Shown piece after piece: positions 1 to 64,000 of a stretch of DNA of 64,000 bases. The position numbers and the translations under genes were made by a program. The stretch's first letter is position 1, and each line of letters opens with the position of its first letter. The notes below the pieces were generated by a model. It searched no databases, had not been told where the DNA came from, and saw nothing but the letters and a program-made list of their open reading frames with translations. The stretch is from Chamaelirium japonicum. Its lineage: Eukaryota; Streptophyta; Magnoliopsida; Liliales; Melanthiaceae. The stretch spans positions 800,460 to 864,459 of the forward strand of contig CANTAL010000131.1 in assembly GCA_947650365.1 (NCBI GenBank), written 5' to 3'.

Positions 1-204
1 GAATAGATTGTGCGAATGATTTAGAATGGATCGTACGAATGAATAGAATGGATCGTAATAATGGATCGTACGAATGAAATAGAATGGATCGTACGAATGA
101 ATTAGCATGGATCGTGCTAATGAATTAGAATGGAACGTACGAATGAATTAGAATAGATTGTGCGAATGAATTAGAATGGATCGTACGAATGAATTAGAAT
201 GGAT
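1..204 (+). repeat. + satellite block, related to 9.83-10.02 kb
   Basis: Holds a distinctive monomer string: a shortened unit reading GTAATAATGG (about 56-64), an AATAG-core unit, a GCATGG core with CGTGCTAATG linker, a GGAACGTAC unit and a GATTGTGCG unit. The same string in the same order occurs near 9,868-10,015 at an offset of 9,813 bp. The block ends in GGATCC at 201-206, where the array turns to the opposite strand. Confidence 0.85.
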
Positions 205-1379
205 CCATTCTATTTCATTCGTATGATCCATTCTAATTCCTTCGTACGATCCATTCTTATTCATTCCCATGAATGTGTCCATTCTACTTCATACGTACGA
301 TCCATTCTAATTCATTTATACGATCCAATCTAATTTATTCATACAATCCATTCTAATTCATTCGCATGAATTTATCCATTCTAATTCATTCGTACGATCC
401 ATTCTAATTCATTCCTACAATCTATTCTAATTTATTCGTACGTTCCATTCTAATTCATTCGCACAATCTATTCTAATTCATTCGTACGATCCATTCTAAT
501 TCATTCGCACGATCCATTCTAATTTATTCGTACGATCCATTCTATTTCATTCATTCGATCCATTCTAATTCATTCGTACGATCGATTCTAATTCATTCGT
601 ACGATCCATTCTAATTTATTCATACGATCCATTCTAATTCATTCGCACGAATGTATCCATTCTAATTCAATTGTACGATCCATTCTAATTCATTCGTACG
701 GTCCATTCTATTTCATTCGTACGATCCATTCTAATTCATTTGTACGATCCATTTTAATTCCTTCGTACGATCCATTCCAATTCATTCGCACGATCTATTC
801 TAATTCATTCGTACGATCCATTCGAATTCATTCGCACGATCCATTCTAATTCATTCGCACAATCTATTCTAATTCATTCGCACGAATGTATCCATTCTAA
901 TTCATTCGTACGATTTCCATTCTAATTCATTCACACGATCCATTCTAATTCATTCGCATGATCCATTCTAATTTATTAATACGATCCAATCTAATTCATT
1001 GATACGATCCATTCTAATTCATTCATACAATCCATTCTAATTCTTTCACACGATCCATTCTAATTTATTCATACGATCCATTCTAATTCATTTGTACTAT
1101 TCATTCTAATTTAATCCATTCTAATTCATTCGTACGATCCATTCTTACCCATTCATACAATCCATTCTAATTCATTCGCACAAATTTATCTATTCTAATT
1201 CATTCGTACGATCCATTCTGATTCATTCGCACAATCTATTCTAATTCATTCACACGAATGAATCCATTCTAATTCATTTGTACAATCCATTCTATTTCAT
1301 TCGTATGATCTATTCTTACTAATTCGTATGATCCATTCTAATTCATTCGCACGAATATATCCATTCTAATTCATTCGTA
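205..1379 (-). repeat. - satellite block
   Basis: About fifty reverse-oriented units, with 28-bp forms scattered through it (for example near 270, 370, 650, 890, 1,240). It includes the signature pair 'ATACAATCC then CTAATTCTTTCACAC' near 1,025-1,060, which recurs in many other - blocks and, reversed, in + blocks. Confidence 0.9.
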
Positions 1380-1655
1380 TGGATACATTTGTGCGAATGA
1401 ATTAGAATGGATCGTATGAATGAATTAGAATAGATTGTGCGAATGAACTAGAATGGATCGTACGAATGAATTTGAATGGATACATTCGTGCGAATGAATT
1501 AGAATGGGTCGTACGAATGAATTAGAATGGATCGTACGAATGAATTAGAATGGATCGTACGAACAAAATAGAATGGATTGTACGAATGAATTAAAATGGA
1601 TCGTATGAATGAATTAGAATGGATATATTCGTGCAAATGAATTAGAATGGATCGT
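1380..1655 (+). repeat. + satellite block ending in a palindrome
   Basis: Eleven or so forward units, including 28-bp forms near 1,380, 1,475 and 1,620. It ends at the centre of a perfect 40-bp palindrome. Confidence 0.88.
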
Positions 1656-1675
1656 ACGATCCATTCTAATTCATT
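1636..1675. repeat. Perfect 40-bp palindrome at a strand switch
   Basis: The forward array meets the reverse array at the linker CGTACG. Arms 1636-1655 and 1656-1675 are exact reverse complements with no spacer. The symmetry fails at the next base because one flanking unit carries a CpG transition. A turn-around through the 6-bp linker palindrome explains the structure. Confidence 0.92.
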
Positions 1676-2180
1676 CGTATGATCCATTCTAATTCATTCA
1701 GACGATCATAGATCGTACGAAGGAATTAGAATGGATCATACGAATGAATTAGAATGAATGGATCGTACTTATGAATTAGAATGGATCATACGAATGAATT
1801 AGAATGGATACATTCGTGCGAATGAATTAGAATGGATTGTACGAATGAGTAAGAATGGATCGTACGAATGAAATAGAATGGATTGTACGATGGAATTAGA
1901 ATGGATGATACGAATGAAATAGAATGGATCATACGAATGAAATAGAATGGATCGTACGAAGGAATTAGAATGGATCGTACGAATGAATTAGAATGGATCG
2001 CACGAATGAATTAGAATGGATCGTACGAATGAAATAGAATGGATTGTACGAATGAATTAGAATGGATCGTATGAATGAATTAGCATGGATCATGCTAATG
2101 AATTAGAATGGAACGTACGAATGAATTAGAATGGATCGTATGAATGAATTAGATTGGATCGTATGAATGAATTAGAATGG
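1657..2180. repeat. Segment duplicated at about 18,335-18,840
   Basis: Starts with a short - block, the unusual turn-around GACGATCATAGATCG (1,701-1,715), then a GGAATTAG unit, a 27-bp unit with GAATGAATGG, a 28-bp unit, GTAAG and AATAG units, and later the GCATGG / GCTAATG / GGAACG trio. The same order, including the turn-around, recurs about 16.68 kb downstream with scattered substitutions and a few unit gains and losses. This is an old non-adjacent duplication that copied a strand switch. Confidence 0.85.
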
Positions 2181-2499
2181 ATCGTACGAATGAATTAGAA
2201 TAGATCGTACGAAGGAATTAGAAAGGATCGTACGAAGGAATTAGAATGGATACATTCGTGCGAATGAATTATAATGGATCATACGAATGAATTAGAATGG
2301 ATCGTACGAATGAATTAGAATGGATCGTACGAATAAAATAGAATGGATTGTACGAATGAATTAGAATGGATCATACGAATGAATTAGAATGGATACATTC
2401 ATGCAAAAGAATTAGAATGGATCGTACGAATAAAATAGAATTGATTGTATGAATGAACTAGATTGGATCGTACGAATAAATTAGAATGGATACATTCGT
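1706..2499 (+). repeat. + satellite block
   Basis: Forward units after the GATCATAGATCG turn-around. The second half (2,180-2,499) has several GGAATTAG cores (base change T to G after GAA) and 28-bp units near 2,245, 2,390 and 2,480. It ends at GGATACATTCGTACGATCC, where a 28-bp linker runs directly into reverse units. Confidence 0.88.
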
Positions 2500-3447
2500 A
2501 CGATCCATTCTAACTCATTAGCACGATCCAAATTCATTCATTCGTACGATCTTTTCTATTTCATTCATACGATCCATTCTTATCGCATGATCCATTCTAA
2601 TTCATTCGCATCGCACGATCCATTCTAATTCATTCGTACGATCCATTCTAATTCCTTTATACGACCCATTATATTTCATTCATACGATCCATTGTAATTC
2701 ATTAATATGATCCAATCTAATTCATTCATATGATCCATTCTAATTCCTTCGTATGATCCATTCTAATTCATACGATCCATTCTATTTCATTCGTACGATC
2801 CATTCTAATTCATTCGTACGATCCATTCTAATTCATTCGCACAATCTATTCTAATTCATTCGCACGAATGTATCCATTCTAATTCATTCGTACGTATCCA
2901 TTCTAATTCATTCGCACGAATGTATCCATTCTAATTCATTCGCACGATCCATTCTAATTCATTCGTACGATCCATTCTAATTCATTCGTATGATCCTTTC
3001 TAATTCATTCGTACGATCCATTCTAATTCATTCGCACAATCTATTCTAATTCATTCATACGATCCATTCTAATTCATTTGCACGAATGTATCCATTCTAA
3101 TTTATTCATACGATCCATTCTAATTCATTCGTACGATCCATTCTAATTCACTCATTCGATCCATTCTAATTCATTCGCACGAATGTATCCATTCTAATTC
3201 CTTCGTACGATCTATTCTAATTCATTCGTACGATCCATTCTAATTCATTCATACGATCCAATCTAATTCATTCGTACGATCCATTATAATTCATTCGCAC
3301 GATCCATTCAAATTCATTCATACAATCCAATCTAGTTCATTCATACGATCCATTCTAATTCATTCGTACAATCCAATCTAATTCATTCGCACGATCCATT
3401 CGAATTCATTCATACGATCTATTCTAATTCATTCGTATGATCCATTC
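2500..3447 (-). repeat. - satellite block
   Basis: Reverse units. Near 2,660 there is a variant with GACCCATTATATTTC, a rare core also seen near 5,010, 5,630, 26,420, 52,985 and 62,750. The switch at 3,447 is abrupt: CCATTCCGAATG, with no linker. Confidence 0.88.
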
Positions 3448-3679
3448 CGAATGAATTAGAATGGATCGTGCTAATGAATTAGAATTGATCGTACGAATGA
3501 ATTAGAATAGACTGTGCGAATGAATTAGAATGGATCGTACGAATGAATTAGAATGGATCATACGAATAAATTAGAATAGATATATTCGTGCAAATGAATT
3601 AGAATGGATCGTATGAATGAATTAGAATGGATCGTACGAATAAATTAGAATGGATACATTCGTGCGAATGAATTAGAAC
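3448..3679 (+). repeat. + satellite block
   Basis: Ten forward units, including 28-bp forms near 3,580 and 3,650. The right switch cuts a core after GAATTAGAA and joins it to CATACGATCC. Confidence 0.87.
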
Positions 3680-4937
3680 ATACGATCCGTTCTAATTCAT
3701 TCGTACGATCCATTCTAATTCATTCGCACGATCCATTCTAATTCATTCATACGATCCAATCTAATTCATTCATACGATCCATTCTAATTCATTCGCACGA
3801 ATGTATCCATTCTAATTCATTCGCACGATCCATTCTAATTCATTCATACAATCCATTCTAATTCTTTTGCACGAATGTATCCATTTTAATTCATTCGTAC
3901 GATCCATTCTAATTCATTCGTACGATCCATTCTAATTCATTCGTACGATTTATTCTAATTCATTCACACAATCTATTCTAATTCATTCGTACGATCAATT
4001 CTAATTCATTAGCACGATCCATTCTAATTCATTCGTACGATCCATTCTAATTCATTCGCACGATCCATTCTAATTCATTCATACAATCCATTCTAATTCT
4101 TTTGCATGAATGTATCCATTCTAATTCATTCGTACGATCCATTCTAATTCATTTGTACGAACCATTCTAATTCATTCGTACAACATTCTAATTCATTCGT
4201 ACGATCCATTCTAATTCATTCGTACGATCCATTCTAATTCATTCGTATGATCCATTCTAATTCATTCGTACGATCCATTCTAATTGATTCGTACGATCCA
4301 TTCTAATTCAATCATACGATCCATTCTAATTCATTCGCACAATCTATTCTAATTCATTCGTACGATCCATTTTAATTCATTCGCACGATCCATTCTAATT
4401 CATTCGCACGAATGTTTCCATTCTAATTCATTCGTACGATCCATTCTAATTCCTTCGTGCGATCCATTCTAATTCATTCGTACGATCCATTCTAATTCAT
4501 TCGTACGATCCATTCTAATTCATTCACGATCCATTCTAATTCCTTCGTATGATCCATTCTAATTCATACGCACGATCCATTCTAATTCATTCGCACGATC
4601 CATTCTAATTCATTCGCACGATCCATTCTAATTCATTCATACAATCCAATCTAATTCATTCGTACAATCCATTCTAATTCATTCGTACAATCCATTCTAA
4701 TTCCTTCGTATGATCCATTCTAATTCCTACGTGCGATCCATTCTAATTCAATCGTATGATCCATTCTAATTCATTTGCACGAATATATCCATTCTAATTC
4801 ATTCGTACGATCTATTCTAATTCATTCATACGATCCATTCTAATTCATTCATACGATCCATTCTATTTCATTCGTACGATCCATTCTAATTCCTTTGTTC
4901 TAATTCATTCATACGATCCATTCTAATTCATTCGTAC
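3680..4937 (-). repeat. - satellite block
   Basis: About 54 reverse units, with the ATACAATCC/CTAATTCTTTTGC pair near 3,840 and 4,080, and one truncated unit near 4,180 (GTACAACATTC). It is fairly regular and mostly 23-bp units. Confidence 0.9.
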
Positions 4938-6240
4938 AAATGAATTAGAATGGATCATACGAATGAAATATAATGGGTCGTACAAAGGAATTCGATTGGA
5001 TCAAATTCCTTTGTACGACCCATTATATTTCATTCGTATGATCCATTCTAATTCCTTTGTATGATCCATTCTAATTCATTCCCATGAATGTATCCATTCT
5101 AATTCATACGTACGATCCATTCTAATTCATTCGCACAATCTATTCTAATTCATTCATACGATCCATTCTAATTCATTCGCACGAATGTATCCATACGAAT
5201 GAAATATAATGGGTCGTACAAAGGAATTAGAATGGATCGTACGAAGGAATAAAAATGGATTGTATGAATGAATTAGAATGAATTCGTACGATCCATTCGA
5301 ATTCATTCATACGATCCATTCTAATTCATTCGTACGATCCATTCTAATTCATTCATACAATCCATTCTAATTCTTTCACACGATCCATTCTAATTCATTC
5401 GTACGATCCATTCTAATTCATTCGTACAATCCATTCTATTTCATTCGTACGATCCATTCTTACTCATTCGTATGATCTATTCTAATTCATTCGCATGAAT
5501 GTATACATTCTAATTCATTCGCATGATCCATTCTAATTCATTCGTACGATCCATTCTAATTCATTCGCACAGATCGTATGAATGAATTCGAATGGATCGT
5601 TCGACGTATGATCCATTCTAATTCCTTTGTACGACCCATTATATTTCATTCGTATCGTACGATCCATTCTAATTCATTCGCACGATCCATTCTAATTCAT
5701 TCATACAATCCATTCTAATTCTTTCGTACGATCCATTCTAATTCATTCGTACAATCCAATCTAATTCATTCGTATGATCCATTATAATTCATTCGTACGA
5801 TCCATTCTAAATCCTTCGTACGAATGTATGGATAGTACGAATGAATTAGAATGAATCATACGAATGAAATAGAATGGATTGTACGAAGGAATTAGAATGG
5901 ATCATACGAATGAAATAGAATGGATCGTAATCTAATTCATTCATACGATCCAATCTAATTCATTCGCACAATCTATTCTAATTCATTCGTACAATCCATT
6001 CTAATTCATTCGTACGATCCATTCTAATTCATTCGCACGAATGTATCCATTCTAATTCATTCGTACGATCCATTCTAATTCATTCGCACAATCTATTCTA
6101 ATTCATTCGTACGATCAATTCTAATTCATTAGCACGATCCATTCTAATTCATTCGTACGATCTATTCTAATTCATTTGTACGATCCATTTTTACTCATTC
6201 GTATGATCCATTCTAATTCATTCGCACGAATATATCCTAC
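4938..6240. repeat. Mosaic of at least nine short opposite-strand blocks
   Basis: Orientation changes near 5,003, 5,194, 5,284, 5,571, 5,604, 5,828, 5,930 and 6,238, giving blocks of 30-310 bp. The + blocks are 4,938-5,003, 5,194-5,284, 5,571-5,604, 5,828-5,930; the rest is -. The rare core ATATAATGGG (reverse CCCATTATAT) appears in both orientations within this stretch, near 4,968, 5,022, 5,207 and 5,635, so the short blocks are probably inverted copies of one another. It is the densest strand-switch cluster in the left half of the window. Confidence 0.88.
4942..5054. repeat. Hairpin with 51-bp perfect arms and 11-base loop
   Basis: Left arm 4942-4992 and right arm 5004-5054 are exact reverse complements over 51 bases; the loop is 4993-5003 (CGATTGGATCA). 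Both arms include a private ATATAATGGG core and an ACAAAGG linker, so a turn-around copied this particular stretch rather than two generic monomers. The absence of any arm mismatch suggests a recent event or ongoing correction. Confidence 0.93.
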
Positions 6241-6329
6241 GAGTGAATTAGAATGGATACATTCGTGCAAATGAATTAGAATGGATCGTATGTATGAATT
6301 AGAATGGATACATTTATGCGAATGAATAA

Positions 6330-7175
6330 GAATGGATCGTACGAATAAAGTAGAATGGATCGTACGAATGAATTTGAATGGATCGTACGAATGAATTAGA
6401 ATGGATCGTACGAATGAAATAGAATGGATCGTACGTATGAATTAGAATGGATCGTGCGAATGAATTAGAATGGATCGTGCGAATGAATTAGAATGGATCG
6501 TACGACGTATGAATGAATTAGAATGGATTGTGCGAATGAATTAGAATGGAACGTACGAATGAATTAGAATGGATCGTAGGAATGAATTAGAATAGATTGT
6601 GTGAATGAATTAGAATGGATCATACGAATGAGTAAGAATGGATCGTACGAATGAAATAGAATGGATTATACGAATGAATTAGAATGGATCGTATGAATGA
6701 ATTAGAATGGATCGTACAAAGGATGGATACATTCGTGCGAATGAATTAGAATGGATCGTACGAATGAATTAGAATGGATCGTGCGAATGAATTAGAATGG
6801 ATCGTATGAATAAATTAGAATAGATCGTGCGAATGAATTAGAATGGATCGTACGAATGAAATAGAATGGATCGTACGTGTGAATTAGAATGGATCGTGCG
6901 AATGAATTAGAATGGATCGTGCGAATGAATTAGAATGGATCGTACGAATGAATTAAAATGGATCGTATGAATGAATTAGAATGGATTGTGCGAATGAATT
7001 AGAATGGATCGTACGAATGAATTAGAATAGATTGTATGAATGAATTAGAATGGATCATACGAATGAGTAAGAATGGATCGTACGAATGAAATAGAATGGA
7101 TTATACGAATGAATTAGAATGGATCGTATGAATAAATTAGAATGGATCGTACAAAGGATGGATACATTCATGCAA
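6330..7175 (+). repeat. 435-bp higher-order repeat, two copies
   Basis: A string of roughly 18 units ends in an abnormal short junction, ACAAAGGATGGATACATTC, at 6,716 and again at 7,151, exactly 435 bp apart. Both copies also share, in order, AATAG core, a CGTAC-GTATGAATTAG or CGTAC-GTGTGAATTAG unit, two CGTGCG units, TTGTGCG, and the GTAAG/AATAG pair. One copy has CGTACGACGTATG where the other has whole units. Confidence 0.85.
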
Positions 7176-7439
7176 ATGAATTAGAATGGATCGTACGAAT
7201 GAATTAGAATGGATCGTAAGAATGAATTAGAATGGAACGTGCAAATGAATTAGAATGGATCGTATGAATGAATTAGAATAGATCGTGCGAATGAATTAGA
7301 ATGGATCTTACGAATGAATTAGAATGGATCGTATAAATGAATTAGAATGGATCGTGCGAATGAATTAGAATGGATCGTGCGAATGAATTAGAATGGATCG
7401 TACGAATGAATTAGAATGGATCGTAGGAATGAATTAAAA

Positions 7440-8950
7440 TGGATCGTATGAATGAATTAGAATGGATCGTATGAATGAATTAGATTGGATCGTATGAATG
7501 AATTAGAATGGATCGTGCGAATGAATTAGAATGGATCGTGCGAATGAATTAGAATGGATTGTACGAAGGAATTAGAATGGATCGTACGAAGGAATTAGAA
7601 TGGATGGTATGAATGAATTAGAATACATATATTCGTGCAAATGAATTAGAATGGATCGTATGAATGAATTGGAATGGATCGTATGAATGAATTAGAATGG
7701 ATCGTGCGAATGAATTAGAATGGATCGTGCGAATGAATTAGAATGGATCGTACGAATGAATTAGAATGGATCGTATGAATGAATTAGAATGGATCATACG
7801 AATGAATTAGAATGGATTGTACCAATAAATTAGAATGGATCGTATGAATGAATTAGATTGGATCGTTTGAATGAATTAGAATGGATCGTGCGAATGAATT
7901 TGAATGGATCGTGCGAATGAATTAGAATGGATTGGACGAAGGAATTAGAATGGATCGTACGAATGAATTAGAATGGATATATTCGTGCAAATGAATTAGA
8001 ATGGATCGTACGAATGAATTAAAATGGATCGTATGAATGAATTAGAATGGATCGTGCAAATGAATTAGAACGGATCGTGCGAATGAATTAGAATGGATCG
8101 TACGAATGAATTAGAATAGATCGTATGAATGAATTAGAATGGATCGTTTGAAGGAATTAGAATGGATCATACGAATGAATTAGAATGGATCGTATGAATG
8201 AATTAGATTGGATCGTATGAATAAATTAGAATGGATCGTGCGAATGAATTAGAATGGATCGTGCGAATGAATTAGAATGGATTGTACGAAGGAATTAGAA
8301 TGGATCGTACGAAGTAATTAGAATAGATCGTACGAATGAATTAGAATGGATATATTTGTGCAAATGAATTAGAATGGATCGTACGAATGAATTAGAATGG
8401 ATCGTATGAATGAATTAGAATGGATCGTGCGAATGAATTAGAATGGATCGTGCGAATGAATTAGAATGGATCGTATGAATGAATTAGAATGGATAGTACG
8501 AAGGAATTAGAATGGATCGTACGAATGAATTAGAATGGATCGTACGAATGAATTAGAATGGATCGTATGAATGAATTAGATTGGATCGTATGAATGAATT
8601 GGAGTGGATCGTGCGAATGAATTAGAATGGATCGTGCGAATGAATTAGAATGCGTTGTACGAAGGAATTAGAATGGATCGTACGAAGGAATTAGAATGGA
8701 TCGTACGAATGAATTAGAATGGATATATTCATGCAAATGAATTAGAATGGATCGTACGAAGGAATTAGAATGGATCGTATGAATGAATTAGAATGGATCA
8801 TGCGAATGAATTAGAATGGATAGTGCGAATGAATTAGAATGGATCGTACGAATGAATTAGAATGGATCGTATGAATGAATTAGAATGGATGTGTGAATGA
8901 ATTAGAATGGATCGTGCGAATGAATTAGAATGGATTGTACGAAGGAATTG
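7440..8950 (+). repeat. 350/373-bp higher-order repeat, four copies
   Basis: The diagnostic core TAGATTGG recurs at 7,481, 7,854, 8,204 and 8,577 (spacings 373, 350, 373). The diagnostic 28-bp linker ATATATTCGTGC (one copy ATATATTTGTGC) recurs at 7,627, 7,977, 8,350 and 8,723 (350, 373, 373). The lengths equal one 28-bp unit plus 15 or 14 units of 23 bp. Each copy also has two CGTGCG units, then TTGTACGAAGG or TTGGACGAAGG. A decayed fifth copy may run to about 8,990. Confidence 0.9.
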
Positions 8951-9357
8951 GAATGGATCGTATGAATGAATTAGAATGGATCGTGCGAATGAATTAGAAT
9001 GGATCGTACGAATGAATTAGAGTTGATACATTCGTGCGAATGAATTAGAATGGATCGTACGAATGAGTAAGAATGGATTGTACGAATGAATTAGAATGGA
9101 TCGTATGAATGAATTACAATGGATCGTACGAATGAATTAGAATGGATCGTATGAATGAATTAGAATAGATCGTGCAAATGAATTAGAATGGATCGTATGA
9201 ATGAATTAGAATGGAACATACTTATGAATTAGAATGGATCGTACGAATGAATTAGAATGGATACATTCGTGCGAATGAATTAGAATGGATCGTATGAATG
9301 AATTAGAATGGATCGTGCAAATGAATTAGAATGAATCGTACGAATGAATTAGAATAG

Positions 9358-9469
9358 ATATACGATCCATTCTAATTCATTCATACGATCCATTCTAATT
9401 CATTCGTACGATCCATTCTAATTCCTTTGTACGATCCATTCTAATTCATTCATACGATCCATTCTTTTA
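9358..9469 (-). repeat. Short - block
   Basis: Five reverse units lie between two long + blocks. The right switch reads CATTCTTTTATTAATGAATTAG, an untidy join. Confidence 0.85.
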
Positions 9470-10256
9470 TTAATGAATTAGAATGGATCGTACGTATGAA
9501 TTAGAATGGATACATTCATGGGAATGAATAAGAATGGATCGTACGAATGAATTAGAATGGATCGTATGAATGAATTAGAATGGATCGTACGAATGAATTG
9601 GAATGGATCGTGCGAATGAAATAGAATGGATCGCACGTATGAATTAGAATGGATCATGCGAATGAATTAGAATGGATCGTACGAATGAATTAGAATGGAT
9701 CGTACGAAGGAATTAGAATTGATATATTCGTGCAAATGAATTAGAATGGATCGTACGAATGAATTAGAATGGATCGTGCTAATGAATTAGAATGGATCGT
9801 ACGAATGAATTAGAATAGATTGTGCGAATGAATTAGAATGGATCGTACGAATGAATTTGAATGGATCGTTATAATGGATCGTGTGAATGAAATAGAATTG
9901 ATCGTACGATTGAATTAGCATGGATCGTGCTAATGAATTAGAATGGAACGTACGAATGAATTAGAATAGATTGTGCGAATGAATTAGAATGGATCGTACG
10001 AATGAATTAGAATGGATCATGCTAATGAATTAGAATGGATCGTAGTTATGAATTAGAATGGATCGTACGTGCGAATGAATTAGAATGGATTATACGAATG
10101 AAATAGAATGGATCATACGAATCAAATAGAATGGATCGTATGAAGGAATAAGAATGGATCGTATGAATGAATTAGATTGGATCGTATTAATGAATTAGAA
10201 TGGGTCATACGAATGAATTAGAATGGATCGTGCTAATGAGTAAGAATGGATTGTAT
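9470..10256 (+). repeat. + block holding a copy of the window's first 200 bp
   Basis: Forward units. About 9,825-10,015 repeats the order of variants seen at 10-205 (TTATAATGG short unit, GCATGG, CTAATG, GGAACG, TTGTGCG) at an offset of 9,813 bp. Several substitutions separate the copies. Confidence 0.85.
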
Positions 10257-10508
10257 CACGATCCATTCTAATTCATTCATACGATCCAATCTAATTCATT
10301 CATGCGATCCATTCTTACTCATTCGTATGATCCATTCTCATTCATTCGTACGATCCATTCTAATTCATTCGTACAATCCATTCTATTTTATTCGTACGAT
10401 CCATTCTAATTCATTCGTACAATCCATTCAAATTCATTCGTACGATCCATTCTACGATCGATTCTAATTCATTCGTACGTTCCATTCTAATTCATTAGCA
10501 CGATCCAC
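10257..10508 (-). repeat. - satellite block
   Basis: Eleven reverse units. Ordered core variants without a TAA in one frame give a 73-codon open frame here, which I read as a repeat artefact. It ends with TTAGCACGATCCACGCTAATG. Confidence 0.86.
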
Positions 10509-10650
10509 GCTAATGAATTACAATGGATCGTACGAATGAATCAGAATGGATCGTACGAAGGAATTAGAATGGATCGTACGAAGAAATTAGAATGGATCGT
10601 ATGAATGAATTAGAATGGATCGTACGAATTAATTAGAATGGATACATTCG
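10509..10650 (+). repeat. Short + block
   Basis: Six forward units. Its right edge, GATACATTCGTCGCAC, is an unusual switch in which a 28-bp linker runs into a reverse linker. The identical join occurs at about 11,513-11,528. Confidence 0.87.
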
Positions 10651-11045
10651 TCGCACAATCTATTCTAATTCATTCATACGATCCATTCTAATTCATTCGT
10701 ACGATCCATTCTATTTCATTCGCACGATCCATTCTAATTTATTCGCTCGTATGTATCCATTCTAATTCATTGATACGATCCATTCTAATTCATTCATACA
10801 ATCCATTCTAATTCTTTCACACGATCCATTCTAATTCATTCGTACGATCCATTCTAATTCTTTCGTACAATCCATTCTATTTCATTCGTACGATCCATTC
10901 TAATTCATTTGTACGATCCATTATAATTCATTCGCACGAATGTATCCATTCTAATTCATTCGTACGATCCATTCTAATTCATTCGCACAATCTATTCTAA
11001 TTCATTCATACGATCCATTCTAATTCATTCACAGGAATGTATCCA
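10651..11045 (-). repeat. - block, first copy of an 872-bp duplication
   Basis: From the GATACATTCGTCGCAC join onward, the order of variants (CAATCT, AATAG-type core, CGCACG, 28-bp unit, ATACAATCC/TTTCACAC pair) matches 11,513 onward at an 872-bp offset. The strand switch itself is part of the duplicated unit. Confidence 0.85.
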
Positions 11046-11523
11046 TACAAATGAATTAGAATGGATACATTTGTGCGAATGAATTAGAATGGATCATACG
11101 AATGAGTAAGAATGGATCGTACGAATGAAATAGAATGGATTGTACGAATGAATTAGATTGGATCATATGAATGAATTAGAATGGATCGTGTGTCGTACGA
11201 ATGAATTAGAATGGATCGTATGAATGAATTAGAATGGATCGTGCTAATGAATTAGAATAGATTGTGCGAATGAATTAGAATGGATCGTACGAATGAATTA
11301 GATTAGATTGTATGAATGAATTAGAATGGATCGTGCGAATGAATTAGAATAGATCGTACGAATGAATTAGAATGGATTGTACGAATGAATTAGAATGGAT
11401 CGTACGAAGGAATTAGAATGGATCTTACGAGGGAATTAGAATGGTTCATACGAAGGAATTAGAATGAATTGTATGAATGAATTAGAATGGATCGTATGAA
11501 TGAATTAGAATGGATACATTCGT
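11046..11523 (+). repeat. + satellite block
   Basis: Twenty forward units starting with a 28-bp form. Near 11,189 there is a GTGTGTCGTAC join related to the GTGCGTCGTAC short-unit marker found elsewhere. It ends in the duplicated GATACATTCGTCGCAC switch. Confidence 0.87.
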
Positions 11524-12660
11524 CGCACAATCTAATCTAATTCATTCGTACGATCCATTCTAATTCATTCATACGATCCATTCTATTTCATTCGCACGAT
11601 CCATTCTAATTCATTCGCACGAATGTATCCATTCTAATTCATTCATACGATCCATTCTAATTCATTCATACAATCTATTCTAATTCTTTCACACGATCCA
11701 TTATAATTCATTCGTACGATCCATTCTAATTCATTCGCAGGATCCATTCTAATTCATTCGTACAATCCATTCGTACTAATTCGTACAATCCATTCTAATT
11801 CATTCATACAATCCATTCTAATTATTTTGCACGAATGTATCCATTCTAATTCATTCGTACGAATGTATCCATTCTAATTCATTCGTACGATCCATTCTAA
11901 TTCCTTCGTACGATCCATTCTAAATCCTTCGTACGATCCATTCCAATTTATTCCCATGAATGTATCCATTCTAATTGATACGTACGATCCATTCTATTTC
12001 ATTCGTACGATCCATTCTTACTCTTTTGTACGATCCATTCTAATTCATTCGCACGAATGTATCCACTCTAATTTATTCATACGATCCATTCTATTTCATT
12101 CGCACGATCCATTCTAATTCATTCGCACGAATGTATCCATTCTAATTCATTCATACGATCCATTCTAATTCATTCATACAATCTATTCTAATTCTTTCAC
12201 ACGATCCATTATAATTCATTCGTACGATCCATTCTAATTCATTCGCAGGATCCATTCTAATTCATTCGTACAATCCATTCTTACTCATTCGTACGATCCA
12301 TTCTAATTCATTCATACAATCCATTCTAATTCTTTTGCACGAATGTATCCATTCTAATTCATTCGTACGAATGTATCCATTCTAATTTATTCATACGATC
12401 CATTCTAATTCATTCGTACGATCCATTCTAATTCCTTCGTACGATCCATTCTAATTCATTCGTATGTATCCATTCTAATTCATTCGCACAATCCATTCTA
12501 ATTCATTAATACGATCCATTCTAATTCATTCGTACGACGCACGATCCATTCTAATTCATTCATACGATCCAATCTAATTCATTCATACGATCCATTCTAA
12601 TTCATTCGTATGTATCCATTCTAATTCATTCATACGATCCATTCTAATTTATTCGTACGA
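11524..12660 (-). repeat. - block with internal 508-bp duplication
   Basis: Reverse units. The 508-bp duplication is described separately. At 12,532-12,542 lies the short-unit marker GTACGACGCAC, followed by a string of variants repeated almost exactly near 38,820-38,930. Confidence 0.9.
11560..12400 (-). repeat. 508-bp tandem duplication
   Basis: The private variant CATTCGCAGGATCC occurs at 11,731 and 12,239, 508 bp apart, with near-identical flanks (about 11,570-11,890 versus 12,078-12,398). 508 equals 5 x 28 plus 16 x 23, so whole units were duplicated. The copies differ by few bases, notably CATTCGTACTAATTCG versus CATTCTTACTCATTCG, so the duplication looks young. Confidence 0.9.
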
Positions 12661-13055
12661 TTAGAATGGATCGTACGAATGAATTAGAATGGATACATTT
12701 GTGCGAGTGAATTAGAATGAAGGAATTAGAATGGATCATGCGAATGAATAAGAATGGATCGTACGAAGGAATTAGAATGGATCGTACAAATGAATTAGAA
12801 TGGATACATTCGTGCGAATGAATTAGAATGGATCGTACGAATGAATTAGAATGGATTGTGCGAATGAATTAGAATGGATCGTACGAATGAATTAGAATGG
12901 ATACATTCGTGCGAATGAATTAGAATGGATTGTACGAATGAATTAGATTGGATCGTATAAATGAATTAGAATGGATCGTACGTACAAATTAGAATGGATA
13001 CATTTATAGGAATGAATAAGAATGGATCGTACGAATGAATTAGAATGGATAGTAT
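12661..13055 (+). repeat. + satellite block
   Basis: Forward units with 28-bp forms near 12,700, 12,800, 12,900 and 13,000, a denser 28-bp content than in neighbouring blocks. Confidence 0.87.
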
Positions 13056-13210
13056 TCATACGATCCATTCTACTTCCTTCGTACGATCCATCCTAATTCA
13101 TTCGTGCGATCCATTCTAATTCATTCATACGATCCATTCTAATTCATTCGCACGATCCATTCTAATTCATTCGTACGATCAATTCTAATTCATTCGCACG
13201 AATGTATCCT
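13056..13210 (-). repeat. Short - block
   Basis: Seven reverse units, ending in a 28-bp unit cut at GTATCCTACGAATG. Confidence 0.86.
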
Positions 13211-14556
13211 ACGAATGAATTACAATGGATATATTCGTGCAAATGAATTAGAATGGATCGTATGAATGAATTAGAATAGATCGTACGAATGAATTAGAAT
13301 GGATCGTATGAATGAATTAGAATGGATCATACGAATGAATTAGAAATGGATCGTATGAATGAAATTAGAATGGATCGTATGAATGAAATAGAATGGATCG
13401 TATGGATTAGAATGGATCGTACGAAGGAATTAGAATGGATCGTATGAATGAATTAGAATGGATACATTCGTAGCGAATGAATTAGAATGGATCGTACGAA
13501 TGAGTAAGATTGGATCGTACGAATGAAATAGAATGGATTGTACGAATGAATTAGAATGGATTCATTCGTGTGAATGAATTTGAATGGATCGTGCGAATGA
13601 ATTAGAATGGATCGTACGAATGAATTAGAATGGATACATTCGTGCGAATGAATTAGAATGGATCGTACGAATGAGTAAGAATGGATCGTACGAATAAAAT
13701 AGAATGGATTGTACGACTGAATTAGAATGGATCGTGCGAATGAATTAGAATGGATAGTGTGAAAGAATTAGAATGGATTGTATGAAGGAATTAGAATGGA
13801 TCGTATGAATGAATTAGAATGGATCGTGCGAATGAATTAGAATGGATTGTATGAATAAATTAGAATGGATCGTATGAATGAATTAGAATGGATCGTGCGA
13901 ATGAATTAGAATGGATCGTACGAATGAATTAGAATGGATCGTATGAATGAATTAGATTGGATCGTATAAATGAATTAGAATGGATCGTGCAAATGAATTA
14001 GAATAGATCGTACGAAGGAATTAGAATAGATCGTACGAATGAATTAGAATGGATCGTATGAATTGTGAAAGAATTAGAATGGATTGTATGAATGAATTAA
14101 AATTGTACGAATGAATTAGAATGGATACATTCGTACGAACGAATTAGAATGGATCGTTTGAATGATTTAGATTGGATCGTATTAATGAATTAGAATGGAT
14201 CGTGCGAATGAATTAGAATAGATCATACGAATGAATTAGAATGGATACATTCGTGCAAATGAATTAGAATGGATCATATGAATGAATTAGAATGGATCTT
14301 ATGAGTGAATTTGAATGGATCGTACGAATGAATTAGAATAGATTGTGCGAATGAGTAAGAATGGATCGTACGAAGGAATTAGATTGGATCGTATGAATGA
14401 ATTAGAATGGATCGTGCGAATGAATTAGAATGGATCGTACGAATGAATTAGAATGGATCGTATGAATGAATTAGAATGGATCGTACAAAAAGAATTAGAA
14501 TGAATCGTACGAATGAATTAGAATGAATCGTATGAATGAATTAGAATGGATCGTGT
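13211..14556 (+). repeat. + satellite block
   Basis: About 57 forward units. GTAAG-then-AATAG pairs lie near 13,500 and 13,672, and a GTGTGAAAGAATTAG-type unit near 13,748. A degraded stretch is at 14,056-14,110, where linkers are shortened. Confidence 0.88.
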
Positions 14557-16992
14557 ATGTACGATCCATTCTAATTCCTTCGTACAATCCATTCTATTTC
14601 ATTCGTTCGATCCATTCTTATTCGTTCGCACAATCTATTCTAATTCATTCGTATGATCCATTCTAATTCATTAGCACGATCCATTCTAATTCATTTGTAC
14701 GATCCATTCTATTTCATTCGTACGATCCATTTCTAATTCATTCGTACGATCCATTCTAATTCATTCGTACGATCCATTCTAATTCATTCGCACGAATATA
14801 TCCATTCTAATTCATTCGTATGATCCATTCTAATTCCTTCGTACGAATGTATCCACTCTAATTCATTCGTACGATCCATTCTAATTCATTCGCACGATCT
14901 ATTCTAATTCATTCATACGATCTATTCTAATTCATTCGCACGATCCATTCTAATTCATTTATACGATCCAATCTAATTCATTCGTACGATCCATTCTAAT
15001 TCATTCGCACGATCCATTCTAAATCATTCGTACAATCCATTCTTACTCATTCGTACGATCCATTCTAATTTATTCATTCATACGATCCATTCTAATTCAT
15101 TCGTATGTATCAATTCTAATTTATTCGTACGATCCATTCTAATTCATTCGTACGATCCATTCTAATTCATTCGTACGATCCATTCTAATTCATTCGCACG
15201 ATCCATTCTAATTCATTCGCACGAATGTATCCATTCTAATTCCTTCGCACGATCCATTCTAATTCATTCATACGATCCAATCTAATTCATTCATATGATC
15301 CATTCTAATTCTTTCGCACGAATGTATCCATTCTAATTCATTCGTACAATCCATTCTAATTTATTAGTACGAAAAAACACAATACACTCTAATTCATTCA
15401 TACGATCCATTCTAATTCATTCATACAATCCATTCTAATTCTTTCACACGATCCATTCTAATTTATTCATACGATCCATTCTAATTCATTCGTATGATCC
15501 ATTCTAATTCATTCGTACAATCCATTCTATTTCTTTCGTACGATCCATTCTTACTCATTCGTACGATCCATTCTAATTCATTCGCACGAATGTATCAATT
15601 ATTATTCATTCATACGATCCATTCTAATTCATTCGTACGATCCATTCTAATTCCTTCGTACGATCCATTCTAATTCCTTCGTATGATCCATTCTAATTTC
15701 ATTCGTATGATCCATTCTAATTCCTTCGTACGATCCATTCTTATTTATTCCCATGAATGTATCCATTCTAATTCATACGTACGATCCATTCTAATTCATT
15801 TATACGATCCAATCTAATTCATTCATACAATCCATTCTAATTCATTCACACGAATGTACAATCTATTCTAATTCTTTTACACGATCCATTCTAATTCATT
15901 CATACGATCAATTCTAATTCATTCGTATAATCCATTCTAATTCATTTGCACGATCCATTCTAATTCATTTGTACAATCCATTCTATTCTAATTCATTCGT
16001 ACGATCCATTCTAATTCATTCATACGATCCATTCTAATTCATACAATCCATTCTAATTCATTCGCACGATCCATTCTAATTCATTCATACGATCCATTCT
16101 AATTCATTCATATAATCCATTCTTACTCATTCGTATGATCCATTCTAATTCATTTGCACGAATATATCCATTCTAATTCATTCATACGATCCATTCTAAT
16201 TCATTCGTACGATACATTCTAATTCATTCACACGTATGTATCCATTCTAATTCATTCGTATGATCTATTCTAATTAATTCGCACGATCCATTCTAATTCA
16301 TTCGCACGATTCATTCCAATTCATTCGCACGAATGAATCCATTCTAATTCATTCGTACGATCCATTCTAATCCATTCGCACAATCCATTCGAATTCACTC
16401 ATACGATACATTCTAATTCATTCGTATGATCCATTCTAATTCATTTCTATCCATTCTATTTCATTCGCACGATCCATTCGAATTCATTCGCACGATCCTT
16501 TCTAATTCATTCATACGATCCATTCTAATTCATTCATACAATCCATTCTAATTCTTTCACACGATCCATTCTAATTCATTCGTACGATCCATTCTAATTC
16601 ATTCGTACAATCCATTCTAATTCATTCGCACGATCCATTCTAATTCATTCGTACAATCCATTCTAATTCATTCGTACGATCCATTCTAATTCATTCGCAC
16701 GAATGTATCCATTCTAATTGATACGTACAATCCATTCTATTTCATTCGTACGATCCATTCTTACTCATTCGTATGATCCATTCTAATTCATTCGCACGAA
16801 TGTACCCATTCTAATTCTTTCGTACGATCCATTCTAATTCATTCATACGATCCATTCTAATTCATTCATACAATCCATTCTAATTCTTGCACACGATCCA
16901 TTCTAATTCATTCGTACGATCCATTCTAATTCATTCGTACAATCCATTCTATTTCATTTGTACGATCCATTCTTACTTATTCGTATGATCCA
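14557..16992 (-). repeat. Long - block (2.4 kb)
   Basis: About 105 reverse units without a switch, apart from one non-satellite insertion at about 15,372-15,387. It contains four ATACAATCC/TTTCACAC pairs (near 15,425, 15,855, 16,545 and 16,870). Confidence 0.9.
15372..15387. other. Short non-satellite insertion
   Basis: Between GTACGA and CTCTAATTC the expected TCCATT is replaced by an A-run followed by CACAATACA. It is the clearest stretch in the window that does not read as a variant of the monomer. Origin unknown; it is too short to assign. Confidence 0.7.
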
Positions 16993-17365
16993 TGCGAATG
17001 AATTAGAATGGATCATACGAATGAGTAAGAATGGATCGTACGAATGAAATAGAATGGATTGTACGAATGAATTAGAATGGATCGTCCGAATGAATTAGAA
17101 TGGATCGTGTGAAAGAATTAGAATGGATTGTATGAATAAATTAGAATGGATCGTATGAATGAATTAGATTGGATCGTATGAATGAATTAGAATGGATCGT
17201 GCGTCGTACGAATGAATTAGAATGGATCGTACGAATGAATTAGAATGGATCGTGCGAATGAATTAGAATGGATCGTGCGAATGAATTAGAATGGATCGTA
17301 CGAATGAATTAGATTGGATCGTATGAATGAATTTGAATGGATCGTGCGTCGTACGAATGAATTCA
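16993..17365 (+). repeat. + block with two GTGCGTCGTAC markers
   Basis: Forward units. A 7-bp remnant unit makes the join GTGCGTCGTAC at 17,199-17,209 and again at 17,344-17,354, preceded by a TAGATTGG core. The block ends at GAATTC. The reverse of the same string follows at about 17,580-17,720, so the two blocks form a loose inverted pair. Confidence 0.88.
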
Positions 17366-17578
17366 ATCCATTCTAATTCTTTCACACGATCCATTCTTAT
17401 TCATTCGTACGATCCATTCTAATTCATTTGTATAATCCATTCTATTTCATTAGAATGGATCGTACGAATGAAATAGAATGGATCGTACTTATGAACTAGA
17501 ATGGATTGTACGAATGAATTAGAATGGATCGTACGAATGAATTAGAATGGATCGTGTGAAAGAATTAGAATGGATTGA
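17366..17578. repeat. Two short blocks (- then +)
   Basis: 17,366-17,449 reads in reverse and contains a TTTCACAC unit. 17,450-17,578 reads forward and contains the reverse-complement GTGTGAAAGAATTAG unit. The switches are at GAATTC (17,360-17,366), TTCATTAGAATGG (about 17,448) and GAATTC (about 17,577-17,582). Confidence 0.86.
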
Positions 17579-17981
17579 ATTCATTCGTACGACGCACGAT
17601 CCATTCTAATTCATTCATACGATCCAATCTAATTCATTCGTACGATCCATTCTAATTCATTCGCACGATCCATTCTAATTCATTAATACGATCCATTCTT
17701 ATTCATTCGTACGACGCACGATCTATTCTAATTCATTCATACGATCCAATCTAATTCATTCGCACGAATTTATCCATTCTAATTCATTCGTACGATCCAT
17801 TCTAATTCATTCGCGCAATCCATTCTAATTCATTCATACGATCCATTCTAATTCTTTCGCACGATCCATTCTAATTTATTCGTACAATCCATTCTATTTC
17901 ATTCGTACGATCCATTCTTACTCATTCGTATGATCCATTCTAATTCATTCGCACGAATGTATCCACTCTAATTCATTCATA
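17579..17981 (-). repeat. - block with two GTACGACGCAC markers
   Basis: Markers at 17,587-17,597 and 17,709-17,719 are the reverse complement of those at 17,199 and 17,344. They are followed by CAATCT/CAATC cores (reverse of TAGATTGG), so the inverted segment carries the same higher-order string. Confidence 0.88.
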
Positions 17982-18331
17982 TGGATATATTCGTGCGAAT
18001 GAATTAGAATGGATACATTCGTGCGAATGAATTAGAATGGGTCGTACGAATGAATTAGAATGGATCATACGAATGAATTAGAATGGATCATACGAATGAA
18101 ATAGAATGGATTGTACGAATGAATTAGAATGGATTATACGAATGAATTAGAATGGATCGTGTGAAAGAATTAGAATGGATTGTATGAATGAATTAGAATG
18201 GATCGTATGAAGGTATTAGAATGGATACATTCGTGCGAATGAATTAGAATGGGTCGTGCGAATGAAATAGAATGGATCGTACGAATGAATTAGAATGGAT
18301 CGTACGAATGAATTAGAATAGATTGTGCGAC
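17982..18331 (+). repeat. + satellite block
   Basis: Forward units with 28-bp forms at the left edge and near 18,225, and a GTGTGAAAG unit near 18,160. It ends GTGCGACGAATGTATCC, a join repeated in similar form at about 21,640. Confidence 0.87.
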
Positions 18332-18334
18332 GAA

Positions 18335-18840
18335 TGTATCCATTCTAGTTCATTCGTACGATCCATTCTAATTCATTCATACGATCATAGATCGTACGAA
18401 GGAATTAGATTGGATCATACGAATGAATTAGAATGAATGGATCGTACGAATGAATTAGAATGGATCGTATGAATGAATTAGAATGGATACATTCGTGCGA
18501 ATGAATTAGAATGGATCGTACGAATGAGTAAGAATGGATCGTACGAATGAAATAGAATGGATTGTACGAAGGAATTAGAATGGATCATATGAATGAAATA
18601 GAATGGATCGTACGAACGAATTAGAATGGATCGTAGGAAGGAATTAGAATGGATCGTACGAATGAATTAGAATGGATCGTACGAATGAAATAGAATGGAT
18701 TGTACGAATGAATTAGAATGGATCGTACGAATGATTTAGCATGGATCGTGCTAATGAATTAGAATGGAACGTACGAATGAATTAGAATGGATCGTAGAAT
18801 GGATCGTATGAATGAATTAGATTGGATCGTATGAATGAAT
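18335..18840. repeat. Second copy of the 1,657-2,180 segment
   Basis: Contains the same CGATCATAGATCG turn-around (about 18,382-18,394) and the same following order: GGAATTAG, 27-bp GAATGAATGG unit, 28-bp unit, GTAAG, AATAG, and later GCATGG, GCTAATG, GGAACG. A few units differ from the first copy in linker state, and one is truncated near 18,790. Confidence 0.85.
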
Positions 18841-19779
18841 TAGAATGGATAATATGCATGAACTAGAATAGATCGTACGAAGGAATTAGAATGGATCGTA
18901 CGAAGGAATTAGAATGAATACATTTGTGCTAATGAATTAGAATGGATCGTACGAATAAATTAGAATGGATCGTACGAATGAATTAGAATGGATTGTACGA
19001 ATGAAATAGAATGGATTGTATGAATGAATTAGAATGGATCGTACGAATGAATTCATACATGTACGAATGAATTAGAATGGATACATTCGTGCGAATGAAT
19101 TAGAATTAGAATGGATCGTGCGAATGAATTAGAATGGATCGTATGAATGAATTAGAATGGATCGTGCGAATGAATTAGAATGGATCGTATGAATGAATTA
19201 AAATGGATCGTGCGAATGAATTAGAATGGATACATTCGTGCGAATGAATTAGAATGGATCATACGAATGAATTAGAATGAATCGTATGAATGAATTAGAT
19301 TGGATAGTAAGAAAGAATTAGAATGGATCGTGCGAATGAATTAGAATGGATCGTACGACTGAATTAAAATGGATCGTATGAATGAATTAGAATGGATCGT
19401 ATGAATAAATTAGAATGGATCGTAAGAAAGAATTAGAATGGATCGTACGTATGAATTAGAATGGATACATTCATGGGAATGAATTAGAATGGATCGTACG
19501 AATGAATTAGAATTGATACATTCGTGCGAATGAATTAGAATGGATCGTATGAATGAATTAGAATGGATCGTGCGAATGAATTAGAATGGATCGTACGAAT
19601 GAATTAGAATGGATCGTATGAATGAATTAGAATGGATCGTGCGAATGAATTAGAATGGATCGTCTGAATGAAATAGAATGGATCGTATGAATTAGAATGG
19701 ATCGTACGAAGGAATTAGAATGGATCGTACGAATGAATTCATACATGTACGAATGAATTAGAATGGATCGTACAAATGA

Positions 19780-20270
19780 ATTAGAATGATCTTGTGAATG
19801 AATTAGAATGGATCGTACGAATGAATTAGAATGGATTGTGCGAATGAAATTGAATGGATCGTACGAATGAATTAGAATGAATTAGAATGGATCGTACAAA
19901 TGAATTAGAATGGATTGTAAGAATGAATTAGAATGGATCGTACAAATGAATTAGAATGATCTTGCGAATGAATTAGAATTAGAATGAATTAGAATGAATT
20001 AGAATGATCTTGCGAATGAATTAGAATTAGAATGGATTGTATGAATGAATTAGAATGGATCGTAAGAATGAATTAGAATGGATCGTACAAATGAATTAGA
20101 ATGATCTTGCGAATGAATTAGAATGGATCGTACGAATGAATTACAAATGAATTAGAATGATCTTGCGAACGAATTAGAATTAGAATAGATTGTATGAATG
20201 AATTAGAATGGATCGTCAGAATGAATTAGAATGGATCGTACAAATGAATTAGAATGATCTTGCGAATGAA
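19780..20270 (+). repeat. Local cluster of a private 22-bp monomer variant
   Basis: A unit with GAATGATCTTGCG (one G lost from GAATGG and CGTGC changed to CTTGC) occurs at 19,788, 19,968, 20,006, 20,103, 20,159 and 20,256. I did not see it elsewhere in the window. Spacings of 97, 56 and 97 at the end show a 153-bp string copied in tandem. Extra GAATTA repeats (5-10 bp additions) surround it, for example 19,975-20,003. Confidence 0.85.
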
Positions 20271-20369
20271 TTAGAATGGATCGTACGAATGAATTAGAAT
20301 GGATCGTGCGAATGAAATTGAATGGATCGTACGAATGAATTAGCGTGGATCGTGCGAATGAATTAAAAT

Positions 20370-20700
20370 GGATCATACGAATGAATTAGAATAGATTGTG
20401 CGAATGAATTAGAATGAATCGTACGAATGAATTAGAATGGATCGTAATAATGGATTGTACGAATGAAATAGAATGGATCGTACGAATGGATTAGAATTCA
20501 TTCGTAAGAATGAAATATAATGGATCGTACGAAGGAATTAGAATGGATCGTACGAAGGAATTAGAATGGATCGTACGAACGAATTAGAATAGATACATTC
20601 GTGCAAAAGAATTAGAATGGATTGTATGAATGAATTAGAATGGATCGAATGAATGAATTAGAATGGATCGTGCGAATGAATTAGATTGGATCATATGAAT
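20370..20700 (+). repeat. Segment duplicated at about 29,600-29,930
   Basis: Shares with the downstream copy the short unit GTAATAATGG, the odd GAATTAGAATTCATTCGTA join, GGAATTAG units, a 28-bp unit with CGTGCAAAAG, and a GGATCGAATGAATG unit, all in order. The offset is 9,228 bp at the shared short unit. Confidence 0.85.
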
Positions 20701-20883
20701 GAATTAGATTGGATCTTAAGAATGAATTAGAATGGATCGTGCGAATGAATTAAAATGGATCGTACGAATGAATTAGAATTGATCGTGCAAATGAATTAGA
20801 ATGGATCGTACGAATGAATTAGAATGGATTGTACGAAGGAATTAAAATGGATCGTACGAATGAATTAGAATGGATACATTCGT

Positions 20884-21297
20884 ACAATCCATTCTAATTC
20901 ATTCGTACGATCCATTCTAATTCACTCATACGATCCATTCTAATTCATTCATACGATCCATTCTAATTCATTCGCACGAATGTTCATACAATCCATTCTA
21001 ATTCATTCGCACGAATGTACGATCCATTCTTACTCATTCGTACGATCCATTCTAATTCATTCGCACGAATGTATCCATTCTAATTCATTCGTACGATCCA
21101 TTCTAATTCATTCGCACGAATGTATCCATTCTAATTCATTCGTACGATCCATTCTAATTCATTCGCACAATCCATTCTAATTCATTCGTACGATCTATTC
21201 CTATTCATTCGTACGATCCATTCTAATTCATTCCTACAATCCATTCTAATTCTTTCGCACGATTCTTTCAAAGTCATTCGTATGATCCATTCTAATT
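20884..21297 (-). repeat. - block with alternating 23/28-bp units
   Basis: From about 20,970 to 21,180, 23-bp and 28-bp units alternate almost strictly. Since 23 + 28 = 51 bp, this preserves one frame and yields a 66-codon open frame of 17-residue repeats, an artefact of unit lengths. Confidence 0.88.
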
Positions 21298-21642
21298 GAT
21301 CGTACGAAGGAATTAGAATGGATCGGATACATTCGTGCGAATGAATTAGAATGGATCATACGAAGGAATTAGAATAGATCGTACGAAGGAATTAGAATGG
21401 ATCGTACGAAGGAATTAGAATGGATCGTGCGAATGAATTAGAATGGATCGTATGAATGAAATAGAATGGATCGTGTGAAAGAATTAGAATGGATTGTATG
21501 AATGAATTAGAATGGATCGTATGAATGAATTAGAATGGATACATTCGTGTGAATGAATTAGAATGGATCGTGCGAATGAAATAGAATGGATCGTACGAAT
21601 GAATTAGAATGGATCGTACGAATGAATTAGAATAGATTGTAC
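21298..21642 (+). repeat. + satellite block
   Basis: Forward units with several GGAATTAG cores, a GTGTGAAAG unit near 21,475 and a 28-bp unit near 21,540. It ends GTACGACGAATGTATCC, like the join at about 18,331. Confidence 0.87.
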
Positions 21643-21804
21643 GACGAATGTATCCATTCAAATTCATTCGTACGATCCATTCGAATTCATTCATACGATC
21701 CATTCTAATTCATTCGTACGATCCATTACGAATAAATTAGAAAGTATACATTCGTGCGAATGAATTAGAATGGATCATACGAATGAGTAAGAATGGATCG
21801 TACG
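21643..21804. repeat. Two short blocks and a 24-bp palindrome
   Basis: 21,643-21,727 reads in reverse, 21,728-21,801 forward. The second switch is a perfect spacer-less palindrome, 21,790-21,813, centred on the linker CGTACG. Confidence 0.87.
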
Positions 21805-24219
21805 ATCCATTCTAATTCATTTGCACGATCCATTCTAATTCATTCGCACGATTCATTCTAATTCATTCATACGATCTATTCTAATTCTTTCGCACGAATG
21901 TATCCATTCTAATTCATTCACACGAATGTATCCATTGTAATTCATTCGTACGATCCATTCTAATTCCTTCGTACGATCCATTCTAATTCATTCATACGAT
22001 CCATTCTAATTCATTCGTACGATCCATTCTAATTCATTCGCACGATCCATTCTAATTCATTAGTACGATCCATTCTAATTCATTTATACGATCCATTCTA
22101 ATTCATTCGTACGTTCCAGTCTAATTCATTAGCATGATCCATGCTAATTCATTCGTACGATCCATTCTAATTCATTCGCACGATCCATTCTAATTCATTC
22201 GCACGAATGTATCCATTCTAATTCATTCGTACGATCCAATCTAATTCATTCGTACGATCCATTCTAATTCATTTATACGATCCATTCTAATTCATTCGTA
22301 TGATCCATTATAATTCATTCGCACGATCCATTCTAATTCATTCATACGATCCATTTTAAATCATTCGCACGAATGTATCCATTCTAATTCATTCATACGA
22401 TCCATTCTAATTCATTCGCACGAATGTATCCATTCTAATTCCTTTGTATGATCCATTCTATTTCATTCATACGATCCATTCTATTTCATTCGTATGATCC
22501 CATACGATCCATTCTTACTCATTCATACGATTCATTCTAATTCATTCGCACGATCTATTCTAATTCGTTCATACGATCCATTCTAATTCATTCATACGAT
22601 CCATTCTAATTCATTCGTAAGATCCATTCGAATTCATTCGCACGATCCATTCTAATTCATTCATACGATCCATTCTAATTCATTCGTACGATCCATTCTA
22701 ATTCATTCGGACGAATATATCCATTCTAATTCCTTCGTATGATCCATTCTAATTCATTCATACAATCCATTCTAATTCATTCGCACAATCTATTCTAATT
22801 CATTCATACGATCCATTCTAATTCTTTCGCACGAATGGATCCATTCTAATTCATTCGTATAATCCAATCTAATTCATTCGTACGGTCCATTCTAATTCAT
22901 TCGTACGATCCATTCTAATTCATTCGTACGATCTATTCTAATTCATTCGTACGATCCATTCTAATTCATTCGTACGATCCATTTTAATTCATTCATACAA
23001 TCCATTCTAATTCATTTGCATGAATATATCTATTCTAATTCATTCGTACGATCCATTCTAATTCTTTCGTACGATCCATTCTAATTCCTTCGTACAATCC
23101 ATTCTAATTCATTCGTATGATCCATTCTAATAATTCATACAATCCATTCTATTTCATTCGTACGATCCATTCTTACTCATTCGTACGATCCATTCTAATT
23201 CATTCATACGATCCAATCTAATTCATTTGCACGAATATATCCATTCTAATTCATTCATACGATCCATTCTATTTCATTCGTACGATGGATTCTTACTCAT
23301 TCGTATGATCCATTCTAATTCGTTCGTACGATCCATTCTAATTCATTCGTACGATCCATTCTAATTCATTCGCATGATCAATTCTAATTCATTCATACAA
23401 TCCATTCTAATTCATTCGCACGATCCATTCTAATTCATTCATACGATCCAATCTAATTCATTCATTCGATCCATACTAATTCATTCGTATGATCCATTCT
23501 AATTCCTTCGTACGATCCATTCTAATTCATTCCTATGATCCATTCTAATTCAATCGTACGATCCATTCTAATTCATTCGCACGATCCATTCTAATTCATT
23601 CGTACAATCCATTCTATTTCATTCGTACGATCCATTCTTACTCGATCAATTCTAATTCATTAATACGATCCATTCTTACTCATTCGTACGATCCATTCTA
23701 ATTCATTCATATGATCTATTCTAATTCATTAATATGATCCAATCTAATTCATTCATATGATCCATTCTAATTCCTTCGTACGATCCAATCTAATTCTTTC
23801 ACACGATCCATTCTAATTCATTCGTACGATCCAATCTAATTCATTCGCACGATCCATTCTAATTCATTCGTACGATCTATTCTATTTCATTCGTACGATC
23901 CATTATTACGATCCATTCTAATTCATTCGCACGATCCATTCTAATTCATTAATACGATCCATTCTAATTCATTCGTACGACGCACGATCTATTCTAATTC
24001 ATTCATACGATCCAATCTAATTCATTCATACGTATCCATTCTAATTCATTCGTACGATCCATTCTAATTCATTCATATGATCCATTCTAATTCATTCGTA
24101 CGATCCATTCTAATTTATTTGTACGATCCATTCTAATTCATTCGTACGATCCATTCTAATTCATTCATACGATCTATTAAATCATTCGCACGAATGTATC
24201 CATTCTAATTCATTCGTAC
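21805..24219 (-). repeat. Long - block (2.4 kb)
   Basis: About 104 reverse units. The marker GTACGACGCAC is at 23,975-23,985, followed by the same ATCT/CAATCT order as at 17,709. Two damaged joins lie near 22,500 (GATCCCATACG) and 23,640 (TTACTCGATCAATTC). Confidence 0.9.
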
Positions 24220-24911
24220 GAAGGAATTAGAATGGATCGTACGAATGAATTAGAATGGATACATTCGTGCGAATGAATTAGAATGGATTATACGAATGAA
24301 TTAGAATGGATTGTACGAATGTATCCATTCTAATTCATTCGTATGATCCATTCTAATTCCTTCGTACGATCCATTCTAAATCATTCAAACGATCCAATCT
24401 AATTCATTCATACGATCCATTCTAATTCATTCGCACAATCTATTCTAATTCATTCGTACGATCCATTCTAATTCATTCGCACAATCTATTCTAATTCATT
24501 CATACGATCTATTCTAATTCATTCATACGATCCATTCTAACGTATGAATGAATTAGAATGGATCGTACGAAGGAATTAGAATGGATCGTACGAAGGAATT
24601 AGAATAGATCGTACGAAAGAATTAGAATGGATACATTCGTACAATCCATTCTAATTCATTCGTACGATCCATTCTAATTCATTTGCACGAATGTATCCAT
24701 TCTAATTCATTCGTACGATCCATTCTAATTCCTTCGTACGATCCATTCTAATTCATTCGTACGTTAGAATGGATCGTATGAATGAATTAGAATGGATCGT
24801 ATGAATGAATTAGAATAGATTGTGCGAATGAATTAGAATGGATCGTACGAATGAATTAGAATGGTGCGAATGAATTAGAATGGATCGTGCGAATGAATTA
24901 GAATGGATCGC
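24220..24911. repeat. Mosaic of five short blocks
   Basis: + 24,220-24,319; - 24,320-24,540; + 24,541-24,639; - 24,640-24,764; + 24,765-24,911. The last switch is GGATCGCGTACAAT (from 24,905), a join also present at 46,924 with matching flanks on both sides. Confidence 0.88.
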
Positions 24912-25623
24912 GTACAATACATTCTATTTCATTCGTACGATCCATTCTTACTCATTAGCACGATCCATTCTATTTCATTCGTACGATCCATTCTTACTCA
25001 TTAGCACGATCCATTTTAATTCATTCGCACAATCTATTCTAATTCATTTGCACAATCCATTCTAATTCATTCATACGATCCATTCTAATTCATTCGCACG
25101 AATTTATCCATTCTAATTCATTCGTACGATCCATTCTATTTCATTCGTACGATCCATTCTTACTCATTCGTACGATCCATTCTAATTCATTTGCACGAAT
25201 ATATCCATTCTAATTCATTCGTACGATCCATTCTAATTCCTTCGTACGATCCATTCTAATTCATTAATACGATCCAATCTAATTCATTCGTACGATCAAT
25301 TCTAATTCATTAGCACGATCCATTCTAATTCATTCATACAATCCATTCTAATTCTTTCACACGATCCATTGCTAATTTATTCGCACGATTTATTCTAATT
25401 CATTAGCACAATCCATGCGAATTCATTCGCACGATCCATTCTAATTCATTCATATGATCCATTCTAATTCATTCATACGATCTATTCTAATTCTTTCGCA
25501 CGAATGTATCCATTCTACTTCATTCATACGATCTAATCTAATTCATTCCTACGATCCATTCTAATTCATTCGTACGATCCATTCTAATTCCTTCATACGA
25601 TCCATTCTAATTCATTCGGACGA
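24912..25623 (-). repeat. - satellite block
   Basis: Reverse units. The first part (to about 25,040) repeats the AATAG-type core / TTACTCATTAGCACG order also seen after the twin switch at 46,930. Confidence 0.88.
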
Positions 25624-25672
25624 ATGGATCGTGCGAATGAGTAAGAATAAATCATATGAATCTAATAGAATG
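25624..25672 (+). repeat. Degenerate two-unit + block
   Basis: Two forward units in poor condition (AAGAATAAATCATATG, TCTAATAGAATG). It is among the most diverged units in the window and sits in an otherwise regular - region. Confidence 0.8.
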
Positions 25673-28600
25673 TACGATATATTCTAATTTATTCGTACGA
25701 TCCATTCTAATTCATTCATATGATCCATTCTAATTTATTCTCACGAATGTATCCATTCTAATTCATTCGTACGATCCATTCTAATTCATTTGTACAATCC
25801 ATTCAATTTCATTCGTACGATCCATTCTTACTCATTCGTATGATCCATTCTAATTCATTCGTACGATCCATTCTAATTCCTTCGTACGAATGTATCCACA
25901 CTAATTCATTCGTACGATCCATTCTAATTCATTCGCACGATCCATTCTAATTCCTTCATACGATCCATTCTAATTCTTTCGTACGATCCATTCTAATTCA
26001 TTCATACGATCCATTCTAATTCATTCGTACGATCCATTCTAATTCATTCGTATGATCCATTCTAATTCATTCGTACAATCCACTCTAATTCATTCGCATG
26101 ATCCATTCGAATTCACTCATACGATTCATTCTAATTCATTCGTACGATCCATTCTAATTCATTCGTACGAATGTATCCATTCTAATTCATTAGTACGAAT
26201 GTATCCATTCTAATTCCTTCGTACGATCCATTCTAATTCCTTCGTACGAATCATTCTTACTCATTCGTACGATCCATTCTTACTCATTCGTACGATCCAT
26301 TCTAATTCATTCGCACGAATGTATCCATTCTAATTCATTCGTACGATCCATTCTAATTCCTTCGTACGATCCATTCTAATTCCTTCGTACGATCCATTCT
26401 AATTCCTTTGTACGACCTATTATATTTCATTCGTATCGTACGATCCATTCTAATTCATTCGCACGATCCATTCTAATTCATTCATACGATCCATTCTAAT
26501 TCTTTCGTACGATCCATTCTAATTCATTCGCACAATCCATTCTAATTCACTAATACGAGCCAATCTAATTCATTCATACGATCCATTCTAATTCATTCGC
26601 ACGATCTATTCTAATTCATTCATACGACCTATTCTAATTCATTCGTACGATCCATTCTAATTCATTCATACGATCCATTCTAATTTCACACGATCCATTC
26701 TAATTCATTTGTATAATCCATTCTTATTCATTCCCATGAATGTATCCATTCTAATTCATACGTACGATCCATTCTAATTCATTTATATGATCCAATCTAA
26801 TTCATTCATATAATCCATTCTAATTCATTCGCACAAATTTATCCATTCTAATTCATTCGTACGATCCATTCTAATTCATTCGCACGATCCATTCTAATTC
26901 ATTAATACGATCCAATCTAATTCATTCATACGATCCATTCTAATTCATTCGCACGAATGTATCCATTCTAATTCATTCGTACGATCCATTCCAATTCATT
27001 CGCACAATCTATTCTAATTCATTCGTACGATCCATGCTAATTCATTCGTACAATCCATTCTAATTCATTCGCACGATCCATTCTAATTCATTTGCACGAA
27101 TGTATCTATTCTAATTCATTCGTACGATCCATTCTAATTCATTCGTACAATCCATTCTATTTTATTCGTACGATCCATTCGTACGATCCATTCTAATTCA
27201 TTCGTACGATCCATTCTTACTCATTCGCACGATCCATTCTAATTCATTCGCACGAATGTATCCATTCTAACTCATTCGTACGATCCATTCTAATTCATTC
27301 GTACAATCCATTCTATTTTATTCGTACGATCCATTCTTACCATTCGTATGATCCATTCTAATTCATTCGCACGAATGTATCCATTCTTATTCATTCGTAC
27401 AATCCATTCTAATTCCTTCGTATGAACCATTCTAATTCATTCCCATGAATGTATCCATTCTAATTGATACGTACAATCCATTCTATCTCATTCGTTCGAT
27501 CCATTCTTACTCATTCGTACGATCCATTCTGATTCATTTGCACGAATGTATCCACTCTAATTCATTCGTACGATCCATTCTAATTGCTATGATCCATTCT
27601 AATTCATTCGTACGAATGTATCCATTCTAATTCATTCATACGATCCATTCTAATTCATTCGCACGATCTATTCGAATTCACTCATACGATCCATTCTAAG
27701 TCATTCATACGATCCATTATAATTCATTCGCACGATCCATTCTAATTCATTCATACGATCCATTCTAATTCATTCGTACGATCCATTCTAATTCATTCGC
27801 ACGATCCATTCTAATTCATTCATACGATCCATTCTAATTCATTCATACAATCCATTTTAATTCATTCGTACGATCCATTCTAATTCATTCGCATAATCTA
27901 TTCTAATTCATTCGTACGATCCAATCTAATTCCTTCGTACAATCCATTCTAATTCCTTCGTACGATCCATTCTATTTCATTCATAGGATCCATTCTAATT
28001 CATTCGTACGATCCATTCTAATTCCTTCGTACGATCCATTCTAATTCATACGATCCATTCTATTTCATTCATACGATCCATTCCAATTCATTCACACGAT
28101 CCATTCTAATTCATTCATACGATCCAATCTAATTCATTCATATGATCCATTCTAATTCATTCGCACAATCTATTCTAATTCATTCATACGATCCATTCTA
28201 ATTCATTCGTACGGTCCATTCTAATTCATTCGCACGATCCATTCTAATTTATTCGCACGAATGTATCCATTCTAATTCATTCGTATGTATCCATTCTAAT
28301 TCATTCGTACGATCCATTCTATTTCATTCGTACGATTCATTCTTACTCATTCATACGATCCATTCTAATTCGTAAGTACGATCCATTCTAATTCATTCAT
28401 ACGATCCATTCTAATTCATTTGCACGATCCATTCTAATTCATTCGTACGATCCATTCTAATTCATTTGCACAATCTGTTCTATTTCATTCGTACGATCCA
28501 TTCTAATTCATTCGTACGATCCATTCTAATTCATTCATACGATCCATTCTAAGTCATTCGTATGATCCATTCTAATTCATCCGCAGGATCCATTCTAATT

Positions 28601-28727
28601 CATAATTACAATCTATTCTAATTAATTCGTACGATCCATTCTAATTCATTCGTACAATCCATTCTATTTCATTCGTACGATCCATTCTTACTCATTCGTA
28701 CGATCCATTCTAATTCATTCTATTTCA
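25673..28727 (-). repeat. Longest - block (3.05 kb)
   Basis: About 130 reverse units. The string near 26,397-26,540, with the rare CCTATTATATTTC core and the join CGTATCGTACG, matches about 5,615-5,760 at an offset of 20,781 bp. A 61-codon open frame at 27,445-27,630 is a repeat artefact. Confidence 0.9.
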
Positions 28728-29026
28728 TGGGAATGAATTAGAATGGATTGTACGAATGAAATAGAATGGATCGTACGAATGAATTAGAATGGATAAATTC
28801 GTGCGAATGAATTAGAATGGATTGTACGAATGAATTAGAATGAATACATTCGTGCGAATGAATTAGAATAGATTGTACGAATGAATTTGAATGGATCATA
28901 CGAATGAATTAGAATGGATTGTACTAAGGAATTAGAATGGATACATTCGTGCGAATGAATTCGAATGGATCGTACGAATGAATTAAAATAGATTGTGTGA
29001 ATGAATTAGAATGAATCATACGTAGG
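28728..29026 (+). repeat. + satellite block
   Basis: Thirteen forward units, with 28-bp forms near 28,790, 28,840 and 28,935. Confidence 0.86.
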
Positions 29027-29082
29027 AATGTATCCATTCTAATTCCTTCGTACGAATGGATCCATTCTAATTAGAATGGATC
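29027..29082. repeat. Two-unit - block with 24-bp palindrome
   Basis: Two reverse units, then a perfect spacer-less palindrome at 29,059-29,082 centred on CTAATTAG in the core rather than the linker. It also contains GGATCC at its left side. Confidence 0.88.
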
Positions 29083-30402
29083 GTACGAATGAAATAGATT
29101 GGATCGTACGAATGAATTAGAATGGATCATGCGAATAAATTAGAATGGCTCGTACGAATGAATTAGAGTGGATACATTTGTACGAAGGAATTAGAATGGA
29201 TCGTACAAATGAATTAGAATGGATTCATTCGTGCAAATGAATTAGAATGGATCGTATGAATGAATTAGAATGGATTGTATGAATGAATTAGAATGGATCG
29301 TACGAATGAATTAGAATGGATACATTCGTGCGAATGAATTAGAATGGATTATACGAATGAGTAAGAATGGATCGTACGAATGAAATAGAATGGATTGTAC
29401 GAATGAATAAGAATGGATCATACTAATGAATTAGAATGGATCGTGCGAATGAATAAGAATGGATCGTGCGAATGAATTAGAATAGATTGAGCAAATGAAT
29501 TAGAATGGATCGTACGAATGAGTAAGAATGGATCGTACGAATGAAATAGAATGGATCGTACGAATGAATTAGAATGGATCGTGCGAATGAATTAGAATGG
29601 ATCATACGAATGAATTAGAATAGATTGTGCGAATGAATTAGAATGGATCATACAATGAATTAGAATAGATCGTAATAATGGATCATACGAATGAAATAGA
29701 ATGGATCGTACGAGTGAATTAGAATTCATTCGTACGAATGAAATAGAATGGATCGTACAAAGGAATTACAATGGATCGTACGAAGGAATTAGAAAAGATC
29801 GTACGAATTAATTAGAATGGATACATTCGTGCAAAAGAATTAGAATCGATTGTATAAATGAGATAGAATGGATCGAATGAATGAATTAGAATGGATCGTG
29901 CGAATGAATTAGATTGGATCGTATGAATGAATTAGAATGGATCGTACGAATGAATTAGAATAGATTGTGCGAATGAATTAGAATGGATCGTACGAATGAA
30001 TTAGAATTGATCGTACGAATGAATTAGAATAGATTGTGCGAATGAATTAGAACGGATCGTACGAATGAATTAGAATGGATCGTATGAATGAATTAGAATG
30101 GATCGTACGAATGAATTAGCAGGATCGTGCGAATGAATTAGAATGGTTCGTGCGAATGAATTAGAATGGATCGTATGAATGAATTAGAATGGATCGTGTG
30201 AATGAATTAGAATGGATCATATGAATCAAATAGAATGGATCGTATGAATTAGAATGTATCGTACGAAGGAATTAGAATGGATCGTATGAATGAATTTGAT
30301 TGGATCGTATTAATGATTTAGAATGGATTGTATGAATGAATTAGAATCGATCGTACGAATGAGTAAGAATGGATCGTATTAAAGAATTAGAATTGATCGT
30401 GC
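29083..30402 (+). repeat. + satellite block
   Basis: About 57 forward units. 29,600-29,930 is the second copy of the 20,370-20,700 string. It ends in the 8-bp palindrome GTGCGCAC (30,399-30,406). Confidence 0.89.
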
Positions 30403-31026
30403 GCACGAATCTTTCAAATTCATTCGTACAATCCATTCTAATTCAATCGCACGATCCATTCGAATTCACTCATACGATCCATTCTAATTCATTCATACAA
30501 TCCATTCCAATTCATTCGCACGATCCATTCTAATTCTTTCACACGATCCATTCTATTTCATTTATACGATCCATTCTAATTCATTCGCACGACCCATTCT
30601 AATTCATTCATACGATCCATTCTAATTCATTCGTACGATCCATTCTAATTCATTTGCACGATCCATTCTAATTCATAAGTACGATCCATTCTAATTCATT
30701 CATACGATCCATTCTAATTCATTTGCACGATCCATTCTAATTCCATTCTATTTCATTCGTACGATCCATTCTTACTCAATCGTATAATCCATTCTAAATC
30801 ATTCGCACGAATGTATCCATTCTAATTCATTCGTACGATCCATTCTAATTCATTCGCACGATCCATTTTAATTCATTAATACGATCCAATCTAATTCATT
30901 CATATGATCCATTCTAATTCATTCGCACAAATATATCTATTCTAATTCATTCGTACGATTCTAATTCATTCATACAATCCATTCTAATTCTTTCACACGT
31001 CATACGATCCATTCTAATTCCTTCGT
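30403..31026 (-). repeat. - satellite block
   Basis: Reverse units. A damaged join TTTCACACGTCATACG near 30,993-31,005 also occurs at about 51,310 and 61,085, linking this block to the large duplication. Its right switch is at CTTCGTACGAATG. Confidence 0.88.
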
Positions 31027-32340
31027 ACGAATGAATTAGAATGGATTGTACGAAGGAATTAGAATGGATACATTCGTACGAATGAATTAGAATGGATCCT
31101 ACGAATGAATTAGAATAGATTGTGCGAATGAATTAGAATGGATCGTATGAAAAAATTAGATTGGATCGTATGAATGAATTAGAATGGATCGTGCGAATGA
31201 ATTAGAATGGATCGTACGAATGAATTAGAATGGATCATACAAATGAAATAGATGGATACATTCGTGCGAATGAATTAGAATAGATCGTACAAATGAGTAA
31301 GAATGGATCGTACGAATGAAATAGAATGGATTGTATGAATGAATTAGAATGGATCGTACAAATGAAATAGAATGGATCGTACGTATGAATTAGAATGGAT
31401 CGTGCGAATGAATTAGAATGGATCGTATGAATGAATTAGAATGGATCGTACGAATGAAATAGAATGGATCATGCGAATGAATTAGAATGGATCATGCGAA
31501 TGAAATAGAATGGATCGTGCGAATGAAATAGAATGGATACAAATGAATTAGAATGGATCATACGAATGAATTAGAATGGATCGTACGAATGAAATAGAAT
31601 GGATCGTGCAAATGAATTAGAATGGATCGTGCGAATGAATTAGAATGGATCGTGTGAATGAAATAGAATGGATACAAATGAGTTAGAATGGATCATACGA
31701 ATGAATTAGAATGGATCGTATGAGTGAATTCGAGTGGATCGTGCGAATGAATTAGAATGGATTGTACGAATGAATTAGAATGGATCGTGCTAATGAGTAA
31801 GAATGGATCGTACGAATGAATTAGAATGGAATGTATGAATGAATTAGAATGGATCGTACGAAGGAATTAGAATGGATCGTACGAATGAATTAGAATGGAT
31901 ATATTCGTGCGAATGAATTAGAATGGATCGTACGAATGAGTAAGAATGGATCGTACGAATGAAATAGAATGGATTGTACGAAGGAATTAGAATGGATACA
32001 TTCGTGCGAATGAATTAGAATGGATTGTACGAATGAATTAGATTGGATCGTGCGAATGAATTAGAATGGATCGTACAAATGAGTAAGAATGGGTCGTGCG
32101 AATGAATTAGAATGGATCGTACGAATGAATTCGAATGGATACATTCGTGCAAAAGAATTAGAATGGATTGTATGAATGAATTAGAATGGATCGTGCGAAT
32201 GAATTAGAATGGATTCATTCGTGCGATTGAATTAGAATGGATCGTATGAATGAATTAGATTGGATCGTATGAATGAATTAGAATGGATCGTGCGAATGAA
32301 TTAGAATGGATCGTACGAATGAATTAGAATGGATCGTATG
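31027..32340 (+). repeat. + satellite block
   Basis: About 57 forward units. Two short joins, GAATGGATACAAATG-type (near 31,535 and 31,672), sit about 140 bp apart in a locally duplicated string of AATAG-core units. GTAAG/AATAG pairs lie near 31,290 and 31,940. Confidence 0.88.
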
Positions 32341-32571
32341 TTCTAATTCATTCGCACGAATGTATCCATTCTAATTCATTCGTACGATCCATTCTAATTC
32401 ATTCATACGATCCATTCTATTTCATTTGCACGAATATATCCATTCTAATTCATTCGTATGATCCATTCTAATTCATTCGTCCGATCCATTCCAATTCATT
32501 CGCACAATCTATTCTAATTTATTCGTACGATCAATTCTAATTCATTAGCACGATCCATTATAATTCATTCG
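32341..32571 (-). repeat. - satellite block
   Basis: Ten reverse units with 28-bp forms at the left edge and near 32,430. It ends CATTCGGAATGG without a linker. Confidence 0.87.
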
Positions 32572-34310
32572 GAATGGATCATACGAATGAATTAGAATGG
32601 ATCGTATGAGTGAATTCGAATGGATCGTGCGAATGAATTAGAATGGATTGTACGAATGAATTAGAATGGATCGTATGAATGAATTAGATTGGATCATATG
32701 AATGAATTAGAATGGATTGTGCGAATGAATTAGAATGGATCGTACGAATGAATTAGAATGGATCGTATGAATGAAATAGAATGGATCATATGAATTAGAA
32801 AGGATCGTATGAAGGAATTAGAATGGATCGTATGAATGAATTAGATTGGATCGTATTAATGAATTAGAATGGATCGTACGAATGAATTAGAATGGATCGT
32901 ACGAATGAGTAAGAATGGATTGTATTAATGAATTAGAATTGATCGTGCGAATGAATTAGAATGGATCGTACGAATGAATTAGAATGGATCGTACGAATGA
33001 ATTAGAACGGATCGTGCGAATGAATTAGAATGGATCGTATGAATGAGTAAGAATGGATCGTACGAATGAAATAGAATGGATTGTACGAATGAATTAGAAT
33101 GGATCGTACGAATGAATTAGAATGGATCGCACGAATGAATTAGAATGGATAGATCATATGAATGAATTAGAATGGATCGTACAAAGAAATTAGAATGGAT
33201 CATACGTATGAATTAGAATGGATCGTACGTGAATTAGAATGGATCGTACGTGAATTAGAATGGATCGTACGTATGAATTAGAATGGATTCATTCGTGCGA
33301 ATGAATTAGAATGGATCGTGCAAATGAATAAGAATGGATCGTACGAATGAATTAGAATGGATCGTACGAATGAATTAGAATGGATACATTCGTGCGAATG
33401 AATTAGAATGGATCGTACGAATGAGTAAGAATGGATCGTACGAATGAAATAGAATTGATTGTACGAATGAATTAGAATGGATCGTACGAATGAATTAGAG
33501 TGAATACATTCGTACAAATGAATTAGAATGGATCGTACGAATGAATTAGAATGGATCGTGCGAATGAATTAGAATGGATCATACGAATGAATTAGAGTGG
33601 ATCGTATGAATGAATTAGAATGGATCGTACGAATGAATTAGAATGGATACATTCGTGCGAATGAATTATAATGGATACATTCGTGCGAATGAATTAGAAT
33701 GGATCGTATGAATGAATTAGAATGGATCATACGAATGAATTAGAATGGATCCTACGAATGAATTAGAATGGATACATTTGTGCGAATGAATTAGAATAGA
33801 TCATACGAATGAGTAGGAATGGATCGTACGAATGAAATAGAATGGATCATACGAATGAATTAGAATGGATCATACAAATAAATTAGAATGGATCGTATGA
33901 ATGAATTAGAATGGATTATACGAATGAATTAGAATGGATACATTCGTGCGAATGAATAAGAATGGATCGTACGAATGAAATAGAATGGATCGTATGAATA
34001 AAATAGAATGGATCGTACGAATGAATTAGAATAGATCGTACGAAGGAATTAGAATGGGTCATACGAATGAATTAGAATGAATGGATCGTACGAATAAATT
34101 AGAATGGATCGTATATGAATGAATTAGAATGGATACATTCGTGCGAATGAATTAGAATGGATCGTATGAATGAATTAGAATGGATCGTGCGAATGAATTA
34201 GAATGGATACATTCGTGCGAATAAATTAGAATGGATCGTATGATTGAATTAGAATGGATCATACTTATGAATTAGAATGGATCGTATGAATGAATTAAAA
34301 TGGATACATG
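32572..34310 (+). repeat. + satellite block (1.7 kb)
   Basis: About 75 forward units. Near 33,225-33,260 two units lack part of the linker and core start (CGTACGTGAATTAG twice, 22 bp apart). GTAAG/AATAG pairs lie near 33,045, 33,420 and 33,810. A 27-bp GAATGAATGG unit near 34,075 is the third relative of those at 1,750 and 18,430. Confidence 0.89.
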
Positions 34311-34846
34311 ATCCATTCTAATTCATTCATACGATCCATTCTAATTCATTCGTACAATCCATTCTAATTCATTCGCACGATCCATTCTAATTCATTCGCA
34401 CGAATGTATCCATTCTACTTCATTCGTACGATCCAGATCCATTCTAATTCATTCGTACGATCCATTCTAATTCATTCGCACAATCTATTCTAATTCATTA
34501 GTACGATCCATTTTAATTCATTCGTACGATCGTACGAATGAATTAGAATGGATCATACGAATGAGTAAGAATGGATCGTACGAATGTATCCATTCTAATT
34601 CATTCGTACGATCCATTCTAATTCATTCGTACACATGCGAATGAATGAGAATAGATCATACGAATGATTAAGAAATGGATCGTAGGAATGAATTAGAATG
34701 GATACATTCGTGCGAATGAATTAGAATGGATCGTATGAATGAATTATGTTGGATCGTATGAATGAATTAGAATGGATCGTATGACGTGTGAAAGAATTAG
34801 AATGGATTGTATGAATGAATTACAATGGATCGTATGAATGAATTAC
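34311..34846. repeat. Mosaic of four blocks
   Basis: - 34,311-34,530; + 34,531-34,584; - 34,585-34,634; + 34,635-34,845. The first internal switch is a perfect 32-bp palindrome. Confidence 0.88.
34514..34545. repeat. Perfect 32-bp palindrome at a strand switch
   Basis: Reverse array meets forward array at TCGTACGATCGTACGA. Arms of 16 bases are exact, with no spacer. The same switch type occurs at 51,553-51,598 and 61,322-61,371. Confidence 0.92.
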
Positions 34847-35873
34847 TCTAATTCATTCGCACGAATGTATCCATTCTAATTCATTCATACGATCCATTCT
34901 AATTCATTCGTACGATCCATTCTAATTCATTCGCACGAATGTATCCATTCTAATTCATTCGTCCGATCCATTCTAATTCATTCGCATGATCCATTCTAAT
35001 TCATTCGCACAATCTATTCTAATTCATTCGTACGATCCATTCTAATTCATACGTACGATCTATTCTAATTCATTCGTACGATCCATTCTAATTCATTCGC
35101 ACAATCTATTCTAATTCATTCGTACGATCCATTCTAATTCATTCGTACGATCTATTCTAATTCAATCGTACGACCCATTCTAATTCATTCGCACGAATGT
35201 ATCCATTCTAATTCATTCATACAATCTACTCTAATTCATTCGTACGATCCATTCTAATTCATTCGTACAATCCATTCTATTTCATTCGTACGATCCATTC
35301 TTACTCATTCGTATGATCCATTCGAATTCATTCGCACGAATGTATCCATTCTAATTCATTCGTATGATCCATTCTAATTCCTTTGTACGAACCATTCTAA
35401 TTCATTCGTACAATCCATTCTATTTCATTCGTACGATCCATTCTTACTCATTCGTATGATCCATTCTAATTCATTCGCACGAATGTATCCATACTAATTC
35501 ATTCCTACGATCCATTCTACTTCATTCGTACGATCCATTCTAATTCATTCATACGATCCATTCTAATTCATTCATACGATCAATTCTAATTCATTCGCAG
35601 GAATGTATCCTTTCTAATTCATTCGTACGATCCATTCTAATTCATTCGTACGATCCATTCTAATTCATTAGCATGATCTATTCTAATTCATTCGTACAAT
35701 CCATTCTATTTCATTCGTACGATTCATTCTTACTCATTCGTATGATCCATTCTAATTTATTCGTACGAATGTATCCATTCTAATTTATTCGTACGATCCA
35801 TTCTAATTCATTCGCACGATCAATTCTAATTCATTCGTACGATCCATTCTAATTCATTCGTACAATCCATTCT
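34847..35873 (-). repeat. - satellite block
   Basis: About 44 reverse units. Two AATAG-type/GTAAG-type reverse pairs lie near 35,270 and 35,410, about 137 bp apart, inside a locally repeated string. It ends at TCTAGA (about 35,871-35,876). Confidence 0.89.
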
Positions 35874-35957
35874 AGAATGAATTAGAACGGATCATACGAA
35901 TGAAATAGAAAGGATCGTAAGAATGGATCATACGAATGTTATCGTATGATCCATTCT
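35874..35957. repeat. Short + block closed by a 16-bp-arm hairpin
   Basis: Three forward units, then arms 35,920-35,935 and 35,942-35,957 (exact reverse complements) around the 6-base loop ATGTTA. The array returns to - orientation through this hairpin. Confidence 0.9.
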
Positions 35958-36647
35958 AATTCATTCGCACGAAGGTATCCATTCTAATTCATTCGTACGA
36001 TCCATTCTAATTCATTCGTACAAATATATCCACTCTAATTCATTCATACTATCCATTCTAATTCATTCGCACGAATGTATCCATTCTAATTCATTCGTAC
36101 GATCCATGCTAATTCATTCGCACGATCCATTCTAATTCATTCGCTTGAATGTATCCATTCTATTTCATTCGTATGATCCAGATCCATTCTAATTCATTCG
36201 TACGATCCATTCTAATTCATTCGTACAATCCATTCTTATTCATTCGTATGATCCATTTTTACTCATTCGTACGATCCATTCTAATTTATTTGCACGAATA
36301 TATCCATTCTAATTCATTCATACGATCCATTCAAATTTATTCATACGATCTATTCTAATTCTTTCGCACGAATGTATCCATTCTAATTCATTCGTACGAT
36401 CCATTCTAATTAATTCATACGATCCATTCTAATTCATTCATACAATCCATTCTAATTCTTTCACACGATCCATTCTAATTCATTCGTACGATCCATTCTA
36501 ATTCATTCATACGATCCATTCTAATTCATTCGTACAATCCATTCTATTTCATTCGTACGATCGCACGATCCATTCTAATTCATTTGTACGATCCATTCTA
36601 ATTCATAAGTACGATCCATTCTTTTTCATTCGTACGATCCATTCTAA
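35958..36647 (-). repeat. - satellite block
   Basis: Reverse units. A 69-codon open frame at 36,149-36,358 closely resembles frames on the opposite strand near 49,700-49,950 and 59,300-59,510. This similarity reflects an inverted relative of the same higher-order string, not a gene family. Confidence 0.88.
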
Positions 36648-37194
36648 TAAAATAGAATGGATTGTACGAATGAATTAGAATGGATCGTACGAATGAATTC
36701 GAATAGATCGGGTGAAAAAATTAGAATGGATTGTATGAATGAATTAGAATGGATCGTATGAATGAATTAGAATGGATCGTACGAAGGAATTAGAATGGAT
36801 ACATTCGTGCGAATGAATTAGAATGGATCGTACGAATGAAATAGAATGGATACATTCATGCGAATGAATTAGAATTGATCGTACGAATGAATTAGAATAG
36901 ATTGTGCGAATGAATTAGAATGGATCGTACGAATGAATTTGAATGGATACATTCATGCGAATGAATTAGAATGGATCGTATGAATGAATTAGAGTGGATA
37001 CATTCGTATGAATGAATTAGAATGGATCGTACGAAGGAATTAGAATGGATACATTCGTGCGAATGAACTATAATGGATCGTACGAATGAATTAGAATGGA
37101 TACATTCGTGCGAATGAATTAGAATGGATCGTATGAATGAATTAGAATGGATCGTACTTATGAATTAGAATGGATCGTACGAATGAAATAGAAT
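36648..37194 (+). repeat. + satellite block rich in 28-bp units
   Basis: Forward units, with 28-bp forms near 36,790, 36,850, 36,950, 37,000, 37,055 and 37,100, the highest density seen in a + block. Confidence 0.88.
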
Positions 37195-38931
37195 ACGATC
37201 CATTCTCACTCATTAGCACGATCCATTCTAATTCATTCGTACGACCAATTCTAATTCATTAATACAATCCAATCTAATTCATTCATACGATCCATTCTAA
37301 TTCATTCGCACGAATGTATCCATTCTAATTCATTCGTACGATCCATTCTTATTCATTCGTACGATCTATTCTAATTCATTCATACGATCCATTTTAATTC
37401 ATTCGTACGATCCATTCTAATTTATTCGCACGATCCATTCTAATTCATTCATACGAATGTATCCATTCTAATTCATTCATACGATCCATTCTAATTCATT
37501 CGCACGATCCATTCTAATTCATTCGTACGAATGAATCCATTCTAATTTATTTGTACGATCTATTCTAATTCATTCGTACAATCCATTCTATTTCATTCGT
37601 ACGATCCATTCTTACTCATTCATACGATGATCCATTCTAATTCCTTCTTACGATCCATTCTAATTTATACGCACGAATTTATCCATTCTACTTCATTCTA
37701 ATTCATTCCTAAGATCCATTCTAATTCATTCGCACGAATGTATCCATTCTAATTCATTCGTACGATCCATTCTAATTCATTCATACGATCCATTCTAATT
37801 CATTCGCACGATCCATTCGAATTCACTCATACGATCCACTCTAATTCATTCGTATGATCCATTCTAATTCATTCGTACAATCCATTCTATTTCATTTGTA
37901 CGATTCATTCTTACTCATTCATACTATCCATTCTAATTCATTCGTACGATCCATTCTAATTCATTCGCACGAATGTATCCATCATTTGTACGATCCATTC
38001 TAATTCATTCATACGATCCATTCTAATTCATTCGTACGATCCATTCTAATTCATTCATACGATCCAATCTAATTCATTCATACGATCCATTCTAATTCAT
38101 TCGTACGATCCATTCTAATTCATTCATACGATCCATTCGAATTCATTCGTACGAGCCATTCTAATTCATTCGTACAATTCTAATTCCTTTGTACGATCCA
38201 TTCTAATTCCTTTGTTCTAATTCATTCATACGATCCATTCTAATTCATTCGTACGATTCATTCTAACTCAATCCATTCTAATTCATTCGTACGATCCATT
38301 CTAATTCATTCGTACAATCTATTCTATTTTATTCGTACGATCCATTCTTACTCATTCGTACGATCCATTCTTATTCATTCGTACATACGATCCATTCTTA
38401 TTTATTTGCACGAATACATTCGTACGATCCATTCTTACTCATTCGTATGATCCATTCTAATTCATTCGCACGAATGTATCCATTCTAATTCATTCATACG
38501 ATCCATTCTAATTCATTCGCACAATCCATTCTAATTCATTCGCACGATCAATTCTAATTCATTCATACGATCCATTCTAATTCATTCGTACGATCCATTC
38601 TTACTCATTCGTATGATCCATTCTAATTCATTATCACGAATGTATCCATTCTAATTCATTCGTATCCATTCTAATTCATTCGTACGATCCATTCTAATTG
38701 ATTCGCACAATCTATTCTAATTCATTCATACGATCCATTCTAATTCATTCGTACGATCCATTCTAATTCATTCGCACGATCCATTCTAATTCATTAATAC
38801 GATCCATTCTAATTCATTCGTACGACGCACGATCCATTCTAATTCATTCATACGATCCAATCTAATTCATTCATACGATCCATTCTAATTCATTCGTATG
38901 TATCCATTCTAATTCATTCATACGATCCATT
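37195..38931 (-). repeat. - satellite block (1.7 kb)
   Basis: About 75 reverse units. The marker GTACGACGCAC at 38,820-38,830 opens a string nearly identical to 12,532-12,640. The right switch, CATACGATCCATTGAATTAG, occurs again at 43,206 (offset 4,285 bp) with matching flanks. Confidence 0.89.
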
Positions 38932-41900
38932 GAATTAGAATGGATATATTCGTGCAAATAAATTAGAATGGTTCATACGAATGACTAAGAATAGATTGTA
39001 TGAATGAATTAGAAAGGATCATATGAATGAATTAGAATGGATCGTGCGAATGAATTCGAATGGATCGTGCGAATGAAATAGAATGGATACAAAAGAATTA
39101 GAATGGATCATACGAATGAATTAGAATGGATCATATGAGTAAATTCGAATAGATCGTGCGAATGAATTAGAATGGATTTTATGAATGAATTAGAATGGAT
39201 CGTGCTAATGAGTTAAGAATGGATCGTACGAAGGAATTAGAATGAATCGTACGAAGGAATTAGAATGGATCGTACGAATGAGTTAGAATGGATTATACGA
39301 ATGAATTAGAATGGATCGTACGAATGAATTAGAATGGATACATTCGTGCGAATGAATTTGAATAGATCATACGAATGAATAAGAAATGGATCATACGAAT
39401 GAATTAGAATGGATGGTACGAATGAATTAGAATGGATCGTACGAATGAATTAGAATGGATGGTACGAATGAACTAGAATGGATCGTGCGAATGAATTAGA
39501 ATGGATTTTATGAATGAATTAGAATGGATCGTACGAAGGAATTTGAATGGATCGTACGAATGAACTAGAATGGATTATACGAATGAATTAGAATGGATCG
39601 TATGAATGAATTAGAATGGATCGTACAAATGAATTAGAATGGATACATTCGTGCGAATGAATTAGAATGGATCATACGAATGAGTAAGAAATGGATCGTA
39701 CGAATGAATTAGAATGGATGGTACGAATGAATTAGAATGGATCGTACGAATGAATTAGAATGGATGGTACGAATGAACTAGAATGGATCGTACGAATGAA
39801 TTAGAATGGATCGTACGAATGAATTAGAATGGATTCTGCGAATGAATTAGAATGGATACATTCGTGCGTAGAATGGATCGTATGAATGAATTAGATTGGA
39901 TCGTGTGAAAGAATTAGAATGGATTGTATGAATGAATTAGAATGGATCGTACGAATGAATTAGAATGGATCGTACGAATGAATTAGAATGGATCGTGCGT
40001 CGTACGACTGAATTAGAATGGATTGTATTAATGAATTAGAATGGATCGTGCGAATGAATTAGAATGGATCATACGAATGAGTAAGAATGGATTGTATGAA
40101 TGAATTAGAATGGATCGTATGAATGAATTAGAATGGATCGTACGAATGAATTAGAATGGATTGTACGTATCAATTAGAATGGATACATTCGTGCGAATGA
40201 ATTAGAATGGATCGTATGAATGAATTAGAATGGATCGTATGAATGAATTAGAATGGATCGTACAAAGGAATTAGAATGGATCGTATGAATGAATTAGAAT
40301 AGATTGTGCGAATGAATTAGAATGGATCGTATGAATGAATTAGAATGGATCGTACGAATGAATTAGAATGGAATGGATTGTACGAATAAATTAGAATGGA
40401 TCATGCGAATGAATTAGAATGGATTGTACGAATAAATTCGAATGGATCGTACGAATGAATTAGAATGGATCGTACGAATGAATTAGAATGGATCGTACAA
40501 AGGAATTCGAATGGATCATACGAATGAATTATAATGGGTCGTACAAAGGAATTAGAATGGATCGTACGAAGGAATTAGAATGGATTGTACGAAGGAATTA
40601 GAATGGATACATTCGTGCGAATGAATTAGAAAAGATCATATGAATGAATTAGAATGGATCGTATGAATGAATTATAATGGATATATTCGTGCAAATAAAT
40701 TAGAATGGATCATACGAATGAGTAATAATGGATTGTACGAATGAATTAGAATGGATCGTATGAATGAATTAGAATGGATTGTACGAATGAATTAGAATGG
40801 ATCGTACGAATGAATTAGAATGGATCATACGAATGAATTAGAATGGATACATTCGTGCGTAGAATGGATCGTACGAATGAATTAGAATGGATCATGTGAA
40901 AGAATTAGAATGGATTGTATGAATGAATTAGAATGGATGGTATGAATGAATTAGAATGGATCGTACGAATGAATTAGAATGGATTGTATGAATGAATTAG
41001 AATGGATCGTGCATTATACGAATGAATTAGAATGGATCGTATTAATGAATTAGAATGGATCGTATTAATGAATTAGAATGGATCGTGCGAATGAATTAGA
41101 ATGGATCATACGAATGAATTAGAATGGATCGTATAAATGAATTAGAATGGATGCATATGAATGAATTAGAATGGATCGTATGAATGAATTAGATTGGATC
41201 GTACGAATGAATTAGAATGGATCGTACGAATGAATTAGAATGGATCGTATGAATGAATTAGAATGGATCGTACGAAGGAATTAGAATGGATCGTACGAAT
41301 GAATTAGAATGGATCGTATGAATGAATTAGATTGGATCGTATGAATGAATTAGAACGATCATATGAATGAATTAGATTGGATACATTCGTGCGAATGAAT
41401 TAGAATGGATCATACGACTGAGTAAGAAATGGATCGTACGAATGAATTAGAATGGATTGTACGAAGAAATTAGAATGGATCGTACGAATGAATTAGAATG
41501 GATCGTACGAATGAATTAGAATGGATTGTGCGAATGAATTAGAATGGATACATTCGTGCGTAGAATGGATCGTACGAATGAATTAGAATGGATCGTGTGA
41601 AAGAATTAGAATGGATTGTATGATTGAATTAGAATGTATCGTATGAATGAATTAGAATGGATCGTACGAATGAATTAGAATGGATCGTACGAATGAATTA
41701 GAATGGATCGTGCGTCGTACGAATGAATTAGAATTGATCGTATTAATGAATTAGAATGTATCGTACGAATGAATTAGAATGGATCGTACGAATGAATTAG
41801 AATGGATCCTATGAATAAATTAGAATGGATACATACGAATGAATTAGAATGGATCGTATGAATGAATTAGATTGCATCGTATGAATGAATTAGAATGGAT

Positions 41901-41947
41901 CGTATGAATGAATTAGAATAGATCGTACGAATGAATTAGAATGGATC
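38932..41947 (+). repeat. Long + block (3.0 kb) of nested higher-order repeats
   Basis: About 130 forward units, almost all belonging to two higher-order repeat sets listed separately. Starts with a 28-bp unit with linker ATATATTCGTGC, as does the + block at 43,216. Confidence 0.92.
39160..39850 (+). repeat. 305-329-bp higher-order repeat, two copies
   Basis: A 24-bp unit with AAGAAATGG at 39,381 recurs at 39,686 (305 bp), and a GGATTTTATG unit at 39,171 recurs at 39,500 (329 bp). 305 equals 28 + 24 + 11 x 23. The 24-bp difference is one extra unit (GAGTTAAGAATGG) in the first copy. The rare GGATGGTACG linker appears twice per copy. Confidence 0.87.
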
Positions 41948-41950
41948 TCT
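39850..41950 (+). repeat. 700-990-bp higher-order repeat, three copies
   Basis: The deleted join TTCGTGCGTAGAATGG lies at 39,861, 40,852 and 41,553. Each is followed by a GTGAAAGAATTAG unit and then by the short-unit marker GTGCGTCGTAC (39,995 and 41,710) or its decayed form GTGCATTATAC (41,009), 134, 157 and 157 bp on. The missing 23 bp in the first copy is one unit. Confidence 0.88.
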
Positions 41951-43215
41951 AATTCATTCATACGATCCTTTCTAATTCATTCATACAATCCATTCTATTT
42001 CTTTCACACGATCAATTCGAATTCATTCGTACGATCCATTCTAATTCATTCATACAATCCATTCTAATTCATTCGCACGATCCATTCTAATTCATTCGTA
42101 CAATCAATTCCATTCTAATTTATTCGTACGATCCTTTCTAATTTATTCATACGATCCATTCTAATTCATTCGCACAATCTATTCTAATTCATTCGTATGA
42201 TCCATTCTAATTCCTTTGTACGATCCATTCTAATTCATTCATACGATCCATTCTAATTCATTCGTACGATCCATTGTAATTTATTCGCACGAATGTATCC
42301 ATTCTAATTGATACGTACAATCCATTCTAATTCATTCGTACGATCCATTCTAATTCTTTTGCACGATCCATTATAATTTATTCGTACGATCCATTCTATT
42401 TCATTCGTACGATCCATTCTAATTCATTCATACGATCCATTCTAATTCATTCATATGATCCATTCTAATTCATTCGTATGTATCCATTCTAATTCATTCA
42501 TACGATCCATTCTAATTCATTCGTACGATCCATTCTAATTCATTCGTACGATCCATTCTATTTCATTTGCACGATCCATTCTTACTCATTCGTACGATCC
42601 ATTCTAATTCATTCGCATGAATGTATCCATTCTAATTCATTCGCACGATCTATTCTAATTCATTCGTACAATCCATTCTATTTCATTCGTACGATCCATT
42701 CTTACTTATTCGTATGATCCATTCTAATTTATTCGCACGAATGTATCCATTCTAATTCATTCGTACGTTCCATTCTAATTCATTCGCACGATCTATTCTT
42801 ACACATTCGTACGATCCATTCTAATTCATTCGCACGATCCATTCTAATTCATTAATACGATCCATTCTTACTCATTCGTATGATCCATTCTAATTCATTT
42901 GCACGAATATATCCATTCTAATTCATTCTACGATCCATTCTAATTCATTCGTACGATCCATTCTAATTCATTCGCATGATCCATTCTAATTCATTCGTAC
43001 GATCCATTCTATTTCATTCGTATGATCCATTCTAATTCATTCATACGATCCATTCTAATTCATTCATACGATCTATTCTAATTCATTCATACGATCCAAT
43101 CTAATTCATTCATACGATCCATTCTAATTCATTCGTACGATCTATTCTAATTCATTCATACGATCCATTCTAATTCATTCGTATGTATCCATTCTAATTT
43201 ATTCATACGATCCAT
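41948..43215 (-). repeat. - satellite block
   Basis: About 55 reverse units. It begins abruptly at GGATCTCTAATTC. The last 100 bp match the end of the - block at 38,931. Confidence 0.89.
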
Positions 43216-44695
43216 TGAATTAGAATGGATATATTCGTGCAAATGAATTAGAATGGATCATACGAATGAGTAAGAATGGATTGTATGAATGAATTAGAAT
43301 GGATCGTACGAATGAAATAGAATGGATTATACGAATGAATTAGAATGGATCGTACGAATGAATTAGAATAGATTGTATGAATGAATTAGAATGGATCGTA
43401 CGAATGAATTAGAATGGATCGTACGAATAAATTAGAATGGATACATTCGTGCGAAAGAATTAGAATAGATCGTATGAATGAATTAGAATGGATCGTGCGA
43501 ATGAATTAGAATGGATCATACGAAGGAATTAGAATGGATCGTACGAATGAATTAGAATGGATCGTACGAATGAATTAGAATGGATCATACGAATGAGTAA
43601 GAATGGATCGTACGAATGAAATAGAATGGATTATACGAATGAATTAGAATGGATCGTACGAATGGATTAGAATGGATCGTATGAATAAATTAGAATGGAA
43701 CGTATGAATGAATTAGAATGGATCGTACGAATGAAATATAATGGATTGTACGAATGAATTAGAATGGATCGTACGAATGAATTAGAATGGATCGTACGAA
43801 TGAATTAGAATGGATCGTACGAATAAGTAAGAATGGATCGTACGAATGAAATAGAATGGATTGTACGAATGAATTAGAATGGATCGTACGAATGAATTAG
43901 AATGGATACATTCGTGCAAAAGAATTAGAATGGATTGTATGAATGAATTAGAATGGATCGTATGAATGAATTAGATTGGATCGTATGAATGAATTAGAAT
44001 GGATCGTGCGTCGTACGAATGAATTATAATGGATCGTATTAATGAATTAGAATGGATTGTGCGAATAAATTAGAATGGATCGTACGAATGAATTAGAATG
44101 GATCGTATGAATGAATTAGAATTGATCGTGCGAATGAATTAGAATGGATCGTACGATTGAATTAGAATGGATACGAATGAATTAGAATGGATACATTCGT
44201 GCGAATGAATTAGAATGGATCATACGAATGAGTAAGAATGGATCGTACGAATGAATTAGAATGGATCGTATGAATGAATTAGAATTGATCGTGCGAATGA
44301 ATTAGAATGGATTGTGCGAATGAGTTAGAATGGATCGTACGAATGAATTAGAATGGATACATTCATGCGAATAAATTAGAATGGATCATACGAATGAGTA
44401 AGAATGGATCGTACGAATGTATTCGTGCAAATGAATTAGAATGGATCGTATGTAAGAATGAATTAGAATGGATCATACGAATGAGTAAGAATGGATCGTA
44501 CGTATGAAATAGAATGGATTGTACGAATGAATTAGAATGGATCGTACGAATGAATTAAAATGGATCTGGATCGTACGAATGAAATAGAATGGATACATTC
44601 GTGCGAATGAATTAGAATGGATCATGCGAATGAATTAGAATGGATCGTACGAATGAATTAGAATGGATCGTATGAATGAATTAGAATGGATCGTG
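43216..44695 (+). repeat. + satellite block
   Basis: About 63 forward units. GTAAG/AATAG pairs lie near 43,590, 43,825 and 44,480. Marker GTGCGTCGTAC at 44,006-44,016. Most of 43,950-44,565 is duplicated downstream. Confidence 0.9.
43950..44565 (+). repeat. First copy of a 0.6-kb duplication (offset 3,291 bp)
   Basis: From a TAGATTGG core through GTGCGTCGTAC (44,006), a GTATTAATG unit, the short unit GGATACGAATG, a 28-bp unit, GTAAG, and the truncated GTACGAATGTATTCG (44,411). The same order is found from about 47,241. The offset is 3,291 bp at both ends, so there is no net length change across 400 bp; one unit differs near the right end. Confidence 0.9.
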
Positions 44696-45553
44696 TATCC
44701 ATTCTAATTCATTCGTACGATCCATTCCAATTCATAAGTACGATCCATTCTAATTCATTCATACGATCCATTCTAATTCATTCATACGATCCATTCTAAT
44801 TCATTCGCACGAATGTATCCATTCTAATTCATTCGTACGATCCATTCTATTTCATTCGTACGATCCATTCTAATTCATTCGTACGATCCATTCTAATTCA
44901 TTCGCACGATCTATTCTAATTCATTCGCACGATCCATTGTAATTCATTCGCACAATCCATTCTAATTCATTTGTACGATCCATTGTAATTCATTCGCACG
45001 ATCCATTCTAATTCATTCGCACGAATGTATCCATTCTATTTCATTCGTACGATCCAGATCCATTCTAATTCATTCGTACGATCCATTCTAATTCATTCGT
45101 GCAATCCATTCTATTTCATTTGTACGATCTATTCTTACTCATTCGTACGATCCATTCTATTTCATTTGTACGATCCATTCTAATTCATTCGTACGATCCT
45201 TTCGAATTCATTCGTACGATCCATTCTAATTCATTCGTACAATCCATTCTATTTCATTCGTACAATCCATTCTAATTCATTCATACGATCCATTCTAATT
45301 CATTCATACGATCCATTCTAATTCATTCGTACGATCCATTCTAATTCATTCGTACAATCCATTCTATTTCATTCGTACGATCCATTCTTACTCATTCGTA
45401 TGATCCATTCTAATTCATTCGTACGATCCATTCTAATTCATTCGTACGTTCATACGATCCATTCTAATTCATTCAGACGATCTATTCTAATTCATTCGCA
45501 CAATCTATTCTAATTCATTCGTTACGATCCATTCTAATTCTCCATTCTAATTA
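44696..45553 (-). repeat. - satellite block
   Basis: About 37 reverse units. It starts like the - blocks at 51,800 and 61,571 (GTATCC, then units with TTCATAAGTACG), so it is a relative of the large duplication. It ends in a near-palindrome. Confidence 0.88.
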
Positions 45554-45568
45554 ATGAATTAGAATGGA
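45541..45568. repeat. Core-centred inverted repeat at a strand switch
   Basis: Arms 45,541-45,552 and 45,557-45,568 (12 bases each, exact) flank the 4-base spacer AATG. The turn-around is in the core AATT, not the linker. Confidence 0.9.
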
Positions 45569-46459
45569 TTGTACGAATGAATTAGAATGGATCATATGAA
45601 TGAATTAGAATGGATCGTGCGAATGAAATAGAATGGATCGTACGAATGAATTAGAATGGATCGTATGAATGAATTAGAATAGATACATACGAATGAATTA
45701 GAATGGATCGTATGAATGAATTAGATTGGATCGTACGAATAAATTAGAATGGAATGGATTGTACGAATGAATTAGAATGGATCATGCGAATGAATTAGAA
45801 TGGATTGTACAAATGAATTAGAATGGATCGTACGAATGAATTAGAATGGATCGTGTGAAAGAATTAGAATAGATTGTTTGAATGAATTAGAATGGATCGT
45901 ATGAATGAATTAGAATTGATCGTGCGAATGAAATAGAATGGATCGTACGAATGAATTAGAATGGATACATTCATATGAATGAATTAGAATGGATCGTGCG
46001 AATGAATTAGAATGGATTGTATGAATGAATTAGAATGGATCGTGCGTCGTACGAATGAATTAGAATGGATTGTATTAATGAATTAGAATGGATCGTGCGA
46101 ATGAATTAGAATGGATCATACGAATGAATTAGAACGGATCGTATGAATGAATTAGAATGGATACATACGAATGAATTAGAATGGATCGTATGAATAAATT
46201 AGATTGGATCGTATGAATGAATTAGAATGGATCATACGAATGAATTAGAATAGATCGTATGAATGAATTAGAATGAATTAGAATGGATTATACGAATGAA
46301 TTAGAATGGATACATTCGTGCAAAAGAATTAATGGATACATTCATGCGAATGAATTAGAATGGATCGTACGAATGAATTAGAATTGATCGTATGAATGAA
46401 TTAGAATGGATCGTACGAAGGAATTAGAATGGATCGTACGAAGGAATTAGAATGGATAC
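45569..46459 (+). repeat. + satellite block
   Basis: Forward units, with marker GTGCGTCGTAC at 46,042-46,052. A 5-bp duplication (GAATGGAATGG) near 45,752 makes a 28-bp unit of a different kind. A damaged join CAAAAGAATTAATGG lies near 46,322. Confidence 0.88.
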
Positions 46460-47195
46460 ACGATCCATTCTAATTCATTCATATGATCCATTCTAATTCA
46501 TTCGCACGATCCATTCTAATTCATTCGCACGAATGTATCTATTCTATTTCATTCGTACGATCTATTCTAATTCATTCGAACGATCAATTCTAATTCATTC
46601 GTACGATCCATTCTAATTCATTCATACAATCCATTCTTACTCATTCGTATGATCCATTCTAATTCATTTGCACGAATATATCTATTCTAATTCAATGGAT
46701 CGTATGAATGAATTAGAATGGATACATACGAATGAATTAGAATGGATCTTATGAATGAATTAGAATAGATCGTACGAATGAATTAGAATGGATCGTACGA
46801 ATGAATTAGAATTGATCGTACGAATTAATTAGAATAGATTGTGCGAATGAATTAGAATGGTGCGAATGAATTAGAATGGATCGTGCGAATGAATTAGAAT
46901 GGATCGTACGAATGAATTAGAATGGATCGCGTACAATCCATTCTATTTCATTCGTACGATCCATTCTTAACTCATTAGCACGATCCATTCTAATTCATTC
47001 ATAAAATCCATTCTAATTCATTCGCACGATCCATTCTTACTCATTCGTATGATCCATTCTAATTCATTTGCACGAATATATCCATTCTAATTCATTTGCA
47101 CGAATATATCCATTCTAATTCATTCATACAATCCATTCTTACTCATTCATATGATCCATTCTAATTCATTTGCACGAATATATCCATTCTAATTC
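46460..47195. repeat. Three short blocks with a duplicated switch
   Basis: - 46,460-46,694; + 46,695-46,930; - 46,931-47,195. The switch TTCTAATTCAATGG occurs at about 46,687 and 47,189, 502 bp apart, with matching flanks. The switch GGATCGCGTACAAT at 46,924 is the twin of that at 24,905 (offset 22,019 bp). Confidence 0.88.
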
Positions 47196-48887
47196 AATGG
47201 ATCGTATGAATGAATTAGAATGGATACATACGAATGAATTAGAATGGATCGTATGAATGAATTAGATTGGATCGTATGAATGAATTAGAATGGATCGTGC
47301 GTCGTACGAATGAATTAGAATGGATCGTATTAATGAATTAGAATGGATCGTGCGAATGAATTAGAATGGATCGTACGAATGAATTAGAATGGATCGTATG
47401 AATGAGTTAGAATAGATTGTGCGAATGAATTAGAATGGATCGTACGAATGAATTAGAATGGATACGAATGAATTAGAATGGATACATTCGTGCGAATGAA
47501 TTAGAATGGATCATACGAATGAGTAAGAATGGATCGTACGAATGAATTAGAATGGATCGTATGAATGAATTAGAATTGATCGTGCGAATGAATTAGAATG
47601 GATTGTGCGAATGAATTAGAATGGATCGTACGAATGAATTAGAATGGATACATTTGTGCGAATGAATTAGAATGGATCATACGAATGAGTAAGAATGGAT
47701 CGTACGAATGTATTCGTTCAAATGAATTAGAATAGATCGTATGTACGAATAAATTAGAATGGATCGTACGAATAAAATAGAATGGATTGTACGAATGAAT
47801 TAGAATGGATCGTACGAATGAATTAGAATGGATTGAATTAGAATGAATCGTACGAATGAATTAGAATGGATCGTATGAATGAATGAGAACAAAGGAATTA
47901 GAATGGATCGTACGAAGGAATTAGAATTGTACGAATGAATTAGAATGGCTCATACGAATGAATTAGAATGGATCGTATGAATGAATTAGAATGGATCTTA
48001 CGAATGAATTAGAATGGATCGTATGAATGAATTAGATTGGATCATACGAATGAATTAGAATGGATCGTATGAATGAATTAGAATGGATCGTACAAATGAT
48101 GGATACATTCGTGCGAATGAATTAGAATGGATCGTACGAATGAATTAGAATGGATCGTATGAATGAGTAAGAATGAATCGTACAAATGAAATAGAATGGA
48201 TTGTACGAATGAATTAGAATGGATCATACGAATGAATTAGAGTGGATCGTATGAGTGAATTCGAATGGATCGTGCGAATGAATTTGAATGGATCGTATGA
48301 ATGAATTAGAATGGATCGTACGAATGAATTAGAATGGATACATTCGTGCGAATGAATTAGAATGGATCGTACGAATGAATTAGAATGAATTAGAATGGAT
48401 AAATTCGTGCGTATAAATTAGAATGGATCGTAAGAAGGAATTAGAATGGATCATCGTATGAATGAGTAAGAATGTATCGTACGAATGAAATAGAATGGAT
48501 TGTACGAATGAATTAGAATGGATCGTACAAATAAATTAGAATGGATTCATTCGTGCGAATGAATTAGAATAGATCGTGCGAATGAATTAGAATTGATCGT
48601 ATGAATGAATTAGAATGGATACATTCGTATGAATGAATTAGAATGGATCGTGCGAATAAATTAGAAAGGATCGAACGAATGAATTAAAATGGATCGTATG
48701 AATGAATTAGAATAGATCATACGAATGAATAAGAATGGATCGTACGAATGAATTAGAATGGATACATTCGTGCGAATGAATTAGAATGGATCATATGAAT
48801 GAATTAGATAGGATCGTATTAATGAATTAGAATGGGTCGCACGAATGAATTAGAATGGATCGTGCTAATGAGTAAGAATGGATCGTA
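47196..48887 (+). repeat. + satellite block
   Basis: Forward units. 47,241-47,835 is the second copy of the 43,950-44,565 segment, with marker GTGCGTCGTAC at 47,297-47,307. The large segmental duplication begins at about 48,120. Truncated units lie near 47,825, 47,880 and 47,925. Confidence 0.89.
47241..47835 (+). repeat. Second copy of the 0.6-kb duplication
   Basis: Matches 43,950-44,565 in unit order. It differs by scattered substitutions and lacks one GTAAG-bearing unit near 47,750, where the first copy has it. Confidence 0.88.
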
Positions 48888-49434
48888 TTCTAATTCATTC
48901 GTACGATCCATTCTAATTCATAAGTACGATCCATTCTAATTCATTCATACGATCCATTCTAATTCATTCACACGAATGTATCCATTCTAATTCATTCGTA
49001 CGATCCATTATAGTTCATTCGCACGAATGTATCCATTCTAATTCCTTCGTACGATCCATTCTAATTCATTCATACGAATGTATCCATTCTAATTCATTCA
49101 TACGATCCATTCTAATTCATTCGCACGAATGTATCCATTCTAATTCATTCGTACGATCCATTCTAATTCATTCGCACAATCTATTCTAATTCATTCGTAC
49201 GATCAATTCTAATTCATTCGCACGAATGTATCCATTCTATTTCATTCGTACGATCCATTCTAATTCATTCGCACGAATGTATCCATTCTAATTCCTTCGT
49301 ACGATCCATTCTAATTCATTCATATGATCCATTCTAATTCATTCATACAATCCATTCTAATTCTTTCACACGATCTATTCGAATTCATTCGTACGATCCA
49401 TTCTAATTCATTCGTACAATCCATTCTATTTCAT
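48888..49434 (-). repeat. - block of copy 1
   Basis: Reverse units with 28-bp forms in high density, TTCATAAGTACG near 48,920 and a rare TATAGTTC core near 49,011. Its partner is 58,489-59,034. Confidence 0.9.
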
Positions 49435-50165
49435 TAGAATGGATTGTACGAATGAAATAGAATGGATCGTACTTATGAATTAGAATGGATCGTACGAATG
49501 AATTAGAATGGATCGTGCGATCGTACGAATGAAATAGAATGGATTGTACGAATGAATTAGAATGGATTGTACGAATGAATTAGAATGGATCGTACGAATG
49601 AATTAGAATGGATCGTACGAATGAATTAGAATGGATCATGTGAAAGAATTAGAATGGATTGTATGAATGAATTAGAATGGATCGTATGAATGAATTAGAA
49701 TGGATCGTACGAATGAATTAGAATGGATACATTCGTGCGAAAGAATTAGAATAGATCGTATGAACAAAATTAGAATGGATCGTATGAATGAATTAGAATG
49801 GATATATTCGTACAAATAAATTAGAATGGATCGTACAAATGAGTAAAAATGGATCGTACGAATGAAATAGAATGGATTGTACGAATGAATTAGAATGGAT
49901 CGTACGAATGAATTAGAATGGATATGGATCATACGAATGAAATAGAATGGATACATTCATGCGAATGAATTAGAATGGATCGTGCGAATGAATTAGAATG
50001 GATCGTACGAATAAATTAGAATGGATACATTCGTGTGAATGAATTAGAATGGATCGTATGAATGAATTAGAGTGGATACATTTGTACGAATGAATTAGAA
50101 TGGATTGTACGAATGAATTAGAATGGATACATTCGTGCGAATGAATTAGAATGGATCATACGATA
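49435..50165 (+). repeat. + block of copy 1
   Basis: Forward units, including CGTGCGATCGTACG near 49,515, a GTGAAAG unit near 49,640 and GTAAA/AATAG units near 49,840. It reads as a 94-codon open frame on the - strand (49,672-49,956), the longest in the window and a repeat artefact. Confidence 0.9.
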
Positions 50166-51259
50166 ACATTCGTACGATCCATTCTTACGATCCTTTCTAT
50201 TTCATTCATATGATCCGTTCTAATTCATTCTAGAATGGATTGTACGAATGAATTAGAATGGATCGTACGAATGAATTAGAATTGATCGTGCGAATGAATT
50301 AGAATGGATCGTACGAATAAATTAGAATGGATACATTCGTGCGAATGAATTAGAATGGATCATATGAATGAGTAAGAATGAATCGTACGAATGAAATAGA
50401 ATGGATTGTACGAATGAATTAGAATAGATCGTGCTAATGAATTAGAATGGATCGTACGAATGAATTAGAATGGATCGTACGAATGAATTAGAAAGGATAC
50501 ATTCCTGCGAATGAATTAGAATGGATCGTATGAATGAATTAGAATGGATCGTATGAATGCATTAGAATGGATCGTACGAATGAAGTAGAATGGATCGTAC
50601 GAATGAATTAGTATGGATACATTCGTGCGAATGAATTAGAATGGATCATACGAATGAGTAAGAATGGATCGTATGAATGAAATAGAATGGATTGTACGAA
50701 TGAATTAGAATGGTTCGTACGAATGAATTAGAATGGATCATATGAATGAATTAGAATGGATACATTCGTGCGAATGAATTCGAATGGATCATACGAATGA
50801 GTAAGAATGGATCGTACGAATGAAATAGAATGGATTGTACGAATGAATTAGAATGGATCGTACGAATGAATTAGAGTAGATTGTATGAATGAATTAGAAT
50901 GGATACATTCGTGCGAATGAATTAGAATGGATCGTACGATTGAATTAGAATAGATCGTATGAATGAATTAGAATGGATCGTACGAATGAATTTGAATAGA
51001 TTGTGCGAATGAATTAGAATGGATCGTACGAATGAATTAGAATAGATCGTACGTATGAATTAGAATGGATCGTACGAATGAATTAGAATATATGGTGCGA
51101 ATGAATTAGAATGGATCATGTGAATGAATTAGAATGGATCGTACGAATGAATTAGAATGGATACATTCGTGCGAATGAATTAGAATGGATCGTACGAATG
51201 AATTAGAATGGATCGTATGAATGAATTAGAATGGATACATTCGTGCGAATGAATTAGAG
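50166..51259. repeat. Short - block then + block of copy 1
   Basis: 50,166-50,231 holds three reverse units with shortened joins (CATTCTTACGATCC). The switch back is at TCTAGA. 50,232-51,259 reads forward, with three GTAAG/AATAG pairs (near 50,370, 50,660 and 50,800) and the odd 28-bp linker ATACATTCCTGCG (near 50,500). Confidence 0.9.
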
Positions 51260-51799
51260 TAATTCATTCATACGATCCATTCTAATTCATTCATACAATC
51301 CATTCTAATTCTTTCACACGTCATACGATCCATTCTAATTCATTCATACGATTCAATCTAATTCATTCATACAATCCATTCTAATTCATTCGCACGAATA
51401 TATCCATTCTAATTCATTCCTACGATCCATTTCTTACTAATTCGTATGATCCATTCTAATTCATTCGCACGTGTACGAATGAATTAGAATGGATCGTACG
51501 AATGAATTAGAATGGATACATTCGTACGAGCCATTCTTACTCATTCGTATGGTCCATTCTAATTCATTCGTACGATCGTACGAATGAATTAGAATGGATC
51601 GTACGAATGAATTAGAATAGATTGTGCGAATGAATTAGAATGGATCGTACGAATGAATTAGAATGGATCTGGATCGTACGAATGAAGTAGAATGGATACA
51701 TTCGTGCGAAGGAATTAGAATGGATCGTGCGAATGAATTAGAATGGATTGTACGAATGAATTAGAATGGATCATATGAATGAATTAGAATGGATCATGT
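51260..51799. repeat. Mosaic with 46-bp palindrome, copy 1
   Basis: - 51,260-51,472; + 51,473-51,525; - 51,526-51,575; + 51,576-51,799. Five switches occur in 540 bp, all repeated at the same relative places in copy 2. Confidence 0.9.
51553..51598. repeat. Perfect 46-bp palindrome
   Basis: Reverse-to-forward switch centred on TCGTACGATCGTACGA. Arms of 23 bases are exact, with no spacer. The counterpart in copy 2 is 50 bp, because one flanking base differs (GGTCC here, GATCC there). Confidence 0.93.
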
Positions 51800-54273
51800 A
51801 TCCATTCTAATTCATTCGTACGATCCATTCTAATTCATAAGTATGATCCATTCTAATTCATTCATACGATCCATTCTAATTCATTCGCACGAATGTATCC
51901 ATTCTAATTCATTCGTACGATCCATTCTAATTCATTCGCACGATCCATTCTAATTCATTCATACGATCCATTCTAATTCATTCGCACGAATGTATCCATT
52001 CTAATTCATTCATATACGATCCATTCTAATTTATTCGTACGATCTATTCATTCTAATTCATTCGTATGATCCATTCTAATTCCTTCGTACGATCTATTCT
52101 AATTCATTCGTACGATCCATTCTATTCCATTCATACGATCCATTTTATTTCATTCGTACGATCCATTCTTATTCATTCGCACGAATGTATCCATTCTAAT
52201 TCATTCGTATAATCCATTCTAATTCATTCATACGATCCATTCTAATTCATTCGTATGATCCATTCTAATTCATTCATACGATCCATTCTATTTCATTCGT
52301 ACGATCCATTCTTACAAATGTATCCATTCTAATTCATTCGTAGGATCCATTCTAATTCATTCGTACGATCCATTCTAATTCATTCATACGATCCATTCTA
52401 ATTCATTCGCACAAATGTATCCATTCTAATTCATTCGCACGAATGTATCCATTCTAATTCATTCGTACGATCCATTCTATTTCATTCGTACGATCCATTC
52501 TAATTCATTCGTACGATCCATTCTAATTCATTCGCATGATCCATTCTAATTCGTTCACACGAATGTATCCGATCCATTCTAATTCATTCGTATAATCCAT
52601 TCTAATTCATTCGCACGATCCATTCGAATTCACTCATACGATCCATTCTAATTCATTCGTATGATCCATTCTAATTCATTTGTATCCATTCTATTTCATT
52701 TGCACGATCTATTCGAATTCATTTGCACGATCCATTCTAATTCATTCATACGATCCATTCTAATTCATTTATACAATCCATTCTTACTCATTCGTATGAT
52801 CCATTCTAATTCATTTGCACGAATATATCTATTCTAATTCATTCATACGATCTATTCTAATTCATTCATACGATCTATTCTAATTCTTTCACACGAATGT
52901 ATCCATTCTAATTCATTCGTACTATCCATTCTAATTCCTTCGTACGATCCATTCTAATTCCTTTGTACGATCCATTCTAATTCCTTTGCATGACCCATTA
53001 TATTTCATTCGTACGATCCATTCTAATTCATTCGTACGATCCATTCTAAATTCATTCGTACGATCCATTCTAATTTATTCGTACGATCTATTCTATTTCA
53101 TTCGTACGATCCATTCTAATTCATTCATACGATCCATTCTAATTAATTCATACGATCCATTCTAATTCATTCGTACGATCCATTCTAATTCATTCGTACA
53201 ATCCATTCTATTTCATTCGTACGAATCATTCTTACTCATTCGTATGATCCATTCTAATTCATACGTACGATCCATTCTAATTCATTCATACGATCCATTC
53301 TAATTCCTTCGTACGTACGATCCATTCTAATTCCTTCGTACAATCCATTCTATTTCATTCGTACGAATCATTCTTACTCATTCGTATGATCCATTCTAAT
53401 TCATACGTACGATCCATTCTAATTCATTCATACGATCCATTCTAATTCCTTCGTACGTACGATCCATTCTAATTCCTTCGTACAATCCATTCTATTTCAT
53501 TCGTACGATCCATTCTTACTCATTCGTACGATCCATTCTAATTCATTCGCACGAATGTATCCATTCTAATTCATTCGTACGATCCATTCTAATTCATTCA
53601 TACGATCCATTCTTACTCATTCATATGATTTATTCTAATTCAATCGCACGATCGTGTGAATGTATCCATTCTATTTCATTTGTACGATCTATTCTAATTC
53701 ATTCGTACGATCCATTCTAATTCATTCATATAATCCATTCTAATTCTTTCACACGATCCATTCTAATTCATTCGTACGATCCATTCTAATTCATTTGTAC
53801 AATCCATTCTATTTCATTCGTACGATCCATTCTTACTCATTCGTACGATCCATTCATTCGCACGAATTTATCCATTCTAATTCATTCGTACGATACTTTA
53901 TAATTTATTTGTACAATCCACTCTATTTCATTCGTACGATCCATTCTTACTCATTCGGATGATCCATTCTAATTCATTCGCACGAATGTATCCATTCTAA
54001 TTCATTCGTACGATGCATTCTAATTCATTCCTACGATCCATTCTAATTCATTCATATGATCCATTCTAATTCATTCATACAATCCATTCTAATTCTTTCA
54101 CACCATCCATTCTAATTCATTCGTACGATCCATTCTAATTCATTCGTACAATCCATTCTATTTCATTCGTACGATCCATTCTTACTCATTCGTATGATCC
54201 ATTCTAAATCATTCACACGAATGTATCCATTCTAATTCATTCGTACGATCCATTCTAATTCATTCGTACGATC
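51800..54273 (-). repeat. Long - block of copy 1 (2.5 kb)
   Basis: About 107 reverse units. It contains a tandem duplication of 142 bp (6 x 23 + 4): GTACGAATCATTC begins at about 53,219 and 53,361, each copy ending in a doubled CGTACGTACG linker. Copy 2 has only one such string. Confidence 0.91.
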
Positions 54274-55663
54274 ATAAGAATGGATCGTACGAATGAATTA
54301 GAATAGATTGTGTGAATGATTTAGAATGGATCGTATGAATGAACTAGAATGGATACATTCGTGCGAATGAATTAGAATGGATCGTACGAATGAATTAGAA
54401 TGGATCGTACGAATGAATTAGAATGGATCGTATGAATGAATTAGATTGGATCGTATGAATGAATTAGAATGGATCGTACGAATGAATTAGAATAGATCGT
54501 ACGAATGAATTAGAGTGGATCGTATGAATGAATTAGAATGGATCGTGCGAATGAATTAGAATAGATTGTGCAAATGAATTAGAATGGACTGTATGAATGA
54601 ATTAGAATGGATCGTACGAAGGAATTAGAATGGATACATTCGTGCGAATGAATTAGAATGGATCGTACGAATGAATTAGAACGGAATCATTCGTACGATC
54701 CATTCTTATTCATTCCCATGAATGTATCCATTCTAATTCATTCGTACGATCAATTAGAATGGATCGTATGAATGAATTAGAATGGATCGTGCGAATGAAT
54801 TAGAATGGATCGTACGAATGAATTAGAATGGAATGGATTGTATGAATGAATTCCTTCGTACGAATGAATTAGAATGGATCGTATGAATGAATAAGAATGG
54901 ATCGTACGAAGGAATTAGAATGGATCATACGAATGAAATAGAATGGATCGTACGAAGGAATTAGAATGGATCGTACGAAGGAATTAGAATGGTGCGAATG
55001 AATTAGAATGGATTGTGCGAATGAATTAGAATGGATCGTACGAATGAATTAGAATAGATCGTACGAATGAATTAGAATGGATACATTCATGCTCGTGCGA
55101 ATGAATTAGAATGGATCATACGAATGAATAAGAATGGATTGTACGAATGAATTAGAATGGATCGTGCGAATGAAATAGAATGGATCGTGCGAATGAATAA
55201 GAATAGATTGTGCGAATGAATTAGAATGGATCGTACGAATGAGTAAGAATGGATCGTATGAAAGAAATAGAATGGATTGTACGTATCAATTAGAATGGAT
55301 ACATTTGTTACGATCCATTCTAATTCATTCGCACGATCCATTCTAATTCATTCGCACGATCCATTCTAATTCATTCGTACGATCCATTCTAATTCCTTTG
55401 TACGGTCCATTCTAATTCATTCATACAATCCATTCTAATTCTTTAACACGATCCATTCTAATTTCGTACGATCCATTCTATTTCATTCGTACGATCCATT
55501 CTAATTCATTCGTACGATCCATTCTAATTCATTCGCACAATCTATTCTAATTCATTCGAACGATCCATTCTAATTCATTCGTACGATCCATTCTAATTCA
55601 TTATTACACATTCGTACGATCCATTCTAATTCATTTGTACGATCCATTCTAATTCATTCGTAC
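54274..55663. repeat. Region right of copy 1: +, -, +, - blocks
   Basis: + 54,274-54,687 (to about 54,413 still part of the duplication); - 54,688-54,751; + 54,752-55,309; - 55,310-55,663. Near 54,831-54,920 a 5-bp duplication (GAATGGAATGG) followed by the micro-inversion ATTCCTTCGTACG recurs at 57,084-57,175 (offset 2,253 bp). Confidence 0.88.
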
Positions 55664-58488
55664 GAATGAAATAGAATGGATCGTATGAATTAGAATGGAT
55701 CGTACGAAGGAATTAGAATGGATATATTCGTGTGAATGAATTAGAATGGATCGTACGAATGAGTAAGAATGATTCGTACGAAGGAATTAGAATGTATCGT
55801 ATGAAGGAATTAGAAAAATTAGAATGGATCGTATGAATGAATTAGAATGGATACATTCGTGCGAATGAATTAGAATGGATCGTACGAATGAATTAGAATG
55901 GATACATTCGTGCGAATGAATTAGAATGGATCGTACGAATGAGTAAGAATGGATCGTACATTCGTGCGAATGAATTAGAATGGATCGTACGAAGGAATTA
56001 GAATGGATCATCGCATGAATGAGTAAGAATGGATCATCGCATGAATGGATCGTGTGAAAGAATTAGAATGGATTGTAGGAATGAATTAGAATGGATCATA
56101 TGAATGAATTAGAATAGATTGTGCGAATGAATTAGAATGGATCGTACGAATGAATTAGAATGAATCGTACGAATGAATTAGAATGGATCGTACGAATGAA
56201 TTAGAATGGATACATTCGTGCGAATGAATTAGAATGGATCGTAAGAATGAATTAGAATGGATCGTACGAATGAATTATAATGGATCGTACGAATAAATTA
56301 GAATGGATATATTCATTCGAATGAATTAGAATGGATCATACGAAGGAATTAGAATGGATCGTACGAATGAATTAGAATGGATCGTACGAATGATAAATTC
56401 GTGCGAATGAATTAGAATGGATTGTACGAATGAATTAGAATGGATCGTATGAATGAATTAGAATGGATCGTACGAATGAATTAGAATGGATACATTCGTG
56501 CGAATGAATTAGAATGGATCATACGAATGAGTAAGAATGGATCGTACGAATGAAATAGAATGGATTGTACGAATAAATTAGAATGGATCGTACGAATGAA
56601 TTAGAATGGATACATTCATGCGAATGAATTAGAATGGATCGTACGAATGAATTAGAATGGATACATTCGTGCGAATGAATTAGAATGGATCGTACGAATG
56701 AGTAAGAATGGATCGTACGAATGAAATAGAATGGATTGTACGAATGAATTAGAATGGGTCAAACGAATTAATTAGAATGGATTGTGTGAAAGAATAAGAA
56801 TGGATCGTACAAAGGAATTAGAATGGATCATATGAATGAAATAGAATGGATCGTACGAATGAGTAAGAATGGATTGTACGAATGAATTAGAATGGATCGT
56901 GCGAATGAATTAGAATGGATCGTGCAAATGAATTAGAATGGATCGTATGAATGATTTAGAATGGATACATGCGTGCGAATGAATTAGAATGGATCGTATG
57001 AATGAATTAGATTGGATCGTATAAATAAATTAGAATGGATCGTGCGAATGAATTAGAATGGATCGTACGAATGAATTAGAATGGAATGGATTGTATGAAT
57101 GAATTCCTTCGTACGAATGAATTAGAATGGATCGTATGAATGAATAAGAATGGATCGTACAAAGGAATTAGAATGGATCGTGCGAATGAATTAGAATGGA
57201 TCGTACGAAGGAATTAGAATGGGTCGTACGAATGAATTAGAATGGATCGTACGAATGAAATAGAATAGATTGTGCGAATGAATTAGAATGGATCGTACGA
57301 ATGAATTAGAATGGATACATTCGTGCGAATGAATTAGATTGGATCGTACGAATGAATTAGAATGGATACATTCGTGCGAATGAATTAGAATGGATCATAC
57401 GAATGAGTAAGAATGGATCGTACATTCGTGCGAATGAATTAGAATGGATCGTACGAAGGAATTAGAATGGATCATCGTATGATTGAGTAAGAATGGATCG
57501 TCGCACGAATGGATCGTGTGAAAGAATTAGAATGGATTGTATGAATGAATTAGAATGGATCATATGAATGAATTAGAATGGATCGTATGAATGAATTAGA
57601 ATGGATCGTATGAATGAGTAAGAATGATCGTGCGAATGAATTAGAATGGATCGTATGAATGAATTAGAATAGATTGTACTTATGAATTAGAATGGATCGG
57701 ACGAATGAATTAGAATGAATCGTACGAATGAATTAGAATGGATCGTACGAATGAATTAGAGTGGATCGTATGAATGAGTAAGAATGAATCGTACAAATGA
57801 AATAGAATGGATTGTACGAATGAATTAGAATGGATCATACGAATGAATTAGAGTGAATCGTATGAGTGAATTCGAATGGATCGTGCGAATGAATTTGAAT
57901 GGATCGTATGAATGAATTAGAATGGATCGTACGAATGAATTAGAATGGATACATTCGTGCGAATGAATTAGAATGGATCGTACGAATGAATTAGAATGGA
58001 TAAATTCGTGCGTATAAATTAGAATGGATCGTAAGAAGGAATTAGAATGGATCATCGTATGAATGAGTAAGAATGGATCGTACGAATGAAATAGAATGGA
58101 TTATACGAATTAATTAGAATGGATCGTACAAATAAATTAGAATGGATTCATTCGTGCGAATGAATTAGAATGGATCGTGCGAATGAATTAGAATGGATCG
58201 TATGAATGAATTATAATGGATACATTCGTATGAATGAATTGGAATGGATCGTGCGAATAAATTAGAATGGATCGTACGAATGAATTAAAATGGATCGTAT
58301 GAATGAATTAGAATAGATCATACGAATGAATAAGAATGGATCGTACGAATGAATTAGAATGGATACATTCGTGCGAATGAATTAGAATGGATCGTATGAA
58401 TGAATTAGATTGGATCATATTAATGAATTAGAATGGTTCGTACGAATGAATTAGAATGGATCGTGCTAATGAGTAAGAATGGATCGTA
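55664..58488 (+). repeat. Long + block (2.8 kb)
   Basis: About 123 forward units. The string GGATCGTACATTCGTGCG ... CATCGCATG ... GTGTGAAAG starting at 55,951 recurs at 57,415 (offset 1,464 bp). Copy 2 of the large duplication starts at about 57,731. Confidence 0.9.
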
Positions 58489-59034
58489 TTCTAATTCATT
58501 CGTACGATCCATTCTAATTCATAAGTACGATCCATTCTAATTCATTCATACGATCCATTCTAATTCATTCGCACGAATGTATCCATTCTAATTCATTCGT
58601 ACGATCCATTATAGTTCATTCGCACGAATGTATCCATTCTAATTCCTTCGTACGATCCATTCTAATTCATTCATACGAATGTATCCACTCTAATTCATTC
58701 ATACGATCCATTCTAATTCATTCGCACGAATATATCCATTCTAATTCATTCGTACGATCCATTCTAATTCATTCGCACAATTTATTCTAATTCATTCGTA
58801 CGATCAATTCTAATTCATTCGCACGAATGTATCCATTCTATTTCATTCGTACGATCCATTCTAATTCATTCGCACGAATGTATCCATTCTAATTCCTTCG
58901 TACGATCCATTCTAATTTATTCATACGATCCATTCTAATTCATTCATACAATCCATTCTAATTCTTTCACACGATCTATTCGAATTCATTCGTACGATCC
59001 ATTCTAATTCATTCGTACAATCCATTCTATTTCA
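58489..59034 (-). repeat. - block of copy 2
   Basis: Reverse units matching 48,888-49,434, including the TTCATAAGTACG unit, the TATAGTTC core and the ATACAATCC/TTTCACAC pair near 58,950. Confidence 0.9.
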
Positions 59035-61030
59035 TTAGAATGGATCGTATGAATGAAATAGAATGGATCGTACTTATGAATTAGAATGGATCGTACGAAT
59101 GAATTAGAATGGATCGTGCGATCGTATGAATGAAATAGAATGGATTGTACGAATGAATTAGAATGGATTGTACGAATGAATTAGAATGGATCGTGTGAAA
59201 GAATTAGAATGGATTGTATGAATAAATTAGAATGGATCGTATGAATGAATTAGAATGGATCGTACGAATGAATTAGAATGGATACATTCGTGCGAAAGAA
59301 TTAGAATAGATCGTATGAACAAATTAGAATGGATCGTATGAATGAATTAGAATGGATATATTCGTGCAAATAAATTAGAATGGATCGTACGAATGAGTAA
59401 AAATGGATCGTACGAATGAAATAGAATGGATTGTACGAATGAATTAGAATGGATCGTACGAATGAATTAGAATGGATATGGATCATACAAATGAAATAGA
59501 ATGGATACATTCATGCGAATGAATTAGAATGGATCGTGCGAATGAATTAGAATGGATCATACGAATAAATTAGAATGGATACATTCGTGCAAATGAATTA
59601 GAATGGATCGTATGAATGAATTAGAGTGGATACATTTGTACGAATGAATTAGAATGGATCGTACGAATGAATTAGAATGGATACATTCTTGCGAATGAAT
59701 TAGAATGGATCATACGATAACATTCGTACGATCCATTCTTACGATCCTTTCTATTTCATTCATATGATCCGTTCTAATTCATTCTAGAATGGATTGTACG
59801 AATGAATTAGAATGGATCGTACGAATGAATTAGAATTGATCGTGCGAATGAATTAGAATGGATAGTACGAATGAATTAGAATGGATACATTCGTGCTAAT
59901 GAATTAGAATGGATCATATGAATGAGTAAGAATGAATCGTACGAATGAAATAGAATGGATTGTACGAATGAATTAGAATAGATCGTGCTAATGAATTAGA
60001 ATGGATCGTACGAATGAATTAGAATGGATCGTACGAATGAATTAGAAAGGATACATTCCTGCGAATTAATTAGAATGGATCGTATGAATGAATTAGAATG
60101 GATCGTACGAATGAAGTAGAATGGATCGTACGAATGAATTAGTATGGATACATTCGTGCGAATGAATTAGAATGGATCATACGAATGAGTAAGAATGGAT
60201 CGTACGAATGAAATAGAATGGATTGTACGAATGAATTAGAATAGATCGTGCTAATGAATTAGAATGGATCGTACGAATGAATTAGAATGGATCGTACGAA
60301 TGAATTAGAAAGGATACATTCCTGCGAATTAATTAGAATGGATCGTATGAATGAATTAGAATGGATCGTACGAATGAAGTAGAATGGATCGTACGAATGA
60401 ATTAGTATGGATACATTCGTGCAAATGAATTAGAATGGATCATACGAATGAGTAAGAATGGATCGTACGAATAAAATAGAATGGATTATACGAATGAATT
60501 AGAATGGTTCGTACGAATGAATTAGAATGGATCATACGAATGAATTAGAATAGATACATTCGTGCGAATGAATTCGAATGGATCATACGAATGAGTAAGA
60601 ATGGATCGTACGAATGAAATAGAATGGATTGTACGAATGAATTAGAATGGATCGTACGAATGAATTAGAGTAGATTGTATGAATGAATTAGAATGGATAC
60701 ATTCGTGTGAATGAATTAGAATGGATCGTACGATTGAATTAGAATAGATCGTACGAATGAATTAGAATGGATCGTACGAATGAATTAGAATAGATTGTGC
60801 GAATGAATTAGAATGGATCGTACGAATGAATTAGAATAGATCGTACGTATGAATTAGAATGGATCGTACGAATGAATTAGAATAGATTGTGCGAATGAAT
60901 TAGAATGGATCATGCGAATGAATTAGAATGGATCGTACGAATGAATTAGAATGGCTACATTCGTGCGAATGAATTAGAATGGATCGTATGAATGAATTAG
61001 AATGGATACATTCGTGCGAATGAATTAGAG
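59035..61030. repeat. + block of copy 2 with short - island
   Basis: + 59,035-59,719; - 59,720-59,785; + 59,786-61,030. Two 23-bp units and one base fewer than copy 1 in the first part; 263 bp more in the third. Confidence 0.9.
59950..60480 (+). repeat. 263-bp tandem duplication private to copy 2
   Basis: The odd string ATTAGAAAGGATACATTCC occurs at 60,041 and 60,304, 263 bp apart (2 x 28 + 9 x 23). Copy 1 has it once (about 50,490). The two tandem copies share GCGAATTAATTAG, where copy 1 has GCGAATGAATTAG, so that change preceded the tandem step. Confidence 0.93.
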
Positions 61031-61570
61031 TAATTCATTCATACGATCCATTCTAATTCATTCATACAATCCATTCTAATTCTTTCACACGTCATACGAT
61101 CCATTCTAATTCATTCATACGATTCAATCTAATTCATTCATACGATCCATTCTAATTCATTCGCACGAATGTATCCATTCTAATTCATTCCTACGATCCA
61201 TTTCTTACTCATTCGTATGATCCATTCTAATTCATTCGCACGTGTACGAATGAATTAGAATGGATCATACGAATGAATTAGAATGGATACATTCGTACGA
61301 TCCATTCTTACTCATTCGTATGATCCATTCTAATTCATTCGTACGATCGTACGAATGAATTAGAATGGATCGTATGAATGAATTAGAATAGATTGTGCGA
61401 ATGAATTAGAATGTATCATACGAATGAATTAGAATGGATCTGGATCGTACGAATGAAGTAGAATGAGTACATTCGTGCGAATGAATTAGAATGGATCGTG
61501 CGAATGAATTAGAATGGATTGTACGAATGAATTAGAATGGATCGTATGAATGAATTAGAATGGATCATGT
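61031..61570. repeat. Mosaic with 50-bp palindrome, copy 2
   Basis: - 61,031-61,243; + 61,244-61,298; - 61,299-61,346; + 61,347-61,570. Block sizes match copy 1 within a base or two. Confidence 0.9.
61322..61371. repeat. Perfect 50-bp palindrome
   Basis: Arms of 25 bases, no spacer, centred on TCGTACGATCGTACGA. It is the longest spacer-less palindrome I found in the window. Confidence 0.93.
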
Positions 61571-63860
61571 ATCCATTCTAATTCATTTGTACGATCCATT
61601 CTAATTCATAAGTATGATCCATTCTAATTCATTCATACGATCCATTCAAATTCATTCGCCCGAATGTATCCATTCTAATTCATTCGTACGATCCATTCTA
61701 ATTCATTCGCACGATCCATTCTAATTCATTCATACGGTCCATTCTAATTCATTCGCACGAATGTATCCATTCTAATTCATTCATATACGATCCATTCTAA
61801 TTTATTCGTACGATCCATTCATTGTAATTCATTCGTATGATCCATTCTAATTCCTTCATACGATCTATTCTAATTCATTCGTACGATCCATTCTATTCCA
61901 TTCGTACGATCCATTCTATTTCATTCGTACGATCCATTCTTATTCATTCGCACGAATGTATCCATTCTAATTCATTCGTATAATCCATTCTAATTCATTC
62001 ATACGATCCATTCTAATTCATTCGTATGATCCATTCTAATTCATTCGTACGATCCATTCTATTTCATTCGTACGATCCATTCTTACTCATTCGCACAAAT
62101 GTATCCATTCTAATACATTCGTAGGATCCATTCTAATTTATTCGTACGATCCATTCTAATTCATTCATACGATCCATTCTAATTCATTCGCACGAATGTA
62201 TCCATTCTACTTCATTCGCACGAATGTATCCATTCTAATTCATTCGTACGATCCATTCTATTTCATTCGTACGATCCATTCTAATTCATTCGTACGATCC
62301 ATTCTAATTCATTCGCATGATCCATTCTAATTCGTTCACATGAATGTATCCGATCCATTCTAATTCATTCGTATAATCCATTCTAATTCATTCGCACGAT
62401 CCACTCGAATTCACTCATACGATCCATTCTAATTCATTCGTATGATCCATTCTAATTCATTTGTATCCATTCTATTTCATTTGCACGATCCATTCGAATT
62501 CATTTGCACGATCCATTCTAATTCATTCATACGATCCATTCTAATTCATTTATACAATCCATTCTTACTCATTCGTATGATCCATTCTAATTCATTTGCA
62601 CAAATATATCCATTCTAATTCATTCATACGATCTATTCTAATTCATTCATACGATCTATTCTAATTCTTTCACACGAATGTATCCATTCTAATTCATTCG
62701 TACGATCCATTCTAATTCCTTTGTACGATCCATTCTAATTCCTTTGCACGACCCATTATATTTCATTCGTACGATCCATTCTAATTCATTCGTACGATCC
62801 ATTCTAATTCATTCGTACGATCCTTTCTAATTCATTCGTACGATCCATTCTAATTTATTCGTACGATCTATTCTATTTAATTCGTACGATCCATTCTAAT
62901 TCATTCATACGATCCATTCTAATTAATTCATACGATCCATTCTAATTCATTCGTACGATCCATTCTAATTCATTCGTTCAATCCATTCTATTTCATTCGT
63001 ACGAATCATTTTTACTCATTCGTATGATCCATTCTAATTCATTCGTACGATCCATTCTAATTCATTTGTACGATCCATTCTAATTCCTTCGTACGTACGA
63101 TCCATTCTAATTCCTTCGTACAATCCATTCTATTTCATTCGTACGATCCATTCTTACTCATTCGTACGATCTATTCTAATTCATTCGCACGAATGTATCC
63201 ATTCTAATTCATTCGTACGATCCATTCTAATTCATTCATACGATCCATTCTTACTCATTCGTATGATCCATTCTAATTCATTCACACGATCGTGCGAATG
63301 TATCCATTCTATTTCATTCGTACGATCCATTCTAATTCATTCGTACGATCTATTCTAATTCATTCATATAATCCATTCTAATTCTTTCACACGATCCATT
63401 CTAATTCATTCGTACGATCCATTCTAATTCATTCGTACAATCCATTCTATTTCATTCGTACGATCCATTCTTACTCATTCGTACGATCCATTCATTCGCA
63501 CGAATTTATCCATTCTAATTCATTCGTACGATCCATTCTAATTTATTTGTACAATCCACTCTATTTCATTCGTACGATCCATTCTTACTCATTCGTAGGA
63601 TCCATTCTAATTCATTCGCACGAATGTATCCATTCTAATTCATTCGTACGATGCATTCTAATTCATTCGTACGATCCATTCTAATTCATTCATATGATCC
63701 ATTCTAATTCATTCATACAATCCATTCTAATTCTTTCACACCATCCATTCTAATTCATTCGTACGATCCATTCTAATTCATTCGTACAATCCATTCAATT
63801 TCATTCGTACGATCCATTCTTACTCATTCGTATGATCCATTCTAATTCATTCGAACGATC
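61571..63860 (-). repeat. Long - block of copy 2
   Basis: About 99 reverse units matching 51,800-54,273, with the single-copy form of the 142-bp string and the shortened right end CATTCGAACGATCATAAG. Confidence 0.91.
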
Positions 63861-64000
63861 ATAAGAATGGATCGTACGAATGAATTATAATAGATTGTGT
63901 GAATGATTTAGAATGGATCGTACGAATGAATTAGAATGGATACATTCGTCCGAATGAATTAGAATGGATCGTACGAATGAGTAAGAATAGATCATACGAA
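63861..64000 (+). repeat. + block at window end
   Basis: Six forward units matching 54,274-54,413, including the GTGTGAATGATTTAG unit. The array continues past the window. Confidence 0.88.

Follow-up and report, generated by a model that had tools for sequence, protein, structure and literature searches.

The DNA analysed here (the window) comprises the last 64,000 nucleotides of a Chamaelirium japonicum contig, hereafter C143, at positions 800,460 to 864,459; the last base of the window is the last base of the contig, 864,459. It consists of short tandem monomers that appear to correspond to the satellite Chio1/Chio2 found in the holocentromeres of Chionographis japonica, a match made by description. 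A model parse yielded 2,382 Chio1-type and 353 Chio2-type monomers with a consensus fit of 93.5%, the 23-bp monomer being dominant and the 28-bp monomer rarer, as for Chio1 and Chio2. Exact whole-monomer copies of both are present and their tails read CGTAC versus ACATTCGTGC. A 5-bp gap plus a single substitution distinguishes the 28-bp monomer from the 23-bp one, and the available part of Kuo et al. (2023, PMC10264360) separates Chio1 from Chio2 in the same way, by a deletion of 5 bp and a substitution of 1 bp. Twenty-base words from the monomers did not occur in the literature searched. The window is the terminal part of an all-satellite contig that probably belongs to one of the megabase-sized Chio1/Chio2 centromere units of this holocentric plant, and the stretch itself may function as centromere.

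Within this array a unit of 9.6 kb occurs twice, head to tail on the forward strand. The first copy (A) is complete and occupies 48,120 to 57,730, the second (B) starts at 57,731 and is truncated after 6.27 kb, at 64,000, by the contig end. The initial annotation described a 6.3-kb duplication linking 48,120-54,413 to 57,731-64,000, and these intervals indeed align along a single diagonal whose offset changes from 9,611 to 9,587. Its size has to be corrected, since 6.3 kb is a cut-off length that results from the window end coinciding with the contig end. On C5, another scaffold of the assembly, a homologous stretch holds the counterparts A5 and B5 with the second copy complete (41,677,270-41,686,755), hence the event duplicated all 9.6 kb of 48,120-57,730 head to tail. 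The supposed spacer at 54,414-57,730 belongs to the unit as its remaining part and matches both the first and the second C5 copy. Monomer phase is kept across the tandem junction (57,700-57,780, no strand assigned).

Among the 40 matches listed for a 700-bp junction query, those in C143 and C5 alone cover its full length at 99%, all others being at most 90%. This bears on the reading that A and B are two among many 9.6-kb units of a classical, already amplified higher-order repeat, for which one could cite the Chio1/2 higher-order-repeat cluster CL73 (reported in the available part of Kuo et al., PMC10264360) as well as the recurrence of other block offsets in C143, near 9.0, 18.1 and 19.1 kb. 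Given that just two head-to-tail copies are found, that the match on C5 drops to array background beyond 41,686,755 and that among the matches listed the full-length junction at 99% is confined to C143 and C5, we consider such amplification improbable.

Segmental duplications are defined by a length of at least 1 kb and an identity of at least 90%. Alignment of 47,501-55,500 with 57,001-64,000, extended such that some left flank is included, showed 163 differences at 6,559 aligned bases and 22 gaps. The duplication thus has a length of 6.3 kb in the window and 9.6 kb on C5, with about 97.5% or more of the aligned bases identical.

The offset changes by -10 at 48,373 (coordinates of A), -46 at 49,593, -1 at 49,766, +240 at 50,537, -23 at 51,172, +10 at 52,314, -23 at 52,916, +22 at 53,049, -142 at 53,287/53,389 (-100 and -42) and -51 at 54,196, which add up from 9,611 to 9,587 as originally stated. 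All steps placed in that reading were recovered on the one continuous diagonal within about 60 bases, and the sole step it lacked is that of 1 bp. The idea that almost all steps are whole units holds for half of them: five out of ten (46, 240, 23, 23 and 51) can be composed exactly from lengths of 23 and 28, the other five cannot. Several are composite or irregular. The 240-bp step combines a 263-bp duplication with a 23-bp loss that preceded it, the second 10-bp step (52,314) is 33 minus 23, and at the 142-bp step an irregular segment has been perfectly duplicated in tandem. The 263-bp tandem duplication (59,936-60,422, forward strand, a 224-bp exact repeat at offset 263) is private to B; the 142-bp duplication (53,193-53,508, forward strand, a 174-bp exact repeat at offset 142) is private to A, and A has also suffered a 171-bp loss. 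Most indels can be assigned to their branch, and the proposal that the copies underwent independent local gain and loss after the block duplication, readable as an ordered record, is supported.

The array is of mixed orientation, with 96 strand switches in the 64-kb window, 14 of which lie inside the 9.6-kb unit. Ten switches of A (48,887; 49,433; 50,164; 50,231; 51,259; 51,472; 51,524; 51,577; 51,796 and 54,274, spanning 48,887-54,274) all recur in B (58,488; 59,034; 59,718; 59,785; 61,030; 61,243; 61,295; 61,348; 61,567 and 63,861, spanning 58,488-63,861) with identical direction and phase pair; that all ten are shared had been noted at first. It could be argued that hairpins or palindromes drove strand switching at the 8-bp dyad TCGTACGA and so shaped the block. 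The available part of Kuo et al. predicts a hairpin at a dyad of 8 bp, its equation with TCGTACGA being our own reading of the monomer, and the phases of the 76 de-duplicated switches are non-uniform (chi-square 63.8). Only two of the 76 fall on the dyad axis, however, switch counts per axis do not track palindrome length (Spearman 0.23, p = 0.29) and uneven phases can also be obtained from common descent of old switches. We therefore rejected palindrome-driven switching at this dyad as unsupported and highly improbable.

The strength of the A-B match was compared with the array background by matching each of the 64 one-kb tiles of the window elsewhere in the window. Eighteen tiles lie in copy regions (33,001-39,000, 48,001-54,000 and 58,001-64,000), and 17 of these have a partner at 92-98%; the remaining one, tile 33,001, lies half outside copy C, described below, and reaches 86.8%. 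The other 46 tiles have a median of 85.4% and a maximum of 92.4%, from which we conclude that the A-B match is not due to chance. The block duplication, a continuous diagonal above an array background of about 85%, is thereby borne out. It had been asked whether other parts of the array match equally well: most of the array does not, at about 85%, but one inverted copy in the same window, absent from the initial annotation, does.

This inverted copy C (33,538-39,020, reverse strand) aligns with 47,108-52,557 of the A region (forward strand) and runs unbroken across A's left edge at 48,120. A's left flank (47.2-48.2 kb) is matched in C at 96-100% per 200 bp and B's flank at 92-97% with more gaps; since C shares the flank of A better than that of B, it is the junction at B that must be derived. 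A further copy, D, at 85.65 Mb of C5, was compared over 1,445 columns only because of large internal gaps against A.

Minus/plus pairs at distances of 10.6-11.6 kb, similar to the 11.2 kb of the C/A pair, were found on C1 (two places), C7, C108, C183 and C205 among the 40 matches listed per search, which raised the candidate of an ancestral inverted pair common to several chromosomes. At the three loci with both members fetched (C1, C7 and C108) these are 11.7-12.0% apart, and none of the pair loci was among the matches listed for two queries taken from between C and A. Samples from C1, two from between the pair and one from beyond, match the window at 84-87%, which is array background, with a best match of 88.5% on C5. 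We treated the similar spacing as probably due to chance, on the basis of the 40 matches listed per search.

The duplication can be dated relative to the divergence of C143 and C5. Disregarding two multi-state sites, the site patterns comprise 51 sites supporting AA5|BB5, two supporting AB|A5B5 and one supporting AB5|A5B. With 51 of 54 two-by-two sites grouping the copies by position and three in conflict with this, the duplication is older than the C143/C5 split. Over a core of 3,891 columns, A-A5 and B-B5 are 1.36-1.41% apart, A and B copies 1.80-2.26% (about 2.0%) and copy C 2.52-2.80% (about 2.7%). The age of the duplication relative to C is likewise established. The duplicates have diverged 1.44 times as much as C143 and C5 have (95% block bootstrap 1.28-1.67). 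The internal clock envisaged by the initial annotation gives an order, but a relative one, and branch rates differ somewhat, the C5 branches carrying 96 private substitutions and the C143 branches 68 (p = 0.03).

C143 most likely represents the second haplotype of the C5 unit located at about 41-42.3 Mb. Incomplete colinearity of C143 with C5 speaks against this: sequences sampled in the first 200 kb of C143 match C5 at 42.32-42.07 Mb in the opposite orientation, and the matches listed for a 1-kb sample taken at 400 kb include none above 90%. Allelism is therefore an inference. The comparison also bears on assembly duplication, by which one stretch would have been copied or looped by the assembler and the second copy be absent from the plant. 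The contig end inside B is the type of place where such errors occur. Yet A and B differ at the 163 bases and 22 gaps given above, and the separately assembled C5 has both copies, the second one complete, and shows this junction too, along with indels private to it. Because C143 and C5 share two copies with different private changes, this explanation is very unlikely and we rejected it.

Taken together, the data are very probably best explained by a 9.6-kb head-to-tail duplication before the haplotype split, followed by separate change of the copies. A stretch with many strand switches would have been doubled in the ancestor of both haplotypes, probably when misaligned sister chromatids, still in register with respect to the 23/28-bp monomers, underwent exchange or break-induced copying. 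Such in-register unequal exchange would create a two-copy higher-order repeat. Later, mostly independently and with little mutual exchange, the copies would have been altered by substitution and by short tandem segments being gained or lost.

Replication template switching or re-insertion of eccDNA could have acted instead of unequal exchange, with C produced by the same machinery on the other strand. Direct and inverted copies of overlapping stretches with close divergence (about 2.0% for A/B, about 2.7% for C) fit such a process, and gene conversion and eccDNA are discussed in the available part of Kuo et al. (PMC10264360). On the other hand the direct copy abuts A exactly and keeps the register, for which unequal exchange needs no extra steps, and C lies 8 kb from A with edges different from those of A. 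We consider this alternative rather unlikely and retain unequal exchange.

Satellite arrays are usually too uniform to order single events. In this array, fixed strand switches and irregular monomers serve as barcodes, such that the haplotype split becomes a reference point for placing one duplication junction, one inverted copy and about twenty indels. A family history of head-to-tail copies that changed separately becomes readable in a normally hard-to-read piece of array. The duplication is an ordinary, known kind of satellite event that is unusually well resolved, and we read A/B as one of several kb-scale block duplications in the array. More tentatively, and short of favouring it, we suggest that the holocentromere arrays of this plant may grow mainly by multi-kb block copying in both orientations, with switches inherited as fixed barcodes, and that copies a few kb apart may evolve tree-like with very little conversion across the time of haplotype separation. 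If true, this opposes the usual picture of rapid homogenisation. The host is a holocentromere, and the locus provides a direct way of testing block versus monomer growth and the amount of conversion.

No earlier description of the duplication was found in the literature searched, which covered neither supplements nor subscription journals. Higher-order repeats, as in human alpha satellite, are head-to-tail multi-monomer blocks of which the copies are far more alike than the monomers inside a block. The present unit is likewise a head-to-tail multi-monomer block, complete twice on C5, and its copies resemble each other far more than its monomers do; unlike the classical case, no more than two copies of it were seen across the stretches read and the 40 matches listed, and it is 9.6 kb long with about 400 short monomers and the internal switches mentioned. 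The array resembles Chio1/Chio2 in its 23-/28-bp monomers and mixed orientation, and Chio1/Chio2 is organised in megabase units, several per chromosome, with the higher-order-repeat cluster CL73 (PMC10264360, available part); base-level block duplications, junctions and relative ages are absent from that part of the source. The Chama satellite of Chamaelirium luteum, from the sister genus, has a 60-bp monomer according to the available part of PMC12722358 and shares with Chio the 9-bp TTCGTACGA, which in the window occurs 396 times on the forward and 414 times on the reverse strand. Chama differs by its uniformly oriented arrays with long higher-order repeats (PMC12722358, same part).

Pairwise alignment of window 48,120-54,413 with 57,731-64,000 bore out the continuous diagonal described in the initial annotation, together with the drift of its offset from 9,611 to 9,587 bp and the steps along it. 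The duplication is real, but the 6.3 kb first proposed is not its length. Window 37.8-63.6 kb is colinear with 41.658-41.683 Mb of scaffold C5 in unique 50-base words, and window 42.0-64.0 kb differs from that stretch by 1.07-1.35% substitution (three alignments). The window occupies C143:800,460-864,459, so that its last base is also the last base of this contig; on C5 the second copy extends beyond this end point to 41,686,755, the equivalent of window 57,718, past which the match falls to array background with many gaps. Since the C5 copy reaches this far, the unit is 48,120-57,730, or 9.6 kb, and the stretch between the two intervals, formerly taken as spacer, is its last third. Hereafter A denotes the first copy (48,120-57,730), B the second, truncated copy (57,731-64,000), and A5 and B5 their C5 counterparts. 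Monomer phase is unbroken across the tandem junction. Among 40 scored candidates, a 700-bp junction query had full-length 99% matches only in C143 and C5, full-length matches elsewhere being at most 90%, with some short query parts matching higher.

We infer that C143 is an allele of the C5 unit. Allelism is favoured because, among scored candidates, matches of at least 95% to query 48,120-49,120 were confined to C143 (three) and C5 (three, one at 85.66 Mb), and because, of five samples along C143, four match C5 at 97-99%. Against it count the samples from C143:1-201,000, which pair with C5:42.067-42.317 Mb in reverse, and the C143:400,001 sample, for which no match above 90% was found among scored candidates; the C143:600,001 sample pairs with C5:41.426 Mb in forward orientation. 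Inside the centromere unit, C143 and C5 are set apart by a large inversion or a misjoin. The assembly has 1,518,659,071 bases in 3,253 contigs. The available text of Kuo et al. (PMC10264360) gives a primary hifiasm assembly of 1,526,137,861 bp in 3,786 contigs, with 12 chromosome scaffolds, and a 1C value of 1,368 Mb; unpurged second haplotypes would fit the excess over 1C. Full-length mitochondrial COX1 occurs on at least 59 unplaced contigs (e.g. C514, C537, C551), one each, indicating many redundant mitochondrial contigs; these frames are free of the stop codons expected under animal mitochondrial codes, which would fit a plant genome.

A third copy, here called copy C, lies inverted at 33,538-39,020 and matches A 47,108-52,557 in reverse in pairwise alignment. 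It runs unbroken through the left edge of A (48,120), and at 47.2-48.2 kb its identity to the A flank is 96-100% per 200 bp, compared with 92-97% and more gaps for A versus B, so copy C keeps the pre-duplication arrangement. Most of it falls in window 15.9-37.8 kb, for which unique 50-base words gave no chained match on C5, where about 6 kb stands instead; an inverted remnant is retained at C5 41.658 Mb. Another inverted pair (3,005-4,017 and 32,001-33,013, 92.4%) adjoins the left end of copy C. The likeness of A, B and copy C exceeds chance, as, of the 18 one-kb tiles covering them, 17 find a match of 92-98% in another part of the window, whereas best-partner identity in the remaining 46 tiles has a median of 85.4% and a maximum of 92.4%. 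A model parse found 96 strand switches in the window. The ten of A recur in B, as initially annotated, and the parse shows each to keep its direction and phase pair; copy C has ten in mirrored order, nine of them those of A and B and the other that at 47,196. The switches are passed on with the block, not made anew. Switch phases are uneven, but the 8-bp dyad axis is not favoured (2 of 76 switches), so the published hairpin does not evidently account for them.

Distances over 3,891 gap-free columns were 1.36% for A-A5 and 1.41% for B-B5, 1.80-2.26% for A-B, A-B5, B-A5 and A5-B5, and 2.52-2.80% between copy C and these four; copy D, at C5:85.65 Mb, differed from the others by 4.3-4.7% (1,445 columns). 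When the four copies were aligned over a greater length, A joined A5 and B joined B5 at 51 of the 54 two-by-two sites; two sites group by contig and one is crossed, two further sites having more than two states. Together these data show that the A/B duplication came first and the C143/C5 split later, in relative order, and that conversion between copies since then has been very slight. The ratio to allelic divergence was 1.44 (1.28-1.67; 46-column block bootstrap) for A/B and 1.91 (1.52-2.38) for copy C, the latter being older than the duplication in 99.7% of replicates. Private substitutions numbered 29 in A, 40 in A5, 39 in B and 56 in B5; the longer C5 branches (p = 0.03) and a cluster of 14 private B5 sites at 52.5-53.0 kb speak against a strict clock.

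Indels were placed on branches over 48.1-54.4 kb, giving about twenty events. Before the split, with polarity from copy C, B lost 10 and 23 bp and A lost 33 bp; a 22-bp A/B difference carries no assigned direction. We assign the 23-bp loss near 50,555 to the ancestor shared by B and B5, as these 23 bp are missing from both halves of B's 263-bp duplication (word offsets) and from B5, although alignment programs write this region otherwise (240 in B, 23 in B5). After the split, B lost 46, 23, 23 and 51 bp and gained the 263-bp duplication; A gained 142 and 23 bp and lost 171 bp near 54,384 that are present in A5, B5 and D; A5 lost 80 and 114 bp and gained 4 bp; and B5 shows gaps of 33 and 23 bp and a 23-bp gain. 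Two single-base changes add to these, and exact positions of the crowded gaps at 52.3-53.2 kb vary with the aligner. Gain and loss at unit scale, as first suggested, holds for the many sizes that are exact monomer sums, but not for 10, 22, 33, 80, 114, 142 and 171 bp. Further gaps of 6-51 bp occur in A, A5 and B5 beyond 54.4 kb.

Tandem structure and event order being documented, we infer the enzymatic route. Most likely, sister chromatids misaligned but in monomer register would have exchanged or copied 9.6 kb, leaving two blocks head-to-tail, after which short-range slippage or exchange would have gained and lost monomers. Block copying is common in this array, since within C143 740-864 kb, 53 of the 124 one-kb tiles are matched elsewhere in that stretch at 92% or above, and within C5 41.61-41.71 Mb this holds for 24 of 100. 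Tile comparison gave block offsets of about 2.16 kb in C143 740-864 kb (99.4-99.5%) and of about 9.0 kb (92-94%), 18.1 kb (92-98%) and 19.1 kb (93-97%) in C143:750-797 kb, where multi-kb copying recurs. The most similar pair of blocks over these 124 kb is a direct duplication at C143:747,460 and 749,624 (offset 2,164 bp, 99.4%).

Matches of 87-90% on other chromosomes lie barely over the 84-88% of unrelated stretches and were not used as evidence for blocks common to chromosomes. Recent movement of satellite segments from one chromosome to another is suggested by a segment of about 0.6 kb that is only 0-2.4% divergent among seven loci, found on C1 (L047, L048), C7 (L007) and the unplaced contigs C183 (L049), C108 (L050), C28 (L051) and C46 (L052); an eighth (L008, C205) is 6-8% off. 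C29:2.02-2.12 Mb and C1:51.88-51.96 Mb share match spacings of about 54.0 and 28.6 kb, which makes C29 the apparent second haplotype of a C1 unit. The two stretches compared, not position-matched, are 1.9% apart.

Each of four 1-kb samples along C143 is satellite, and over the final 124 kb of the contig not one of the 124 one-kb tiles fails to match the array. The 23-bp monomer is GAATGAATTAGAATGGATCGTAC; the 28-bp monomer has the same head and the tail ACATTCGTGC, the two being a 5-bp deletion and one substitution apart. In the Chionographis literature searched, as far as its text was available, no account of this 9.6-kb duplication was found, and it is a new, well-resolved case of a known kind: that Chio arrays are of mixed orientation and include a higher-order-repeat cluster is already described in the accessible text of PMC10264360. 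TTCGTACGA, reported in the available part of PMC12722358 as common to Chio and Chama, the satellite of Chamaelirium luteum, occurs 396 + 414 times in the window. The monomer pair resembles Chio1 and Chio2, the 23- and 28-bp centromeric satellite monomers of Chionographis japonica, which, in what is accessible of Kuo et al. 2023 (PMC10264360), differ by the same 5-bp deletion and one substitution.
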